Positions 1 through 64,000 of a stretch of DNA of 64,000 bases are shown here, in pieces. Positions within the stretch are counted from its first letter, which is position 1; every line of letters starts with the position of its first letter. Under the pieces are notes generated by a model. It worked only from the letters and a program-made list of their open reading frames with translations. It made no database searches and was not told where the DNA came from. Both the position numbers and the translations under genes were made by a program. Source of the DNA: Tessaracoccus palaemonis (GTDB lineage Bacteria > Actinomycetota > Actinomycetes > Propionibacteriales > Propionibacteriaceae); assembly GCF_019316905.1 (NCBI RefSeq), contig NZ_CP079216.1:620001-684000 (forward strand). Reading direction: 5' to 3'.

Positions 1-1152
1 CTCAACGGCGGGCTCGGCACGTCGATGGGCCTCGACAAGGCCAAGACGCTGCTGAAGGTGCGCGACGGTCAGAACTTCCTCGACCTGATCGTCCGCCAGG
101 TGCTGGCCGCGCGCGAGCGCTACGAGGCCCGCCTGCCGCTGCTGCTGATGAACTCGTTCCGCACGCAGGACGACACACTGGCCCACCTGGCCCGCTACCC
201 CGAGCTGCCGGTCGAGGGGCTGCCGCTGAGCTTCCTGCAGAACCAGGAGCCCAAGCTCCGCGCCGACGACCTGACCCCCGTCGAGTGGGCCGAGGATCCG
301 ACGCTCGAGTGGTGCCCGCCCGGCCACGGCGACCTGTACCCGGCGCTGGAGGGCTCCGGCGTGCTGGACCAGCTCATCGAGGCCGGCTTCCGCTACGCGT
401 GCGTCTCCAACGGCGACAACCTCGGCGCCGCGCCCAACGCGACGATCGCCGGCTGGTTCGCCAAGTCCGGCGCCCCGTACGCCGCCGAGCTGTGCCGCCG
501 CACCATCAACGACAAGAAGGGTGGCCACCTGGCCATCCGCAAGGCCGACGGCCAGCTCATCCTCCGCGACACCGCGCAGACCGCGCCGGAGGAGATGGAC
601 TACTTCACCGACGAGCACCGCCACCCGTTCTTCCACACCAACAACCTGTGGTTCGACCTGGTCAAGCTCAAGGAGGCCCTCGTCGCGCGCGGCTCCGTGC
701 TCGGCCTGCCGCTGATCCGCAACGAGAAGACCGTCGACCCGGCGAAGAAGGACTCGACGCCGGTCATCCAGGTGGAGTCCGCGATGGGCGCCGCCGTCGA
801 GGTGTTCGAGGGCGCGACCGCCATCTGCGTCGGGCGCGACCGCTTCCTGCCCGTCAAGACCACCAACGAGCTGCTGCTGCTGCGCTCGGACGTCTACGAC
901 CTGACCGCCGAGGGCAAGCTCGTCGCCCGCACGGAGACCAGCCCCGAGATCAGCCTCGACGGGCGCTTCTACAAGCTGGTCGACGACTTCACCGCCCGCA
1001 TCCCCAGCGCCCCGTCGCTGTGCAAGGCCACGAGCCTGAAGGTCGCGGGCGACTGGACCTTCGGTGAGGGCGTCGTGGTGGTGGGCGACGTCGAGCTGGC
1101 CGACGAGGGGTCTGCTCAGGAGATCCCCGTTGGCACCCGACTCGGTTCCTGA
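1..1152 (+). CDS. UTP-glucose-1-phosphate uridylyltransferase, eukaryotic (UDPGP) type, 5'-partial
   Basis: Makes UDP-glucose from UTP and glucose-1-phosphate in the cytoplasm, the precursor for cell-wall and EPS sugars. The reading frame is open from base 1 and begins LNGGLGTSMG, the nucleotide-binding loop of the UDPGP family. Further family landmarks are the NQEPKL, WCPPGHGDLYPAL and VSNGDNLGA segments. In this family the loop lies some 75-80 residues from the N-terminus, so about that much is missing beyond the left edge. It is not the short bacterial GalU type. Its stop overlaps the next gene by 23 bases, suggesting co-transcription. In Mycobacterium the UDP-glucose enzyme sits beside moeA in the same neighbourhood (from memory). 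Confidence 0.93.
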   Translation, partial: LNGGLGTSMGLDKAKTLLKVRDGQNFLDLIVRQVLAARERYEARLPLLLMNSFRTQDDTLAHLARYPELPVEGLPLSFLQNQEPKLRADDLTPVEWAEDPTLEWCPPGHGDLYPALEGSGVLDQLIEAGFRYACVSNGDNLGAAPNATIAGWFAKSGAPYAAELCRRTINDKKGGHLAIRKADGQLILRDTAQTAPEEMDYFTDEHRHPFFHTNNLWFDLVKLKEALVARGSVLGLPLIRNEKTVDPAKKDSTPVIQVESAMGAAVEVFEGATAICVGRDRFLPVKTTNELLLLRSDVYDLTAEGKLVARTETSPEISLDGRFYKLVDDFTARIPSAPSLCKATSLKVAGDWTFGEGVVVVGDVELADEGSAQEIPVGTRLGS

Positions 1153-1489
1153 CCCGAAGCTGGCCTCCGCCCTGGCGCGGGCCCTCACCGGTCAGCAGAT
1201 CGAGCTGAGCGGTGAGGTGCCCGTCGCCGAGGCGCTGGCGCGGGTCGGTTTCGACGCGGATGCGCTGGGCGCCGTGCGACGCGAGCGTCAGCACGCCCGC
1301 GAGCCGTGGCCCTTCGAGGTGCCGATCGAGGACCTGCGGGCAATCGGGTTTGCACGCTTCGACGCGGCCCTCGCGGCGCTCCGCCGGGAGCTCGGGCTCA
1401 CCGGGCTGGCGCCCGCGACGCCCGCGCACCGTCGGCTCAACCGCGACGAGCAGCGGCTCGTCGCGGACCGGCCGCCGCACTGGGGCTGA
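1130..1489 (+). CDS. hypothetical protein, about 119 aa, coupled to the UGP gene
   Basis: Family not recognised. A longer frame exists upstream, but a TTG at 1130 preceded by AGGAG (1118-1122) is the best start. It gives a protein beginning (M)APDSVPDPKLASALARALTG that overlaps the UGP stop by 23 bases. The protein is soluble and rich in Ala, Arg and Leu, with probable helices and no signal peptide or membrane segment. It ends RLVADRPPHWG. The overlap suggests translational coupling to UGP. It could be a small regulatory or accessory protein, but nothing in the sequence establishes a function. Confidence 0.6.
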   Translation: MAPDSVPDPKLASALARALTGQQIELSGEVPVAEALARVGFDADALGAVRRERQHAREPWPFEVPIEDLRAIGFARFDAALAALRRELGLTGLAPATPAHRRLNRDEQRLVADRPPHWG

Positions 1490-1493
1490 GCCT

Positions 1494-1513
1494 GCGGGGC
1501 GGGGAGGCCCCGC
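1494..1513. terminator. GC-rich hairpin between convergent genes
   Basis: GCGGGGC (1494-1500) pairs with GCCCCGC (1507-1513) across a 6-base loop. It lies just after the plus-strand stop at 1489 and downstream of the minus-strand mscL stop at 1562. There is no T-tract, so it is a plausible but weak bidirectional terminator. Confidence 0.4.
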
Positions 1514-1561
1514 GCCGGGACTGAGCCCGCGGCGCGGGAAGGCCATGAGCCGGGCGGAGCG

Positions 1562-1933
1562 TCAGCGGGGCTGCTCCTCCTTGAGGAGGTCGCGGATCTC
1601 GGCGAGCAGGCTCTCGGTCGTCGGGCCGGCGTAGGCGGGCTGCTTCTTCCGGTCGAAGAACTCCTTGGCCTTGTTGTAGGGCATCACGACGCCGAAGTAG
1701 ATGACGGTGGCCATGATGATGAAGGAGATGAGCGCGGTCAGGAACGACCCGACGCCCACCCCGCCGGGGTTCCACGACGAGAAGTCGGGGGTGCCGCCGA
1801 TCTTGCCGAGCACGTCCATGAACATCGCGGTGAAGCTCTCCACGACGCTCGAGAAGGCCGCGCCGATGACGAACGCGACGGCCAGCTCGACCAGATTGCC
1901 GCGGAGGAGGAACTCCTTGAAGCCCTGCAACAT
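1562..1933 (-). CDS. mscL: large-conductance mechanosensitive channel MscL
   Basis: Homopentameric membrane safety valve that opens under hypo-osmotic stress. The 123-aa length is typical. The N-terminus MLQGFKEFLLRGNLVELAVA is the family signature, leading into TM1 (about residues 15-40). The periplasmic loop contains the GGTPDFSSWNPGG stretch. TM2 is at about 63-87 (LTALISFIIMATVIYFGVV), and the cytoplasmic helix ends ESLLAEIRDLLKEEQ. mscL lies in the same neighbourhood as the FmdB, 5-FCL and moeA genes in Mycobacterium (from memory), which supports the core-block reading. Confidence 0.97.
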   Translation of the reverse strand: MLQGFKEFLLRGNLVELAVAFVIGAAFSSVVESFTAMFMDVLGKIGGTPDFSSWNPGGVGVGSFLTALISFIIMATVIYFGVVMPYNKAKEFFDRKKQPAYAGPTTESLLAEIRDLLKEEQPR

Positions 1934-2474
1934 GTCAGATCACTTACTTCCTTGGTGAGGGGAAACGGGTCCGCACGGTCGCGGTCCCGCGAGCGGTTGG
2001 GACTATAGCAGCGGCGCTCGGTCGGCCCCCGGCGCTCGTCCGCCGCCCCGGTTCCCTGAGTCGCCCCGGTTCCCTGAGTCGCCCCGGTTCCCTGAGCTTG
2101 TCGAAGGGCCTGGGCTGCACCCGGTTCCCTGAGCTTGTCGAAGGGCCCTGAGCGGAGCGAAGGGGAAGTCCTTGCCCGGGTTGGATCCCTTCGCTTCGCT
2201 CAGGGCACCTCGACAGGCTCGGCGACCCGCCCGGTTCCCTGAGCTTGTCGAAGGGCGTTGACGGAAGCGCGCCAGCGCTGACGAAACGTGGATCTGGGGT
2301 GTGGGCATCCATGCCCGGGCTTGATCCCTTCGCTTCGCTCAGGGCACCTCGACAGGCTCGGCGACCCGCCCGGTTCCCTGAGCTTGTCGAAGGGCCTGAG
2401 CTGTACCCGGTTCCCTGAGCTTGTCGAAGGGCCCTGAGCGGAGCGAAGGGACGAACCTGCCGAGTGACAGGGTG
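1934..2474. repeat. intergenic REP-like cluster 1 with 18-bp tandem array
   Basis: This 540-bp gap has no credible gene. It holds three tandem 18-bp units GCCCCGGTTCCCTGAGTC starting at 2045, 2063 and 2081 (the third diverges at the end). After that come alternating copies of GGTTCCCTGAGCTTGTCGAAGGGC and the CCCTTCGCTTCGCTCAGGGCACCTCGACAGG-type arm up to about 2456. The arms are mutually inverted (CTTCGACAAGCTCAG against CTGAGCTTGTCGAAG), so the RNA would fold into hairpins. Short open frames here are translations of repeats and are not called as genes. Confidence 0.9.
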
Positions 2475-4436
2475 TCAGCCGGTGAGGGTGTGGTCGTCGT
2501 CGAGGGCGTCGAGCCAGTCTCGCATTGCTGTGTCGATGGGGCTGAGTTGTGGGCCGAGGTCCGGGGTGCATTCGAGCCAGGCCCCGTTGTGGGTGACTTC
2601 GTAGACGTAGCCCAGGGGACTGGTCCATCTGAAGTGGCCTGGTGCGATCTGGTTCAGGATCCAGGCGCCTTTGGTCTTGCCGCGGTGGACGCGGCGGCAG
2701 AGTTGCGCCATGTTCGCGAGTCGGGTCTGGCCTCGGTGTCCGGGCTGGTAGCTGGTGTTGTGGTCGATGTCGAGGCCGCGGGTGCGGGTGGAGAACGGGA
2801 ATGCCTCGGTGGGGCGCAGCAGCCGGAGGGCTTTACGCATCCGTTGCGTCGGCCGGTAGCCGTCGGCGGCGGGCATGTGGTTCAGGTCGATGACGGGCTG
2901 GACCTTCAGGGTGATCTCGCCGTTGCGGTAGCCGTCGCCGAGCAGTTCGCCGAGGAGGGTGGTGGTGAGCACGTCGGCGCGTTCGACCGACGCGACGGGG
3001 TCGAGGTTCCCGTCGGCGTCTGTGGTGATGTGGACGACGATCTCTACCCGAGGCAGTGGGGTCGTGGGCATCGGTGCGTCGTCCGAGCAGACCCTGTCGT
3101 GGCGCGATGCGCGGAGCGGAGGGCCCTCGCCTCGCTGCGCTCGGCGCCCTTCGACGAGCTCAGGGAACCGGAGCGGCTCAGACAACGGGGGCGGCTCAGG
3201 GGGCTGGGGCGGCTCAGGGAACCGGGGCGGCTCAGGGAACCGGGGCGGCTCAGGGAACCGGGGCGGCTCAGGGAACCTGTCGGGTCGCCGAGCCTGTCGA
3301 GGTGCCTTGAGCGAAGCGAAAGGACCAACCCCAACCGAAGTGGCGGACCATGAGGCACCGTCAGGCGGCCCTTCGACGAGCTCAGAGAACCGCTCGGGTC
3401 GCCGAGCACTTCGACGGGGCTCAGCACATGCCTGTCGAGGCGCCTTGAGCGAAGCGAAAGGACCCACTCCACCCGAGTGATCCAGCCGTGGATCGTCGGG
3501 TGGCTGCCAGTCGGGAGGCTCATCGTCAGGGAACGGGGGCTCATCGTCCTCGTCAGGCGGCTCCACTGCCAGCGGCGGCTCGAGGGCCGAGGGCCGTGCA
3601 GCCTTGCCGATGTCCGACTCGCTGTAGGGGCTGTCCAGGTCGATGGTGAGGGCAGGCTGGTCGGCAGCGAGGATGGTGAGCAGCAGGTCCGGGTTCATGG
3701 CCAGGGACAGGGCCTTCGCGCGGCGGGCGGAGTGGTCCAGCCCGGGGTAGCGGGTCTTGAGCCGCTCGGAGATCTGGTGCAGTCGCTCGTCGACGATCCG
3801 GCCGTCCAGCACATCGAGCCGGCCACCGATTGACGTGATGCCGGGTTCGAGGTCGCGCAGCCAGATACCGCGCTGCGCTCGAGCCTCGGCTTCCCGTTCC
3901 CGGGCGGCGGCCTGGTCGACGCGGGTGATGAGTTTCCGCAGTTCCCGCAGTGCGGCGCTGGGGACCAGGCCGTACTGGAGGGGCAGCCAGCGGGCGGTGA
4001 CCTTCTCGGCCTGCATCGGGTTCAGGTCCCGGCACAGCCAGGCGACTTTCGCGGCCAGCCACTTCTCGACCTCACCGTTGATGACGGCCTCGAACAGCAC
4101 GGGGTGGCGGTACTTCAGGTTCAGGGCGGTGGCGATCTTCTCGATCGCCGAGGTCTGCGAACACCGCGTCAGGGCGGCGATCTCCATGGCGAGGAACTCC
4201 GACACCGATGGGGTGCCTTCTCCTCCGGGATGGATCAGCTTCTCGGGGAGCTTGGTGTCGCGGTCGCGGTAGGTCGCGGTGCCGTAGTCGAGGAGGTCGG
4301 CCTCATCCAACCGGTAGGCGAGGGCGAGGTCGCAGATCCCTTCGAGTTCTTCGGCTTCGCCGCGGCGGCGCATGGCGATGCCCGAGCGGAGGCGTTCCAT
4401 CGCCTGCCGGGAGTCGTCGCGTCGTCGGGTTTCCAT
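2475..4436 (-). CDS. DUF222/HNH endonuclease-domain protein with REP-derived internal insert
   Basis: 653 aa. Residues 1-300 resemble the DUF222 helical region that precedes HNH domains in actinobacterial 13E12-like proteins. The C-terminal HNH shows DIDH, then NMAQLC and HRGKT, so the Asp-His, Asn and last-His positions are kept, although the usual second His before the final one is Val. Residues about 320-443 (nt 3110-3480) are not family sequence: they are repeat DNA read in frame, giving FPEPPR tandem units and GPFASLKAPRQAR segments. The frame stays open through the whole insert. Function is uncertain: these proteins are abundant and often assumed to be mobile or degenerate nucleases. 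The gene is flanked by REP clusters on both sides. Confidence 0.85.
   Translation of the reverse strand: METRRRDDSRQAMERLRSGIAMRRRGEAEELEGICDLALAYRLDEADLLDYGTATYRDRDTKLPEKLIHPGGEGTPSVSEFLAMEIAALTRCSQTSAIEKIATALNLKYRHPVLFEAVINGEVEKWLAAKVAWLCRDLNPMQAEKVTARWLPLQYGLVPSAALRELRKLITRVDQAAAREREAEARAQRGIWLRDLEPGITSIGGRLDVLDGRIVDERLHQISERLKTRYPGLDHSARRAKALSLAMNPDLLLTILAADQPALTIDLDSPYSESDIGKAARPSALEPPLAVEPPDEDDEPPFPDDEPPDWQPPDDPRLDHSGGVGPFASLKAPRQACAEPRRSARRPERFSELVEGPPDGASWSATSVGVGPFASLKAPRQARRPDRFPEPPRFPEPPRFPEPPRFPEPPQPPEPPPLSEPLRFPELVEGRRAQRGEGPPLRASRHDRVCSDDAPMPTTPLPRVEIVVHITTDADGNLDPVASVERADVLTTTLLGELLGDGYRNGEITLKVQPVIDLNHMPAADGYRPTQRMRKALRLLRPTEAFPFSTRTRGLDIDHNTSYQPGHRGQTRLANMAQLCRRVHRGKTKGAWILNQIAPGHFRWTSPLGYVYEVTHNGAWLECTPDLGPQLSPIDTAMRDWLDALDDDHTLTG
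3110..3480 (-). repeat. REP-like repeats and 18-bp tandem array inside a coding region
   Basis: Perfect 18-bp units GGCTCAGGGAACCGGGGC (plus strand) lie at 3211, 3229 and 3247, with a degenerate unit at 3193 and a partial at 3265. Around them are the same CTTCGACGAGCTCAGGGAACC and GCCTTGAGCGAAGCGAAAGG arms seen between genes elsewhere. All sit inside the HNH gene and keep its frame. The unit is essentially the complement of the 18-mer at 2045-2098. Confidence 0.92.
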
Positions 4437-4661
4437 GAGACAACGCTACGACCCGCCACCGACAGTTTTCGCACGCCAGTCGGATTATCCACAGGCGGGG
4501 GTTGGGATTGTCCACCCGGGCTGGATCCCTTCGCTTCGCTCAGGGCGTTTCGACGAGCTCAACGACCCGAACGACCGCTCAGGGCGTTTCGACGAGCTCA
4601 ACGACCCGAACGACCGCTCACAACGACCCGAACGATCGCTCACAACGACCCGAACCACTCA
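4437..4661. repeat. REP-like cluster 2 with tandem CAACGACCCGAACGACCGCTCA units
   Basis: Between the HNH start and the SAF-protein stop. After the usual CCCTTCGCTTCGCTCAGGGCG arm come two copies of a roughly 39-bp unit containing TTTCGACGAGCTCAACGACC. Shortened units based on CAACGACCCGAACG follow up to the SAF stop codon. No gene is seen here. Confidence 0.85.
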
Positions 4662-5264
4662 CAGCGACCCGAGGACCAGACTCAGCTGACCGCTCTGGCC
4701 CAGCACCGCGACCGTCGCCGCGACCTCGTCCGACACCTCCACCAGCACGGCGTCGGAGCCTCCCGTCGACAGGCTGACGGCGCCCGTATCTCCTGCCGCC
4801 GGCAACGACGCCACCCTGGCCCCCGATGCGACGACCTCCGCCCCGGCCTCGCCCGGTGCGATGAGAGAGACGACGTCGCCCGGCCGCAGCGCGGACCGCA
4901 CCGAGTCGTCGGTGACCAGCACGGGCACCACGACCGTCCCCTTCCGCGTCGCACCGCGTCCGAGCAGACCCGGCTGGAGCACGGTCCCGGCGGTCAGGGG
5001 GACGGCCGCCGGGCGCTCGGCCACCTCCTCCAGCGACGTGAGGGCGTCATCGGGCAGCGCGCCGACGGGCACGTCGAGCAACTCGACCTGCGTGACGGGG
5101 TCCCCGGCCGCGACGTCGGCAGTCAGCACGACGACTCGAGCCGACGGTGGACCCGCGGCCAGCCCGTGCGCGAGCAGCAGGGCGGCGGCGATGGCCAGCA
5201 GGGCTCCGATGGCGCGACGGTGCCAGGCGACGAAGCCGACGAGGGGATCGAGGATGCGTCTCAT
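4659..5264 (-). CDS. SAF-domain protein (CpaB/RcpC-like), membrane-anchored
   Basis: 201 aa from the ATG at 5264 (MRRILDPLVG); an upstream in-frame start exists, but its extra residues look non-coding. A single N-terminal TM (about residues 17-37, AIGALLAIAAALLLAHGL) precedes a SAF fold: VVLTADVAAGDPVTQVELLDVPVG, then a second half around RPGDVVSLIAPGE. SAF/RcpC proteins assist Flp pilus secretion (CpaB) or flagellar P-ring assembly (FlgA), but no pilus genes are in the window, so the partner is unknown. The stop codon lies at the edge of the neighbouring repeat array. Confidence 0.75.
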   Translation of the reverse strand: MRRILDPLVGFVAWHRRAIGALLAIAAALLLAHGLAAGPPSARVVVLTADVAAGDPVTQVELLDVPVGALPDDALTSLEEVAERPAAVPLTAGTVLQPGLLGRGATRKGTVVVPVLVTDDSVRSALRPGDVVSLIAPGEAGAEVVASGARVASLPAAGDTGAVSLSTGGSDAVLVEVSDEVAATVAVLGQSGQLSLVLGSL

Positions 5265-5290
5265 ACCCCCGTGATGGCGTTTCGGGCAGC

Positions 5291-5318
5291 AAAAATCCCG
5301 CCTGTCCACAGGCGGGAT
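5291..5318 (-). terminator. Rho-independent terminator for the FmdB-family gene
   Basis: On the minus strand ATCCCGCCTG pairs with CAGGCGGGAT around a TGGA loop, followed by TTTTT (complement of 5291-5295). It lies 26 bases past the stop of the gene at 5344. Confidence 0.85.
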
Positions 5319-5343
5319 CTGCGTTGTCCGGCGAGAACGAGCC

Positions 5344-5658
5344 TCAGGAGGCCGCGGCCTTCGGGGCTGCCGCGCTCGCCGCGGGCGCCGACTCCTTCTT
5401 CGCGGGAGCCGTCGATTCCTTCGCCGGAGTGGAGGGCTGAGCCGTCTCGTTCGCCTTGCCGGCCGGGATGGTGGAGGAACCGCCGCGTGAATCTGTCTTG
5501 TAGAAGCCCGAGCCCTTGAAGACGATGCCGACCGCGTTGAAGACCTTACGCAGTTCGCCCTCGCACTCGGGGCAGACGGTCAGCGACGGGTCGCTGAAGC
5601 GCTGGAAGACCTCAAGCTCGGCGCCGCAGTTCTTGCAGTGGTACTGGTAGGTGGGCAT
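5344..5658 (-). CDS. FmdB-family zinc-ribbon protein
   Basis: 104 aa. The N-terminal zinc ribbon has MPTYQYHCKNCG, then CPECEG, giving two CxxC pairs. It is followed by KVFNAVGIVFKGSGFYKTD, which is typical of the FmdB family, and a disordered Ala/Pro/Lys/Ser tail. The mycobacterial homologue at the same position beside 5-FCL (Rv0991c, called Ruc) is reported as a redox-regulated chaperone for unfolded proteins; that is family knowledge from memory, not shown here. It has its own terminator and lies 43 bases after the 5-FCL stop, so the two are probably co-transcribed. Confidence 0.9.
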   Translation of the reverse strand: MPTYQYHCKNCGAELEVFQRFSDPSLTVCPECEGELRKVFNAVGIVFKGSGFYKTDSRGGSSTIPAGKANETAQPSTPAKESTAPAKKESAPAASAAAPKAAAS

Positions 5659-5701
5659 GCAGACTTTCCTCGGAAAGGGGTGGGAACCTCACCATGATAG
5701 T

Positions 5702-6286
5702 TCAACTACCCCGGAGGTTCCGAACCGTGGTCTGTGTGACCACGATGTCGACGCCGACGTCGTGCGGCTCGCTCGGCACGGTGTGGAAGACCTCCTCGTC
5801 CCTGGCGAGGACAAGCACCTTCGCGCCCGGCTTCCGATGAGGCAGAACCCGGTCGTACCAGCCACCCCCGGTGCCTAGGCGTGTTCCGTCGAGCCCGACG
5901 GCCAGACACGGCGCCACGACGATCTCCGCGAGCGCGATCGCCTCGGCGCCCAGGCCGGGGCCGGCCGGCTGCGGGATGCCCGCCCAGCCGGGGGCGAGCG
6001 GATCCCCGTCGCGGTGCCACGCCCAGTCGGGGGTGCGCTTCAGCAGCGGGAGCAGGATCCGCCAGCCGTCCCTGGCGAGCCGCTCGATCAGGAGGGCGGT
6101 GCCCGGCTCCCCGCGCCGTGCGGCGTAGAGCGCGACGACCCGACCCTCGCCGGGCTCGGGCCCGAGCAGCCGGAGGACGGAGCCGGTCCGCGCCGCGTCC
6201 TCGACGGCCCACTGACGCGGGGTGACCAGGGAGCGCTGCTGTGAGATCAGGGCTCGCAGCGGGTCCTTCCGGGCGGTAGCGGCCAT
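5702..6286 (-). CDS. 5-formyltetrahydrofolate cyclo-ligase
   Basis: 194 aa, the usual family size. Converts 5-formyl-THF to 5,10-methenyl-THF using ATP. It carries the signature GTRLGTGGGWYDR (about residues 134-146) that forms the substrate and ATP site, and an N-terminal basic segment (RKDPLRALISQQRS) like that of the family. It is divergent from glp with the starts nearly touching (ATG at 6286 against 6304), so both promoters must lie within or very near the two coding ends. Confidence 0.93.
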   Translation of the reverse strand: MAATARKDPLRALISQQRSLVTPRQWAVEDAARTGSVLRLLGPEPGEGRVVALYAARRGEPGTALLIERLARDGWRILLPLLKRTPDWAWHRDGDPLAPGWAGIPQPAGPGLGAEAIALAEIVVAPCLAVGLDGTRLGTGGGWYDRVLPHRKPGAKVLVLARDEEVFHTVPSEPHDVGVDIVVTQTTVRNLRGS

Positions 6287-6291
6287 TGGCC

Positions 6292-6297
6292 TATCGT
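6292..6297 (+). promoter_or_regulatory. -10 element TATCGT for leaderless glp mRNA
   Basis: TATCGT is followed by six bases and then ATG at 6304. No ribosome-binding site precedes any of the candidate starts (TTG 6286, ATG 6298, ATG 6304). A leaderless start at 6304 explains this. Inference from spacing. Confidence 0.5.
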
Positions 6298-6303
6298 ATG
6301 GTC

Positions 6304-7593
6304 ATGCCCTGGTTCGCCCGTAAGCCTCAGATGGAAGTCGTCGACGAAGCGCCGATCGAGGAGCCCACTCTCCCCGAACCCCCCGCGACCGACGCCGCGG
6401 GCCTGCGCAGCGTTGCGGACCACACCGAGTACCTCCTCAGCCTGGTGGAGCCGCTGCGGCCCTTCGGCATGTCGCTGCTCGAGGCCTGGGACCAGGTCAT
6501 GTGCGAGGACATCGACTCGATGGTCAACGTGCCCGCCAACAGCACCGCCAAGATCGCCGGCTATGCGGTGCGCGCCTCCGACCTGGTCGACGACGGCCAG
6601 CTGGCCGCGCCGCTGACGTTGGTCGACGGTGGCGTCGACAGGCTGCCCGCCTCCGGGGCCGTCGTGGTCGCGCCCGGCGACGCCCTACCCGCCGGGGCGA
6701 CCGCGGTCCTGCCCGCGACGTTCGCGACGCTGGCCGACGGCCTGGTCACGCTGATCGAGAAGGTCGCCGACGGCGAGTACGTGCGCGCCGCCGGAGAGCA
6801 CCTACGCCGCGGCACGCGCCTGCTGAGCGCCGGCGACGTGCTGGGCGACCGCGGCATCGGCCTGCTGGCCGGCGCCGGTGTCGACAAGGTCCTCGTCCGG
6901 CCCCGCCCCCGCGTCGTGATCGTCAGCTCCGGCGACCGGCTCGTCGACCCGGGCGACGAGATGCAGCCCGGCGACGCCGCCGACGCGAACTCGTTCATGA
7001 TCGCTGCCGCCGCCCGCGCCGTCGGAGCGACCGTGTTCCGCGTCGCCGTGCACTCCAACGACGTCGACGAGATCCGCCAGACCGTCACCGACCAGCTGAT
7101 CCGCGCCGACCTCGTCATCTCCGCCACCGGCGGCCGCCGCGAGGACTACGAGGCCATGGCGTCGGTGATGGACGAGATCGGGCTGGTCGACACCGTCGCC
7201 GTCGCCATGTCACCCGGCCGCACCCAGACGTTCGGCCTCGTCGGCGAGGACCGCGTGCCCATGCTGATGCTGCCCGGCAACCCGGTCAGCGCCTACGTCA
7301 CGTTCCAGGCCTTCGGTCGCCCGCTGATCCGCCGCCTGATGGGTGCGACCACCGAGCACCGCTCCGCCCGCGCCATCGCGACCGGCACACTGCGCTCCGT
7401 CAAGGGGCAGCTGCACCTGCTTCGCGGACACGTCCGCAGCGAGGGCAGCATCCGCTACGTCGAGCAGGTCTCCATGCCGCACGCGCTCGGCGAGCTGGCC
7501 GCGTCCAACGCGCTGATCGTGCTCGACGAGCACCTCGAGGTGGTGCGCCCCGGCGAGGCCGTGCGCGTGTGGCTCCTCGACGAGGAGGACTGA
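6304..7593 (+). CDS. glp: Gephyrin/MoeA-like protein Glp, catalytic-loop Asp missing
   Basis: 429 aa from ATG 6304; earlier in-frame starts at 6286 and 6298 add six or two residues. It has the MoeA domain order with a 35-residue N-terminal extension (MPWFARKP...). The MPT-binding domain shows SSGDRLVDPGD, TGGRREDYEAM and LPGNPVSAY. The usual DGYAV loop reads AGYAV (Ala85), so the Asp corresponding to E. coli MoeA Asp59 is absent, and the second loop GGVSVGDYD is shortened and altered. No other molybdenum-cofactor genes are in the window. Corynebacterial Glp is reported to bind FtsZ and a membrane receptor encoded nearby, and the next gene here is that receptor type. I infer a divisome role rather than Moco synthesis. 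Confidence 0.82.
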   Translation: MPWFARKPQMEVVDEAPIEEPTLPEPPATDAAGLRSVADHTEYLLSLVEPLRPFGMSLLEAWDQVMCEDIDSMVNVPANSTAKIAGYAVRASDLVDDGQLAAPLTLVDGGVDRLPASGAVVVAPGDALPAGATAVLPATFATLADGLVTLIEKVADGEYVRAAGEHLRRGTRLLSAGDVLGDRGIGLLAGAGVDKVLVRPRPRVVIVSSGDRLVDPGDEMQPGDAADANSFMIAAAARAVGATVFRVAVHSNDVDEIRQTVTDQLIRADLVISATGGRREDYEAMASVMDEIGLVDTVAVAMSPGRTQTFGLVGEDRVPMLMLPGNPVSAYVTFQAFGRPLIRRLMGATTEHRSARAIATGTLRSVKGQLHLLRGHVRSEGSIRYVEQVSMPHALGELAASNALIVLDEHLEVVRPGEAVRVWLLDEED

Positions 7594-7650
7594 GTCCCTG
7601 AGGAACTCATGAGAGTTTCTTCTGATCTGCGGGTCGGCGTCGGAATGTCG

Positions 7651-7667
7651 CCCTGTAAATCACAGGG
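7651..7667. promoter_or_regulatory. inverted repeat upstream of sepX
   Basis: CCCTGT-AAATC-ACAGGG, 6-bp arms with a 5-base spacer. It ends 20 bases before the sepX start, around the expected -35 position. Possible operator; no cognate regulator identified. Confidence 0.35.
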
Positions 7668-7675
7668 ATGTTGTT

Positions 7676-7681
7676 TACGGT
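7676..7681 (+). promoter_or_regulatory. -10 element TACGGT for leaderless sepX mRNA
   Basis: TACGGT is followed by six bases and the GTG start at 7688. There is no Shine-Dalgarno sequence in between. Confidence 0.45.
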
Positions 7682-7687
7682 AGGACC

Positions 7688-8458
7688 GTGCTCGCCGGAA
7701 TCCTGATCGCCCTTGTCGTCGTCGCTGCCATGGCCTTCGCGATGCCGTGGGTCGCCGCGCAGCGCAGCCCCGAGCAGGAGCTGGACGGAGACCCCACCGA
7801 GCGGTTCTCCCAGTCCGTGCGGATCCTGCGCCAGGACGTCCTCGACTACCGCCCCGACGGCGAGGAGTGCGAGGTCACGACCCCGCTCACCCGCCGCGCA
7901 GGCCTGACCGAGCTCGGCATGATCGCCCGCCAGGCGGCCCGTCGCCGCCTCGTCGTGATGGGCACGCTCGTCGTCGCGCTGGTCACCCTGCTCGTCACGT
8001 CCATCGTCGGCGTCACCGGGTGGTGGACGCTCGCGATCCCCGGCGGCCTGCTCGTCGCCTTCGTCGGCGTCGCGCGGTTCTCCGTCGTCGCGATGCACCG
8101 CAGCCTCGACGCCCGCGCCGCCGCCCTGGAGCGGGGGTTCGACGAGAGCGAGGACACGGTCGTCATCAACCTGTCCGACGACGACGCGAGCGAGTCCATC
8201 GAGATATCGGTCGACCTCTCTGTACCGCCGTCCATGGGGGCGCTGTGGGACCCGGTCCCCGTCGCGTCGGCGAGCTACGTATCGCAGCCGCTGCTGCCCC
8301 GCACGGTCCGCACCATCGACCTGTCGGCCCCCGTCTCCGCGTCCAGCAACGTCGTCCCGACCGCCGACCGCCCCGAGGAGGCCCCCGTCGCGGAGGCCGA
8401 CGAGGAGTCGTCGCAGGCCAGCGTGACCGAGTTCCGCCCCCGCGCCGTGGGGGAGTGA
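7688..8458 (+). CDS. sepX: Divisome protein SepX/GlpR
   Basis: 256 aa membrane protein. TM1 at the extreme N-terminus (residues 2-22, LAGILIALVVVAAMAFAMPW), a cytoplasmic basic segment (ARQAARRRLVVMG), then TM2 and TM3 at about 97-115 and 117-138. A long acidic, disordered C-terminal tail follows (DESEDTVVINLSDDDASES...). This layout and its place beside the gephyrin-like gene match SepX (Streptomyces) and GlpR (Corynebacterium), which stabilise FtsZ and division septa (family knowledge). The tail contains RTIDLS and TVVINLS segments that could be the Glp contact, which is a guess. It is separated from glp by 94 bases with its own -10 element. Confidence 0.78.
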   Translation: MLAGILIALVVVAAMAFAMPWVAAQRSPEQELDGDPTERFSQSVRILRQDVLDYRPDGEECEVTTPLTRRAGLTELGMIARQAARRRLVVMGTLVVALVTLLVTSIVGVTGWWTLAIPGGLLVAFVGVARFSVVAMHRSLDARAAALERGFDESEDTVVINLSDDDASESIEISVDLSVPPSMGALWDPVPVASASYVSQPLLPRTVRTIDLSAPVSASSNVVPTADRPEEAPVAEADEESSQASVTEFRPRAVGE

Positions 8459-8465
8459 CTGCGAG

Positions 8466-8495
8466 TTGGTACCCGCCGCGCAGCGCTGCTAAACT
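8466..8495 (+). promoter_or_regulatory. promoter of tRNA-Ala
   Basis: -35 TTGGTA (8466-8471), 18-base spacer, -10 TAAACT (8490-8495), 22 bases before the mature 5' end. Confidence 0.55.
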
Positions 8496-8517
8496 CATCG
8501 ACGCTGCAAGGCAACCT

Positions 8518-8593
8518 GGGGCTATGGCGCAGTTGGTAGCGCGTCTCGTTCGCAATGAGAAGGCCGGGGGTTCGAATCCCCCTAGCTCCACCA
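8518..8593 (+). tRNA. tRNA-Ala (anticodon CGC)
   Basis: Full cloverleaf by eye: acceptor GGGGCTA with TAGCTCC including the G3-U70 pair that specifies alanine, D-stem GCGC/GCGC, anticodon loop TTCGCAA, T-arm GGGGG-TTCGAAT-CCCCC, and encoded CCA at 8591-8593. A defence island follows directly, but no duplicated tRNA 3' end was found downstream. Confidence 0.97.
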
Positions 8594-8644
8594 GGGTGAT
8601 GAGTCGAGACATCTGTCTTGGATGAGTCGCGAGATATGTCACAA

Positions 8645-8669
8645 AGAGCCCGGCCATCGGCCGGGCTCT
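8645..8669. terminator. strong hairpin after tRNA-Ala
   Basis: AGAGCCCGGCC (8645-8655), loop ATC, GGCCGGGCTCT (8659-8669), perfect 11-bp stem followed by CTCTGTTTGTT. Suits the tRNA transcript and, read the other way, the minus-strand gene ending at 8727. Confidence 0.8.
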
Positions 8670-8726
8670 CTCTGTTTGTTGTGCCAGTAGTTGCGGCGTT
8701 ACGCCCTGATGCCAACCTTCTGGGGA

Positions 8727-9614
8727 TCAGTGCGTGCTGGCTGCCATCACGAAGTCGGAGAAGGCCGGTCCCGGCAGGATAGTGATGGTCGGCTCGCCCT
8801 CGAGGAGCATGGACTGTCGGGCGAGGTACTCCACCCGGCCATCGGGCGCCCAGTAGAACGTCGTACCGGTAAGCAACCCTCCGGGGTGGTCGAACTCTTC
8901 GTCGTTGACGAGCCCGCTGACTTGCTGGGCGAGTGACATCACGGGGCCCATCCACCCCGTCTCGGAGTCCGCAATGACGGTGTACAGAACCAGGGATCGG
9001 TTGACTGGAGCGAATGCCGCACCGAGCGGTGCCGGGCCGATGATGTCGAGGAGCGCTGGGAAGTTCGAGACTTTCGACGCGATGAAGAACGAGTCGCCAG
9101 CGATCCCGTTGACACCGTCGTCGAGCTGGAAGACCTCGTCCACGGGCTCAGCGTCCGTATTCGCCTGCCCGAGCCTGTAGAGCTCGTCGATGTCGATGGG
9201 TGACTTCGCAAGCGAAGCGTCAGTGAGCATCCTCACGCTCGTCGCCCCATCGATGGCCAGGGCGACGTACAGGTCAGACGCGAACTCCCGCGCATAGGAG
9301 CGGGCTTCGTCAGCAACCGTCAGGCGAGTGCGGATCGAGGACCGCAGCTCTGCCTCAGTCGGTTCGTGGAGCCTCTCCGCCCGAGCCAGGAGGTACTGGC
9401 CCACCCAGCCGTCGACCACCTCGCGCCAATCGGGTCCCGCCTCTCTCGCAGAGAGCGTTACGTTATCGAGGTCGAGATCGCCACCCGCCTCCTCGTCGCG
9501 AAGACCGTAGCCAGTCTCCGTGCGAAAGGGTTGAACCGCGACGCCGTTCTGCTCGAGAGCTGCGCCCGCGACCGCCAGGACCACCTCCTCGAAACCCATC
9601 TCGTCTGCCTGCAT
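8727..9614 (-). CDS. uncharacterised protein, weakly DUF1444/YtpQ-like
   Basis: 295 aa starting MQADEMGFEE, with AGGAGG ten bases upstream of ATG 9614; the frame extends upstream, but those residues look non-coding. Soluble, acidic, no signal peptide. The order of segments (ITVADEARSYAREF, LYVALAIDGATSVRML, ELYRLGQANTDAEPV, GIAGDSFFIASKV, then a closing strand/helix unit) recalls DUF1444/YtpQ proteins, where a GD-aromatic-aromatic-x-ASR motif is common. This is a visual resemblance only. It is a lone gene facing away from the hsd operon at the tRNA-proximal edge of the defence island, so it may be island cargo. Confidence 0.65.
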   Translation of the reverse strand: MQADEMGFEEVVLAVAGAALEQNGVAVQPFRTETGYGLRDEEAGGDLDLDNVTLSAREAGPDWREVVDGWVGQYLLARAERLHEPTEAELRSSIRTRLTVADEARSYAREFASDLYVALAIDGATSVRMLTDASLAKSPIDIDELYRLGQANTDAEPVDEVFQLDDGVNGIAGDSFFIASKVSNFPALLDIIGPAPLGAAFAPVNRSLVLYTVIADSETGWMGPVMSLAQQVSGLVNDEEFDHPGGLLTGTTFYWAPDGRVEYLARQSMLLEGEPTITILPGPAFSDFVMAASTH

Positions 9615-9863
9615 CGTTGTCCATCCTCCTGGTGAGTTCGCGAATGGCCCCAGTATGGGGTGGGGGACCGACACTTCTGTCAGAGCAGGGGAAGCTGGTG
9701 ACCGTACCTGTCCCCGTTGAGGCACCGTGACTCCCGATGCCAGCGGACCTGATCCGACGTTCCGCGAAACCGAGTGCCGCCGGACAGATGTCGGCGCCTG
9801 GCGATACGGTGAGAATCCGAGCCCACAACTCAAGACGCGCCCGGCGCGCAGGAGACGAACCAC

Positions 9864-11429
9864 ATGGCACCGACCACCAAAGAGGCGCAGCGCGCCGAGC
9901 TGCACAAGACCATCTGGCGCATCGCGAACGACCTGCGAGGATCGGTCGACGGCTGGGACTTCAAGTCCTACGTGCTCGGGATGCTCTTCTACCGGTTCAT
10001 CTCCGAGAACCTCACCGCCTACATCAACAAGGGCGAGCACGACGCGGGCGACACGGCCTTCGACTACGCCAAGCTGGCGGACAGCCAGGCCGAGTACGGA
10101 CGCGAGGACACCGTCGACGAGAAGGGCTTCTACATCTTCCCGTCCGAGCTGTTCTGCAACGTGCGTGCACGAGCGCCGCGCGACGAAAACCTGAACGAGA
10201 CGCTCGCCCGGGTGTTCAAGAACATCGAGGGCTCCGCCGTCGGCACGGGATCCGAGGACGACATCAAGGGCCTCTTCGACGACCTGGACGTCAACAGCTC
10301 CAAGCTCGGCGGCACGGTGGCCCGCCGCAACGAGAAGCTGGTCAAGCTCCTCGACGCGATCGGCGACCTGCCGCTGGGCGACTTCGGCGACAACGCCATT
10401 GACCTGTTCGGCGACGCCTACGAGTACCTCATGCAGATGTACGCCTCGCAGGCCGGTAAGTCCGGTGGCGAGTACTACACGCCCCAGGAGGTCTCGGAGG
10501 TCCTAACGCAGATCGCCGTCGCCGGCAAGACCCGCGTCAACAAGGTCTACGACCCGGCAGCGGGCTCCGGCTCCCTGTTGCTCAGGTTCGCCAAGGTACT
10601 GGGGCGCGACAACGTCGGCGGGTTCTACGGCCAGGAGATCAACCTGACCACCTACAACCTCGCGCGCATCAACATGATTCTGCACGACATCAACTACGAG
10701 AAGTTCGACATCGCGCTCGGGGACACACTCATCGACCCAGCCCACTGGGACGACGAGCCGTTCGAGGCGATCGTCTCCAACCCGCCATACTCCATCAAGT
10801 GGGAGGGCGACGCCAACCCGCTGCTCATCAACGACCCGCGCTTCGCGCCCGCCGGCGTGCTCGCGCCCAAGTCGAAGGCCGACCTCGCCTTCACCATGCA
10901 CATGCTCAGCTGGCTGGCCGTCAACGGCACCGCGGCCATCGTTGAGTTTCCCGGGGTCCTCTACCGCGGCGGCGCCGAGCGGAAGATCCGCAAGTACCTC
11001 ATCGACAACAACTACGTCGACGCCGTCATCCAGCTCCCGCCGGATCTGTTCTTCGGCACCACCATCGCCACCTGCATCATCGTGCTGAAGAAGTCGAAGA
11101 CCGACAACTCCGTGCTGTTCGTCGACGCCTCGGCCGAGTTCAAGCGGGTCGGCAACAAGAACAAGCTGACGCCCGAGCACCAGCGGACCATCCTCAAGGC
11201 CCTTGAGGACCGTGCAGATGTCGATCACCGCGTGGCGCTCGTCACGAACGAGAGCATCGCGGACAACGACTACAACATCGCCGTCTCGTCCTATGTCCAG
11301 GCCGAGGACACCCGCGAGGTGGTCAACATCGAAGAGTTGAACGCCGAGATCGCCCGCATCGTCGCGCGTCAGGCCGAGCTGCGGACCTCCATCGACGCAA
11401 TCGTCGCCGACTTGGAGAACGCCCAGTGA
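9864..11429 (+). CDS. hsdM: Type I restriction-modification system, DNA methyltransferase subunit
   Basis: 521 aa. Methylates adenine in the bipartite site chosen by HsdS (M2S) and is part of the R2M2S nuclease. N-terminal HsdM_N helical domain ([29 protein letters not shown]), SAM-binding motif [14 protein letters not shown] at about residue 230, catalytic motif IV NPPY at about 307, and a C-terminal helical region for HsdS contact. AGGAGA lies ten bases before ATG 9864. It heads an overlapping operon: its last four bases overlap the hsdS start. Confidence 0.96.
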
Positions 11430-12583
11430 GCAGCGTGGATACCCTGCTCGCAGAGCTTGCCCCGGGAGGTGTCGAGCGTCGAGCGCTGGGTGACATCGCT
11501 ACTTTTATCCGCGGCAACGGCATGCCGAAGACGGATCTCACCGATTCAGGTGTTGGGGCGATCCACTACGGACAGATCTACACGCGCTACGGGGTTTGGG
11601 CTGAGTCCACGTTCTCGTTCGTAACGCCGGAGAAGGCCGTGAAGCTGGCCGCGGCTAGCACAGGTGACATCATCATCACGAATACGAGTGAGAATATTGA
11701 TGATGTGTGCAAAGCGGTTGCTTGGCTTGGGTCGGAGCCGATCGTTACTGGTGGACACGCGACAGTCATCAAGCACAGTCTCGATCCGAAGTACCTTTCA
11801 TACTGGTTCCAATCGCCCGCGTTTGTGAAGCAGAAGCGTGCGTTGGCCACTGGGACGAAGGTCATCGATGTCTCGGCGAAGCAGTTGGAGAAGGTGCGAA
11901 TCCCCGTGCCGCCTCTCGAGGTGCAGCGGGAGATCGTGAGAATATTGGATCAGTTCACTCAGCTGGAGGCGGAGCTGGAGGCGGAGCTGGAGGCGGAGCT
12001 GGAGGCTCGGAAGTGCCAGTTTGCTCACATGCGAGCCGAGGCTCTTGCGTTGAGCGGTGCGCCCAGTGTGACTGTCGGTGAAATTGCTTCTAGGATCTCT
12101 TCCGGACGAAACACGCAGCGAGTCGCTGGTGGTGCATACCCTGTTTTCGGATCGACTGGTCAGATCGGCACCACGGATGCTCCTCAGTACTCAGGTGAGG
12201 CGCTCCTCATTGCGCGCGTCGGGGCGAACGCAGGGCGCGTCAGTGCGGTGCGTGGTGATTATGACGTGTCCGACAACACCCTCGTCTTGAGGCCGTCGCA
12301 GGCGTGGAATGATCACTTCGCCTTTCATCAGTTGACGCAGATGAATCTGAATCAGTACGCGGTCGGGGGAGGGCAACCTCTCGTTACTGCGAGGTTGTTA
12401 AAGAGTCTGAGAATCCCGCTGCCGCCTCTTGAGGATCAATGCAGGATTGCCGGCGTCCTCGACAAGTTCGACGCCCTCGTCAACGACCTGAGTATCGGCC
12501 TTGCGGCAGAGCAGGCCGCTCGGCGCAAACAGTACGAGTATTACCGCGACAAGCTCCTGACGTTCAAGGAGGCGGCCGAATGA
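11426..12583 (+). CDS. hsdS: Type I restriction-modification system, specificity subunit
   Basis: 385 aa, two target-recognition domains. TRD1 (about 15-165) ends in the conserved [26 protein letters not shown] block. The central helix follows (about 175-205), then TRD2 (about 212-345) ending [22 protein letters not shown], and a second helix. The central helix carries the tandem tetrapeptide LEAE x3 from residue 180, encoded by perfect 12-bp repeats. In EcoR124-type systems the copy number of a TAEL repeat in the same place sets the spacer length of the recognition site. GC content is visibly lower than in the neighbouring genes, in line with exchange of TRDs. The start overlaps the hsdM stop and the stop overlaps the next ATG. 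Confidence 0.95.
11963..12006 (+). repeat. 12-bp tandem repeat in the hsdS spacer helix
   Basis: CTGGAGGCGGAG is repeated at 11963, 11975 and 11987, with a partial fourth copy (CTGGAGGC) at 11999. It encodes LEAE units. Gain or loss of a unit keeps the frame and changes helix length by about one turn. Confidence 0.95.
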
Positions 12584-13434
12584 GCACCACGCCAGTGAAT
12601 GTGCAGATCCCGTCGGACTCCGAGGCTCCGGTCATCGCGGACTTCGTCGAGCACGCGCTGCGGGTCGCCTACGTTGACCGGGCACACCTGAAGTCTCTGC
12701 CGATTTCCGAGTGGGACGTCCCGGGCATCTACATCCTGCTGACGGGTGACGGGTCCGGGCAGGTGTACGTGGGTCAGGCACGCAAGCTGCGCGGTCGCCT
12801 GGGACAGCACAACGTGAAGGAGCAGCTGCCGTGGCGGCGCGCGGTGGCCGTCAGGCGGGACACGACAGACGGGTTCAACACGGCGGAGATCGGCTACCTC
12901 GAAGGTCGGGTGTCCGCCGAGATCTCCGCCCTCGAGAACCGGACGGTCATCCAGGGACAGGCGAGTGGAGACGACACGCTGCCGAAGCACATGATGCTCT
13001 CGCTCGACTCCTTCGTGAAGAGCATCCTGGCCGCGCTGCGGCTGGCGGGCATCGACATCACGCGCAGCAACCCGGAGCAGCAGGTCGAAGACGAGACACC
13101 CGTGAACGCATCCGGCGGCAGGGCGTCCTTCAACGTCACGTTCGCCGACCTCGTCTCAAGCGGGCTCGTTCGCGGCGGCGAAACCCTCCACCTCCGGCAG
13201 GGCAAGGTCGAGGCAACGGGCACGGTCACCGCCGACGGCGAAATCGTCGTGCGTGGCGTCGCCTACAGGTCACCGAGTACGGCCGCGGCCAACGCGCTGC
13301 GACTCCAGTCGTCGAACGGGTGGACCACATGGCATGTCGGCAGCCTCACCGGAGTCACCCTCGCGGCGCTCCGGAGCCAGTGGCTGGCTCAGCAGGAGGA
13401 CGGCGATGCCGCTCGGATTGGAGAATCGAGATGA
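12580..13434 (+). CDS. GIY-YIG nuclease-fold protein with DUF4357-like C-terminus
   Basis: 284 aa from ATG 12580, overlapping the hsdS stop (ATGA). Residues 45-125 form a GIY-YIG domain: GIYILL, then VYVGQA about a dozen residues later, an Arg in KLRGRLGQH, and a Glu in the IGYLEGR helix. Residues about 225-270 (GEIVVRGVAYRSPSTAAAN, then NGWTTWHV) match the SPSxAA...NGW pattern of DUF4357. Proteins of this make-up are often found with restriction systems. Here it sits between hsdS and hsdR with overlaps on both sides, so it is expressed with them. It may be an accessory nuclease or a control factor; the role is unproven. Confidence 0.85.
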   Translation: MSTTPVNVQIPSDSEAPVIADFVEHALRVAYVDRAHLKSLPISEWDVPGIYILLTGDGSGQVYVGQARKLRGRLGQHNVKEQLPWRRAVAVRRDTTDGFNTAEIGYLEGRVSAEISALENRTVIQGQASGDDTLPKHMMLSLDSFVKSILAALRLAGIDITRSNPEQQVEDETPVNASGGRASFNVTFADLVSSGLVRGGETLHLRQGKVEATGTVTADGEIVVRGVAYRSPSTAAANALRLQSSNGWTTWHVGSLTGVTLAALRSQWLAQQEDGDAARIGESR

Positions 13435-16400
13435 GTGAGGCACCCGCCCGACGGTACGAACCTATCGCCGTGTCGGCGGAGTCAACGGTCGTCGCCGAGT
13501 ACGTGCCGGATGCTCACGCCGAGGCCACGTACCAGTCCGAGGCTGCCTTGGAGCAGGAACTGATCCGCCTGCTTCAGTCGCAGGCCTACGAGTACCTGCC
13601 GATCACGTCGGAGGCCCAGCTGGTCACCAACCTCCGCGTGCAGCTGGAGGCGCTCAACGCCACGTCGTTCTCCGACGCCGAGTGGACCCAGTTCTTCACC
13701 GAGCGGATCGCCGGCGCGAACGACGGCATCGTCGAGAAGACCGTCCGCATCCAGGAGGACCACGTCCAGCTGCTGAAGCGCGACGACGGCACAGTCAAGA
13801 ACATCACGCTGATCGACAAGCAGAACATCCACAACAACCGGCTGCAGGTCATCAACCAGTACGAGATCGGCGAGGGGGAGGGCGGGTCTGCCCGGTCGAA
13901 CCGCTACGACGTGACCGTGCTGGTCAACGGCCTCCCGATGGTGCACATCGAGCTGAAGCGCCGCGGCGTCGACATCCGCGAGGCGTTCAACCAGATCGAC
14001 CGCTACCAGCGCGACAGCTTCTGGGCCGGCTCCGGCCTGTTCGAGTACGTGCAGCTGTTCGTGATCAGCAACGGCACGCTTACGAAGTACTACTCCAACA
14101 CCACCCGCCGCCAGCACCTGAGCGAGGCGGCCGGGAAGAAGAAGGTCCGCAAGACGTCGAACTCGTTCGAGTTCACCTCGTGGTGGGCCGACGCGCAGAA
14201 CAGGCCGATCACCGAGCTGACCGCCTTCGCGAAGACGTTCTTCGCTAAGCACGCGCTACTGAACATCCTGACCAGGTACTGCGTCCTCACGGCCGATCAC
14301 CTGCTGCTCGTGATGCGCCCGTACCAGATCGTGGCCACAGAGCGGATCCAGCAGAAGATCGACATCTCCACCAACTACAAGACGCTCGGCACCGTCGGGG
14401 CCGGCGGCTACGTGTGGCACACGACGGGCTCCGGCAAGACGCTGACGTCGTTCAAGGCGGCACAGCTGGCGTCGAAGCTGCCCAGCGTCGACAAGGTGCT
14501 GTTCGTCGTGGACCGCAAGGACCTCGACTACCAGACGATGCGCGAGTACGACCGCTTCGAGAAGGGCGCGGCCAACTCCAACACCTCGACCGCGGTGCTG
14601 AAGAGGCAGCTCGAGGATCCGGCGGCAAAGATCATCATCACCACCATCCAGAAGCTGTCGACCTTCATCGGCGCGAACAAGGGCCACGCCATCTACGGCG
14701 GACACGTGGTGATCATCTTCGACGAGTGCCACCGCTCGCAGTTCGGCGACATGCACACCGCCATCACGAAGGCGTTCAAGCGCTACAACCTGTTCGGGTT
14801 CACCGGCACGCCCATCTTCGCCGCCAACTCCGGAACCGGCGGCAACCCGCAGCTGAAGACCACCGAGCAGGCATTCGGCGAGAAGCTGCACACCTACACG
14901 ATCGTCGACGCCATCACCGACAAGAACGTGCTGCCGTTCCGGATCGACTACGTCAACACGATCAAGGTCGGCAACGTCGTCGACAAGCAGGTCTCCGCGA
15001 TCGACACCGAGAAGGCGCTGCTCGCCCCGGAGCGGATCAGCCAGATTGTGGCCTACACGCTGGAGCACTTCGACCAGAAGACCAAGCGCGCGGACCACTA
15101 CACGCTCGGTGAACGCCGCGTGAGGGGCTTCAACGCACTGTTCGCGACGGCCTCGATCGAGGCGGCCCGCGTCTACTACAGCCACTTCCAGCTGCAGCAG
15201 GACCACCTGCCGCCGGGCAGGCGCCTGAAGGTCGGCCTGATCTACTCCTACGGCGCCAACGACGCCGTCGAGGACGGTGCGCTCGAGGAGGAGGGCTTCG
15301 AGACGGGCGCGCTGAGCATGGACGCCCGCTCCTTCCTCGAGGATGCCATCCAGGACTACAACGACCTGTACGGCACGTCGTTCGACACCTCGGCGGACCG
15401 CTTCCAGAACTACTACAAGGACCTGTCGCTCAAGCTGAAGCAGCGCGAGATCGACCTGGTCATCGTCGTCAACATGTTCCTCACCGGGTTCGACGCCACC
15501 ACGATGAACACGCTGTTCGTGGACAAGAACCTCCGCGCCCACGGCCTGATCCAGGCGTACTCTCGCACGAACCGCATCCTGAACTCGGTGAAGACGTACG
15601 GCAACATCGTCAGCTTCCGCGACCTCGAGGAGGAGACGAACGACGCGATCGCGCTGTTCGGCAACAAGGACGCCCGCGGCGTCGTCCTCCTCAAGCCGTA
15701 CGCCGAGTACTACGACGACTACGCCGAGAAGGTCACAGAGCTGCTCGACTCCTTCCCCCTGGGATACCCGATCGTCGGGGAGGCCGCCCAGAAGGAGTTC
15801 ATCAAGCTTTTCGGCGCAATCCTGCGCCTGCAGAACATCCTCACGTCCTTCGACGAGTTCACGGGCAACGCGATCCTCACCGACCGCCAGGGCCAGGACT
15901 ACCGCAGCGTCTACCTCGACCTGTTCGCCGAGTACCGCAAGGACAAGGACGCCGACAAGGAGCAGATCAACGACGACGTAGTCTTCGAGATCGAGCTGAT
16001 CAAGCAGGTCGAGATCAACGTCGACTACATCCTGATGCTGGTGCAGAAGTACCGCGAGGAGCGAGGCGACGGCGACGACAAGGAGATCCGCGCCGAGATC
16101 ACCCGCGCCGTCGACGCAAGCCCGACGCTGCGCAACAAGAAGGACCTCATCGAGGACTTCGTGGACTCCCTCTCGGCCGACGGCGAGATCGACCAGGAGT
16201 GGAGGGCGTTCATCGCGGCCAAGCGTGAGGCGGAACTCGCCACCATCATTGATGAGGAGAGCCTGCGACCGGCCGCGGCCCGCGCCTTCGTCGAGACTGC
16301 CTTCCGTGACGGCCAGATCCGCACCAGCGGCACGGCCATCACGAAGGTGCTCCCGCCGGTCTCGCGCTTCGCTCCCAGCGGCGGCCACGGCGAGAAGAAG

Positions 16401-16472
16401 CAGCGGGTGATCCAGAAGTTGGGGGCGTTCTTCGAGCGCTTCTTCGGGCTGAGTTCAGGGGACAGCGAATGA
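13431..16472 (+). CDS. hsdR: Type I restriction-modification system, restriction/translocase subunit
   Basis: 1013 aa from ATG 13431, which overlaps the previous stop (ATGA). The N-terminal nuclease domain has an Asp in YDVTVLVNG followed by IELKRRG (PD-ExK type, about residues 163-176). The SF2 motor shows Walker A TTGSGKTLTS at about 330, motif II FDECHRS at about 431, motif III FTGTPI, and later motifs ending around VNMFLTGFDA and QAYSRTNRIL. The C-terminal helical region binds HsdM. Cuts unmethylated DNA after ATP-driven translocation. Full length with no frameshift, so the system is probably active. Confidence 0.96.
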   Translation: MSEAPARRYEPIAVSAESTVVAEYVPDAHAEATYQSEAALEQELIRLLQSQAYEYLPITSEAQLVTNLRVQLEALNATSFSDAEWTQFFTERIAGANDGIVEKTVRIQEDHVQLLKRDDGTVKNITLIDKQNIHNNRLQVINQYEIGEGEGGSARSNRYDVTVLVNGLPMVHIELKRRGVDIREAFNQIDRYQRDSFWAGSGLFEYVQLFVISNGTLTKYYSNTTRRQHLSEAAGKKKVRKTSNSFEFTSWWADAQNRPITELTAFAKTFFAKHALLNILTRYCVLTADHLLLVMRPYQIVATERIQQKIDISTNYKTLGTVGAGGYVWHTTGSGKTLTSFKAAQLASKLPSVDKVLFVVDRKDLDYQTMREYDRFEKGAANSNTSTAVLKRQLEDPAAKIIITTIQKLSTFIGANKGHAIYGGHVVIIFDECHRSQFGDMHTAITKAFKRYNLFGFTGTPIFAANSGTGGNPQLKTTEQAFGEKLHTYTIVDAITDKNVLPFRIDYVNTIKVGNVVDKQVSAIDTEKALLAPERISQIVAYTLEHFDQKTKRADHYTLGERRVRGFNALFATASIEAARVYYSHFQLQQDHLPPGRRLKVGLIYSYGANDAVEDGALEEEGFETGALSMDARSFLEDAIQDYNDLYGTSFDTSADRFQNYYKDLSLKLKQREIDLVIVVNMFLTGFDATTMNTLFVDKNLRAHGLIQAYSRTNRILNSVKTYGNIVSFRDLEEETNDAIALFGNKDARGVVLLKPYAEYYDDYAEKVTELLDSFPLGYPIVGEAAQKEFIKLFGAILRLQNILTSFDEFTGNAILTDRQGQDYRSVYLDLFAEYRKDKDADKEQINDDVVFEIELIKQVEINVDYILMLVQKYREERGDGDDKEIRAEITRAVDASPTLRNKKDLIEDFVDSLSADGEIDQEWRAFIAAKREAELATIIDEESLRPAAARAFVETAFRDGQIRTSGTAITKVLPPVSRFAPSGGHGEKKQRVIQKLGAFFERFFGLSSGDSE

Positions 16473-16557
16473 CGCCTATCAAGCGACAAGGGGATAGTGA
16501 CCCGCGGGTGGGCACCGTGGCTAGCCCTCGCCAGCATGCGCATGAAATCGGAGAGCG

Positions 16558-17250
16558 ATGGCAGACCTAGTCTATTTTGATGAGACTGGTTCAGCGGGGA
16601 AGGGTGCGCGTCGTCAACCTAACCTGATTCTCGCAGCTGTAGTGGTCGACGAAGCTGCAGTCCGTGGGCTCGGCGATCGAATGCGCGAGATCGCTGTCGC
16701 TCATCTCGGCGGAGGCCAGACCGGGTTTGAGTGGCACGGAGTCGAAGTGTGGAACGGACGTGGCCCTTGGGAAGGTAAGACACCTGCGCAGCTGCTAGCT
16801 GCGTATGAAGAGCTGCTCGGCCTCCTAGCAGAGTTGCGGATCTGGGTCGGTCACTCAACGATTCAGAAGGAAGCGCTCCGGCGTAAGTACGACGACTCGA
16901 TGGTGCAGGACGCGTACCTGCTTGCGCTGCAGTTCTTGGTCGAGAAAGTTGATGCATATCAGACAGCCGGGGGCGTGAAGCGACGAATCCTGATTGCTGA
17001 CGAAGCCAAACAGCATCAGGTCAACGCGACCAGGATGGTCACGCGCATGCAAGAGTTCGGCGCTGGCCGCGTTCTGGGGCGCTGGCCGTCGCCCCTGGCG
17101 ACGGTGATCGACTCGATCCACTTCGTGGACTCGGCCCGAAGCGCCGGGGTGCAACTGGCAGACATGGTGGCGTTCATCCTTCACCGGAGGGAGCTTGCGT
17201 CTCAAGGACACCGGACGCGGATGCATCCGTCCGGCGCATGGCTGAGATGA
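16558..17250 (+). CDS. DUF3800 domain protein
   Basis: 230 aa. Begins with the DUF3800 signature VYFDETGSAG (acidic residues of a presumed RNase H-like metal site). The second acidic cluster is RILIADEA, and the third is at ADMVAFILHRR, where an Asp follows the QLA motif. The family is common in mobile and defence islands; its activity is not established. It follows hsdR by 85 bases with no clear terminator, so it may be a tail of the operon. GC content is lower than that of the surrounding core genes, suggesting transfer with the island. Confidence 0.82.
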   Translation: MADLVYFDETGSAGKGARRQPNLILAAVVVDEAAVRGLGDRMREIAVAHLGGGQTGFEWHGVEVWNGRGPWEGKTPAQLLAAYEELLGLLAELRIWVGHSTIQKEALRRKYDDSMVQDAYLLALQFLVEKVDAYQTAGGVKRRILIADEAKQHQVNATRMVTRMQEFGAGRVLGRWPSPLATVIDSIHFVDSARSAGVQLADMVAFILHRRELASQGHRTRMHPSGAWLR

Positions 17251-17430
17251 TCGGTGAGGCGACCCGGACCTGGCGTGAGCCATGGCCAGCACGGGTCCGC
17301 TGACGCGTTGGGTGATGCTCGATTTGGCTGGTGGATCCTCTCCCATCTGAAGTGAGCTGTGCCTGCCATGAGACTCGGCCTGCTGCTGCCTCTCGGCTAG
17401 ATGCCCGCGCGCATCGGTAGAGTCGCGGCC

Positions 17431-18888
17431 GTGACTTCGCATACCTCCGGATCCGAGAACATTCCCGAGAACGCGTTCAGCCTCCGCAGTCCGTACGGCA
17501 GGCGGGCGATCGGGATGTCGGTGGCCGCGGCGGTGGGTGGCTTCCTGTTCGGGTTCGACTCGTCCGTCATCAACGGCGCCGTGGACTCGATCCAGGGAGA
17601 CTTCGCCCTCAGCAAGGCGGCCGTCGGGCTCGTGGTGGCGATCGCGCTGCTCGCCTGCGCGGTGGGCGCCGTGCTGGCCGGAAACCTGTCCGACCGCTGG
17701 GGACGTCTGAAGGTCATGCTGCTCGGCGCGGTGCTGTTCTTCCTCAGCTCGATCGGCGCCGCGTTGGCCTCGACCGTGACGCTTCTGGTGCTCTGGCGCA
17801 TCATCGGCGGCCTGGGGATCGGCATCGCGTCGGTGGTCGCTCCCGCGTACATCGCGGAGGTCGCGCCCCGGCAGATCCGCGGCGCGCTCGCGTCACTGCA
17901 GCAGCTGGCGATCACGCTCGGCATCTTCGTCGCGCTGATGAGCGACTTCTCGCTTGAGAGCGCCGCAGGCGGGGCCGACCAGGTGCTGTGGTTCGGGTTG
18001 GAGGCGTGGCGTTGGATGTTCCTGGTCGGCGCGATCCCCGCGCTGGTCTACGGCCTGCTCGCGTTCACGCTGCCCGAGTCGCCGCGCTACCTGCTGGCGC
18101 AGGGCCAGGTGGCGCAGGCCCGGGAGGTCTTCTCCCGGCTGGTGCCGCCCGCCGACCTCGAGCACACCATGCGCGAACTCACGCACAGCATCGAGTCGGA
18201 GCGAGAGAAGAGGACCGTCTCGCTCCGCGGTCCGGTCCTCGGCCTGCACGGCGTCGTCTGGGTCGGCATCATCCTGTCGGTGCTGCAGCAGTTCGTCGGC
18301 ATCAACGTGATCTTCTACTACTCGACCAGCCTCTGGAGCTCGGTCGGCTTCACCGACGCGTCGCTGATCAGCGTCTACACCGCCGTCACGAACGTCGTCG
18401 TCACGCTGGTGGCCATCGCGCTGGTCGACCGCCTCGGCCGCCGACCCATCCTTCTGACCGGCTCGGTCCTGATGGCCGTTTCGCTCGGCCTCATGGCGCT
18501 GTCCTTCTCCTTCGCGACGACCGACGCGGCGGGCGAGGTCGTGCTCGGTGCCCCGTGGGGACCGGTGGCGCTGGTCGCGGCCAACGTGTTCGTCGTCGGC
18601 TTCGGCGCCTCCTGGGGTCCGCTGGTGTGGGTGTTGCTCGGCGAGATCTTCCCGAGCCGGATCCGCGGCAAGGCCCTCGGCGTGGCCGCCGGCGCGCAGT
18701 GGGTCGCGAACTTCCTCATCACCGTCACGTTCCCGTCGATGAGCGCCTGGTCTCTGCCGGTGACCTACGGCTTCTACGCCGTGATGGCGGCCTGCTCGTT
18801 CCTGTTCGTCTGGTGGAGGATCCCCGAGACGAAGGGCATGGAGCTCGAGCAGGCGGAGACGCTGTTTAGCGGGGCGGCGTCGAAGTAG
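17431..18888 (+). CDS. MFS sugar:proton symporter
   Basis: About 485 aa with 12 predicted TM helices. Sugar-porter signatures: VGGFLFGFDSSVINGA in TM1, DRWGRLKV between TM2 and TM3, PESPRYL after TM6, QQFVGINVIFYYS in TM7, DRLGRRP between TM8 and TM9, and PETKGMELE at the end. GTG 17431 preceded by TAGAGT (17418-17423, 7-base gap) suits a leaderless message. An ATG at 17401 would add ten residues but lies upstream of that -10. Likely imports a hexose or polyol; the substrate cannot be told. Confidence 0.9.
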   Translation: MTSHTSGSENIPENAFSLRSPYGRRAIGMSVAAAVGGFLFGFDSSVINGAVDSIQGDFALSKAAVGLVVAIALLACAVGAVLAGNLSDRWGRLKVMLLGAVLFFLSSIGAALASTVTLLVLWRIIGGLGIGIASVVAPAYIAEVAPRQIRGALASLQQLAITLGIFVALMSDFSLESAAGGADQVLWFGLEAWRWMFLVGAIPALVYGLLAFTLPESPRYLLAQGQVAQAREVFSRLVPPADLEHTMRELTHSIESEREKRTVSLRGPVLGLHGVVWVGIILSVLQQFVGINVIFYYSTSLWSSVGFTDASLISVYTAVTNVVVTLVAIALVDRLGRRPILLTGSVLMAVSLGLMALSFSFATTDAAGEVVLGAPWGPVALVAANVFVVGFGASWGPLVWVLLGEIFPSRIRGKALGVAAGAQWVANFLITVTFPSMSAWSLPVTYGFYAVMAACSFLFVWWRIPETKGMELEQAETLFSGAASK

Positions 18889-18929
18889 GCGCGGTCGCCA
18901 CCCTCCCTGATTCTCGCCACCCTGCCGCA

Positions 18930-19035
18930 CAGACGCCACCCTTACCGACGGACGCCACCCTTCTCGGCACTTGCCACCGCCATGGCGGTGGCTTCTGCTG
19001 ACAAGGGTGGCGTCTGCGATTAAGGGTGGCGTCTG
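18930..19035. repeat. 106-bp concentric palindrome between convergent genes
   Basis: Three nested inverted pairs share the exact centre 18982.5. The outer pair is CAGACGCCACCCTTA (18930-18944) with TAAGGGTGGCGTCTG (19021-19035). The middle pair is GACGCCACCCTT (18951-18962) with AAGGGTGGCGTC (19003-19014). The inner one is the perfect 20-bp palindrome at 18973-18992 (GCCACCGCCA and its complement). It lies between the MFS stop (18888) and the phosphoglycosyltransferase stop (19046). It could act as a bidirectional terminator, a cruciform or a non-autonomous repeat element. AAGGGTGGCGTC recurs at 47759-47770. Confidence 0.92.
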
Positions 19036-19045
19036 TCGACGTGCG

Positions 19046-20521
19046 TCAGTACGCGCCGTCCCGGCCGATCACGGCCTTGGCCGTCTTGGTGAGGATCAGC
19101 AGGTCCTGCGTCATCGACCAGTTGTCGACGTAGTACAGGTCCAACCGGACGGTGTCCGCCCACGACAGGTTCGACCGCCCCGACACCTGCCACAGGCCCG
19201 TCAGGCCCGGTCGGACGTCGAGTCGGCGCATGGCGTCGGTGTCGTACTGCGCCACCTCGCGGGGCAGCGCCGGCCGCGGGCCCACGAGGCTCATATCGCC
19301 GCGGAGGACGTTGATCAGCTGCGGGAGCTCGTCGATCGAGTAGCGGCGGATGAACTTCCCGACCTTCGTCACGCGGGGATCGTCGGCCATCTTGAACAAC
19401 ACTCCGGCGCCCTCATTCGAGGCCTCCAGCGCGGCCAGCTTCGCCTCGGCGTCGACGCACATGCTCCGGAACTTGTACATATCGAACTCGGCGCCCTTGC
19501 GGCCGACGCGGCGCTGTCTGAAGAGGACCGGTCCGCGGTCCTGGAGCTTGATGGCCAGCGCGGTGCCGAGCATGATCGGCGAGACGCACAACAGCACGAT
19601 GAGCGAGCCGACGATGTCCGTAGTCCGTTTCGCCCAGCGGAGGGCGTTGGCGGCCTGCGGGGGAGCGACGTCGACGAGCGGCAGCCCCGCTACCGGGCGG
19701 ACGTCGACGCGCTGCGAGCTGATGTCGGAGAGGGCGGGCACGACGATCATCGAGATGTCGTGGCGCTCCAGCTTCCAGGCCATCCGGCGGAACTCATCCG
19801 TGCTGGCGAACGACCCCTCGGCGAAGATCACGCAGCCGACGTTGTTGGCCTCGATGACGTCGAGCGTCTCCGCGGTGGTGCCCAGCACCGGCAGGCCGGT
19901 GGAGGTCTCGAGCAGCGGCTCGCGGGTCACGGCGCCGACCACCCGGTAACCGAGCCAGGTCTCGCGGGCCAGGACGGCGGCGATCGAATCGACGTGGTGG
20001 TCCGCGCCGGCCACGACGACGGGAGTCTGCATCAGACCCATCGTGTGGAGGCGCTGCATGAGGCGGCGGCGCAGCAGCCGTGACGTCAGCAGGCTGACAA
20101 GTCCGATGCCGAACCACAGGGCGTACATGCCGCGTGGGTACTCGTAGTGCAGCAGGTAGAAGGCGATGCCGGAGAGCCCGGCCGCGTAGAACGTGGCTGT
20201 GATGACGCTGCGGTACTCCGTCGCCCCGGCGCGCAGATGGCGCAGCGAGTACGAGCCCGTCGCGGCCAGGGCGATGAACCACACGATCAGCACGGAACCG
20301 ACCGCGAGGAACAGCTCCCTGTCCCAGCCGTCGGTGAGTCCCGGAATCGTCTCCCTGCCCAGCGAGGCGAGCAGCCCCGCGAGCATGAGCCCGACGAGGT
20401 CGAGCACCAGCAGCGCTCCGCGCTGGTGACGGGGCGCCAATGCCCTGTTCCAGAACCCGGGTGCAGCGTCCAGCCGCCGTCGGGTCAAGGTGTCGAAATA
20501 TCCGGCAAGTGTGGTCATCAT
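19046..20521 (-). CDS. Polyprenyl-phosphate sugar-1-phosphate transferase (EPS initiation, WcaJ/CpsE type)
   Basis: 491 aa from the double ATG at 20521/20518 after a GGGGGG tract. It begins EPS repeat-unit synthesis by moving a sugar-1-phosphate from an NDP-sugar to undecaprenyl phosphate. There are N-terminal TM helices (about 35-150), a CoA-binding-like Rossmann domain (VVVAGADHHVDSIAAVL, residues ~165-290), a further TM, and the catalytic PGT domain with KRTTDIVGS, RQRRVGRKGAEFDMYKFRSM, the DEXPQ-type IDELPQLINVLRGDMSLVGP and RPGLTGLWQVSGRS. First gene of the EPS region; convergent with the MFS gene. Confidence 0.93.
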   Translation of the reverse strand: MMTTLAGYFDTLTRRRLDAAPGFWNRALAPRHQRGALLVLDLVGLMLAGLLASLGRETIPGLTDGWDRELFLAVGSVLIVWFIALAATGSYSLRHLRAGATEYRSVITATFYAAGLSGIAFYLLHYEYPRGMYALWFGIGLVSLLTSRLLRRRLMQRLHTMGLMQTPVVVAGADHHVDSIAAVLARETWLGYRVVGAVTREPLLETSTGLPVLGTTAETLDVIEANNVGCVIFAEGSFASTDEFRRMAWKLERHDISMIVVPALSDISSQRVDVRPVAGLPLVDVAPPQAANALRWAKRTTDIVGSLIVLLCVSPIMLGTALAIKLQDRGPVLFRQRRVGRKGAEFDMYKFRSMCVDAEAKLAALEASNEGAGVLFKMADDPRVTKVGKFIRRYSIDELPQLINVLRGDMSLVGPRPALPREVAQYDTDAMRRLDVRPGLTGLWQVSGRSNLSWADTVRLDLYYVDNWSMTQDLLILTKTAKAVIGRDGAY

Positions 20522-20953
20522 CCCCCCAGTTGTGACCTGTGCACTCACGGGACCGGCGCGTGTTGCCGCCGGACCCCGAGGAGGACCACAAGGAGAGATG
20601 GAAACGACTTTCGGCCCTGCTCCTCGACGAGCCGGCCAGCTGGTCCCAGACGGGACGACCGAGCGACGACACCATGTGTCGCGCCGATGAGCCGCCCCCC
20701 GGCTCATGCGTGAAGGCTAGCACCGCGCTGTGAGGGCGGCAACGGATTCGCCGAATCCGTGGCGCATCGGAGCACGCCAGGCGCGTTTGCGGGGCGCGCC
20801 ATTCTCACAGGATCGGTTTTTCCTGACGTGCGGGTCAATCCTGCGCAACCCGTGCTACGTTTCGTCTCGACAGCGGGTCCACTGCCCCACAGCGGCCCGT
20901 TGTCCTCTGGGGGGAGAGCCGCCTTTGGGCGGACTGAATGAGGGGATACCATC
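20522..20953. other. 432-bp divergent intergenic region
   Basis: Separates the initiating transferase from the large secreted protein and must hold both promoters. A 30-codon frame at 20598 preceded by AAGGAGAG has no other support. No clear operator or riboswitch fold is seen. The last 15 bases contain GAGGGGAT, a plausible ribosome-binding site for the GTG at 20954. Confidence 0.5.
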
Positions 20954-23900
20954 GTGCGCACTCTCGCACGTCGAATCACGGCAACGATCGCCGCGTTCGC
21001 ACTGACAACCACTGCAGTACTCGCAATGAACAACAGCGCGGAAGCGCTCAGCCCCGGCGTGTCCTTCGGGTCCGTCGACCAGCCAACCTGGCAGACCAAC
21101 GGCGTCGTCTACGCCCTCGGCTCGGCACAGGGCAAGGTCTTCGCCGGCGGCTCCTTCACGCAGCTCCGCCCGCCGTCGGGCGGCTCGGGCACCGCGCAGT
21201 CCAGGGCCGGCCTCGCTGTCCTTGACGCCGCGACCGGCGCCCCGACGTCGTGCCAGTTCACCGTGTCGGGCCTGACGAGCACCATCCGCGCGATCGAGGT
21301 GACACCCGATCAGTCGACGGTCTACATCGCCGGCGCGTTCACCTCGGTCAACGGGGTGTCCAGGACCCGCGTGGCCGCGCTCGACGTGGCCTCCTGCTCC
21401 GTCAAGACCGCGTTCAACGCGGGCGTCGTGTCTGCCGAGGTCTTCGGCCTGGACGTCTACAACAACACGCTGTACCTGGCCGGCGGCTTCTCGACCGTGC
21501 GCGATGAGACGCGCCAGTACTACGCGGCCGTGAACGCCACGACGGGCGCGCTGCTGCCCTGGACCGCCAACGGAGTGAGCTACTCCGGGGCCGGCGTCAA
21601 CAAGCGCGGCCGGGCCGTGCAGGTCTCACCCGACGGTCAGAAGGTCGTCCTCGGCGGCTACTTCTACTACATCAACGGCGAGTTCTCGCACTCCATCGCG
21701 ATGCTGAGCTCCGCCGACTCCAGCGAGCCGAACGGCACGCTGCTCAGGACCTATCCTCGGGGCTTCATCCCCGGCGACCCCAACGCGACCAGCCCAGACG
21801 CCAACGCGCCACAGGGCACCTCGGCGACGCACGCCATCACCAACGGCGCGGGCGACGGCATGTTCTACATCGCCAACGAGGGCATCGGCGGCGGCGTCTT
21901 CGACGGCCGTGCCGCCTTCCGCTGGTCCGACGGCGAGCAGGTCTGGCGCGACACGTGCCTCGGCGCCACGCAGGATCTGATCGAGGACAACGGCACGATC
22001 TACTCCGTCAACCACCAGCACGACTGCTCGGGCATCAACTTCAACCAGGACGGCCGCCGCGTCTACCTGGCGGCGCAGAACTCGCAGACGATGGAGCACT
22101 ACGGCTGGAAGCCCGACCTGAACGACGGCACCGGCGAGGGCATCGGCCCGCGCGCGCTCGACATCGCGGTCTCGGGGTCCACCCGCTACCTCTGGGTCGG
22201 CGGCGAGTTCACCAGCGTCAACGGCAGCGCCCAGCAGGGCCTGACCCGCTTCACGGACGCATCGTCCGCCCCGTCGACGCCCACCTTCGTCGGCAAGGCC
22301 ATGGACAACGGCACCATCCAGGTGACCTTCCGCACCTCGACCGACAACGACGACTCGCACCTGACCTACCGCGTCTACCGCAACGGGTCCACCACGCCCA
22401 TCTGGGAAGGCACCGCCATCTCCTACTGGTGGAAGCGTCCGCAGGTGACGTTCGTCGACTCTAGCGTCACGGCCGGGACCCTCTACACGTACCGGGTCGA
22501 GGTCTCCGACGGGACCACCACGCGCACGTCCGGCTCGGTCGGCACCCGCGCGATCGCCGCAACGGACAGCTACCAGAGGACGATCAAGGCGGACAGCCCG
22601 TCCCTGTACTGGACCTCCGCCTACACCGGCACCTCGACCACCGCCAACGCGGGCAGCTGGGTCATCGACTCCGCCGCGAACACGACGAACACGTCGGCCA
22701 GGAACGGCCTGGGCATGATGGGCCTGACCCCGAACTCGGAGGGCATCACCACCGCCGACACCTCGGGCTCGTTCACCTTCGACGGCGTCGACGACTACAT
22801 CTGGAACGATCAGCTCAGCGAAGGCACCTCGACGTACACGCTCGAGACGTGGATCAAGACCACCACCACCAGGGGCGGCAAGATCATCGGCTTCGGCAAC
22901 GGGCGTCCCAACACCGGAAACAACGCCACGTCGCTGTCGGGCAACTATGACCGGCAGATCTACATGCTGAACAACGGCCAGCTCCGCTTCGGAGTCTGGA
23001 CGGGCAGCGCCACCGCGCTGACCACGTCCACCTCCTACAACGACGGCGCGTGGCACCACATCGTCGCCACCCAGGGCGCCGACGGCATGAGCCTGTGGGT
23101 CGACGGGAACCGCGTCGCCAAGAACACCAACACCGCCGCCCAGGCGTACTGGGGTGTCTGGCACGTCGGCGGCGACAACCTCTCCGGATGGCCCGACCAG
23201 CCGGCGAGCAACTTCTTCGCCGGCCAGATCGACGAGACCGCCGTCTACGACACGGTCCTGTCGAAGACGCAGATCGCGGCCCACGCAACTGCGGGTGGCA
23301 AGACGCCCGACGTCAACGCCTCGCCCGCCGACGCCTACGGGGCCTCGGTCTACGCCGCTGACCCCGACATCTACTGGAGGTTGGACGACACCACGTCGGC
23401 CGCCAAGGACTCCAGCTACTTCGGCCAGGCGACGGGCCAGTACAACACCGGCGTGACGCACCCCGTCGCCGGGGCGCTCGGGAGCGTCAACGGCGCCCCG
23501 AACACCGGCGCCCAGTTCAACGGCACCTCGTCCGCGACCGTCTCCACGACCGTCAGCCAGAGCCCGTCGAACCCGTTCACGCTGCAGATGTGGTTCAACG
23601 CCCCGAGCAACGGCCGTGGCAAGCTCGTCGGCTTCGAGAACACGACGACAGGCAACGGATCGGCCTACGACAAGATGGTCTACATGACCGACGCAGGCCG
23701 GTTGGTCTTCGGCGTCTACAACGGCGCCACCGACACCGTCTTCAGCACGGCCTCCTACAACGACGCGACGTGGCACCAGCTCACGGTCACCCAGGACTCG
23801 TCGGGCATGAAGATGTACGTCGACGGCGCTCTCGTCGGCTCGCGCTCGGTCAGCACGGCCGAGACCGGGGCCGGGTACTGGCGCATCGGCGGCGGCAACA

Positions 23901-26872
23901 TCAGCGGGTGGCCCGACCAGCCGAGCAACTTCTACTTCAACGGCGCGATCGATGAGTTCGCCGTCTACTCGAAGGCGCTCCAGGCGTCCACCATCCAGTC
24001 GCAGTACGGCACCGTCAACCCGGACGGCCAGGCTCCGACCACCCCGGGCGGCCTCAGCGGCAGCTACGACTCCGGCGCTGCCCAGCTGACCTGGACGGCC
24101 TCGAGCGACAACCTCGCCGTCACCGGCTACCGCATCTACCGTGGGACGACGTCCGACTTCACCGCGGACGCCTCCTCGCAGATCGGCACCGCCACGGCAC
24201 TGTCCTACGCGGATCCCACCGCCACGGCGGGCACCTGGTACTACAAGGTGGCCGCGGTCGACGCGGCCGGCAACGTCAGCACGGCATCTGCCGCCGCCAG
24301 CGTGGAGGTGCCCGACACCACGGCACCCGATGCCCCGTCACTGAGCGCGACCGTCTCGGTCGTGACCAACACGCCGGCCCCGGGTGACACCACGCCGGAC
24401 ATCACGCTGGCCTGGGACGCGGTGACCGACAACGTCGCCACCACGAGCTACGCCCTGTACCGCGGCACGACGGCCGACTTCACCCCGGGCGACTCGTCGC
24501 TCGTGACGACGGTCACCGTCACCGACGCGTCGCAGACGTCGTACACCCACGTCGTGCCCAACCCGGAGCAGGGGACCTGGTACTACCGCCTGGTCGCCCT
24601 CGACGCGGCGGGCAACGCGTCGGAGCCCAGCGCGGCGGCGGAGGCCGACGTGCCGGACACGGCGGCACCCACCGCCCCGGCCGACCTGAGCGCAACCGTC
24701 GTCTCCGGCAGCGTCCAGCTCAGCTGGACCGCGTCGACGGACAACGTCGCGGTCACCGGCTACCAGATCCACCGGTCCGCCGATGCCTCGTTCACGCCCT
24801 CGGCGGCCACCCTGGTCGGCGAGTCCACGACGACCTCGTACACGGACGCGGCCCCGGCCGGCTCGTGGCACTACAAGGTGGTCGCGGTGGACGCGGCCGA
24901 CAACACGTCGACGGCCAGCGGTGTCGCCGACGCGACCGTCGCCGACACGCTCGCCCCGAGCACCCCGACGCTCAGCGCCGAGGTCGACGGGGACAGCATC
25001 GAGCTGTCCTGGACCGAGTCCACGGACAACACGGCAGTCACCGGATACCGCGTCTACCGCGGCACCACGGCGGACTTCACGCCCGACACGGGCAACCTGA
25101 TCGACGAGACCACCTCGCGCACACTGACCGACGACGACCTCGACCCCGGGACCTACCACTACAAGGTGGTCGCGTTCGACGAGGCGGGCAACGTCAGTGC
25201 GGCCAGCGAGGCGGCCACCGCCACCGTGGCGGCACCCGACACCACCGCACCGACGGCTCCCACCGTCGCGGCGACCGTCTCGGGCGACGACGTCAGCCTC
25301 ACCTGGACCGGCACCTCCACCGATGACACCGGCGTGGTCGGCTACACGCTCTACCGCGGCACGACGGACGGGTTCACGCCCGGCTCGTCGACCAAGGTGG
25401 CGGACCTCACCGGCACGACGTACACCGACAACAACCTCGACGTCGGCACGTACTACTACAAGGTGACGGCGGCGGACGCCGCGGGCAACGTCTCCGATCC
25501 CTCGGAGGCCGCGAGCGCAACCGTCGCTGCCGCCCCGGTCGATCCGGTGACGCTCGACGTGGCGATCACGGACGATGCCGGCGTCGTGCAGACCGCGGCG
25601 ACCACGAACTACGGCTCCAACACGCAGCTGTTCTCCCGTGGCTCCTCGGCCCAGCAGACGTTCATCAGGCTCGACCTGCCCTCGGCTCCGTCCGGCACCA
25701 GCCTCGCCTCGGCGACGCTGAGGCTGAGGACGTCCGCGGACACGGCCGCAGCCTCCGCCGACATCCACTCGATCGACCTGGTCTCCGGGTCGTGGACCGA
25801 GGGTGGGGTCACCTGGAACAACAGGCCGACCTCGTCGCTGGGCAACGTCGGCTCGATCGCCCCGGTGTCCAGCACCAACACGGCCTTCACCGTGACGCTG
25901 AACGCCGACCTGCTGGCTCAGCACCTCGGAGAGAGCGTCACGATCCGGATCTCCGGCGAGGGCACGGACAACCTGCGGCTGTTCTCCTCGGAGTACGGCA
26001 CGGCGTCCTACCGCCCGGCGCTCAGCCTGACGTTCGACGGCGGCACGGTCGCGGACACCACGGCGCCCAGCGCACTCTCGGGTGTCTCGGCGACCGTGAC
26101 CGACGACACCGTCGCCCTGACCTGGGGGGCGTCGACGGACAACGTCGGCGTGATCGGCTACGAGGTCTACCGGGGCTCGGCCTCGGACTTCACGGCCGAC
26201 TCCTCCTCGCGGATCGGCACTGTCACCTCTCGGAGCTACTCCGACGAGGACCTGGCGGCCGGGACCTACTACTACAAGGTCAGGGCCAAGGATGCGGCCG
26301 GCAACCTGAGTGACGCGAGCTCGGCGGCCACCGCCGAGGTCGAGGAGCCCAGCACGACGCCGGATCCGGTCTCGCTGCAGGTGGGGTCCGCCGCCGACGC
26401 CGCCGTGGTCTCCACCGCCGCGACGACCAACTACGGCAGCAATAACCAGGCCTTCTCCTCCAACGCGTCCAGCGTCCAGCAGACCTACCTCCAGTTCGAC
26501 GTCCCGGCCGTGCCGGCATCCGGGCTCTCGCTCACCGGAGTCCAGCTCCGGCTGCGGACCTCGGTGGACGCGGCCGCCGGTTCGACCGGCACCCACGACG
26601 TCAATGTGGTCACCGGTTCCTGGACCGAGGGCGCGCTGAACTGGAACAACCGCCCGACCACCGTCGGGACCAAGGCCTGCGAGATCACGGGGGCCACGTC
26701 GACGAACACGCTCTACACGGTGACCTGCGACCCGGCGGCGTTCACGCCCGGCTCGACGGTCACCCTGCGGATCAGCACGACGTCGACCGACAACCTCCGG
26801 ATCTTCACGAAGGAGTACAACTCGTCGCTCAACTACCGCCCGTCGCTTCTGCTCGACTACACGGCAGACTGA
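20954..26872 (+). CDS. Giant secreted modular protein: propeller, LamG x2, FN3 repeats, DNRLRE x2
   Basis: 1972 aa. Signal peptide 1-31 with AEA|LS cleavage. Residues ~35-440 contain repeating AGGSFTxL/AGAFTSVNG blades of a beta-propeller. ~442-545 is FN3-like. ~590-790 and ~815-1015 are two concanavalin/LamG-type domains (FTFDGVDDYIW and AQFNGTSS starts; both contain WPDQP near the end). ~1025-1515 has five FN3 units, each with GYxxYRGT and YYKVxAxDAAGN. ~1530-1695 is a DNRLRE domain, ~1700-1800 another FN3, ~1805-1972 a second DNRLRE domain (NYGSN, TEGxxxWNNRP). There is no catalytic module or sortase/LPXTG signal. Probably binds matrix polysaccharide or acts as an adhesin; inferred from its domains and the EPS setting. 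Confidence 0.88.
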   Translation: MRTLARRITATIAAFALTTTAVLAMNNSAEALSPGVSFGSVDQPTWQTNGVVYALGSAQGKVFAGGSFTQLRPPSGGSGTAQSRAGLAVLDAATGAPTSCQFTVSGLTSTIRAIEVTPDQSTVYIAGAFTSVNGVSRTRVAALDVASCSVKTAFNAGVVSAEVFGLDVYNNTLYLAGGFSTVRDETRQYYAAVNATTGALLPWTANGVSYSGAGVNKRGRAVQVSPDGQKVVLGGYFYYINGEFSHSIAMLSSADSSEPNGTLLRTYPRGFIPGDPNATSPDANAPQGTSATHAITNGAGDGMFYIANEGIGGGVFDGRAAFRWSDGEQVWRDTCLGATQDLIEDNGTIYSVNHQHDCSGINFNQDGRRVYLAAQNSQTMEHYGWKPDLNDGTGEGIGPRALDIAVSGSTRYLWVGGEFTSVNGSAQQGLTRFTDASSAPSTPTFVGKAMDNGTIQVTFRTSTDNDDSHLTYRVYRNGSTTPIWEGTAISYWWKRPQVTFVDSSVTAGTLYTYRVEVSDGTTTRTSGSVGTRAIAATDSYQRTIKADSPSLYWTSAYTGTSTTANAGSWVIDSAANTTNTSARNGLGMMGLTPNSEGITTADTSGSFTFDGVDDYIWNDQLSEGTSTYTLETWIKTTTTRGGKIIGFGNGRPNTGNNATSLSGNYDRQIYMLNNGQLRFGVWTGSATALTTSTSYNDGAWHHIVATQGADGMSLWVDGNRVAKNTNTAAQAYWGVWHVGGDNLSGWPDQPASNFFAGQIDETAVYDTVLSKTQIAAHATAGGKTPDVNASPADAYGASVYAADPDIYWRLDDTTSAAKDSSYFGQATGQYNTGVTHPVAGALGSVNGAPNTGAQFNGTSSATVSTTVSQSPSNPFTLQMWFNAPSNGRGKLVGFENTTTGNGSAYDKMVYMTDAGRLVFGVYNGATDTVFSTASYNDATWHQLTVTQDSSGMKMYVDGALVGSRSVSTAETGAGYWRIGGGNISGWPDQPSNFYFNGAIDEFAVYSKALQASTIQSQYGTVNPDGQAPTTPGGLSGSYDSGAAQLTWTASSDNLAVTGYRIYRGTTSDFTADASSQIGTATALSYADPTATAGTWYYKVAAVDAAGNVSTASAAASVEVPDTTAPDAPSLSATVSVVTNTPAPGDTTPDITLAWDAVTDNVATTSYALYRGTTADFTPGDSSLVTTVTVTDASQTSYTHVVPNPEQGTWYYRLVALDAAGNASEPSAAAEADVPDTAAPTAPADLSATVVSGSVQLSWTASTDNVAVTGYQIHRSADASFTPSAATLVGESTTTSYTDAAPAGSWHYKVVAVDAADNTSTASGVADATVADTLAPSTPTLSAEVDGDSIELSWTESTDNTAVTGYRVYRGTTADFTPDTGNLIDETTSRTLTDDDLDPGTYHYKVVAFDEAGNVSAASEAATATVAAPDTTAPTAPTVAATVSGDDVSLTWTGTSTDDTGVVGYTLYRGTTDGFTPGSSTKVADLTGTTYTDNNLDVGTYYYKVTAADAAGNVSDPSEAASATVAAAPVDPVTLDVAITDDAGVVQTAATTNYGSNTQLFSRGSSAQQTFIRLDLPSAPSGTSLASATLRLRTSADTAAASADIHSIDLVSGSWTEGGVTWNNRPTSSLGNVGSIAPVSSTNTAFTVTLNADLLAQHLGESVTIRISGEGTDNLRLFSSEYGTASYRPALSLTFDGGTVADTTAPSALSGVSATVTDDTVALTWGASTDNVGVIGYEVYRGSASDFTADSSSRIGTVTSRSYSDEDLAAGTYYYKVRAKDAAGNLSDASSAATAEVEEPSTTPDPVSLQVGSAADAAVVSTAATTNYGSNNQAFSSNASSVQQTYLQFDVPAVPASGLSLTGVQLRLRTSVDAAAGSTGTHDVNVVTGSWTEGALNWNNRPTTVGTKACEITGATSTNTLYTVTCDPAAFTPGSTVTLRISTTSTDNLRIFTKEYNSSLNYRPSLLLDYTAD

Positions 26873-26900
26873 CATCCGGCGGCCGGTGAACGGCCCGATG

Positions 26901-26934
26901 CCAGGGGGCGCCTCCTTCGGGAGGCGCCCCCTGG
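26901..26934 (+). terminator. perfect 15-bp hairpin with TTCG tetraloop
   Basis: CCAGGGGGCGCCTCC (26901-26915), TTCG, GGAGGCGCCCCCTGG (26920-26934), 28 bases after the stop of the giant secreted protein. No T-tract follows; such GC-rich stems are common actinobacterial terminators. Confidence 0.75.
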
Positions 26935-27547
26935 TGCGTCTCCACGTCGGGTCCCTTCGACAGGCTTGTGCTGAGCCTGCCCAAGTGCTCAGGGGACCCG
27001 GTTCGCCGAGCACTTCGACAAGCTCAGCACAAGCCTGTCGAGGTGCCTCGAGCGCAGCGAGAGGAGTCTGTGGATGAGATCGGTCGAGTGACATCCCTTC
27101 GCTTCGCTCAGGGCCCTTCGACAGGCTCAGGGAACCGGGGATGCAGGGCCCTTCGGCCGGCTTGTGCTGAGCCTGCCGAAGTGCTCAGGGAAACGGTTCG
27201 CCGAGCTTGTCGAGGTGCCTCGAGCGCAGCGAGAGGAGTGGCGGGGATTGGAGATCGGTCGAGTGGCGTCCCTTCGCTCAGGGGCCCGGTGACGCCAGGC
27301 TCAGGAAGTCGGTTCGCCGAGCTTGTCGAGGTGCCTCGAGCGCAGCGAGAGGGAGTCCCTTCGCTTCGCTCAGGGCCCTTCGACAAGCTCAGGGAACCGG
27401 GGATGCAGGGCAGCTCAGGGAACCGGGGATGCAGGGCAGCTCAGGGAACCGGGGATGCAGGGCAGCTCAGGGACCCGGTGACGCAGGGCCCTTCGACAGG
27501 CTCCGGGAACCGGGGACGCAGGCTCCAAGGAACCGGGCGGCAGGTGC
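26935..27547. repeat. REP-like cluster 3 with 26-bp tandem array
   Basis: No gene in this 600-bp stretch. From about 26950 it is packed with CCCTTCGACAGGCTCAG-type arms and GTCGAGGTGCCTCGAGCGCAGCGAGAGG arms in both orientations. Three 26-bp units beginning GCAGGGCAGCTCAGGGAACC lie at 27405, 27431 and 27457 (the third has drifted). Confidence 0.9.
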
Positions 27548-27575
27548 CTGCCGGTCACGTCGTTGTGACCGGCAG
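27548..27575 (-). terminator. terminator of the kinase-phosphatase-fucose operon
   Basis: CTGCCGGTCAC (27548-27558) pairs with GTGACCGGCAG (27565-27575), an 11-bp stem lying directly past the minus-strand stop at 27584. Confidence 0.75.
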
Positions 27576-27583
27576 GGGGTCTG

Positions 27584-28930
27584 TCAGGCGGTCAGGGGCA
27601 GGTCGGTCGCGTCCTGCCGGGCCAGCGCCTCGCGGGCCAGGGCCTTCGGCGTGACATGGCGGATGGGCTCAGGCGCCGCGACGGGATCGTCGTGCGACGC
27701 ATCCTCCTCCTCGGGCAGCACGGCTGCGTGCCCGGTGGCCCGCAGCAGGGACGCCTCGATGCCGGCGAAGGCCGCCTCCTCGCCGAGGACCTGCTGCCGG
27801 TGCCGCAGGCCGGCGGCACCCAGCTCGGCGCGCAGTCCGGGTGCTCCGGCCAGTTGACGCGCCCCGTCGTACAGATCGCGCGCGTCGCCGGGGGAGACCC
27901 GGAGCCCCGCCCCTGCGGCGTCGACCTCGTCGGCCGTGACGCTGCTCCAGTCGACGGCGGCGAGCACGGGCAGGCCGGTGTTGAAGTAGGACGTCAGCTT
28001 GCTCGGCACCGACATCTCCGTCATGCCGGGGAGCTCGTTGACCAGCAGGATGTCCGCGCTGGCGAGCGTGGATGCGAACTCGTCGTCGGGCAGCGGGTCG
28101 ATGTACTGCAGGCACGCATTGCTGCCCATCGCCTCGAGCGCCCTGCGCCGGTTGCCGTCGCCGAGCAGGACGAAGCGGATGCGGGCGCCGGCCTTGGCGG
28201 CGAGCTGGGAAGCCTGCACGACGTGCTCGAGGGCCTGCTTGGAACCCATGTTGCCGGCGTGCAGCACGATGGTCTCGTCGTCGGCCCAGCCGTGCCGCCT
28301 GCGGGTCTCCGCACTCCGTCCAGGGGAGGCGGCGAGATGCGTCCAGTTCCGCACGACGTCGATGCGCTCGTGGCGCACGCGCAGGCCGTTCGACAGGTAG
28401 TTCGCGAAGCGGTCGTGGATCGCCAGCACCCTGCTGGAGGCGCGCAGCGTCGCGGACTCCACGACCTTCACCAGTCCGGCCAGCGGGGAGCCCTTGCGGG
28501 TCTGGCTGGCGCTCAGCGTGTAGATGTCCTGGACCCACGACACGACGGGGACGCCGGTCAGCCGAGCTCGGGCCACCGCCATGGACGAGCTGACCAGCGC
28601 GGGGCTGACGACGACCACGACGTCAGGGCGCCCCCACCGGGCGAAGGTGGCCCTCAGCCCGAAGACCAGTTCCATGCCGAGCCGCTTCGCCAGGCTCCCC
28701 GAGCTCGGCACGGGGTGCCGGAGACGCAGGACGTCGACGCCCTTGATCCGGGACCGGCACGACGAGCCCTGATAGCCGTCCGCGATGCGCCACTGGGGGT
28801 AGTGGGGATAGCCGGTGATCACCGTCACGTCGTGCCCTCGCGCCTCGAGAGCCTGCGCGGCGGCGCTCGTGTAGGGAGCGATGCCGGTGGGTTCCGGGGC
28901 GTAGTTCAGGCCGACGATGACGATGCGCAT
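27584..28930 (-). CDS. GT4-family glycosyltransferase, WcaI-like
   Basis: 448 aa. GT-B fold: N-terminal domain starts MRIVIVGLNYAPEPTGIAPYT, which is typical of WcaI-type colanic-acid transferases, with GHDVTVITGYPHYP. The C-terminal donor domain contains VLHAGNMGSKQALEHVV, VLLGDGNRR and VPSKLTSYFNTGLPV. The last ~50 residues are a charged, disordered tail. Probably adds a sugar, possibly fucose given the adjoining GDP-fucose genes, to the lipid-linked repeat unit at the cytoplasmic face. It follows fcl by 3 bases at the end of a five-gene operon. Confidence 0.88.
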   Translation of the reverse strand: MRIVIVGLNYAPEPTGIAPYTSAAAQALEARGHDVTVITGYPHYPQWRIADGYQGSSCRSRIKGVDVLRLRHPVPSSGSLAKRLGMELVFGLRATFARWGRPDVVVVVSPALVSSSMAVARARLTGVPVVSWVQDIYTLSASQTRKGSPLAGLVKVVESATLRASSRVLAIHDRFANYLSNGLRVRHERIDVVRNWTHLAASPGRSAETRRRHGWADDETIVLHAGNMGSKQALEHVVQASQLAAKAGARIRFVLLGDGNRRRALEAMGSNACLQYIDPLPDDEFASTLASADILLVNELPGMTEMSVPSKLTSYFNTGLPVLAAVDWSSVTADEVDAAGAGLRVSPGDARDLYDGARQLAGAPGLRAELGAAGLRHRQQVLGEEAAFAGIEASLLRATGHAAVLPEEEDASHDDPVAAPEPIRHVTPKALAREALARQDATDLPLTA

Positions 28931-28933
28931 GGC

Positions 28934-29899
28934 TCATGCCTCTCTCAGCGTCGTCGCGTTCGCAAGGAACCACTCGTAGGTGCTCCGCAGCCCCTCAGGC
29001 AGGCCGATCCCGGCGCGCCAGCCGAGGCTCGCGAGGCGGGCGACGTCGAGGAGCTTGCGGGGGGTGCCGTCCGGCTTGGAGGCGTCGAAGGTGAGACGAC
29101 CGTCGAACCCCGTGACGGCCGCGACGGTGTGGGCGAGGTCGGCGATGGTCAGGTCCGTGCCCGTGCCGACGTTCAGGTGGCTCTGCCGCTCGGGCGCCAC
29201 GCTGCGGTACTCGTCCTTCGGCAGGCTCATGACGTGCAGCGCGGCCGAGGCGAGGTCGTCGACGTGCAGGAACTCCCGCCGCGGCGTTCCGGTGCCCCAG
29301 ATCACCACCTCGTCGCGCCCGTCGCGGACGGCCTCGTCGAAGCGGCGGATCAGCGCGGGGAGGACGTGGCTGTTCTCCGGGTGGAAGTTGTCTCCCGGGC
29401 CGTAGAGGTTCGTGGGCATGAGTGAGCGGTAGTCGCGGCCGTACTGGCGGTTGAAGCTCTCCGCCAGCTTGATGCCGGCGATCTTCGCGATGGCGTACGG
29501 CTCGTTGGTCGGCTCCAGCACCCCCGTCAGGAGGCACTCCTCCGGCATCGGCTGCGGCGCGAACTTCGGGTAGATGCACGACGAGCCGAGGAACAGCAGC
29601 TTGTCGATGCCGGCCCCGTTGGCCGCCGCGATCAGGTTCGCCTCGATCATCAGGTTTTCGTAGATGAACGAGGCGGGGAACGCGTCGTTGGCGCGGATCC
29701 CGCCGACCCTGGCCGCCGCCACGTATACCTCGTCGATGTGCGTGTCGCGGAAGAAGGCGCGGACCTCCGCCTGCTCGACGAGGTCGACATCTCCGCGGCC
29801 GGCTGTCAGCACCTCGACGTCCCGGCGCGCGCGCAGCGCACGGACGATGGCGGAGCCCACCATCCCGCGGTGCCCCGCCACGAACACCCGTCTGGTCAT
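28934..29899 (-). CDS. fcl: GDP-L-fucose synthase
   Basis: 321 aa from ATG 29899, overlapping the gmd stop. Epimerase/reductase making GDP-L-fucose from GDP-4-keto-6-deoxy-mannose with NADPH. Rossmann motif [24 protein letters not shown] around the catalytic Ser/Cys, YAIAKIAG carrying the catalytic Tyr and Lys, and the family's [24 protein letters not shown] segment. Acts directly after Gmd. Confidence 0.96.
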
Positions 29900-31020
29900 C
29901 AGTGCTCCACCGAGGAGGGGATCGCGAAGCCGTTGTTGCGGAGGAAGGCCAGGCGCAGCGACTCCTGCAGGTCCGCCTCGACCATCTCGGCGACGAGGTC
30001 GGCCACGCCGATCTCGGGCGCCCAACCGAGGTTCCGAGCGGCCCGCGAGGGGTCACCGAGCAGGGTCTCGACCTCGGCGGGACGGAAGTAGCGGGGGTCG
30101 ACCCGCACGATGACGTCGCCGGGCAGGAGGTTCGTCTCGGCACCGTCGCGCACGTGCTCGACGACGCCGACCTCGTCGACGCCCTTGCCGTCGAAGCAGA
30201 GCGTGATCCCAAGTGCCTTCGCCGTCCAGTCGACGAACTGCCGCACGGAGTGCTGGACGCCGGTGGCGATCACGTAGTCCTGCGGGATGTCCTGCTGCAG
30301 CATCTGCCACTGCAGGCGCACGTAGTCCTTCGCGTGCCCCCAGTCGCGCAGCGAGTCCATGTTGCCGAGGTAGAGGCAGTCGTCGAGGCCGGTGAACACG
30401 CGGGAGAGGCCGCGCGTGATCTTGCGGGTCACGAACGTCTCGCCGCGTCGGGGCGACTCGTGGTTGAACAGGATGCCGTTGCAGGCGTACATGCCGTAGG
30501 ACTCGCGGTAGTTGACCGTGATCCAGTAGCCGTACAGCTTGGCCACCGCGTACGGGGAGCGCGGGTAGAACGGGGTCCGCTCGGTCTGCGGGATCTCCTG
30601 CACGAGGCCGAACAGCTCGCTGGTGGAGGCCTGGTAGAAGCGCACGGTGTCCTGCAGGCCGAGGAGGCGGATGGACTCGAGTAGACGCAGCGCGCCGAGC
30701 GCGTCGACGTCGGCGGTGTACTCCGGTGCCTCGAAGCTGACCGCGACGTGCGACTGGGCTCCCAGGTTGTAGATCTCGTCAGGCTGGACGTCCTGCACGA
30801 TGCGGGTGAGGCTCGTGGCGTCGGTCAGGTCCCCGTAGTGCAGGAAGAGGTGCGGGTCGCGCTGGTGCGGGTCCTCGTAGATGTGGTCGATCCGCTGGGT
30901 GTTCAGCTGCGAGGAGCGGCGCTTGATGCCGTGTACCTCGTAGCCCTTCTCGAGGAGGAACTCGGCGAGGTAGGAACCGTCCTGGCCGGTGATGCCGGTG
31001 ATGAGAGCTCGCTTGGACAT
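29899..31020 (-). CDS. gmd: GDP-mannose 4,6-dehydratase
   Basis: 373 aa from ATG 31020 with AGGAG 5-6 bases upstream (a GTG at 31026 would add two residues). Converts GDP-D-mannose to GDP-4-keto-6-deoxy-D-mannose. NADP-binding [26 protein letters not shown] typical of GMD, catalytic STSELFG and the Tyr/Lys pair in [10 protein letters not shown], then [16 protein letters not shown]. The first two bases of the gene overlap the phosphatase stop region, so the order phosphatase-gmd-fcl-GT is one message. Confidence 0.97.
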
Positions 31021-31022
31021 TG

Positions 31023-31688
31023 TCACTCCTGCGTGGACTGGGTGGAGAGGCGGTCGATGAGGTCGACGAGCGCGGGCTCGACGAGTGCGAAGGTGGTGGC
31101 GAAGGCGCTGCTGCGCCGGCCGGTCGGGTCGGAGATGTCGTCGGCCGCGCCGGGGCTGGAGACCAGGCCCCGCTGGCCCGAGGCCAGCTTGACGAGGCCG
31201 CTCACCGCTCCACCATCGGTGGGGGTGGGCGCGTCGGTGGCCGCGAGGAGGCGTCGGAACTGCAGCAGGGTGAACATCTTCCGGCGGTGCGCAGGGGCGA
31301 TCCTGCCCGCCTCGTCCCGGTGTCGCCGGGTGGCGGTCAGCACGAGATCAGCCGAGGTCAGGTCGTCGACGGTGAGCTGGCTGACGCTGAACTCGTCGAC
31401 GTCCACGCCGGCCCTGGCGAGCTGGCGTCGGACCTCGGGGTGGACGGTGCGACCGGCAGGGGCCTGCAGCCCGGCGGACCGGATCTCCAGGGAGTCGAGG
31501 CCTGCCCGCGCCGCGAGGTGGCGGAGCATGAGGTCCATGTAGGCCGACCGGCTGACGTTCGCCTGACAGACGAAGAGCACCGTTCCGAGGCGGGGCGCGT
31601 CGACGCTGCCGCGGATGACGTGGAGGATCGGCGCCGGGTCGAGAGCCGGCTGCTCGGTCCTCAGCGCTGAGGTCGTGGTCGCTGTCAT
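31023..31688 (-). CDS. Low-molecular-weight protein-tyrosine phosphatase
   Basis: 221 aa with a ~33-residue N-terminal lead. The P-loop is CQANVSRS (Cys41, Arg47), fitting the C-x5-R-S rule, and the general acid lies in ISDPTGR. LMW phosphatases next to BY-kinases dephosphorylate the kinase tyrosines and set EPS chain length or export (Wzb/Wzc model). It overlaps the BY-kinase stop by four bases, a direct kinase-phosphatase pair. The region between the P-loop and DP is longer than in short bacterial Wzb. Confidence 0.9.
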
Positions 31689-33772
31689 GATGTGATCGCC
31701 TCCGTGATCGTGTCGGCAAGCACCCCGTAGCCATCGGCGTTGGGGGCCTTCCCGTCCCGGGTGAACAGGTCTTCGTGGTGCGCGAGAGGGAAGCCGACGT
31801 CGAGGTAGTCGACCCCCGCCTGATCCGCGCTGTGCGCGACGGCCGAGGCCGTCTTCGAGAGGGTGTCAGGGGTGGTGTTGCCGACCGGCATCGGCGACAG
31901 GACGACGATGCGGGCGGCGGACAGCTCGGAGCGGAGCCTCTCGAACAGGCTGAGCGACGCCGCGGCCACGTCCTTGTCCCCGTCGTAGGCCCCTCCCGAG
32001 ACCAGCACGACGTCCGGCTCGACGGCGATCACGCCGTCGGCCATCTCGACGAACGTCGGGCAGGTGTCGTGGCCGCACGCCGACGCATCGGCGCTGGTCA
32101 CGTAGCCGGTTGCGGCCCGGCCGAGGTTGACCTCGTCCCAGCCGAGCTCGGCAGAGACCAGGGATGGCCACGTCGTGCCGTCGCCCCCGATGCCCTGCAC
32201 GAGGGAGTCCCCGACGAACACGGCAACCGGCTTCGGGTCGCCGAGCGACACGGCAGGGGAGGACGCCTGCGAGGCGGACGCGTGGGACGCATTGCCCGTC
32301 CACGAGGAGAGCAGCATGCCGGCCACGGCGACGCACAGGGCCACCGCGGCGGCCAGCGCCACCTTGCCCACCGTCCGGAGGCGCTGGTTGTCCCACACCG
32401 ATGCCCTCTGGGGCGCGCCGTGGGTGGCGAGGTTGTGCGAGTACGCGTAGGCGTTCGGGGTCGGATTGTCGCGGACGAGATTGAGGATGGAACCCTTCAG
32501 CGGAACGTCGGCGATCTCGAGGGCGGTCAGGGCGCGGCGCAGGTCGGCGGTGCGTGCCCGGTGCGCGCCGACGACCAGGACGATGCCGCCGAACTGCCGC
32601 CCCAGCACCTTGGCGTCGGTCACGGCGTTGAGCGGCGGAGAGTCGATCACCACCACGTCGAAGCGGCGGTGGATCTGGTCGAGCACCTCACGCCCACGCT
32701 CGGAGCCGAGCAGCTCGCTCGGGTTGGGTGGCACGGTGCCGGCGATCAAGACCTGCAGGCTGTCCGGCCCCCACGGCTGGATCGCGTCGTCGAGTTCGCA
32801 GTCGCCGACGATCACGTCGGTGAGCCCGGCGCCTCCGGTGAGGTCCAGCGCATCGACCAGCACCGGGCGCCGGAGGTCGGCCTCCACGAGGCAGGTTGAC
32901 ACGCCCTCGGCCGCGAAGGCCGCCGCCAGGTTCATGGCCGTGGTCGACTTTCCCTCCCCGCTGATCGCGGACGAGAAGACCAACGCGCGGTGGTCCGAAC
33001 CGGGAAGGAACTTCAGCGCCGTGCGGATCTGTCGTACCTGCTCCGAGCGCACCGACAGCGGCGCGGACGCCACTGCGACCGGGCTCGTCTCGGCTGCCCG
33101 GTCGCGGCTGATGGTGCCGAGCGGGGTGAGGCCCAGGGTGTCCGTGAGTTCGTCTGCCGTGCGGACGCGAGCGAAACTCAGCTCGGCGATGACCTGGTAG
33201 GCGAGGCCGACGAGCAGCCCGGCGAGCGCGCCGAAGATGGCGAAGAGCCCGATGTTCGGCGATGACGGCGAGCGCGGCACCGTGGCCGACTCGATCAGCT
33301 GCGCCTTCACGGGAGAGCCCGACACGTCGTCGACCTTCGGGCTGAGTCCTGCGACGGTCTCGGCCAGGTGGCTTGCCGTCGAGTTGGCGATGGCCGCGGC
33401 CACGGCCGGCTCCGGGTCCGTGGCCTCGATGGTCACGAGCGACGTGTTGAGGGGGACAGAGGCCGAGACGGACCTGCGGAGCCCCTCGACGGTCGTGTCG
33501 AGGTCGAGCTCCTCGATCACCGGTGCGAGGACGATCTCGCGGGTGGCGATCGCGGCGAAGTTGCGGGCCTGCTGCTGCGAGAAGGTGCTGCCCTGGGCCA
33601 GCTCTCCGGTGGTCTGCCCGCTGGTGACGGTGATGACGACGTCGGCGCTCGCGGTGAACTCGGGCGTGCGCGTTGCGGCCAGCCCGATTCCGGCGGCTGC
33701 TCCGAGCAGCGTCGCCAGCACGATGAACAGCCAGTGCGCCCTCAGAAGGCGAATGGCGTCGCCAACGGTCAT
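31685..33772 (-). CDS. Wzz-type co-polymerase/BY-kinase fused to an extracytoplasmic SGNH domain
   Basis: 695 aa from ATG 33772 (GGAGGG about nine bases upstream). TM1 (14-32), Wzz periplasmic domain, TM2 (174-194). The cytoplasmic BY-kinase follows: Walker A SGEGKST (271-277), A' VEADLRRP, B VVVID (373-378); the only nearby tyrosines are Y442 and Y444, so no usual Tyr-rich tail. A third TM (469-489) places the C-terminal SGNH/GDSL domain (about 514-692) outside. That domain keeps GDS (Ser523) and the block II Gly (551), but block III reads SGGAYD (no Asn) and block V reads DGKAPNADGY where D-x-x-H is expected, so the catalytic His is Ala676. First gene of the operon running to 27584. Confidence 0.9.
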   Translation of the reverse strand: MTVGDAIRLLRAHWLFIVLATLLGAAAGIGLAATRTPEFTASADVVITVTSGQTTGELAQGSTFSQQQARNFAAIATREIVLAPVIEELDLDTTVEGLRRSVSASVPLNTSLVTIEATDPEPAVAAAIANSTASHLAETVAGLSPKVDDVSGSPVKAQLIESATVPRSPSSPNIGLFAIFGALAGLLVGLAYQVIAELSFARVRTADELTDTLGLTPLGTISRDRAAETSPVAVASAPLSVRSEQVRQIRTALKFLPGSDHRALVFSSAISGEGKSTTAMNLAAAFAAEGVSTCLVEADLRRPVLVDALDLTGGAGLTDVIVGDCELDDAIQPWGPDSLQVLIAGTVPPNPSELLGSERGREVLDQIHRRFDVVVIDSPPLNAVTDAKVLGRQFGGIVLVVGAHRARTADLRRALTALEIADVPLKGSILNLVRDNPTPNAYAYSHNLATHGAPQRASVWDNQRLRTVGKVALAAAVALCVAVAGMLLSSWTGNASHASASQASSPAVSLGDPKPVAVFVGDSLVQGIGGDGTTWPSLVSAELGWDEVNLGRAATGYVTSADASACGHDTCPTFVEMADGVIAVEPDVVLVSGGAYDGDKDVAAASLSLFERLRSELSAARIVVLSPMPVGNTTPDTLSKTASAVAHSADQAGVDYLDVGFPLAHHEDLFTRDGKAPNADGYGVLADTITEAITS

Positions 33773-33794
33773 TTCAGGACCCTCCCCCCCGGTT

Positions 33795-33812
33795 CGATAT
33801 CCCCCGATATCG
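33795..33812. promoter_or_regulatory. inverted repeat in the divergent EPS promoter region
   Basis: CGATATC (33795-33801), CCCC, GATATCG (33806-33812). It lies in the 116-base gap between the BY-kinase and Wzy starts and could be an operator shared by both. Inference from position and symmetry. Confidence 0.4.
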
Positions 33813-33888
33813 TGGTCCTGCCGAAAGGGTACCGCCTCGGTGGCGGGGGTGGGAACATTTCCACATTCGGATGTGATCTGGGGGTTGC

Positions 33889-35334
33889 GTGAGCCTGACA
33901 ACGGAATCAGCTGCTGAGGCGCACGGGATGCGGCGCCGACCGGCCGCCGCGGTCTGGATGGCCGCTTCCGTGTTGGTTCTGTCCGTCGGGTTGCCGGCCG
34001 CGCTGCTCGCGGAGGTTCCGGACATCGAGCGGAGCCGGGCATGGGTCCTGACAGCGCTCGTCATGGTCTGGGCAGGCATCCGCCTGTCGGTCATCTGGCT
34101 GCGCGGTGTGCCGGCGCTGTTCGAGCTGTTCTTCTGGCTCTTCGCCTACATCTTCATGGGCGTCGCACCGACCGCGCAGCTGCGCTCCGGGGAGATCTCG
34201 ACCACGACGTCTGGAATCGATCCCGCCCTTGACATGCCCACCGCGCTCATCGTGGTGGGCGGCCTCGCCTCGTACGAGGTCGGGAGACTGATGTGGGTGG
34301 CGCTGCGACGACGCGACACCGTCAGTGAGGAACCCGCAGTCGCGGTCAGCGCCCCCAGATCCATCGTGCTCATGGGCGCAGGGCTCCTGTTCGGCGCCTA
34401 CTTCCTCGCGAAGGTCGGGGTTGGGGCGTCTCTCGGCTCGCGTGCCGCGGCCTTCGCGGCGCGCAACGCCGCCTGGCCTGACCCCTCGATGCGCGCCGTG
34501 TTCTATGCCCTGGCGATCTACCCGATGCTGGTTGCGGTCGGCGCCCTTGTACAGATCAGGCGCGACGCCTCCGGGATGAGGCGTGCGACCCACACAGTGA
34601 TGATCGCGATCGGCCTGCTGATCCTGATGGCGATCGTCAGCCCGATCTCGAGCGCCCGCTACACCTTCGGCACCGTGGCGTTCGCGCTGGTCGCCTATCT
34701 CGGGGCGCTGAGGACAGCCGGTCGGGCGCGGATCACGATGCTCGGCACCCTCGCAGGCTTCCTCTTCGTCTTCCCGCTCGCCGACGCCTTCCGGACCGAC
34801 GAGGTGCGGCTGACGAGGTCCGGGTTCTTCCAGGAGTACCTCGGCAACCCCGACTACGACGCGTTCTGGCAGATCGCCAACGCCTACTCCTACACCGTGG
34901 ACGGACTGGTCGAGCCTGGGCGGCAGCTGCTGGGCAGCATGTTCTTCTGGGTGCCACGCAGCATCTGGCCCGACAAGCCGATCGACACCGGTGCCCTGCT
35001 CGCGCAGTACCGGGGTTACTCGTTCGACAACCTGTCGGCCCCCCTGTGGGCCGAGCTGCTGGTCAACGGGGGCGTCGTCGCGGTGGTCGTCGGATTCCTG
35101 GTCCTCGGCGCGCTGCTGGCGGCCATGGACCGCAAGGTGGGACCGACCTTCGCGTCGTCGGGCTGGTGGGCCATCGTCGGCGCCATCCTTCCCGTCTACA
35201 TGACGATCCTGCTGCGCGGTTCGCTCCTGCAGGCGACGGGGTCGATCGTCGTCGCGGTGGCGTGCCTGTTGTGGGTCAGGCGAGCGCCGACGCGTAGTGC
35301 TGCTCCAGAGACGCGGCGATCGCCTCCATCGTGA
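33889..35334 (+). CDS. Wzy-type O-antigen/EPS polymerase
   Basis: 481 aa from GTG 33889. About 11-12 TM helices with a large extracytoplasmic loop near residues 290-370 (FRTDEVRLTRSGFFQEYLGNPDYDAFWQIAN...). The segment FFWVPRSIWPDKPIDTG is characteristic of Wzy/WzyE-like polymerases. Joins lipid-linked repeat units outside the membrane. Sequence identity within this family is low, so the call rests on topology, motif and locus. The last 59 bases overlap the convergent glycosyltransferase gene. Confidence 0.82.
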   Translation: MSLTTESAAEAHGMRRRPAAAVWMAASVLVLSVGLPAALLAEVPDIERSRAWVLTALVMVWAGIRLSVIWLRGVPALFELFFWLFAYIFMGVAPTAQLRSGEISTTTSGIDPALDMPTALIVVGGLASYEVGRLMWVALRRRDTVSEEPAVAVSAPRSIVLMGAGLLFGAYFLAKVGVGASLGSRAAAFAARNAAWPDPSMRAVFYALAIYPMLVAVGALVQIRRDASGMRRATHTVMIAIGLLILMAIVSPISSARYTFGTVAFALVAYLGALRTAGRARITMLGTLAGFLFVFPLADAFRTDEVRLTRSGFFQEYLGNPDYDAFWQIANAYSYTVDGLVEPGRQLLGSMFFWVPRSIWPDKPIDTGALLAQYRGYSFDNLSAPLWAELLVNGGVVAVVVGFLVLGALLAAMDRKVGPTFASSGWWAIVGAILPVYMTILLRGSLLQATGSIVVAVACLLWVRRAPTRSAAPETRRSPPS

Positions 35335-36400
35335 GGTCCGACCGCACGAACTCGCGGCCGCGCCGGCCGCAGTCGAGGGCCAGTTGGGGGTCGCTGAGCA
35401 GCGCGTCGACGGCGTCGACGAACGCGTCGGTCGAGTCGCCCACGACGATTCCAGCGCCGGCGCGTTCGACGAGGGGGGCAAGGCCACAGGTGTCGGTGAT
35501 GATCACCGGCCGGCCGACCGACATGGCCTCGAGCACCGACATGGGGTACGGCTCGTTGATCGACGGCAGGACGTAGATCGTCGAACGCGAGGTGCGCTCC
35601 AGCACGAGGTCCGGGCCGAGTGGACCCTCCCAGGCCACCGGCACACCGGCGTTGACGGCCTCCCGCACCGCCTGCTTGACCGCCGGCCCCTCGCCCTCGT
35701 CCGGCCCGACGATCGTGAACCGTGCCCGGGGGTGTTTCTCGTGCAGGGCGCGCGCGGCGTCGACGAGCAGCATGGGCCGCTTGCGCGGCGCGAGCCGGGC
35801 GAGGAACAGCACCTCGGGCCCCGCCACGCTGACCGGCGGCGGGTCCGCCAACGGCACCCCGTTCGCGAGCTCGGCCAGCCGCAGCGCTGGGCCGGCCACC
35901 TCGAGCAGCTGGCTGCGCTCCAGTGCGGTGAGATGGAAGATCTCCCGGGCTCCGCGGAGGACGGGGCGCGTCATGAGCGCATCGAGCGGGCGAGCCAGCG
36001 GGTTGTCCGACGGGTCGATCATGCCGTGCGTCTGCAGGAAGTACGGGACCCCCTCCAGCCGGGCGATGGCGGCCGCGGGCAGCGTCACCAGGTCGCGCGC
36101 CGCGTGCACGTGCACGACGTCGGCGCTGCGCACATGGCGGAGCAGCCAGGCCCACAGTCCGGGCGCCGCGAGGCCGGCGAAGCCGGCGCCGGGCAGGACC
36201 TGGATGCCGCGGAACAGGTGGAGCGGGACCCCGTCCAGCTGCGTGGGCACCTCGTCGCGCGGGAAGCCGCGCGTCGAGGCGATGATCTGCACCTGGTGCC
36301 CGCGGTCCTGCAGCGCCTTCGCCTGGTTGACCGCCACCCGCACGGGGCCGCCGTACTCGCCCAGCGGGCTGATGAGCGTGACGACCGACAGGATTCTCAT
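35276..36400 (-). CDS. GT4-family glycosyltransferase
   Basis: 374 aa from ATG 36400, which overlaps the stop of the acetyltransferase gene (ATGA). GT-B fold: N-terminal SPLGEYGGPVRVAVNQAKAL, the donor-domain start VLFLARLAPRKRPMLLVDA, and the EX7E-type segment PSINEPYPMSVLEAMSVGRPVI. Acts on the EPS repeat unit; donor sugar unknown. The 3' end overlaps the wzy 3' end by 59 bases in the opposite direction. Confidence 0.9.
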   Translation of the reverse strand: MRILSVVTLISPLGEYGGPVRVAVNQAKALQDRGHQVQIIASTRGFPRDEVPTQLDGVPLHLFRGIQVLPGAGFAGLAAPGLWAWLLRHVRSADVVHVHAARDLVTLPAAAIARLEGVPYFLQTHGMIDPSDNPLARPLDALMTRPVLRGAREIFHLTALERSQLLEVAGPALRLAELANGVPLADPPPVSVAGPEVLFLARLAPRKRPMLLVDAARALHEKHPRARFTIVGPDEGEGPAVKQAVREAVNAGVPVAWEGPLGPDLVLERTSRSTIYVLPSINEPYPMSVLEAMSVGRPVIITDTCGLAPLVERAGAGIVVGDSTDAFVDAVDALLSDPQLALDCGRRGREFVRSDLTMEAIAASLEQHYASALA

Positions 36401-36945
36401 GCCGCTGGGCGCTTGCGGAGCAGCGGCTCGGCGACCGGGGCGAGCACGATCTGCCCATCCGCGACGTCCTTGACCACCAGTGCCCCTGAGCCGACCACCG
36501 CGCCATCGCCGACCGTCACCCCGCGCAGCACCGTCGCGCGGGCCGCGATCCACGTGCCGTTGCCGATGGTGATGGGCGCGTTGTCCAGCTCGAACGTCGG
36601 CGAGTGCATGTCGTGCGAGCCGCTGCACAGCAGCGCAGACTGCGAGATGATCGACTGGCTCCCGATGCTCACCTGCACCAGGTTGAGGATCCAGGCGTCC
36701 TCACCGATCCAGGAGTGGTCGCCGACCTTGAGCCGCCACGGCCAGTGCACACGCACGCGCGGCTTGATGTAGACGCCCTCGCCGATCTCGGCCCCGAACG
36801 CCCTGAGAATCCTGACCCGCAGCCCGGCCGGGCACCACCACCGGACGAACACCAGCCCCGAGACCAGCTGCCACAACACCTGCCACACAAAGCCACGACC
36901 CTTGTCGTATCCCGTGCAGCCACTGAGATCCCACCGCGGTTCCAT
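36397..36945 (-). CDS. WcaF-like hexapeptide O-acetyltransferase
   Basis: 182 aa from ATG 36945 (AGAGGGGGG upstream). Left-handed beta-helix repeats: IGEGVYIKPRVRV, VGDHSWIGEDAWI, IGSQSIISQSALL, then ITIGNGTWIAARATVLRGVTVGDGAVVGSGALVVKDV. The CSGSHD segment is typical of WcaF/NodL-type enzymes with a catalytic His. Probably O-acetylates an EPS sugar using acetyl-CoA. Co-transcribed with the following GT. Confidence 0.88.
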   Translation of the reverse strand: MEPRWDLSGCTGYDKGRGFVWQVLWQLVSGLVFVRWWCPAGLRVRILRAFGAEIGEGVYIKPRVRVHWPWRLKVGDHSWIGEDAWILNLVQVSIGSQSIISQSALLCSGSHDMHSPTFELDNAPITIGNGTWIAARATVLRGVTVGDGAVVGSGALVVKDVADGQIVLAPVAEPLLRKRPAA

Positions 36946-37064
36946 GAGCCCCCCTCTACGGTCCGCAATGGGGCCACTATAACGAGCAATCCCCCGTGGC
37001 GAGGGCCTAAACCATAGACTTCGTGCGCAGGCGGCCCTCGGCCGCGGCAGGGGGGAGGAACATC

Positions 37065-38291
37065 GTGCGCGCACTGTCCGGGCTCAACAAGGCGTTCGGG
37101 TATGCCCTCTCCATGCTCCTGCTCGCCGTCGCCTCCCTCGTGGTCATCCCGGCGATGATCCGGGCCAGCGGCGACGCCGCCTGGGGTGCAATCGCGGTGG
37201 GGCAGTCGGTGGGGGCGATCGCCGCGGTCGCCGTCGCCTACGGCTGGTCGCTGTCCGGGCCGGCGGAGGTCGCGCGCGGCTCCGCCGACCAGCGGCGCGA
37301 GGAGTTCGTCTCGTCGGTGAAGGTGCGGCTCTCGCTGTTCGTGCCCGTCGTCCTGGTGGCGGTGCTGGTGTCGATGCTACTGGCCCCCGCTCGACCGGAC
37401 CTCGCGACACTCGGCAGCGCCACGGCCTCCCTGGCGGGGCTCACCGCCAACTGGTTCTTCGTGGGTCTCGCGCGCCCCTACGTCTTCCTGCTTGTCGAGA
37501 CCGTGCCGCGGGTGGTCGGCACGCTCGTCGGCATCCTGCTGATGCGACACGGAGCCGACGCGGGCCTGGGGCTGGCCTGTCAGTCGGCGGGATTCCTTGT
37601 GGCCTTCTGCCTGTCCTCCGTCTGGATCTTCGCCTACCTCAGGCGGTCCGGGGCGGTGCCCGCCGTCGTGCCGGGGCTCGGCCCGCTGCTCCGCAGCCGC
37701 GGCGACGGGCTCGTGTCTGCGCTGGGCAGCGCCGGCTATGTCGCGGCGCCCGTGATCATCGTCTCCGCCGTCGCCCCCGCGGTGCAGCCGCTGTACGCGC
37801 TGGCCGACAAGCTGCAGCGCCAGGTGTCGGTGGCCATGGGGCCGGCCGTCACGGTGCTGCAGGGCTGGGTGCCGCGCGGTCGTCACTCCGCGTCCCGTGC
37901 GCGGCGGGGGCTGGCCGGCAGCGCGGGAATCGCGGTGCTGATGGCGCTGGCGGTCTGGGTCGCGGGGCGGCCACTGCTCGGCTGGCTCGGGGCGGGAAGC
38001 CTGGAGCCGTCGGGGGTCCTCGTGGTGCTGATGGCCGTGTTCGTGGCCTTGAACTTCATGGAGTCGGTGATCGCGAAGACGGTTCTGGCGACGTTCGGGA
38101 AGCTGCGGGCCGTCGCCAGGGCGACACTCGTCGGCGCCCTGGTGGGACTGCCGCTCGTCGCCGCCGGCGCGGTGTGGTGGGGTGCCGAGGGTGCCCTGGT
38201 CGGCGTGGTACTCGGCCTCGCGGTCAGGATGGGGTGGGAACTGGTGGTGGCGTTGCGCGTCCTGCGCGGCGCCGGGACGGAGGAGCTGTGA
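37065..38291 (+). CDS. Wzx-type polysaccharide flippase
   Basis: 408 aa from GTG 37065 with GGGGAGGAA six bases upstream; an earlier in-frame start at 37023 lacks a site. 11-12 predicted TM helices of the MATE/PST fold. Early helices start with NKAFGYALSMLLLAVASLVVIPAMI, and ALADKLQRQVSVAMGPAVTVLQGWVP is a typical Wzx loop. Moves undecaprenyl-linked repeat units across the membrane for the Wzy polymerase. The stop overlaps the following ATG by one base. Confidence 0.85.
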   Translation: MRALSGLNKAFGYALSMLLLAVASLVVIPAMIRASGDAAWGAIAVGQSVGAIAAVAVAYGWSLSGPAEVARGSADQRREEFVSSVKVRLSLFVPVVLVAVLVSMLLAPARPDLATLGSATASLAGLTANWFFVGLARPYVFLLVETVPRVVGTLVGILLMRHGADAGLGLACQSAGFLVAFCLSSVWIFAYLRRSGAVPAVVPGLGPLLRSRGDGLVSALGSAGYVAAPVIIVSAVAPAVQPLYALADKLQRQVSVAMGPAVTVLQGWVPRGRHSASRARRGLAGSAGIAVLMALAVWVAGRPLLGWLGAGSLEPSGVLVVLMAVFVALNFMESVIAKTVLATFGKLRAVARATLVGALVGLPLVAAGAVWWGAEGALVGVVLGLAVRMGWELVVALRVLRGAGTEEL

Positions 38292-38989
38292 TGGCACTGC
38301 TGGACATCGCGACGACGGCCGTGTGGCTGCTGCCTGCGAGCCGGGCGAAGAACGCCCTACTCAGGAAGGTGGGGCATGACGTGTCGCCGAGCGCCAGGGC
38401 CGCGACGAATCTTGTGCTACGCGTGCGGCGGTTCACCGTGGGCGACGGGGCCCTGGTCGGGAGGTTCAACCTGTTCAAGGACCTGTCGGCGGTCGAGCTG
38501 GCGCCGGGGTCGCGCATCGGGCGGATGAACCTCATCTCCGCGCACCCCGTGTACGCCCGCCACTACCCGGACGGGGCGCGGCTCAGCCTGGGGGACAAGG
38601 CGAAGATCACGTCGCGGCACAGCGTGGACTGCTCAGGTGGGGTCACCGTCGGGGCGCTCGCCTCGGTGGCGGGCCGGCAGACGCTGATCCTCACCCACAG
38701 CGTCGACCTCGCGCGGGACGCGCAGGTCGCGCATCCGGTGGTGGTGGGGGAGCGCAGCTTCGTGGGCGCCCGGTGCCTGCTCCTGGGTGGCGCGTCACTG
38801 CCTGAGAGATCCGTGCTGGCCGCCGGTTCCGTGCTCACCCGATCGGGTAAGCGGGACCGGGGCGTCTGGGCCGGGGCGCCCGCGACGTGGCGCGCGCCGA
38901 AGGACGGACTGTGGTTCGACCGCGAGGAGACGTCGACGCACCGCCTCTACGTCCCGGCCACGGGGGAGACGCACGAGGGCGTGATCTGA
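38291..38989 (+). CDS. Hexapeptide-repeat acyltransferase-like protein
   Basis: 232 aa, start ATG 38291 coupled to wzx (TGATG). Contains a left-handed beta-helix core: VGDGALVGRFNLF, LAPGSRIGRMNLIS, LSLGDKAKITSRHSVDCSGGVTVGALASVAG, then VVVGERSFVGARCLLLGGASLPERSVLAAGSVLT and the WAGAPA end motif of the family. A hydrophobic N-terminus (ATTAVWLLPAS) may touch the membrane. Substrate unknown; EPS decoration is likely from context. Confidence 0.82.
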   Translation: MALLDIATTAVWLLPASRAKNALLRKVGHDVSPSARAATNLVLRVRRFTVGDGALVGRFNLFKDLSAVELAPGSRIGRMNLISAHPVYARHYPDGARLSLGDKAKITSRHSVDCSGGVTVGALASVAGRQTLILTHSVDLARDAQVAHPVVVGERSFVGARCLLLGGASLPERSVLAAGSVLTRSGKRDRGVWAGAPATWRAPKDGLWFDREETSTHRLYVPATGETHEGVI

Positions 38990-38993
38990 GGCC

Positions 38994-39704
38994 TCAGGCC
39001 GCCCGTAGCCGACGGGCCCACTGGGTGATCAGGCCGGCGGTGATGAGCGCGGTCAGGAGCCCGAGCACGGTGTATACCGCCGTGAACACGGCGGGAACTC
39101 CCGAGAGCAGGAAGGCGAGACACAGCACCCCGTAGTCGGCCGGCAGCAGAGCGAGCGAGCGGGCCGCGCTCGGCTGACGTGGTGCCGCGGACTGATCCTT
39201 CGGCAGCAGGAACTGCGTCAGCAGGATCCCGGAGAACTGCACCACCGCCACGAACAGGTAGGCGAGCGGGACGAGCAGCCACCCCGTCGCAACGTCCCAG
39301 TGCAGCCAGGCGGCGAGCAGGACAGCGGTGTGGACCAGCACGGTCTTGCCGGAGTCGACGAGGTGGTCGAGCCATTCGCCGAGCCGCGACCCGCCGCCCC
39401 GCAGCCGGGCGAGCTGCCCGTCGGCGGAATCGAAGGCGAACCCGAGGACCAGCAGGAGGCCGACGCCGAGCCCGGTCACGGGGGCGGGCTCGGCGAGCAC
39501 GAGCAGCACGAGTGCACCCAGCGAGCACAGCGCCGACAGGCCGGTGACCGCATTGGGGGTGAGGCCGAGCACGTGGGCGGCGGAGGCGAGGACGCGGCCG
39601 ATCGGTCGGTTGATCCAGCGCGAGTAGTAGGAGACCCCCACCGACGTCTTCTGCGCCCTGGACAGGCGTGCATAACTGTCCATGAAGGTGGTCCTGGTGC
39701 CCAT
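38994..39704 (-). CDS. CDP-alcohol phosphatidyltransferase family protein
   Basis: 236 aa from ATG 39704 with GGGGAGG six bases upstream. Carries the complete CDP-alcohol signature D-x2-D-G-x2-A-R-x8-G-x3-D-x3-D in DSADGQLARLRGGGSRLGEW followed by LDHLVD. Six predicted TM helices. The alcohol acceptor is not deducible. A TagD-like cytidylyltransferase lies 2.4 kb away, so the pair may add phospho-glycerol or a related group to EPS, or make a special lipid. It converges on the acyltransferase gene with a 4-base gap. Confidence 0.88.
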   Translation of the reverse strand: MGTRTTFMDSYARLSRAQKTSVGVSYYSRWINRPIGRVLASAAHVLGLTPNAVTGLSALCSLGALVLLVLAEPAPVTGLGVGLLLVLGFAFDSADGQLARLRGGGSRLGEWLDHLVDSGKTVLVHTAVLLAAWLHWDVATGWLLVPLAYLFVAVVQFSGILLTQFLLPKDQSAAPRQPSAARSLALLPADYGVLCLAFLLSGVPAVFTAVYTVLGLLTALITAGLITQWARRLRAA

Positions 39705-39807
39705 GTGCGCCTCCCCGTGGCTGGTGGGCCACACAGTACCGTTCCCCGCCCGGACACGCCGGAAGGGCCGGACCCTGACACGGGTCCGGCCCTCCGAGGC
39801 GCGTGGG

Positions 39808-41775
39808 TCAGCGGCCGGAGCTGCTCACCGCGTGGTACGAGAGGTCCTGCTGCGTGACGGTGGCCGTCACCGCGTCCTTGGTCTTCACCGAGGCGACGGT
39901 CGAACCCGACCTCGTCGCTGTCACCGTCGTGTACCCGGTCTCCAGCGCGAACGTCTTGGCGCTCACCCCGGCCGGTGCCGTGTAGCTGTAGCTCTTGCTG
40001 CCGACCTTGACGCTGACGGTGGTGGACGCCTTCAGGAACGTCAACAGCTCGACGGTGTCGCGCGGGGTGGTGCGGTTGCCGCTCCACTGGACCATGACGC
40101 CGCTGTAGGACGGCTTGGTCTTGTACGACTGGATGCGGTGCGTGACGTAGATCACGTCGGAGGTGATGGCGGGCTTCGCATCGGTCTTGAACTGCGTGGC
40201 GTAGTACTTGCTGATGTCGAGGAAGCTGTAGCCGTGGTCGTCCGAGGGGGCGAAGCTCGTGCCCTCCGAGTAGTCGTTCCAGGTGGTCAGGAGCACCCAG
40301 TCCGCGTCCTGCGAGATGGCCTTGTCCCAGCCTGCGCGCAGGGTCTCGGTGTTGCCGGCCTCGTCGTACAGCTTCTGGTTCGGGCGCTCGTCCTGGACGG
40401 CGACGGGCTGCATCCACAGCTTGCCCAGCTTGTGCGCCTGCGCGGCGTAGTCGGGGCCGTTGGCCGTCAGGAGCGGGTCGCGGGCGCCCCAGTTGCCGAA
40501 GCCCATGCTGATCGACGCGTAGTCGCTCATCTTGCTGGCGTTCAGGAAGACGGGGAAGAAGGCGGTGGAGATGGAGTACTTGGACTTCATCAGGTCCAGG
40601 ACCGACTTCCACTGGGAAGCGGTCTTGTTCTCCGCCTTGAAGGGGGAGATCACGACCTTGCCGCCCACCTTGTAGACGGACGAGTACTTGGACAGCGTGG
40701 CGAGGGCGGCGGCGAGATCCGCGTCGGAGGCCTTGCCCGCGTTGGCGGTGGCGTCGACCTGCAGCATGATCTTGAAGTCACTCGAGACAGCCTCGGCTGC
40801 CTGCATCAGCAGGACGGTGCGGTCCCAGTTCGAGCCGCTCAGCGAGAGGATGTCCACGGCGAAGCCGTCGATGCCGGCGTCGATGGCCTGCCTGACCTCG
40901 GTCTTCAGGTCCGCGAGCTTGTAGTTGCTCGAGATGGGGTCGCGGGTGAGCGGGCGGTCGCGCAGCAGGCCGCCGACGCTCGCGTACTTGCCGTTCTCGC
41001 CCGAGGCGACGAGGTAGTGCCTCGCGTAGTAGTCAGCGTCGCTCGCCTTGTTGTCGATGGAGACGGGGTACGGCGGGAAGTAGTGCGCGAACACCATCTT
41101 TCCGTTGTCCGTGGCCGAGTCCGTCGCCTCGGACGTCTTGTCGGAGGTGCTCGAGTTGCTGCTCGAGCCGCTGGTGGAGATCGTGACGGTCAGCGTCGGG
41201 GCCTTGGCGCCGGTGGCCGAGAAGTTGAGCTGTGCCGCCGAGACAGTGTTGCGGACCTCGAACGAGGCTCCGGTCGTGATCTGGGAGGCGACCTTCGACG
41301 CGTTGAGCTTCAGCGCGCTGGTCTTGCCGGCCGGGGCGGTCGAGGTGGTGTTGACCTCCGCGCCGAGGGCGGCCGGGCGTGCGGCGTACGTGACCTTGGC
41401 TGCGGTCCAGGAGTTGTTCACCGGGACCACGGTCACGTCGGTGCTGCCCGAGCCGCCGACCGACGTCACGTTCAGGTTGAGGGACGCGTCGGTGATGGAC
41501 TCGCCGGAGGCCAGCGTCAGCTTGTCGAAGCCGAGATAGCTCGCGTACATCGTCTTGCTGCCGAACAGGGTGGTGGCCGTCGAGAAGTTCTTCGTCGTGG
41601 CGGCGCTGGAGGTGTAGGTGGTGCGGGTCGCGGGAATGGTGACCGTGCGGGTCGTGGCCGCGTCCTCAGCCTGGGCTGTGGGGGCGAGCAGGGCTCCGCC
41701 GCCGATCAACGTGCTCAGGAGGACGGCGAGGAGCAGCGCTCCGAGCGTCCTGGGGCGGACTCTGAATGACTTCAT
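39808..41775 (-). CDS. Secreted GH71-type endo-alpha-1,3-glucanase with N-terminal DNRLRE domain
   Basis: 655 aa from ATG 41775 (MKSFRVRPRT); signal peptide to about residue 36 (AQA|ED). Residues ~40-205 form a DNRLRE-like beta domain (SLNLNVTSVGG, NSWTAAKVTYAARPA), followed by a Ser/Thr-rich linker. The GH71-like barrel is at ~225-560: MVFAHYFPPYPVSIDN, DIDGFAVDIL-type strand GIDGFAVDILSLSG, then VSPFKAENK and WVLLTTWNDYSEGTSFAP. A C-terminal beta domain closes the protein. Predicted to cut alpha-1,3-glucan in the matrix of this organism or of neighbours. The same DNRLRE module type occurs twice in the giant protein at 20954. Confidence 0.87.
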   Translation of the reverse strand: MKSFRVRPRTLGALLLAVLLSTLIGGGALLAPTAQAEDAATTRTVTIPATRTTYTSSAATTKNFSTATTLFGSKTMYASYLGFDKLTLASGESITDASLNLNVTSVGGSGSTDVTVVPVNNSWTAAKVTYAARPAALGAEVNTTSTAPAGKTSALKLNASKVASQITTGASFEVRNTVSAAQLNFSATGAKAPTLTVTISTSGSSSNSSTSDKTSEATDSATDNGKMVFAHYFPPYPVSIDNKASDADYYARHYLVASGENGKYASVGGLLRDRPLTRDPISSNYKLADLKTEVRQAIDAGIDGFAVDILSLSGSNWDRTVLLMQAAEAVSSDFKIMLQVDATANAGKASDADLAAALATLSKYSSVYKVGGKVVISPFKAENKTASQWKSVLDLMKSKYSISTAFFPVFLNASKMSDYASISMGFGNWGARDPLLTANGPDYAAQAHKLGKLWMQPVAVQDERPNQKLYDEAGNTETLRAGWDKAISQDADWVLLTTWNDYSEGTSFAPSDDHGYSFLDISKYYATQFKTDAKPAITSDVIYVTHRIQSYKTKPSYSGVMVQWSGNRTTPRDTVELLTFLKASTTVSVKVGSKSYSYTAPAGVSAKTFALETGYTTVTATRSGSTVASVKTKDAVTATVTQQDLSYHAVSSSGR

Positions 41776-42082
41776 CAGGAAACCTGTCTTGCGGGGGTGC
41801 GGGGGTGCGATGCGAACAGTGAGTGTGAAGTTGTCAGGGACTCGCGACGGCTCGAGCATCAAGCTGAGTAAATCTTAACAAACTCTCAGGTTCGTGTCGA
41901 AACGGGACCATCTTCGGTCACCAGGGGGCTCGTTTCGGTCATTCTGTGACCGTTCCCGCAGATTGGACAGGCCGCGGCAGGCGGGACGCCGCGCGGCCTG
42001 GGAGGCTGGGGTGTGGACATATCGACGTCCTGGGCGTCGAACACGAGTAGGGTGTGGCCATCGCAGACCGGGGGGAGAAGCG
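41776..42082. other. 307-bp divergent intergenic region
   Basis: Between the glucanase and the TagD-like gene. AT-rich patch CTGAGTAAATCTTAACAAACTCTCAG at 41863-41888 is unusually low in GC and partly palindromic (CTGAG...CTCAG), a likely promoter or operator zone for the glucanase. GGGGGAGAAG at 42070-42079 is the ribosome-binding site of the gene at 42083. Confidence 0.5.
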
Positions 42083-42529
42083 ATGAATCTGTCTGTTGTG
42101 GGGGACGGCCCCAGGATCGTGGGCTATGTGCCCGGCGGCTGGGACATGTTCCATGTGGGCCACCTGAACATCCTGAGCCACGCGAGGAAGCACTGCGACG
42201 TGCTGATCGTGGGGGCCGTGACTGACGAGGCTCTCGAGGAGATGAAGGGCAGGCGCCCGATCATCCCGCTCGCCGAGCGGATGGCCATCCTCGAGGCGTT
42301 GTCCATGGTCGACAAGGTCGTCGTCGACACCTCGAGTGACAAGGTCAAGGTCTGGGAGCAGGTCCATTTCGACGTGCTGTTCAAGGGCGACGACTGGAAG
42401 GGCACGGCCAAGGGCGAACGGCTCGAGAAGGCCATGGCCGGAGTAGGCGTGCGGGTCATCTACTTCCCGTACACCCGCAGCACCAGCTCGACGCAGCTGC
42501 GTGCCGCGCTCGGCGAGCGCCTGGGCTGA
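42083..42529 (+). CDS. TagD-like nucleotidyltransferase (glycerol-3-phosphate cytidylyltransferase family)
   Basis: 148 aa from ATG 42083 with GGGGGAGAAG upstream; the upstream reading frame is not conserved-looking. Cytidylyltransferase motif HVGH in GGWDMFHVGHLNIL, KGDDWKGT, and RSTSSTQLR in place of RTxGISTT. Would make CDP-glycerol or a related CDP-alcohol, which fits the CDP-alcohol phosphotransferase at 38994. Last gene of the EPS block, ending 10 bases from the convergent flavin reductase. Confidence 0.87.
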   Translation: MNLSVVGDGPRIVGYVPGGWDMFHVGHLNILSHARKHCDVLIVGAVTDEALEEMKGRRPIIPLAERMAILEALSMVDKVVVDTSSDKVKVWEQVHFDVLFKGDDWKGTAKGERLEKAMAGVGVRVIYFPYTRSTSSTQLRAALGERLG

Positions 42530-42539
42530 CCCGGGCGCC

Positions 42540-43031
42540 TCAGCCGAGGCCGGCCGGTGGGGGCGTGAGGTCCCTGAACGTGCGCAGATGGTAGGTCAAT
42601 GACGAGCCGGGTTCCGTCTGTGCCTCCATGACGGTGCCGAGCACGACGGTGTGGTCGCCGCCGGGGATGAACGTCAGCTCCTCGCAGCGCAGCCATGACG
42701 TTGCGCCGTCGATGCGGGGCAGCCCGTTGTCGGCGTGCCAGCCGAGGCCGTCGAAGCGGTCAGCCTCGCCGTGCCGTGCGAACTGCAGCGCGATCTCCGA
42801 CTGGCCACCGGCCAGGATGTTGATCCCCGCGCGGCCGCTGGCGCGCAGCCGCTCGATCATGCCGCCACGGTTGTCCAGCGCGAACAGCACCATCGGGGGC
42901 GTGATCGACAGTGAGGCGAAGGCGGAGACCGTCGTCCCCGTAGGCATGCCGCCGAGCGTCGTCGTGATGATCGTGACGGGGGCCGGGACGTGGGCCATGG
43001 CCTCGCGGAACTCGAGTTGCAGTTGATCCAC
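42540..43031 (-). CDS. Flavin reductase family protein
   Basis: 163 aa from GTG 43031. FMN-binding split barrel: APVTIITTTLGGMPTGTTVSAFASLSITPPMVLFALD is the family core, ending with GDHTVVLGTVMEAQ. Reduces free flavin with NAD(P)H for a partner monooxygenase; no partner is seen nearby. TAGCGT at 43039-43044 (minus) with seven bases to the GTG suggests a leaderless message and argues against the upstream GTG at 43040. Confidence 0.9.
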   Translation of the reverse strand: MDQLQLEFREAMAHVPAPVTIITTTLGGMPTGTTVSAFASLSITPPMVLFALDNRGGMIERLRASGRAGINILAGGQSEIALQFARHGEADRFDGLGWHADNGLPRIDGATSWLRCEELTFIPGGDHTVVLGTVMEAQTEPGSSLTYHLRTFRDLTPPPAGLG

Positions 43032-43095
43032 GGCGACCACGCTATCCCGGCACGGCAGGGGCCGGCGTCAGCTGAGACGGGACTTCGCCGTCGGC

Positions 43096-44715
43096 TCAAC
43101 TGCCGAAGGCGATGCAGATCGGACCGATGATCACCAGGCAGGTCGGGGTGGGCGTCGGCTCGGGCGTCGGGGTGACGGTCGGGTCGGGCGTCGGGGTCGT
43201 TTCAGGCGTCGCCGTGAGGGTGGGCGTCGGGGTGGTTTCAGGCGTCGCCGTGAGGGTGGGCTCGGGCGTGGGCTCGGGCGTCGCCGTGAGGGTGGGCTCA
43301 GGAGTCGGCTCGGGCGTGGGCTCGGGCGTGGGTTCCGGGGACGGCTCGGGCGTGGGCGACGGGGTCGGGGAATCCGGGCGTTCGGGGGAGGGGATGACGA
43401 CCGGAGGGGTGGTCTCCGGTTCGGTGGGCGTGATCCCCGTCGGGGCCTGGGTGGGCGACGGCGAGTCCGTGGGGCTCGGCATCGACGAGGGTGTGACGGG
43501 TGTAGTCGCGACGGTCGTTGCCTGGGCTGTGGGCCGGATCAGGGCCGGGGGCCTCGTCGGTCCGGGCACCGGCCACGACGCCGGCGCCGGAGTTGTGACG
43601 AGAGTGGTGGGTGCGTGGGGAACGGCGGAGGTGAGCACGCCGCTGGCGGCAGTGGTGGCTGCGGGGGCGGCTGAGATCGATGCGCTGACCGCGACGTTGA
43701 CCGCCTGCGGGTCTGGTTGCGTGCGATCGGTCGACCGTCCACCCAGTCCTGTGGCCACGAGTGCGACCGCGGTCGTGCCGATGATCGCGACGCTGGCCAC
43801 GGCGCCGAGGGGACTTGTGAACACGCGGGCGGCTGTCTGCGCGGCGGTGGCGGTGCCGGCGGAGGGGGAGGGCGCCTGTGCGGCCTGGGCCGCCGGAGGT
43901 GCGAGCACGCCGAACGCCAGCAGCCCGACGGCGGATCCACCGGCCAGGATCGCGACTAGCCTGAGCGAGGAGCCGAGGGAGGCGATGCGCCGGGTGGCAC
44001 GAGCGCAGTCCTCGCACTCGTCGAGGTGCCCGCTCATGCGCACGAGCTGGGCCGCAGGGAGCGTGCCGCGGACGTACGAGCCGATCCGTTGCAGCGCCCA
44101 CTGGCAGTCGCGGCGCCGGGAGCGGGTGTCGACCTGGGCCTGCAGCCAGGCCTTTGCGAGTCCTTCCCTGGCGCGCCGGGTCAGGACGGAGGCCGCGTTG
44201 GGGGTGAGCCCGAGCTCCCTGGCCACCTCGGCCGCCGACTGGCCCTCCACCTCCACCCGCCACAGCACGGACTGCCACCGCTTCGGGAGCGTGCGGAAGG
44301 CGTCGGTGACCAGCTCGTGGTCGGCCATGGCCTCGTCGAAGCTGACCTCACCGGAGGCCAGTTCGAGTACCAGGTCGTCGGTGGGAACCTCGCGCGAGCG
44401 GCGCCCCCAGGTCGCGGCCAGGTTACGGATGGTCGTGCGGAGATAGGGCCCGAGGTCCCGGCGTGGCCCTCCGCCGCCCTGGATCGTCCGCCACGTCCGG
44501 GAGAACGCCTCGGCCGTCAGATCCTCCGGATCGAGACGGTTGGTGGTTCCCCGCGCGGCACGCACAGCTCCCGCGTGGTGACGGTAGAAGAGCGTCGTGA
44601 AGGCCTCGTGATCCCCGGCGCGTGACAAGGAGAGGAGTTCCTCGTCGGAGCGGGCGTCAGCGCGGGCGCGGTCGAACGTCGCGGCCGTCGGGGCCGGACG
44701 CTGTCGGGTGCTCAT
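43096..44715 (-). CDS. ECF-like sigma factor fused to zinc-finger/transmembrane/Pro-Thr tail
   Basis: 539 aa. Residues 24-105 are sigma region 2 (DPEDLTAEAFSRTWRTI) and 128-192 region 4 (LPKRWQSVLWRVEVEGQSAAEVARELGLT). Residues 203-245 form an anti-sigma-like zinc finger with HLDECEDC (H230, C234, C237). Two TM helices follow (251-275 and 303-324). The outer ~200 residues are Ser/Thr/Pro rich, with TPEPTPEP and TATPETTP repeats, ending CLVIIGPICIAFGS with two Cys. Sigma factors with fused C-terminal sensor tails are known in actinobacteria. This one probably keeps its sigma domains at the membrane until an outside signal, perhaps wall or EPS state, acts on the tail; that is inference. Confidence 0.88.
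   Translation of the reverse strand: MSTRQRPAPTAATFDRARADARSDEELLSLSRAGDHEAFTTLFYRHHAGAVRAARGTTNRLDPEDLTAEAFSRTWRTIQGGGGPRRDLGPYLRTTIRNLAATWGRRSREVPTDDLVLELASGEVSFDEAMADHELVTDAFRTLPKRWQSVLWRVEVEGQSAAEVARELGLTPNAASVLTRRAREGLAKAWLQAQVDTRSRRRDCQWALQRIGSYVRGTLPAAQLVRMSGHLDECEDCARATRRIASLGSSLRLVAILAGGSAVGLLAFGVLAPPAAQAAQAPSPSAGTATAAQTAARVFTSPLGAVASVAIIGTTAVALVATGLGGRSTDRTQPDPQAVNVAVSASISAAPAATTAASGVLTSAVPHAPTTLVTTPAPASWPVPGPTRPPALIRPTAQATTVATTPVTPSSMPSPTDSPSPTQAPTGITPTEPETTPPVVIPSPERPDSPTPSPTPEPSPEPTPEPTPEPTPEPTLTATPEPTPEPTLTATPETTPTPTLTATPETTPTPDPTVTPTPEPTPTPTCLVIIGPICIAFGS
43135..43385 (-). repeat. Pro-Thr-Glu codon repeats in the sigma-factor tail
   Basis: Short tandem units (minus strand ACGCCCGAGCCC and relatives, 12 bp, plus a ~36-bp higher-order unit around GGCGTCGCCGTGAGGGTGGG on the plus strand) encode TPEP and TLTATPE repeats. 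All are in frame. The array is prone to length change. Confidence 0.85.
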
Positions 44716-44879
44716 GCCTCGGGGCTCCGTCTCACGTGGTGGGTGTACCCCAGCGTAGGCGACATGCGAGGGCGGTGATACACCTGCGCGGGGTCACGGG
44801 ACCCACCCGAGGACAAACCAGTCCGAAAAAACTCTTCAAGGCCGCGTCACATTCCGGGCACTGCGGGGTCTTGTCAGGT
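44716..44879. other. promoter region of the sigma-factor gene
   Basis: 164 bases between the sigma-factor start and the permease terminator. Nothing else recognised. Confidence 0.4.
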
Positions 44880-44923
44880 AGAGGGGGTGTGGAAGCGCAT
44901 TGGGGGGCGATTCCACACCCTCT
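44880..44923 (-). terminator. terminator of the uracil permease gene
   Basis: AGAGGGGGTGTGGAA (44880-44894) pairs, with one mismatch or bulge, with TTCCACACCCTCT (44911-44923). It lies directly past the minus-strand stop at 44932. Confidence 0.75.
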
Positions 44924-44931
44924 CCGGCGGG

Positions 44932-46365
44932 CTAGCGTCCCTCTGCGTCGTCCGCGTCGACGTCCTGCATCCCGGGGGTGTCGTAGATGAGCGATGCGCC
45001 GTCGGCGGACTTCTTCATCTGCTCGGGGGCGATGAGGCGGGCGAGGTGGTAGACCGAGACGACCACGATGGTGCCCAGCGCGATGCCGCTCAGCGAGAAG
45101 CTGCCGAAGGGGACCGACACGTCGCCGACGCCGATGATGATGCCGGCGGAGGCCGGGATCAGGTTCAGCGGGTTGCCGAAGTCCACGTTGTTCTCGCGCC
45201 AGATCTTCGCGCCCAGCAGGCCGATCATGCCGTAGAGCACGACGGTGATGCCGCCGAGGACGGCCGACGGGGTGGCGGAGATGATGGCGCCGAACTTCGG
45301 GGAGAAGCCGAAGAGGATGGCCACGGCCGCGGCGACCAGGTAGGCGGCGGTCGAGTAGACGCGGGACGCGGCCATGACGCCGATGTTCTCGGCATAGGTG
45401 GTGGTCGGGCCGGCGCCGACGGAGGTCGCCAGCATGGACCCGACCCCGTCGGCGGCGATCGCGCGGCCCATGTAGTCGTCGAGGTTCTCCTTGGTCATCT
45501 CGGAGACGGCCTTGACGTGGCCGGTGTTCTCCGCGATCAGGGCGATGACGACGGGCAGGGCGATGATGATGGCGCCGAGCGAGAAGTGGGGCAGGTGGAT
45601 GCCGACGATGTTGTCGGTGGCGCCGTAGGTCCAGTTGGCGAGGTCCGTGAGCGGGGGCAGGCCGATCCAGTCCGCGGACGCGACGCCCGACCAGTCGACG
45701 CGCAGCGCCTCGGACACGGTGCCGTCCTCGGCGACCTTCTGCAGGGGCCCGAAGGCGAGGTCGGCGAGCCAGCTGAGCACGTAGCCGATGATCAGCGACA
45801 GGAAGATGGCGATGCGTCCCATGAAGCCGCGCAGGCCGATCGACAGCGCGACGACGATCAGCATGACGACGAACGCGAGCCACGGGTCGACGGGCCAGTA
45901 GACGCTCGCCACGACCGGGGCGAGGTTGAAGCCGATCAGCATGACCACGGCGCCTGTCACGACCGGGGGAAGCGCCTTGTGGACGACCTTCGCGCCGGCG
46001 AAGTGGATGACCAGACCGACCATGAACAGCGTCAGGCCGACGACGAACAGCGCTCCGGTCACGTCGGCGGGGTTGCCGCCCGCGGCGTAGATCGCCGTCG
46101 CGACGCCCACGAACGACGCGGAGCTGCCGAGGTAGCTCGGCACGCGGTGCTTGGTCGCGAAGATGAAGATGATGGTCGCGATGCCGGACATCATCACCGC
46201 AAGCTGCGGGTTGAGGCCCATCAGGAGCGGGAACACGAACGTCGCGCCGAACATGGCGACGACGTGCTGCGCGCCGAGTCCGATCGTGCGTCCCCAACTC
46301 AGTCGTTCGGTGGGTTTGACCACGGCCCCCGGGAGGAGCTCGCCGTTGTTATGCAGTGTCCACAT
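44932..46365 (-). CDS. Uracil/xanthine permease (NCS2 family)
   Basis: 477 aa with 14 predicted TM segments. NCS2 marks: GLGAQHVVAMFGATFVFPLLMGLNP in TM1, ALPVVIALIAENTGHVKAV in the middle (Glu in TM8), and GAGPTTTYAENIGVMAASRVYS carrying the second Glu of TM10. Closest by eye to UraA-type uracil:proton symporters. An acidic C-terminal tail follows. Own terminator and a single-gene layout. Confidence 0.93.
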   Translation of the reverse strand: MWTLHNNGELLPGAVVKPTERLSWGRTIGLGAQHVVAMFGATFVFPLLMGLNPQLAVMMSGIATIIFIFATKHRVPSYLGSSASFVGVATAIYAAGGNPADVTGALFVVGLTLFMVGLVIHFAGAKVVHKALPPVVTGAVVMLIGFNLAPVVASVYWPVDPWLAFVVMLIVVALSIGLRGFMGRIAIFLSLIIGYVLSWLADLAFGPLQKVAEDGTVSEALRVDWSGVASADWIGLPPLTDLANWTYGATDNIVGIHLPHFSLGAIIIALPVVIALIAENTGHVKAVSEMTKENLDDYMGRAIAADGVGSMLATSVGAGPTTTYAENIGVMAASRVYSTAAYLVAAAVAILFGFSPKFGAIISATPSAVLGGITVVLYGMIGLLGAKIWRENNVDFGNPLNLIPASAGIIIGVGDVSVPFGSFSLSGIALGTIVVVSVYHLARLIAPEQMKKSADGASLIYDTPGMQDVDADDAEGR

Positions 46366-46521
46366 CAGCGCGGAATCCTTTCGTCCGCGGAATGGTACAG
46401 GTCACGGTTCGTGCCGTGTCGACCCCGCAGCTCCCCTCGCCCGCGCCGCGGGCAGGTGGCCGGTGGACCCTGTCCTGCACGGTAAGCTAGGTCGCCTTCC
46501 CGGTCGGTCGTCGCGCCCCGT

Positions 46522-46527
46522 TAGGCT
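46522..46527 (+). promoter_or_regulatory. -10 element TAGGCT, leaderless start for the FAD oxidoreductase
   Basis: TAGGCT is followed by six bases and ATG 46534; no Shine-Dalgarno sequence. Confidence 0.5.
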
Positions 46528-46533
46528 GAACCC

Positions 46534-47613
46534 ATGGCTCATGACGTTGCGGTGCTGGGAGCGACCATCGCTGGGCTGACCGTGGCCCGCAGGCTCGCCC
46601 ACAAGGGCTATGACGTCCTGGTACTCGACCCGAACCCCGAGGGCGACAGCGCGGCCATCGGTCATGGCGTCGCCGCCGTCGGCCACGCGTCGACGATCGC
46701 CAACATGGCCAACGCCTACGGGCTCGACGCGGCGCGCGAACACATCCGCCGCAACCTGTCCGGATTCCACGAGATCCGCCGCATCCACCCCGACCACACG
46801 ATGCTCGCCTTGAGTGACCGTTCGCTGCCCGGAGGCGACGAGAGCGAGTCGCGCTCGATCGTCGAGCTGTACCGCGAGGAGGGGATCGAGGCCGACCTGC
46901 TCGTCGCTCCCGACGGCGTCAGCGTCCGCACGCAGGCGCTGTCCGTCGACGTCGCCGCCTACGCCGCGACGCTGCGGGCCGCGGCGGTGGCTGCGGGGGC
47001 CAACGTCGTGCACGGCGTCACCGTCGCCCATCTGACCAGGCGTGAGGGAGTCACCCGTGTGCACTTCCGCAACAACCTCGCCTGGGTCCGTGACATCGGC
47101 ACGGTCGGCGCCCGCGCCGTCATCGACACTCTCGGCGTGAGCCCCTGGGGTGCCGCGGCGCGCGTTGCGCCGGCCCAGTGGGTGCCCGTCGTGAGATGCA
47201 CCCCGCGCAAGGCCCTGTCGCAGGTGTCGCTGTGCGCGACGTCGGCGGCCTGGATGATCCGCCCGCTCGGCGACCGCGCGCTCGTGCTCGGCCAGAAGGC
47301 CAGCGTCGGTCGCGTCGCGCAGGCGGGCGTGGAACTGCACGACTGGTGCGTCGAGCACCTGGGGGCCACCGACCTGGCCGAGGGACGACTCGCCATCGAT
47401 CCGAGCGACCACGGCCGCCCCGTCGTCGGCGCCTCAGCGATCCCCGGCGGCTACTACGCCCGTGGCAATGGTCGTGGCGAGCTGATGAACGGTACCGCCA
47501 GCGGCTGGTACCTGGCCGAGTTGATCGGCGGCCAGCGCTCGGCCGGCGGCGCGATGCCGCCGCTCAGCCGGCTCCGCGCCTACGGGGCCTCGCGCCTGCG
47601 CCGTCGGGGCTAG
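46534..47613 (+). CDS. FAD-dependent oxidoreductase (DAO-like)
   Basis: 359 aa. The N-terminal dinucleotide motif is GATIAGLTVARRLAHKGYDV with the acidic end of strand 2 in VLVLDPNPE. A second FAD contact is likely at GVSPWGAAARVAP, and the C-terminal region GGYYARGNGRGELMNGTA resembles the substrate-side loop and final FAD motif of DAO-type enzymes. Substrate unknown. REP-like repeats begin immediately at its stop codon. Confidence 0.8.
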   Translation: MAHDVAVLGATIAGLTVARRLAHKGYDVLVLDPNPEGDSAAIGHGVAAVGHASTIANMANAYGLDAAREHIRRNLSGFHEIRRIHPDHTMLALSDRSLPGGDESESRSIVELYREEGIEADLLVAPDGVSVRTQALSVDVAAYAATLRAAAVAAGANVVHGVTVAHLTRREGVTRVHFRNNLAWVRDIGTVGARAVIDTLGVSPWGAAARVAPAQWVPVVRCTPRKALSQVSLCATSAAWMIRPLGDRALVLGQKASVGRVAQAGVELHDWCVEHLGATDLAEGRLAIDPSDHGRPVVGASAIPGGYYARGNGRGELMNGTASGWYLAELIGGQRSAGGAMPPLSRLRAYGASRLRRRG

Positions 47614-47758
47614 GTCGGTTCCCTGAGCTTGTCGAAGGGCGCCGAGCGGAGCGAGGCGTGGCAAGGCGGGGACCCTTCGCTGCGCTCAGGGCGTTTCGAC
47701 GGGCCTGTGCTGAGCTCGTCGAAGTGCTCAACGACCCGGAAGGGTGGTTTCTGCGCAC
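47614..47758. repeat. REP-like cluster 4
   Basis: GGTTCCCTGAGCTTGTCGAAGGG at 47618, then GAGCGGAGCGAGG and CCCTTCGCTGCGCTCAGGGCG arms, ending with a TCGTCGAAGTGCTCAACGACCC copy near 47716. AAGGGTGGCGTC at 47759-47770, the half-site of the palindrome at 18930, follows. Confidence 0.85.
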
Positions 47759-47772
47759 AAGGGTGGCGTCGG

Positions 47773-48144
47773 CTAGGGGCGCAGGAACTCCGGGACGACC
47801 TGCTTCGGTCGACCGATGATGGCGCGGTCGGCGTCGGCGTTGTGGCGGATGAGGATCGGGCGCTGCAAGAGAGCGGGATGCTCGGTCAGCACCTCGACGA
47901 CCTGATCGGCAGTGCGGACGTCCTCGTCGGCCAGGCCGAGCCGTGCGAACGTCGCGTCGCGCCGCACGAGGTCGGTCGGAGAGTCGGGGAAGAGGGCGAC
48001 AAGGTCGCGCAACTGGTCGGCGGTGAGGGGCTGCTTCAGGTACGGCACCACCTCGAACGACCGGCCCGAGGCCTCGAGGGTCTCCAGGGCCGCGCGCGAG
48101 GTGGAGCAGCGCGGGTTGTGCAGGATCGTGACGTCAACGCTCAT
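47773..48144 (-). CDS. ArsC/Spx-family arsenate reductase-like protein
   Basis: 123 aa from ATG 48144. Thioredoxin-like fold with the catalytic Cys in HNPRCSTSRAALETLE and the arsenate/glutathione-site Arg cluster in QRPILIRHNADADRAIIGRPKQ. Family members reduce arsenate with glutaredoxin or work as redox proteins. No arsenic transporter lies near, so the in vivo role is open. Confidence 0.87.
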   Translation of the reverse strand: MSVDVTILHNPRCSTSRAALETLEASGRSFEVVPYLKQPLTADQLRDLVALFPDSPTDLVRRDATFARLGLADEDVRTADQVVEVLTEHPALLQRPILIRHNADADRAIIGRPKQVVPEFLRP

Positions 48145-48184
48145 CGGGCCATTGTCGGCCAAAGGCGGTCGGGGCGGTGGACTG

Positions 48185-48240
48185 TTCGTCCCTTCGCTTC
48201 GCTCAGGGGCGTTTCGACAGGCTCAACGACCCGGGTCAGA
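48185..48240. repeat. REP-like cluster 5 (single copy)
   Basis: CCCTTCGCTTCGCTCAGGG, then CGTTTCGACAGGCTCAACGACC, directly after the mannosyltransferase stop; fills the 91-bp gap to the ArsC-like gene start. Confidence 0.85.
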
Positions 48241-49807
48241 TCCAGGCGTTGCCGAGCCACATGCGCATCAGCCATTCAGGGCGGGTGAGGAGGTCGGCGG
48301 TCAGGATCGGGTAGATGAACGCGAAGTTCCACAGGATCACGGCGATGATGATGCCGACGACCATGGCCTTCAGCCACCGTTTGGGGTTGTGGTCGCGGGG
48401 CCCGAGCAGCTTGCCCAGCGCCATCGCCAGGATCGTGCAGCTGAACGGGATGATCATGATCGCGTAGAAGAAGAACAGGGGGCGGCCCGCGTACTGGAAC
48501 CAGGGCAGCCAGGCGGCGGCGATGGCCACGAGCGGCACGCCGAAACGCCAGTCGCGGCCGGCGACCCACCAGCCGATGGCGAAGATGATGGCGATCAGCG
48601 CGGACCACCACAGCAGCGGGGTGCCCATGCCGGAGATGATCCGCAGGCACGTCGTGCCTACCGCGGTGCAGCCGTCCTCGCCAGGTTCGATGCCATTGAC
48701 GGCCTCGATCCCGATGGGCCTGAGCATCAGCAGCCAGCCGGCCGGGTTCGCCTCGTAGGGGTGCGTCGCATCGACCATCATCCCGGCCCCGGTGTGGAAG
48801 TTGTAGGCGAGCTGGTGGTAGTGGAACAGCGATCCGAGGGCCTCGCCGAAGCGCTGCACGAGCGGGTCGTCCGGGTTCTCGGCACCCCAGCTGCGCGCGT
48901 AGCCGCCCGACGTGGTGAGCCAGCCCAGCCACGAGGCGAGGTAGACGGGGATCGCGACGACGACGAGCTGCACGAACGCGGCCGGCGCGTCGATGACGAT
49001 CGAGAGCCACTGCTTCCGCCCGGCTCCGGCGAGCCGCCGGGCGCCGATGTCCCAGAAGACGACGAGGATGCCGAACGCGGCGATCAGGTAGATCGAGTTC
49101 CACTTGACCGCGCACGAGGCGCCGAACATGAGACCGGCGACGACGCGCCACGGCCGCCAGAGCAGCAGCGGCCCGAACTTTCCGTCGAGGTCCGGCTGAC
49201 CGCTGCGTTCGAGGTGGTCGGCCAGCCGGTGCCGGAACCAGTCCCGGTCGGCAACCAGCGCGGCGACGGCGGCGACGGCGAACGTCGCCTGGAAGATGTC
49301 GAGCAGCGCGAGACGGCTCATCACGAACGCGAGGCCGTCGAACGTCAGCAGGAGGCCGGCGATGGCACCGATCAGCGTCGAGCGGGACAGGCGGCGGGCC
49401 AGCCGGATCGTGAAGAACACCAGCAGCGAGCCGAACACGACCGCCGAGATGCGCCAGCCGAACGAGTTCATGCCGAAGAAGTGCTCGCCGACGCCGATCA
49501 GGAGCTTGCCGAGCGGCGGGTGCACCACGAACGAGGGGGTGTCCTGCATGCCGCTGAGGTCGCCCTGCACGATGAGGTCGTTGGCGTTCTCGGTCCAGTT
49601 TCGCTCGTAGCCCGACTGCAGGATCGCCCACGCGTCCTTGGCGTAGTACGTCTCGTCGAACAGCAGCTTGTTGGGGAAGTCGACGTTCCAGATCCGGGTG
49701 AAGAACGCGAGTGCGGTGATGCCGATGGTCACTGCCCAACCGATGGCACGGTCACTAAGGCGGCCGTCTCGGAGAGCCTGGAGGGTCGTCAGCACGTCGC
49801 CCAGCAT
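48236..49807 (-). CDS. pmt: Protein O-mannosyltransferase (dolichyl/polyprenyl-phosphate-mannose, PMT family)
   Basis: 523 aa from ATG 49807. GT39 fold: the acidic pair in LLFDETYYAKDAWAILQSGYE in the first outer loop, HPPLGKLLIGVGEHFFG, and about 11 TM helices ending WLGNAWI. Transfers mannose from polyprenyl-phosphomannose to Ser/Thr of secreted proteins. The Mycobacterium homologue (Rv1002c) also lies back to back with rsmI (from memory). The Ser/Thr/Pro-rich tails encoded in this window (sigma-factor tail, glucanase linker) are possible substrates; this is conjecture. Confidence 0.92.
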   Translation of the reverse strand: MLGDVLTTLQALRDGRLSDRAIGWAVTIGITALAFFTRIWNVDFPNKLLFDETYYAKDAWAILQSGYERNWTENANDLIVQGDLSGMQDTPSFVVHPPLGKLLIGVGEHFFGMNSFGWRISAVVFGSLLVFFTIRLARRLSRSTLIGAIAGLLLTFDGLAFVMSRLALLDIFQATFAVAAVAALVADRDWFRHRLADHLERSGQPDLDGKFGPLLLWRPWRVVAGLMFGASCAVKWNSIYLIAAFGILVVFWDIGARRLAGAGRKQWLSIVIDAPAAFVQLVVVAIPVYLASWLGWLTTSGGYARSWGAENPDDPLVQRFGEALGSLFHYHQLAYNFHTGAGMMVDATHPYEANPAGWLLMLRPIGIEAVNGIEPGEDGCTAVGTTCLRIISGMGTPLLWWSALIAIIFAIGWWVAGRDWRFGVPLVAIAAAWLPWFQYAGRPLFFFYAIMIIPFSCTILAMALGKLLGPRDHNPKRWLKAMVVGIIIAVILWNFAFIYPILTADLLTRPEWLMRMWLGNAWI

Positions 49808-49812
49808 AGGCT
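49807..49812 (+). promoter_or_regulatory. -10 element TAGGCT, leaderless rsmI
   Basis: TAGGCT, six bases, then ATG 49819. Only 11 bases separate the rsmI and pmt starts, so promoter elements must overlap coding ends. Confidence 0.55.
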
Positions 49813-49818
49813 GATCGC

Positions 49819-50667
49819 ATGCAGACCCTGACGGGCGGCTCACTCATCCTCGCCGCGACCCCCATCGGATCATCCACCGACGCCAGTCAGGCCCTCCGCG
49901 ACGCCATCGCCTCCGCCGACATCATCGCGGCAGAGGACACCCGCAGGTTCGTCACCCTGACGAAGCGGCTGGGAATCGAACCCGTGGGGCGGGTCGTCAG
50001 CTACTTCGAGGGGAATGAGTCGGCCCGCACCGGCGAGCTGATCGAGGCCGTCGCAGGCGGCGCGCGGGTCGTGCTGTGCACCGACGCGGGCATGCCCAGC
50101 GTCAGTGACCCGGGCTACCGCGTCGTGGTCGCCTGCGTCGAGCGCGGGCTGCGCGTCACCGCCGTCCCCGGCCCGTCGGCCGTCCTGACAGCGCTGGCCG
50201 TCTCAGGCCTGCCCGTCGACCGGTTCTGCTTCGAGGGATTCCTGCCCCGCAAGTCAGGGGAGCGGCGCCGACGCCTCGGGAAGCTCGCGGCGGAGGAGCG
50301 CACGATGGTGTTCTTCGAGGCCCCGCACAGGCTCGCCGCGTTCCTGACCGACGCGGCAGCCGAACTGGGCGACGACCGGCCCGCGGCCGTCTGCCGGGAG
50401 CTGACCAAGCCCTACGAGGAGGTCCGACGGGGCGGGCTCGCCGAACTCGCCGGGTGGGCCGCCGAGGGGGTGCGCGGCGAGGTCACGATCGTCGTCGCGG
50501 GGGCCGAGGACATCGAGGTCAGCACCGACGAGGCCGTGCGCCTGGTTTTTCGCGCCATGGATGGCGGTGCGAAACTGTCTGCTGCGGTCGCCGAGGTGGC
50601 GAAGGCCACGGGGGCGAACCGCAAGGAGCTGTACGCGGCCGCGCTGGCCGCCAGGGAGGGCAAGTGA
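49819..50667 (+). CDS. rsmI: 16S rRNA (cytidine-1402 2'-O) methyltransferase
   Basis: 282 aa. Tetrapyrrole-methylase fold: LILAATPIGSSTDAS (usually TPIGNL), ASADIIAAEDTRRFVTL, GMPSVSDPGYRVV and FEGFLPRK, all family marks; LCREL-type segment AVCRELTKPYEEV near the end. Methylates C1402 in the decoding centre using SAM. Its stop overlaps the tatD GTG by three bases. Confidence 0.96.
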   Translation: MQTLTGGSLILAATPIGSSTDASQALRDAIASADIIAAEDTRRFVTLTKRLGIEPVGRVVSYFEGNESARTGELIEAVAGGARVVLCTDAGMPSVSDPGYRVVVACVERGLRVTAVPGPSAVLTALAVSGLPVDRFCFEGFLPRKSGERRRRLGKLAAEERTMVFFEAPHRLAAFLTDAAAELGDDRPAAVCRELTKPYEEVRRGGLAELAGWAAEGVRGEVTIVVAGAEDIEVSTDEAVRLVFRAMDGGAKLSAAVAEVAKATGANRKELYAAALAAREGK

Positions 50668-51530
50668 GCGTGTTGGAGGGACTGGGGCTGCCGCCCCTGC
50701 CGGAGGCCCTGCCCCGCCGCGTGATCGACAACCACACGCACCTGTTCTCGACCGCCGACTACTCCGGGCTGCCGGTGGACGACAGCCTGAGGCTCGCGGC
50801 CCAGGTCAATGTCACGCGGGTCATCGAGGTCGGCTGCGACGTCGACGACGCGAGCTCCGCCGTCGACCTCGCCTCGCGGAACCCGCAGGTCCGGGCGGCC
50901 GTGGCCCTGCACCCCAACGACGCGGCCCGCAGATTCGCCGCCGGGGGCGAGGAGGCGCTCGCCGACGACCTGGCCGCCATCCAGGATCTCGTCGACCGCG
51001 ACGAGGTCGTCGCTGTCGGCGAGACAGGCCTCGACTACTTCCGCACTCCCCAGGGCATCGGCCGCGAGATCCAGGAGCGCGCGTTCCGGGCGCACATCGG
51101 GTGGGCGAGGAGCGCGGGCAAGACCCTGATGATCCATGACCGCGACGCCCACGACGACGTGCTGCGAGTCCTGGACGACGAACCGCTCCCCGAGCGCGTG
51201 GTGATGCACTGCTTCTCCGGCGACGCGGACGTCGCCCGGCAGTTCGTCGACCGCGGTTGCTGGTTGTCCTTCCCCGGGGTGGTGACGTTCGGCTCGGCCG
51301 GGGCGCTGCGGGAGGCCGCCCTGGCGACCCCCGCCGACCGGCTGCTCGTCGAGACCGACGCCCCGTACCTGACCCCGAAGCCCCGACGCGGCAAGGCCAA
51401 CGCGCCCTACCTGCTTCCCCACACGGTCACCTTCCTGGCCGACCTGCTCGGCATGGACCTTGCCGAGTTCTGCGACCTCACCGTCGCCAACACGTTCGCC
51501 GCCTATGGAGAGTGGGGCACGGATGCCTGA
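50664..51530 (+). CDS. tatD: TatD-family metal-dependent hydrolase/DNase
   Basis: 288 aa from GTG 50664, overlapping the rsmI stop. TIM-barrel amidohydrolase: metal site DNHTHLF, then GETGLDYFR, LMIHDRDAHDD, MHCFSG, and ETDAPYLTPKPRRGKAN. Likely 3'-5' nuclease/quality-control enzyme. In many actinobacteria a resuscitation-promoting factor gene lies between tatD and rsmA; here the two overlap by eight bases. Confidence 0.94.
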   Translation: MSVLEGLGLPPLPEALPRRVIDNHTHLFSTADYSGLPVDDSLRLAAQVNVTRVIEVGCDVDDASSAVDLASRNPQVRAAVALHPNDAARRFAAGGEEALADDLAAIQDLVDRDEVVAVGETGLDYFRTPQGIGREIQERAFRAHIGWARSAGKTLMIHDRDAHDDVLRVLDDEPLPERVVMHCFSGDADVARQFVDRGCWLSFPGVVTFGSAGALREAALATPADRLLVETDAPYLTPKPRRGKANAPYLLPHTVTFLADLLGMDLAEFCDLTVANTFAAYGEWGTDA

Positions 51531-52374
51531 CACAGGCCTGCTCGATCCCGCCTCGGTGCGCCGACTCGCCGCCGAACTCGACCTGCGCCCGACCAAGCAG
51601 CGGGGACAGAACTTCGTCATCGATCCCAACACCGTGCGCCGCATCGTCACCATGTCGGGCGTCACCGCCGACGATGTGGTGCTCGAGATCGGCCCCGGCC
51701 TGGGATCGCTGACGCTGGGCCTGCTCGAGGTCGGTGCCCGGGTCGTCGCCGTCGAGATCGAGGACCGGCTGGCCCATCGGCTCCAGCAGACGGTCGCGGA
51801 GCGCCTCGGCCCGGACGCGGCCACGCGCCTCGACGTCGTGAACACCGACGCGCTGCAGGTCACGGAGCTTCCCGTGCAGCCCACCGCCCTCGTCGCGAAC
51901 CTCCCGTACAACGTCTCGGTGCCCGTGCTGCTGCGAATGCTCGAACTCTTCCCGCACTGGGACCGCGGCCTGGTGATGGTGCAGCTGGAGGTGGCGGACA
52001 GGCTCGTCGCCCCGCCGGGCTCGAAGGTCTACGGCGTCCCCAGCGCCAAGGTCGCCTGGTACGCCGAGAGCGCCCGCATCGCGACCGTCCCGCCGAAGGT
52101 GTTCTGGCCCGTCCCGAACGTCGACTCCGGGCTGGTGCGCCTCACCCGTCGCCCCGCGCCCGACACCCCGGCGACCCGCGAGGCCACCTTCCGGGTGGTC
52201 GACGCAGCCTTCGCCCAACGCCGCAAGATGCTGCGCGCCGCGCTCGGCGGGCTGTTCGGATCCGCGACGGCTGCGTCGGACGCCATCACCGCCGCGGGCC
52301 TCGACCCGCAACTGCGGGGCGAGAAGCTGGCCGTGCAGGACTTCGCCGCGATCGCGGCCCAGCTGCCCGCCTGA
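51523..52374 (+). CDS. rsmA: 16S rRNA dimethyladenosine transferase (KsgA)
   Basis: 283 aa from ATG 51523; it overlaps the tatD stop. SAM site LEIGPGLGSLTLGLLE, GQNFVID at the start, catalytic NLPYNVSVPVLL (NLPY motif), and a C-terminal helical RNA-binding domain with AFAQRRKMLRAAL. Dimethylates A1518 and A1519 of 16S rRNA; family loss gives kasugamycin resistance. Confidence 0.97.
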   Translation: MPDTGLLDPASVRRLAAELDLRPTKQRGQNFVIDPNTVRRIVTMSGVTADDVVLEIGPGLGSLTLGLLEVGARVVAVEIEDRLAHRLQQTVAERLGPDAATRLDVVNTDALQVTELPVQPTALVANLPYNVSVPVLLRMLELFPHWDRGLVMVQLEVADRLVAPPGSKVYGVPSAKVAWYAESARIATVPPKVFWPVPNVDSGLVRLTRRPAPDTPATREATFRVVDAAFAQRRKMLRAALGGLFGSATAASDAITAAGLDPQLRGEKLAVQDFAAIAAQLPA

Positions 52375-52405
52375 GCGACTCATGGGCAGCGCGGCGGCCG
52401 TGCGG

Positions 52406-52411
52406 TAGGTT
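52406..52411 (+). promoter_or_regulatory. -10 element TAGGTT, leaderless ispE
   Basis: TAGGTT, six bases, then GTG 52418; no Shine-Dalgarno sequence in the 43-base gap after rsmA. Confidence 0.5.
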
Positions 52412-52417
52412 CGAGTC

Positions 52418-53320
52418 GTGACGACTGCAGTGCGTGTGCGGGTGCCCGCGAAGGTGAACCTGGCTCTGCGCGTCGGCGGGGCCGATCCCTCGGGTTATCA
52501 CGAACTCGGCACGGTGTTCCAGGCCGTCAGCCTCGGCGACGAGATCCTCGCGGAGCGTGCCCCGGCCGGCGTCTTCTCGCTGGCGTTCCACGGCGAGGGG
52601 GCCGGTTTCCTGCCGGTTGACGACACCAACCTCGCCATGCGCGCGGCCAAGCTGCTGGCGGCCCGTTGCGAGGTGACGGGTGCAGGCGTGCGGCTCACGA
52701 TCCGCAAGCGGATCCCCGTCGCCGGCGGCATGGCGGGCGGCTCCGCCGACGCGGCCGGCACGCTCGTCGCTTGCAACGCGCTGTGGCAGGTGGGCGCCAC
52801 GCGCAGCGACCTGCACCCGCTCGCCGCGGAGCTGGGTGCCGACGTGCCGTTCCTGCTGCTGGGGGGCACCGCCATCGGTACGGGGCGGGGTGACCAGCTC
52901 ACCTCCATGATGACCAGCGGCACCTACCACTGGACCTTCGCGCTGGCCCACTCAGGGCTGTCCACCCCCGCTGTCTTCCGCGAGTTCGACCGCACCGCCA
53001 CCCCCGGCACCACCGAGATCCCCGTCGAGCTGGTGGAGGCGCTGCGGGCCGGTGACACCGGAGCTGTCGGCGCGGCCCTGGTCAACGACCTCCAGGGACC
53101 GGCCGTGTCGCTGCTTCCGCAGCTCGCGCACACGCTCCGGCTCGGCCTCGAGGCGGGGGCGCTGGGTGCCATCGTGTCGGGATCCGGGCCGACGTGTGCC
53201 TTCCTCGCCGGGTCCTCGGCGCACGCCGCCGAGCTCGCGACGGCGCTGGCGCGGTTCAGTGGGGTGCGGGCGGCGCGTCGGGCATTCGGCCCGGTGGCCG
53301 GAGCGCAGGTTCTCCCGTGA
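52418..53320 (+). CDS. ispE: 4-diphosphocytidyl-2-C-methyl-D-erythritol kinase
   Basis: 300 aa GHMP kinase of the MEP isoprenoid pathway. VPAKVNLALRVGG at the start, the ATP loop PVAGGMAGGSADAAGTL, and GSGPTCAFLAGS near the C-terminus. Follows rsmA as in most actinobacteria. Its stop overlaps the GTG of the MarR gene by three bases. Confidence 0.96.
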   Translation: MTTAVRVRVPAKVNLALRVGGADPSGYHELGTVFQAVSLGDEILAERAPAGVFSLAFHGEGAGFLPVDDTNLAMRAAKLLAARCEVTGAGVRLTIRKRIPVAGGMAGGSADAAGTLVACNALWQVGATRSDLHPLAAELGADVPFLLLGGTAIGTGRGDQLTSMMTSGTYHWTFALAHSGLSTPAVFREFDRTATPGTTEIPVELVEALRAGDTGAVGAALVNDLQGPAVSLLPQLAHTLRLGLEAGALGAIVSGSGPTCAFLAGSSAHAAELATALARFSGVRAARRAFGPVAGAQVLP

Positions 53321-53802
53321 GCGACGAGGTCGACCGCGTCGTCGACGCCTGGCTCCGGGTGCGCCCCGACCTCGGCCTCGATCCGCTGCACATCTGGTCG
53401 CGGCTCGACCGACTCTCCGGGATCCTGGAGGGTCGGCGCAAGCTTGCCTTCGCCGAGCACCAGCTCGAGTCGTGGGAGTTCGACGTGCTGGCGGCCCTCC
53501 GCCGGGCTGGGGAGCCCTACCGTCTGAGCCCCGGGCAGCTCGTGGTCGAGACCCACGTCACGTCGGGGACCATGACCAACCGCGTCGACCGGCTCGTCGC
53601 GCGAGGTGCCGTCACCCGCGAGAACGACCCGAGCGACGGCCGCGCCGTGCGGGTAAGGCTGACCGAGGATGGGCTGGCGCTGGTCGACGCCGCCTTCGAG
53701 TCGCTGATTGCGATGGAAGAGGACCTGCTCGCGCAGTGGACGCACGCCGACAGGGTGCGGCTGGCGGACTACCTGCGGGTGCTGTTGGAGTCGTCGGCCT
53801 GA
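53317..53802 (+). CDS. MarR-family transcriptional regulator
   Basis: 161 aa from GTG 53317. Winged helix: WEFDVLAALRRAGEPYRLSPGQLVVETHVTSGTMTNRVDRLVARGAVTR is the recognition helix and wing, followed by NDPSDGRAVRVRLTEDG, the MarR wing signature. Coupled to ispE. The 3' end overlaps the opposing TetR gene by 34 bases. Ligand and targets unknown. Confidence 0.93.
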   Translation: MSDEVDRVVDAWLRVRPDLGLDPLHIWSRLDRLSGILEGRRKLAFAEHQLESWEFDVLAALRRAGEPYRLSPGQLVVETHVTSGTMTNRVDRLVARGAVTRENDPSDGRAVRVRLTEDGLALVDAAFESLIAMEEDLLAQWTHADRVRLADYLRVLLESSA

Positions 53803-54506
53803 ACCGAGGCGGCGCGTCGTTCGCGCCGCGCGTCGATGGTCTGCATGACGAGCTGCGGATCGGGCTTCAGGTGCGCCATCCCGTTCCAGGCGAGGTTGAT
53901 CAGGTGCCGGGCGACCTCCTCGCGCGACGGCTGTCTGTTGTCCAACCACTGCTGGCCGGTCTGAGCGACGAGCCCGACGAGGGCCTGGGCGTAGAGACCG
54001 GCGAACTTCGGATCCTGACCGTTGCGGGCGAACTCCTTGGCGAGCAGCACCTCCGACTGCCCGGCGATGTCGCTGAGGATCGACGCGAAGGAGGCGCCAG
54101 CCTCGCCGCTGGTTCCGGTCGACGACGGGTCGCGCGACAGGATACGGAAGCCGTCCGGGCAGCTCTCGATGTACTCGAGGAGCGCCATGGTCCCGCGTTC
54201 GAGGAGCTCACGCGATCTGGCGCCCGGCGTGGAGAGGGCGGCACGGATCGAGGTATGCAGCACCTGGGTCTCGCGGTCGACGACGACGGCGTAGGCGCCG
54301 TCCTTGCCACCGAAGTGCTCGTAGACCACGGGTTTCGAGACGCCGGCCCGTGCGGCAATCTCCTCGACGGAGGTCCCCTCGAAGCCGCGCTCCGCGAAGA
54401 GCTCGCGGGCGATCGCGATGAGCTGCTCGCGGCGCTCGGCCGCGCTCATCCTGGTGCGCGGGCGGCGGGCGCGGGGTGCGGGCTGGCGACTGGACATCGC
54501 CACCAT
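53769..54506 (-). CDS. TetR-family transcriptional regulator
   Basis: 245 aa from ATG 54506 (alternative ATG 54497). N-terminal HTH: REQLIAIARELFAERGFEGTSVEEIAARAGVSKPVVYEHFGGKDG. Longer ligand domain with VARHLINLAWNGMAHLKPDP near the end. It starts five bases past the tag stop, so the two are one message. Confidence 0.92.
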   Translation of the reverse strand: MVAMSSRQPAPRARRPRTRMSAAERREQLIAIARELFAERGFEGTSVEEIAARAGVSKPVVYEHFGGKDGAYAVVVDRETQVLHTSIRAALSTPGARSRELLERGTMALLEYIESCPDGFRILSRDPSSTGTSGEAGASFASILSDIAGQSEVLLAKEFARNGQDPKFAGLYAQALVGLVAQTGQQWLDNRQPSREEVARHLINLAWNGMAHLKPDPQLVMQTIDARRERRAASVQADDSNSTRR

Positions 54507-54510
54507 TGTT

Positions 54511-55101
54511 TCACGCCGTGACGAGGGCCTCGCCTCTGCCCGCCCCGGCCGCCAGCCAGCAGCCCTCGACATGATCGTCGACCGCGCCGACCGCCTGGAG
54601 CAGCGCGTACATCGTCGTGGGGCCGACGAACCTGAAGCCGAGCCGCTTCAGATCCCTGCTCAGCGCGACCGACTCCGGCGTGCTGCCGGGCACCTCGCCC
54701 GGCAGCGGGGCGCTCCCGCGCGGGGCGGGAGTGTGCCGCGCCACGACCTCGGACAGGCGCCCGCCCCCGTCGTGCAGGGCCAGCAGCGCCCGCGCATTGC
54801 CGATGGCGGCCGCTACCTTCAACCGGTTGCGGACGATGCCCTCGTCAGCCATCAGCCTCGCCACGTCCTCGTCGTCGAAGGCCGCCACCGCGGACGGCGA
54901 GAAGTCGCGGAAGGCGGCGCGGAACGCGGGTCGCTTGCGGAGCACCGTGATCCAGCTGAGCCCGGCCTGGAAGCCCTCGAGTGCGACCCGCTCGAACAGG
55001 GCACGTTCGTCGGGGGTGTCGTCGACCGGGCGGCCCCACTCCTCGTCGTGGTACGCCTCGTACAGCGGGTCGCCGGATCCGAAGCAGCGCTGCCTGTCCA
55101 T
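54511..55101 (-). CDS. tag: DNA-3-methyladenine glycosylase I
   Basis: 196 aa from ATG 55101. RCFGSGDPLYEAYHDEEWGRPVDDTPDERALFE is the family start (Cys and His of the zinc site), LEGFQAGLSWITVLRKRPAFR the HhH/active-site region, and FRFVGPTTMYALLQAVGAVDDHVEGCW the C-terminal zinc ligands. Removes 3-methyladenine from alkylated DNA. Confidence 0.95.
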   Translation of the reverse strand: MDRQRCFGSGDPLYEAYHDEEWGRPVDDTPDERALFERVALEGFQAGLSWITVLRKRPAFRAAFRDFSPSAVAAFDDEDVARLMADEGIVRNRLKVAAAIGNARALLALHDGGGRLSEVVARHTPAPRGSAPLPGEVPGSTPESVALSRDLKRLGFRFVGPTTMYALLQAVGAVDDHVEGCWLAAGAGRGEALVTA

Positions 55102-55251
55102 GGTCACTCCTTGGCTCGTCGGGGAGGCCAACTATTCCATCCGGCTCCGACGAGATGCCGCCACCGCGCCCGGCTGTGGATAACTGGCTCGTCACAGTCG
55201 AGGGTGAGCCGGGGTTCGGATCCTGCGGTCGGAGGGGTGTCGGTTGGTGGT

Positions 55252-56457
55252 TCAGCCGGTGGGGCGGAAGGTGATGGAGGTGGTGTCCATGATCCAGCCG
55301 CGGATCGGCTGTTTCTCGGGCGGCGGATGATCCGGCGGGGGTATCTGGTCGGGGATGTCGCGTTCGATGGGCAGCCCGTGACGGTTCGTGAAACGCAGCC
55401 CGGCCGGGGTGCCCGGGTCACCGGCGATGGTGAACTCTCCCTGGTGGTGTTCCCGGTGATGCCTGGAACACAACGAGATCAACGTGTCGATGTCCGTGGG
55501 ACCACCCTCGGACCAGTGATGCAGGTGGTGGTTCTCCAGGAACCCCGTCACCGTGCAGCCCGGGAACCGGCAGCCCCCGTCACGATCCTCGATCAACCGC
55601 CTGGTCCGCTCCGGCACGATCCGCATACTCCGCCCCACCGAGACCGGCTTCGCGTCCCGGGTCCACACAGGCTTCAGCGTCCCGTCGCAGGTCAGCTTCT
55701 TCATCAGCCGTGACGGCAACGCGGCCTTCTTGTTGATCCAGCCGTTCCCGTCCGCATCCAGATGCACCAGCACCCGGTAATGCTCCCTGCGAGACGCCGG
55801 CCGGGCCTGATGCAGACTCCGCGACGCGCACTCCACCAGCCCGTCCGCCAGCGTCGCGTCGGGGTCGCCGGCGGTGAACAGCGCATCCTTCGCTTCGCGG
55901 AGGGCCTGTTCGATCAGGGCCCCTTCGAGGGGGTTCGCGTCGAACCGCAGCACGAACCTCCCGTCGTGGAGGCTCATCTGCAGTCGGGGTGCGTCGTCGA
56001 CCGGCGCCACGGGCTCGGGAGGATCCTCCACCGGTCCGGGGGTGCCGGGCTCGAACAGGTACTTCGGCAACACGCGGCGTAGCTGTGACACGGTCGCGGC
56101 CTGCACGAACTCGGTGACCGATTCGGCATAGGCGGCCGGCACGTGGCGGGCGACGACGACCAGCTGATCCAGACTCACGGTCCCCCGCGCGAGGCGTGCC
56201 TCCAACTCGGGGAAGTCGCCCTTCCTGCGGGCGACGGCCACGATGTCGGCGGCGCGGGAGGGGGAGACGGCTGTCATCAGTTGCAGCCAGTGCTCAGGGG
56301 ACTTGATCCCGCCGCCGGACCAGCAGTTGGTTTCCAGCACCTCGACCATCAGATCCACCAGATCGGCGTTGAGTTGGGCGGCCTGGCCCGCGATGACGCC
56401 CGCGCGGCGGGAGGCGACCTCCCATGCGTCGGCTCCGGCGTCCCTCAACGAATCCAT
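55252..56457 (-). CDS. DUF222/HNH endonuclease-domain protein
   Basis: 401 aa. DUF222-type helical domain (about 10-300) and a C-terminal HNH: CRFPGCTVTGFLENHHLHHW, IDTLISLCSRHHREHHQGEF, with the Cys pair, His, Asn-equivalent (Thr-Leu) and His-His. Unlike the homologue at 2475 it is uninterrupted and of normal size. Family role uncertain. Located just upstream of tRNA-Gln. Confidence 0.9.
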   Translation of the reverse strand: MDSLRDAGADAWEVASRRAGVIAGQAAQLNADLVDLMVEVLETNCWSGGGIKSPEHWLQLMTAVSPSRAADIVAVARRKGDFPELEARLARGTVSLDQLVVVARHVPAAYAESVTEFVQAATVSQLRRVLPKYLFEPGTPGPVEDPPEPVAPVDDAPRLQMSLHDGRFVLRFDANPLEGALIEQALREAKDALFTAGDPDATLADGLVECASRSLHQARPASRREHYRVLVHLDADGNGWINKKAALPSRLMKKLTCDGTLKPVWTRDAKPVSVGRSMRIVPERTRRLIEDRDGGCRFPGCTVTGFLENHHLHHWSEGGPTDIDTLISLCSRHHREHHQGEFTIAGDPGTPAGLRFTNRHGLPIERDIPDQIPPPDHPPPEKQPIRGWIMDTTSITFRPTG

Positions 56458-56625
56458 ATCTAATCATACACCCGTACGAATCCAGGAACAAGGGTTCCCA
56501 CCCCCGAAAACCGTTCAACCTCCCACCGGTCCGCCCTCTGCGTGGCGAGTCGCCCACCGACGGCGGGCCGCGCCACACCCGTGCCCGAGGTGGCCTAGAC
56601 TCGTGCCTGGTCCTTCGTGGACCGA

Positions 56626-56707
56626 TCCCCGGTTGGTCTTTCGGCAGGGCCCGCCTGACTTTGAATCAGGAAAAGCGAAGTAGGTTCGACTCCTACCCGG
56701 GGAGCCA
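56626..56707 (+). tRNA. tRNA-Gln (anticodon TTG), with long variable region
   Basis: Acceptor TCCCCGG with CCGGGGA, D-stem GGTC/GGCC, anticodon stem CCTGA/TCAGG with loop CTTTGAA (anticodon TTG), T-arm GTAGG-TTCGACT-CCTAC, encoded CCA 56705-56707. Unusual: two bases between D-stem and anticodon stem, a nine-base variable region (AAAAGCGAA) and no A14-like base, making 79 bases before CCA. TAGACT at 56596-56601 could be its -10. Its 3' end is duplicated at 57744. Confidence 0.85.
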
Positions 56708-56708
56708 T
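56690..56708 (+). other. attL-type direct repeat in the tRNA-Gln 3' end
   Basis: CTCCTACCCGGGGAGCCAT, 19 bp, identical to 57744-57762. It covers the T-stem 3' half, acceptor strand and CCA. Confidence 0.85.
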
Positions 56709-56920
56709 CTTCATGCCTTGAACGCTCCTTCAGGCGCAGTCAGGCGTAGGAGCACCCTCCGGGAATGGGCATCAGACCCTATCTTTCGCGGTCAATTGCC
56801 CCACCTGAGCCCCAGCCAGCGGGGCGCAGGGCGCCGAGTGGCCCGGCCGAGCATGACGCTCAACGAGTACATGGGGCGCGAGGGATATGTCCGACGCACT
56901 GTTGTGGCAGGAAACAACAA

Positions 56921-56955
56921 AGACACCCAGGAGCAACTTGCGTTCCTGGGGGTCT
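56921..56955 (-). terminator. terminator of the HTH gene
   Basis: Minus strand AGACCCCCAGGA pairs with TCCTGGGTGTCT (one G-T or mismatch), followed by TTGTTGTTTCC. It lies 14 bases past the stop at 56969. Confidence 0.75.
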
Positions 56956-56968
56956 CTTGCATTGTAGG

Positions 56969-57427
56969 TCAGTCCTCGTCAACACGCTCTCGCACGACTC
57001 CCTTGTCGATCCCAGGTCGGGCGTCGACCAGAAAGAAGCCCTGCTCAGTGTTTGGGTCGTAGTGCAGAACCCAGCCGTGACTCTGGATGTACGTCTTCCA
57101 CGCCTGATATCTGGCGAGCGTCTCCAGACGGACGGGCATCCCGGCCTGCTCTCGGGCATAGGCCCAAGCCATTGCGGACTCAGTCTTCATGCGGTGGTCA
57201 TGCCGAATCCGCCAGGGCAGCTCGGCGGTGCCCAGCGAGCGCTTGGGCAGGTTGAGTCGATTGGCCCAGTTGCCGAACATGCCGGTCGTCACATCGAGCC
57301 CGTACTTGTGCTTGTACTCGGCCTGCATCCACTTGTAGGAGCGTCCCTCGGAGTGCCAACGCCGAAACTCGGCGACATCCTGCATCTTGGAACGACCAGG
57401 CCCCTTCTTGTTGTTTGAAGCTTTCAT
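56969..57427 (-). CDS. phage-type helix-turn-helix protein
   Basis: 152 aa from ATG 57427 (MKASNNKKGPGRSKMQ). A helical N-terminal part (FRRWHSEGRSYKWMQAEYKHKYGLDVTTGMF looks like an HTH with recognition in VTTGMFGNWANRLN) is followed by RHDHRMKTESAMAWAYAREQAG and the end motif WVLHYDPNTEQGFFLVDARPGIDKG. Proteins with a similar VxHYDPxTExGFxxVxRRPGID ending are frequent in actinophages (recalled pattern, not a search). Its terminator and low GC support a foreign origin. Confidence 0.7.
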   Translation of the reverse strand: MKASNNKKGPGRSKMQDVAEFRRWHSEGRSYKWMQAEYKHKYGLDVTTGMFGNWANRLNLPKRSLGTAELPWRIRHDHRMKTESAMAWAYAREQAGMPVRLETLARYQAWKTYIQSHGWVLHYDPNTEQGFFLVDARPGIDKGVVRERVDED

Positions 57428-57449
57428 GCCACTATGAAAGCATCTTGTC

Positions 57450-57737
57450 ATGGCAACCGTAACCCTCACCGTCTGCGACGATTGCGTGGACGAGAAGCGA
57501 CCCTCCCCATCGACCGAGGTCGACCAGTATGTCGTGTCGACCGGCTCCGTCCGCGCAGTCATGATGCTCTGTGTCGAGCACGCCCAGCCGCTACTCCACT
57601 ACCTTGCGCGTCAAGGGACCAGCACCCAGAAGCGGGACACTATGATCGACTACGCCCGCATCGACGCGATGCACGCGACGATGGAGCAGGTCGAAGCCCT
57701 GCGCGATGAGTGGCTGAAGACGCACGAGCCGGTCTAG
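57450..57737 (+). CDS. small Cys-motif protein of the mini-element
   Basis: 95 aa, divergent from the HTH gene with a 22-base gap. CDDC near the N-terminus and CVEH at about 41-44 could bind one zinc. The C-terminus is helical (MEQVEALRDEWLKTH). Family not recognised. Ends six bases before the right direct repeat. Confidence 0.6.
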   Translation: MATVTLTVCDDCVDEKRPSPSTEVDQYVVSTGSVRAVMMLCVEHAQPLLHYLARQGTSTQKRDTMIDYARIDAMHATMEQVEALRDEWLKTHEPV

Positions 57738-57743
57738 TCATGG

Positions 57744-57762
57744 CTCCTACCCGGGGAGCCAT
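57744..57762 (+). other. attR-type direct repeat
   Basis: Second copy of CTCCTACCCGGGGAGCCAT, eight bases before the ptsI stop. The bases on its left (ATGG) extend it into a local palindrome ATGGCTCC...GGAGCCAT. Confidence 0.85.
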
Positions 57763-57770
57763 GTGATGTG

Positions 57771-59435
57771 TCAGGCCAGCACCGCTGCCAGGTCCTTGTC
57801 CACCAGCGCCATGACGGCGTGGCGTGCCTCCTCCGGCGAGGCCGACTCCAGGACGGCCTGCAGCATGGCGGTGCAGGTGGCGAGGTCGTGGCGGCGCAGG
57901 GCGGCCCTGACCAGGCCGGTTCTCGCCGTTGCCATGGAGAGGGAGGAGACGCCTGCCCCGGTGGCCACGAGTGCAAGCAGCGGGTCCCCGGCGATCTCGC
58001 CACAGATCCCGACAGGCTTGCCGTCCGCGCCGTCGACGCAGGCTCGGATGGTGGACCAGAGCGCAGGCTGCCAACCGCTGAGCAGAGGGGCGAGACGCCC
58101 GTCCATGCGGTCCGCCGCAAACAGGTACTGGCTCAGGTCGTTGGTCCCGATGGAGGCGAAGTCGCAGTCCGCGAGCACCTGCCCCGACCGCAGGGCGGCT
58201 GCAGGTACCTCGATCATCGTGCCCACGGTGGGCAGCCCGGCCGCCCGGCCGAGGTCCGCGAACCACGAGGCCTCGCTGGGCGTGGCGACCATGGGCGCCA
58301 TCACCCACACGTCGGCCGACGTGGACCGCCGGGCTGCTGCGAGGGCCTCGAGCTGGTCGTCCAGGAGGTGACGCAGCTCGCGGTGCAGCCGCAGACCGCG
58401 GACCCCGAGCGCCGGGTTGGCCTCCTCGCCCAGGTTGGCGAAGGCCAACGGTTTGTCGGCGCCTGCATCCAGCGTGCGCACGACAACCTTGCGTCCGGCG
58501 AAGGCGTCGAAGACCCGGGTGTAGGCCTCCGTCTGCTCGGCGACGCTCGGCGGCTGCTCGCGGTCGGGGAAGAGGAACTCGGTGCGGAACAGGCCGACCC
58601 CCTCGACGTCGGCGCGGGCCGCCAGGAGCGCATCGTCGAGGGTGCCGATGTTGGCCAGCACCTGGACCCGGTGCCCGTCGCTGGTGGTGCCGGGGCCGAC
58701 CCCGTCTGCCTGCAGCTCGATGCGGGCCCTGTCACGGGCCACGAGGGACTCGGCGGCCTCGGGTGTCGGGTCTGTGATGACCAGGCCGCTGCTGCCGTCC
58801 AGCCCGACCCGCCCGGGTGCCGCCGACAGCACGCCCGCGGCCTGCACGACGGCGGGGATCCCGAGCTGGGCGGCGATGATGGCGGTGTGGGAGGTCGGGC
58901 CGCCGGCCTCTGTGATGATGCCGAGCACCAGGTCACGCGCCAGCGTGGCGGTGTCGGCGGGGGAAAGGTCGTGCGCGATGATGACCGACGGGACGCGCAG
59001 GGACGGGATGCCGGGAACCGGCAGCCCGAGCATCGCGGCCGCCGCTCGCTGGAAGATGTCGCGCAGGTCGCTCTGTCGCTCAGCCAGATAGCTGTCGCCC
59101 AGGGAGGCCAGCATCCCGCAGTACTCCTCGATCGCCAGGTGCAGCGCATCGACCGGGCCATGGCCGTCGGCGACGTGGATCTCCGCCCCTGAGACGAGCC
59201 CCGGGTCACGCGCCATCATGGCGGTGGCCTCGAGCACCGGCCGCACGGCCTCGGGTGCCGTCGCCAGTCGGGACTCCAGCTCCAGGGCGACGGCCTCCAG
59301 CGCATCGACGACCTGTTGCAGGGACCCCTCCGGATCGGAGGTGCGTGCCCCGGGCGGGGAGATCAGGGTCGTATGGACAAGTACAGCGGGGCCATGTGCG
59401 GCCCCGGGGCTGACGCCGATGCCGTGGAGACTCAT
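57771..59435 (-). CDS. ptsI: PTS enzyme I (phosphoenolpyruvate-protein phosphotransferase)
   Basis: 554 aa from ATG 59435, overlapping the HPr stop (ATGA). Phospho-His domain with GGPTSHTAIIAAQLGIPAVV (catalytic His), PEP-binding barrel with GLFRTEFLF, KPLAFANLGEEANPALGVRGLRL, and the Cys in PVGICGEIAGDP. Starts the phosphorelay PEP-EI-HPr-EIIA. Part of the glucitol operon rather than a stand-alone gene, so probably a dedicated EI. Confidence 0.96.
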   Translation of the reverse strand: MSLHGIGVSPGAAHGPAVLVHTTLISPPGARTSDPEGSLQQVVDALEAVALELESRLATAPEAVRPVLEATAMMARDPGLVSGAEIHVADGHGPVDALHLAIEEYCGMLASLGDSYLAERQSDLRDIFQRAAAAMLGLPVPGIPSLRVPSVIIAHDLSPADTATLARDLVLGIITEAGGPTSHTAIIAAQLGIPAVVQAAGVLSAAPGRVGLDGSSGLVITDPTPEAAESLVARDRARIELQADGVGPGTTSDGHRVQVLANIGTLDDALLAARADVEGVGLFRTEFLFPDREQPPSVAEQTEAYTRVFDAFAGRKVVVRTLDAGADKPLAFANLGEEANPALGVRGLRLHRELRHLLDDQLEALAAARRSTSADVWVMAPMVATPSEASWFADLGRAAGLPTVGTMIEVPAAALRSGQVLADCDFASIGTNDLSQYLFAADRMDGRLAPLLSGWQPALWSTIRACVDGADGKPVGICGEIAGDPLLALVATGAGVSSLSMATARTGLVRAALRRHDLATCTAMLQAVLESASPEEARHAVMALVDKDLAAVLA

Positions 59436-59701
59436 GCTGCGTCGTGGTCGATCTCGAGGAACGCGGCGAGGGACTCGAGGGCTTCGGTGGCCCCCGCATC
59501 CTCGCTGGTGAGCGTGACGATGTCGCCGTGTTTCGCACCCAACGTCATGACCCCCAGCATGCTGCGTGCGTCGACGGGCTTCTTCCCGCCGGTGTGGATC
59601 ATGACGGGGACTCCGAGCCTGGCCACCTCCTGCACGAAGAGGTTGGCGGGGCGGGCATGCAGGCCCACCGAGGAGGCGATGGTCGCGGTGCGGGTGATCA
59701 T
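59432..59701 (-). CDS. HPr-family phosphocarrier protein
   Basis: 89 aa. Phospho-His in GLHARPA (His15 equivalent); the regulatory Ser site appears in ARSMLGVMTLGA. Passes phosphate from EI to the glucitol EIIA. Overlaps ptsI. Confidence 0.95.
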   Translation of the reverse strand: MITRTATIASSVGLHARPANLFVQEVARLGVPVMIHTGGKKPVDARSMLGVMTLGAKHGDIVTLTSEDAGATEALESLAAFLEIDHDAA

Positions 59702-59750
59702 TCTTCACGTCCTTGTGGTTGTGGGGTGATGAGGCGACAGGCGCCTGCGA

Positions 59751-59788
59751 GGTGGCCCGGCGGAGGTGCGTTTCGCCGCCGGGCCACC
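59751..59788 (-). terminator. intra-operon hairpin between srlB and the HPr gene
   Basis: GGTGGCCCGGCGG (59751-59763) pairs perfectly with CCGCCGGGCCACC (59776-59788), 13 bp and a 12-base loop, in the 97-base gap. It could partly terminate or stabilise the upstream message, lowering EI/HPr relative to the transporter. Confidence 0.65.
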
Positions 59789-59798
59789 CTTCGGCGTG

Positions 59799-60161
59799 CT
59801 AGGCGCACGCGAAGATGAGGCTTGCGCCAAGGGTGAGGGCGGGCTTCTCGTCGAGCCCTCCCAGGTGGATGGCCCCCGGCATACGGGGTTCGGGTCCGCC
59901 GTCGAAGACGAGGGTGACGTGCCCCAGCGACGCCAGGTTCTTCTCGGCGACCTCGCCGATCGCGGTGATGGTCCAGATCTGCTCACCGATCAGGACCTCC
60001 TGGCCTGCTGCCAGCGAGCCGTCGAGTTCGGCGGGCGCGATGAGGAAGCAGTAGGGGCGCAGGCCCTCCGGGGCTTCGCCCGAGAAGGTGATGGCCATGT
60101 CCTCGGCGAGGAAGGTCTCTGCTTCCTCGCCCAGTGCGACGACAGTTGTGGCGTATGCCAT
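59799..60161 (-). CDS. srlB: PTS glucitol/sorbitol-specific EIIA
   Basis: 120 aa, typical of EIIA-Gut. GEEAETFLAEDMAITFSGEAPEGLRPYCFLI at the start and TITAIGEVAEKNLASLGHVTLVFDG contain the family core. The His that takes phosphate from HPr would be in GHVTLVFDG. Between srlE and the HPr gene. Confidence 0.93.
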   Translation of the reverse strand: MAYATTVVALGEEAETFLAEDMAITFSGEAPEGLRPYCFLIAPAELDGSLAAGQEVLIGEQIWTITAIGEVAEKNLASLGHVTLVFDGGPEPRMPGAIHLGGLDEKPALTLGASLIFACA

Positions 60162-60174
60162 GGGGTTTTCCTTT

Positions 60175-61215
60175 CTACGAGCCTGCGTACAGGCCGATGC
60201 TTGCGACCCACGCGATGGCCACGCGGGGCACGCCGTTCAGGAAGCGGGAGTAGAGGACGGCGGGGACGCCCACCTCGATGGTCTCCGGTTCGGCTTCCGC
60301 GAGACCCATGCCGACGGGGATGAAGTCGCAGGCGTTCTGGGTATTGATGGCGAACAGGGCCGGCAGCGCGAGCTGTGGGGGAATCTCCCCCTTCCCGATC
60401 TCCACGCCGATCAGGGTGCCGATGATCTGGGCGATGACGGCACCGGGCCCCAGCAGCGGTGACAGGAAGGGCAGCGAGCAGATGAACCCGAGGATCATCA
60501 GGCCCCAGCCGGTGCCCGCGAGCGGGGTGAGGAGGTTCGACACCCAGTTGCCGAGGCCGGACGCCTGGATGATCCCGATGAGCATCGCGACGAATCCCAT
60601 GAAGGGCAGGATCGTGTTCAGCATCATCTGGACGGCGTTGCGGCCCGCCTGGTAGAAGACCGCGATGACCTTGCCCGCGCCGAGTCCGATCTTCTCCAGG
60701 AGGTTCTTCTTGCGCTTCTGCGCCATCTGCTCGGTGAGCTTCATGGGCCGATCCGGCGACGGCGCCGAACCGGACGGGTTGACGTCCGCCCCCGCCTCGT
60801 TGGCGCGTGCGGCGACGGCGACAGCGGCGGTGGCTGCCTCGTCGGCGATTGCCACCTGGGCGGTGTCGACGGCGGACACGTAGATTCCCTCGTGGATGTA
60901 CTGGGCCAGCGGGCCCGTCTTGCCGGTGGGGACGACGTTGACGGTCGGGATGCCCTTCTTGGGGTACAGGCCACAGCGGAGCGAGCCGCCGCAGTCGATG
61001 ACCGCGAGGAAGTGCTCGTCGTCGGGCACCCGGGTGTTGAAGCCGTTGACCGGGATAGCGCCGGAGAGCTCGGCGATGCGGTCCACGACGTCGGGCTTCT
61101 GGCCGCCGCCGACGATGTAGACGATCTTGTTGCGCTTCTCGTCGGGGGTGACGGTCAGCGGGCCGCCGTAGCCGCCGGGGCCGCGGGAGATGGTGATGGC
61201 GTGGTACTCAGGCAT
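60175..61215 (-). CDS. srlE: PTS glucitol/sorbitol-specific EIIB (EIIBC1)
   Basis: 346 aa. Cytoplasmic B domain first ([36 protein letters not shown] with the phospho-Cys candidates), an Ala-rich linker at about 125-150, then a C-terminal membrane half with [34 protein letters not shown] and [18 protein letters not shown]. Its start overlaps the srlA stop by eight bases. Takes phosphate from SrlB and passes it to the sugar. Confidence 0.94.
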
Positions 61216-61771
61216 GAGCGTGGACCTCCTTGGAGAGGACGACTCCCTGCTGCTTCGCCACGAACTGCGTGGTGAAGTCGGTGACCCAGCCTCCGAGGAA
61301 GTTCAGAACGAGGCCGAGCAGCAGGTATCGGATGGCGAGGTCTCCGGTGGGCAGGCCGAGGGTGATGATGCCCTGGGCGATGCCCATCCAGACGAACAGC
61401 TCGCCGGGGTTGTTGTGGGGGAAGAGGCCGTTGTTGGTGTGCAGCATCTGCGCCACCGACGCGTAGTAGCCGGGCTTGTAGGCCTCGGGCAGGAACCGCC
61501 CGAGGGTGAAGCAGGCGGGGTTGGTGAGGAAGAACGAGCCGATGAACGGCAGCAGCATGTAGCGGCTGAAGATGTTCTTGCCCGCCTTGGCGGCGAATCG
61601 GTTGATGCGGTCCTCGCCGATGAGCGCGATCAGCGCGTTCATGGCGATGAGCAGCATGAGGACCAGCGGCACGATGCCGCTCATCCAGGAGAGGAAAACG
61701 TCCGCTCCTTCCTGGAAGAGTCCGATGAACCACTCGGCCGCATGGACGAGAAAGTCAAGGATTGTCTGCAC
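61208..61771 (-). CDS. srlA: PTS glucitol/sorbitol-specific EIIC
   Basis: 187 aa membrane subunit. [45 protein letters not shown] and [26 protein letters not shown] are the family core. Forms the channel with the C-terminal half of SrlE. Confidence 0.95.
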
Positions 61772-61859
61772 CTCAGCTCCTTTCGTGTGGGTTGTTTCAG
61801 GGCATGGTCGCCCCAGGGTGGCGGCCGGATGGCCGGAGAAGGACGGGCAACGGTGCCCG

Positions 61860-62432
61860 TCAGGTGGTGGTGACCCTCCGCCGCCACCGCGATGGCTGTG
61901 CGCTCACCACCGTGGTCGGTGCGGTGGCGGGGAGGGGGGCTGGTGGGGTGGCTCGTCGGCTGATGGCGGCCAGCGGGTCCGCCATCGTCTTCGGCTTCCG
62001 GTTGACGCCGGGGAGCCTGTCGAGGAGGCGGGCGAGGGCGGTGGGGGGCTCAGGGGCCCGACCGCCCGCCGTGATGATGCGGAAGTTGTCCACGGCGTTG
62101 GCGACTGCCCGGAGAGTCGGCTTGCCGAGAGCCCGCACGCGGGCCGGGTCGATGCTGCCCATGTGCTCGCCGTCGAATCCCGCCAGCGCCTTGAAACGCG
62201 CAAGTACCGTCACGCCGCCGAGCCGGTGGGCCTCGACGATGCGGTCGTCGTCGTCGAGCAGGAACAACACGATCGAGCCCGCGACGAGTCCGCCCCGGAA
62301 CTTGCCCATGGCGACGCGGCCACGACGGCGCAGCGCGATGAACAGCTGCGAGAACGCCTGCGTCTGCCTGAAGCTCAGGAAGGACTGGGCGACCCAGGCG
62401 ATGCCGATCGCGATGATGAATATCCAGAACAT
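61860..62432 (-). CDS. gutM: Glucitol operon activator GutM-like protein
   Basis: 190 aa. One N-terminal TM (FWIFIIAIGIAWVAQSF), SFRQTQAFSQLFIALRRRGRVAMGKFRGG, then VLFLLDDDDRIVEAHRLGGVTVLARF typical of GutM, and a Pro/Ala-rich basic C-terminal tail longer than usual. Family members are named activators, but the membrane segment makes direct DNA binding doubtful. Lies 11 bases after the PRD-regulator stop. Confidence 0.88.
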   Translation of the reverse strand: MFWIFIIAIGIAWVAQSFLSFRQTQAFSQLFIALRRRGRVAMGKFRGGLVAGSIVLFLLDDDDRIVEAHRLGGVTVLARFKALAGFDGEHMGSIDPARVRALGKPTLRAVANAVDNFRIITAGGRAPEPPTALARLLDRLPGVNRKPKTMADPLAAISRRATPPAPLPATAPTTVVSAQPSRWRRRVTTT

Positions 62433-62443
62433 CGTTGTTCTCC

Positions 62444-64000
62444 TCAGTGTCCGAGGGGGTTGGTTTCCATCACGTAGAAGAACTCCTCATACGTGGTGAC
62501 GCGGCACAGTTGGTCGATCAGGTCGTGGCGTCCGCCGAGCCGCAGGACCTCGTCGTAGACCGCGACGAGGATGTCGTCGCTGCGCCCCACGACGGCGGGG
62601 ACGCCGAGCATCACGATGATCCGGATGCCGGGTTCGTCCAGTTCGCTCGGCACGACGCCGACTGCAAGCAGAACGTCTGCGGTGCTCTCCAAGGTGATGT
62701 GGGGGAAGCCGACCCACTCGTCGAGCTGCATGCGCCTCTCCGCGCCCCTTGCGACGATGCGGTCGCTGAAGCCGGGCTCCGCGAGATGCCGCGCCTCCAG
62801 CTGCCGGGACATGTACTCGATGCCCTCCGCGAACGACGTGCCGGGTGGGAGCGCGAAGAAGTGGCGCGAGTCCAGGGCCCCCGCCAGCACCGACCCCTTG
62901 GAGTCGCCGGGCGTGATGGGTAGCCGGAGGCGGACCTTGCGGATCTGGGTCTCGAGCGCGAGCCTGTCGAGGACGTGCGTCACGTGGATGACAGGGGCGG
63001 CGCAGTCGACGGCCGAGCCGTCGGTGGCGACCACAAGGTCGGCGTCGGACAGGGCGGCGGGCGAGGCCTCCGCGGGGGTGAGGACCTGGATGCGTGCCGA
63101 GTCCGGCAGGATCTTCGCGATCTGCAGCCGCACGAGTTCCGCGGCGATCCGGCCGGCGCCGGCCACCACGGTCACCCGCAACGGCTGTGCCTCGGCGGCG
63201 TCGCGGGAGGCCAGGAACACCTGGAAGTAGGTGGCGAGGTATCCGACCTCGGCCGACTCGACGGGAAGCCCCATCCGCTCACTGATCACGCGGGAGGCCA
63301 CGGTGGCCATCCGGTAGGCGACCGGGTACTCGTGGCTGATGTCGCCCATGGCCGAGTCGTCGACCCAGATGCGGTACCGCATCCGGTTGACCATGAAGGA
63401 GACGTGTCGGGCGAACTCGCCGAGAAAGGCGCTGCCCTCCAGGTTGATCGCCATCTCGGCGTCGACGGCAGCCAGGATCTCCTCGACGAGCCCGGCGACA
63501 TCGGAGTGCGCATAGCGCTCCGCGACGGTGACGTCGTCCGGAGCCCGCATGCCGATCACGGGGAGGGCCAGGAAACCGACGTCACCGCGCCCGAGGTGGA
63601 CATCGAACCGGGAGGCGATGGCCGCGGCGAACCGCTGGGCGAAGTCGTGGGCGGGGGTCCCCTCCACGCTGCGGTAGGTGTCGGGGAGGGCTTCGAGCCG
63701 GCACCCGAGGCGGGCCCTGTTGAGGGCCACAACTCCCCACCTCGCCAGCTCGAAGGCCTTCGAAGAGCTGAGCCCGGCCTGGCTGGCCACGTCGGTTGCC
63801 AGGGCTCGGACCGCCCGGAGCTGCTCCTCGTCCGGGAACGTGGCCGCGAAGTGGTACCGCAGCACGTGGAGCCGCTGCAGGAGTTCAGGGCCCTCCAGGA
63901 CGAGGCCCACGTTGGTGCGACCCTCGATCTCGAGGTCTGACTCCTTCAGCAGGCTCCGGAGCCGTGTCAGGTCGGCGACGACCGTCGTCCTTCCCACCGA
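62444..64000 (-). CDS. BglG/LicR-type PRD regulator with PTS EIIB and EIIA domains, 5'-partial
   Basis: Frame open to the right edge; 518 residues visible. They begin within the wing of the N-terminal HTH (SVGRTTVVADLTRLRSLLKE, then LEIEGRTNVGLVLEG). PRD1 about 50-165 and PRD2 about 165-270 (FARHVSFMVNRMRYRI with the conserved His). An EIIB-like fold at ~273-360 begins VVAGAGRIAAE, where the phosphorylated Cys of active EIIB is missing. The C-terminal EIIA of fructose/mannitol type has the His in GFPHITLES. Likely activates the glucitol operon depending on phosphorylation by HPr and EIIs. Confidence 0.9.
   Translation of the reverse strand, partial: SVGRTTVVADLTRLRSLLKESDLEIEGRTNVGLVLEGPELLQRLHVLRYHFAATFPDEEQLRAVRALATDVASQAGLSSSKAFELARWGVVALNRARLGCRLEALPDTYRSVEGTPAHDFAQRFAAAIASRFDVHLGRGDVGFLALPVIGMRAPDDVTVAERYAHSDVAGLVEEILAAVDAEMAINLEGSAFLGEFARHVSFMVNRMRYRIWVDDSAMGDISHEYPVAYRMATVASRVISERMGLPVESAEVGYLATYFQVFLASRDAAEAQPLRVTVVAGAGRIAAELVRLQIAKILPDSARIQVLTPAEASPAALSDADLVVATDGSAVDCAAPVIHVTHVLDRLALETQIRKVRLRLPITPGDSKGSVLAGALDSRHFFALPPGTSFAEGIEYMSRQLEARHLAEPGFSDRIVARGAERRMQLDEWVGFPHITLESTADVLLAVGVVPSELDEPGIRIIVMLGVPAVVGRSDDILVAVYDEVLRLGGRHDLIDQLCRVTTYEEFFYVMETNPLGH

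Follow-up and report, generated by a model that had tools for sequence, protein, structure and literature searches.

Fusion of an SGNH Domain to a Wzz-BY-Kinase

To our knowledge, it is not settled by what means a Wzz-BY-kinase is informed of the condition of its polymer. This question bears on a locus of Tessaracoccus palaemonis in which a domain predicted to lie outside the cell and the tyrosine segment of such a kinase are physically connected. As judged from the protein sequences, what is new here is the fusion of an SGNH ectodomain to a BY-kinase co-polymerase, the catalytic His of this domain appearing to have been lost repeatedly; no description of SGNH combined with a BY-kinase or Wzz was found in searches of the open-access PMC literature. 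The window, i.e., the whole stretch of 64,000 nucleotides that was analysed, comes from a genome assembled as a single contig of 3.2 Mb.

The fusion gene (31685–33772, minus strand, as are all the parts of it given below) starts with an ATG at 33772, preceded by a purine-rich ribosome site (GGGGGGGAGG), and its stop codon TGA shares bases with the start codon of the tyrosine phosphatase gene that follows (ATGA overlap). Its open reading frame, coordinates and strand are those of the original prediction. According to the open reading frame, domain matches, hydropathy and motifs, the product of 695 aa is arranged as Wzz, BY-kinase, TM3 and SGNH domain. Residues 1–200 (33173–33772) are read as the Wzz/PCP part, with TM1 and TM2 located by hydropathy; Pfam Wzz matches residues 7–88 with 24.8 bits, just below its cut-off of 25.5, and TIGR01006 scores 82.2 bits on the fusion protein (cut-off 296). 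The BY-kinase domain (residues 239–445; 32438–33058) is recognised by NCBIfam TIGR01007 at residues 244–440 (2.1e-44, 151.5 bits vs. a cut-off of 108.05) and by the motifs SGEGKSTT at 271, VEADLRRP at 296 and VVVIDSPP at 373, which we take to be Walker A, A' and B, respectively. Among solved chains, the best matches are Staphylococcus aureus CapA1-CapB constructs, with 4jlv_A first.

Between the kinase and TM3 lie two tyrosines, Y442 and Y444 (Y442-A-Y444; 32441–32449; placed by hydropathy and the clade alignment), which are invariant in the 11 proteins of the kinase clade (11/11). Only some 26 residues separate them from TM3 (about residues 471–489; 32306–32362), hence the tyrosine tail would be tethered. 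It had been proposed that these two residues replace the typical Tyr-rich tail: both do sit before TM3, but the tyrosine cluster is better described as kept, though internal, than as replaced. Hydropathy gives three TMs in total, and the full-length model, which is of low confidence (pLDDT 65.5, pTM 0.33) and from which only helix positions were taken, has a helix at 463–489. Arg and Lys flank TM3 on its kinase side and, with the kinase inside, a third TM should place the SGNH domain outside.

The SGNH domain itself (residues 516–693; 31694–32227) is matched by Pfam Lipase_GDSL_2 (PF13472) at residues 519–682 (1.2e-12, 49.1 bits vs. a cut-off of 32.9), so that the SGNH ectodomain announced behind the third TM is upheld by this match together with the three hydropathy TMs. 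The structure prediction suggested at the time as a check was carried out with AlphaFold2 and yielded a confident model (pLDDT 94, pTM 0.91), in which strands and helices alternate as in SGNH folds. Cys566 and Cys571 (32060–32077), an invariant pair in the column comparison of fused domains, probably form an outside disulfide. In the named collection, the relatives of the domain belong to Tessaracoccus, Arachnia, Brooklawnia and other Propionibacteriaceae. Searched against plasmids, the SGNH domain gave no match, while the whole fusion protein matched 666 records, all below 60% identity and none over 80% of its length. A single weak PHROGs match, to a head-decoration family (E 0.00065), was set aside.

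Active Site of the Window Domain

When the usual marks of SGNH enzymes are looked for, the block I Ser is present, i.e., Ser523 in GDS (32204–32206), whereas the block II Gly, the block III Asn and the DxxH of block V are absent. Alignments show Ala554 (32111–32113) in place of the block II Gly, this position (N549 plus 5) having been assigned by motif from alignments with 9otv_A and relatives; the block III Asn is replaced by Tyr596 (31985–31987), as located by the motif GGAYD at 593–597; and block V (31745–31756) is located by DGKAP at 673–677, where the alignment shows Asp673 kept and the His changed to Ala676. The degraded triad first reported, with Ser523 kept, Ala676 for the His and no block III Asn, is therefore confirmed, and Ala554 adds a further loss to it. 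Since another genome (G021), whose protein is 97% identical, has the same residues, the changes are not a sequencing error.

Experimental work on relatives helps to weigh these replacements. For the SGNH lipase SrL, PMC10779480 reports that Ala in place of the catalytic His or of the block III Asn abolishes activity, and that Ala in place of the block II Gly is tolerated. For OafA, 0.87% of wild-type activity is left after a His to Ala change, according to PMC7448272, and the same source and PMC9487903 describe OafA/OafB and BcPatB1 as working with unusual oxyanion holes. Because other oxyanion holes work and the Gly to Ala change is tolerated in SrL, it is the loss of the His that carries the argument for a dead site, and the window domain would be incapable of the usual Ser-His-Asp esterase chemistry. 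Altogether, an SGNH ectodomain with a degraded site on a Wzz-BY-kinase is real, and neither chance nor artefact.

Distribution of the Fusion and of the Catalytic His

The family search covered 198 genomes, 38 of which had an SGNH match at 1e-12. The fusion was found in 10/198 genomes, each time with a kinase domain. Two of these genomes, the window genome (G000) and G021, belong to the window's genus, and the other eight to the genus g11. The expectation that proteins with the order Wzz-BY-kinase-SGNH always lack the His failed, as four of the ten (G353, G305, G155 and G405) keep it in block V; a dead site is thus ruled out as a defining trait of the architecture. In the other six (window, G021, G386, G157, G168 and G232), the His is replaced by A, A, T, R, T and R, respectively. 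As for the other site residues, the Ser is found in 10/10 fusions, the Asn in 7/10 and the Asp in 9/10.

Three close sister pairs are split at the His: G386(T)/G155(H), G157(R)/G353(H) and G168(T)/G405(H). On the SGNH tree, at least four changes (two states) or five (by residue) are required. In view of the three different replacing residues and of the relatives that still hold the His, several independent losses would be the simpler reading; the His may also have been regained, or exchanged by recombination. The surroundings of the three pairs are collinear over 10.7 to 12.2 kb, which means that no change of neighbouring genes accompanies the change of the His.

Nor is the loss special to the fusion, inasmuch as unfused SGNH proteins are also His-less: the His is present in 4/10 fusions, in 1/16 SGNH proteins adjacent to a kinase gene (15/16 without it) and in 6/12 other SGNH proteins (6/12 without it). 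These counts exclude G404, where the SGNH frame ends at the contig end, while G035, where the neighbouring gene ends after the Wzz part, was counted as adjacent, and G028, whose SGNH frame simple gene picking overlooked, was placed by other searches. Outside the flank reading were the family matches G252, G369, G244, G077 and G375, and the order matches G089, G121, G152, G207, G236, G329 and G378. In a class-wide sample of 26 SGNH loci, which leaves out weaker matches (e.g., those in G651, G612 and G762, with frames of 694, 786 and 727 aa, respectively), no kinase motif was seen in the SGNH frame itself or up to about 1.5 kb away (0/26), and the D..HP motif was present in 23/26.

Linkage, Trees and the EPS Locus

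Flanks were read for 39 SGNH loci. These comprise 10 fusions, 17 loci with the kinase gene next door, one in which the kinase lies at a distance of 5 kb and 11 with none in the stretch; hence, 27/39 are fused to, or adjoin, a Wzz-BY-kinase gene, a proportion that describes these matches rather than all SGNH genes, since both linked and unlinked members had gone into the search profiles. Regarding orientation, 15 of the 17 adjacent kinase genes are divergent, one is on the same strand and one is convergent.

In the SGNH tree, the fused domains form one clade (95/95). The kinase tree is a quick one, with SH-aLRT support only; it unites the 10 fusions and G007a in one group (SH-aLRT 100), G007a branching beside the window pair (94). 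The kinases of G284 and G343 join this group (13 rows, SH-aLRT 100), but their SGNH genes are separate neighbours, with an intact triad in G343 and a degraded one in G284. A second group gathers 14 kinases (SH-aLRT 100), whose stand-alone SGNH partners are His-less as far as readable; in one of its members (G022), the SGNH partner is about 86 kb away. G007a, the kinase of the fused clade in G007 (L135 9807–11369, minus strand), keeps TM3 and ends before any SGNH domain, and this genome also carries a separate kinase and SGNH pair. Given its nested position, the missing domain is best read as a loss and, as both TM3 and the locus remain, the module is dispensable there.

The genes around the fusion are those of an EPS locus. 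The low-molecular-weight tyrosine phosphatase (31023–31688, minus strand; PF01451, 72.4 bits vs. a cut-off of 23.2), which shares the ATGA overlap, adjoins all 10 fusions. Domain searches further identified a GDP-mannose 4,6-dehydratase (gmd; 29899–31026, minus strand), found between the phosphatase and a second family 4 glycosyltransferase (GT4) in the window and G021 and further off in the g11 loci, and, backed by the locus comparison, a first GT4 (35276–36628, minus strand) and a GH71 glycoside hydrolase (39808–41862, minus strand). A divergent membrane protein (33889–35334, plus strand), Wzy-like by position and look only and without Pfam match, is matched at the same place in each of the nine remaining fusion loci and also where the kinase has TM3 alone. 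GH71, GT4, the Wzy-like protein, the phosphatase and the second GT4 were all matched in 9/9 other fused loci. Many of the same EPS genes occur in a different order in the G284 and G343 loci, no phosphatase match being seen in the latter.

A few neighbours deserve a separate mention. A hexapeptide-transferase-like gene (38174–38989, plus strand), 4.4 kb from the fusion, is found in the G021 and G007 loci and not in the eight g11 loci; its occurrence does not track the SGNH domain, and it was rejected as a companion of the latter. Also near the EPS locus, the window encodes a surface-like protein of 1972 residues (20954–26872, plus strand) with Laminin_G, CBM96 and fn3 matches. In other genomes, the gene following a stand-alone SGNH gene often has a phosphatase domain, fused in the two cases tested to RmlC and RmlD: directly beside a degraded stand-alone SGNH, single proteins (L137 6965–9049 and L139 6654–8603, both on the minus strand) combine RmlC (dTDP-4-dehydrorhamnose epimerase), RmlD and a low-molecular-weight tyrosine phosphatase.

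Possible Roles of the Ectodomain

Our main reading, to which we give a probability of roughly 0.55, is that an EPS co-polymerase tyrosine kinase absorbed a neighbouring gene for a membrane-anchored SGNH esterase, the product of which is here a non-catalytic outside module. The neighbouring gene would have fused to the kinase gene, and the ectodomain, beside the Wzz domain, would most likely hold the nascent glycan or steady the Wzz/Wzy assembly. Meanwhile, Y442/Y444 would pass through the usual cycle of phosphorylation by the kinase and dephosphorylation by the coupled phosphatase, the short stretch that bears them being anchored to the kinase on one side and, via TM3, to the outside domain on the other. 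That the domain is maintained although His-less, here and in several relatives, suggests that it binds or supports rather than cuts; from the sequence comparisons, a binding or structural role would be favoured because of the linkage, the selection (see below) and the invariant pocket residues. A counterargument is that the four fusions with the His look catalytically competent, so that an enzymatic role may be general and the dead copies exceptions.

A more elaborate version would turn the protein into a receptor-like kinase: the dead outside pocket would bind the growing or decorated glycan and move the phospho-acceptor tyrosine segment via TM3, so that the status of the glycan sets the assembly of the Wzz ring inside. 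The ectodomain may signal through TM3, and we hold the full scheme to be rather unlikely.

Conversely, the domain might be a structural relic, namely just a folded cap lending stability to the Wzz assembly or TM3, in which catalysis was dropped since the EPS has lost the relevant acyl group, and which is on its way out. Such a fate would agree with the repeated loss of the His among fusions, with the domain-less G007a nested in the clade and with the unchanged neighbouring genes in the three collinear pairs that differ at the His. It would also agree with the pace of the SGNH domain, which changes faster than the kinase and could thus be under weak constraint: for the four closest pairs, dN of the SGNH part exceeds kinase dN by a factor of about 2 to 22. 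In these pairs, omega is 0.11 to 0.19 vs. 0.02 to 0.16 for the kinase, and two more distant pairs give 0.22 to 0.23 vs. 0.09 to 0.12. Nevertheless, purifying selection acts between two His-less copies, as the window copy and that of G021, both with Ala676, differ by 8 nonsynonymous changes over 404 sites and 14 synonymous changes over 142 sites (p 0.00024, from a simple count without rate bias). Moreover, neither the Ser nor one wall of the pocket varies (Ser523, N549-L-G-R, T555-G-Y, G593-G594 and C566/C571 being unchanged in the nine distinct fused domains, while the His column is more variable than 138 of the 178 domain columns), and 10/11 clade members retain the domain, all of which makes a relic on its way out doubtful.

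Alternatively, the domain could still be an enzyme, either with another base, such as His666, or with the fusions acting as acyltransferases with an unusual site. Atypical SGNH sites are indeed known (PMC9487903 and PMC7448272); the retention of the Ser in all fusions and of the Asp in all but one points the same way. His666 is, by sequence, the nearest candidate for a replacement His, and a His stands at this position in several proteins without the block V His (window, G021, G386, G163, G286 and G195). Yet it is missing in three of the His-less fusions (G157, G168 and G232) and present in G155, where the block V His is normal, as well as in G163 and G286, which both lack the nucleophile Ser; this patchy occurrence leaves His666 as a stand-in base unsupported by sequence. 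Furthermore, a His to Ala change kills activity in the tested relatives (PMC10779480 and PMC7448272), and no acyltransferase-3 (AT3) match is seen at these loci, within what the assemblies show. AT3 (PF01757) has no match in the fusion protein and, in the 11 genomes searched, matches lie only on other contigs or at least 86 kb away on the same contig; no AT3 donor was thus found in the fusion locus, with the caveat that several of the assemblies are split into many contigs. On balance, we consider a surviving enzyme improbable.

One pair invites a last explanation. Over 11.6 kb, the G168 and G405 loci (L118 and L119) share 95.9% identity, which drops to 79–91% in the SGNH part and, less deeply, to 89–93% in the kinase part. 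Diversifying pressure on the ectodomain as a variable surface target (phage or other surface contacts), with the loss of catalysis as a side effect, is very improbable, since a sharp local peak of divergence in the SGNH part appears in only one of four pairs, and since dS is raised there along with dN (0.57 vs. 0.22 in the kinase), which fits an import by recombination equally well, with omega far below 1.

Regarding the favoured binding or structural module, the close pairs that differ in the His and the domain-less member of the clade allow separate tests of whether catalysis, the domain and the tether are required.

Comparison with Known Systems

The nearest counterpart in the same genome is a TM-SGNH protein (G000 C1:1629504–1630196), which resembles the fusion in its TM followed by an SGNH domain, in its Cys pair and in being 34% identical over residues 471–694, but differs in that Ser, Gly, Asn, Asp and His are all present; no kinase was found in the 19 kb around its gene. 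The stand-alone degraded TM-SGNH proteins of Propionibacteriaceae share with the fusion the linkage to a BY-kinase, often also to a phosphatase, and the degraded site; in contrast, they are encoded by a separate gene, have a shortened block V loop and, in six cases, have lost the Ser (R three times, T, V and G).

Among characterised systems, the AT3-SGNH proteins OatA/OafA/OafB, together with PatA/PatB, likewise have an outside SGNH domain next to a membrane part and a cell-surface glycan, as described in PMC9487903, PMC7448272 and PMC12148441. The fusion departs from them in having no AT3 match in the protein or the locus and in the replacement of the block V His, the block III Asn and the block II Gly. 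Finally, the BY-kinases Wzc/Etk and CapA-CapB/CpsC-CpsD (PCP-2a/2b) have a two-TM Wzz part, Walker motifs, tyrosines after the kinase and a coupled phosphatase gene, as does the window protein with its putative Wzz part. In Wzc, according to PMC8285477, the tyrosine tail enters the active site of the neighbouring protomer, and phosphorylation breaks the octamer. Unlike in these kinases, TM3 and the SGNH domain follow the tyrosines in the window protein, where the tyrosine segment is not a free C-terminal tail.
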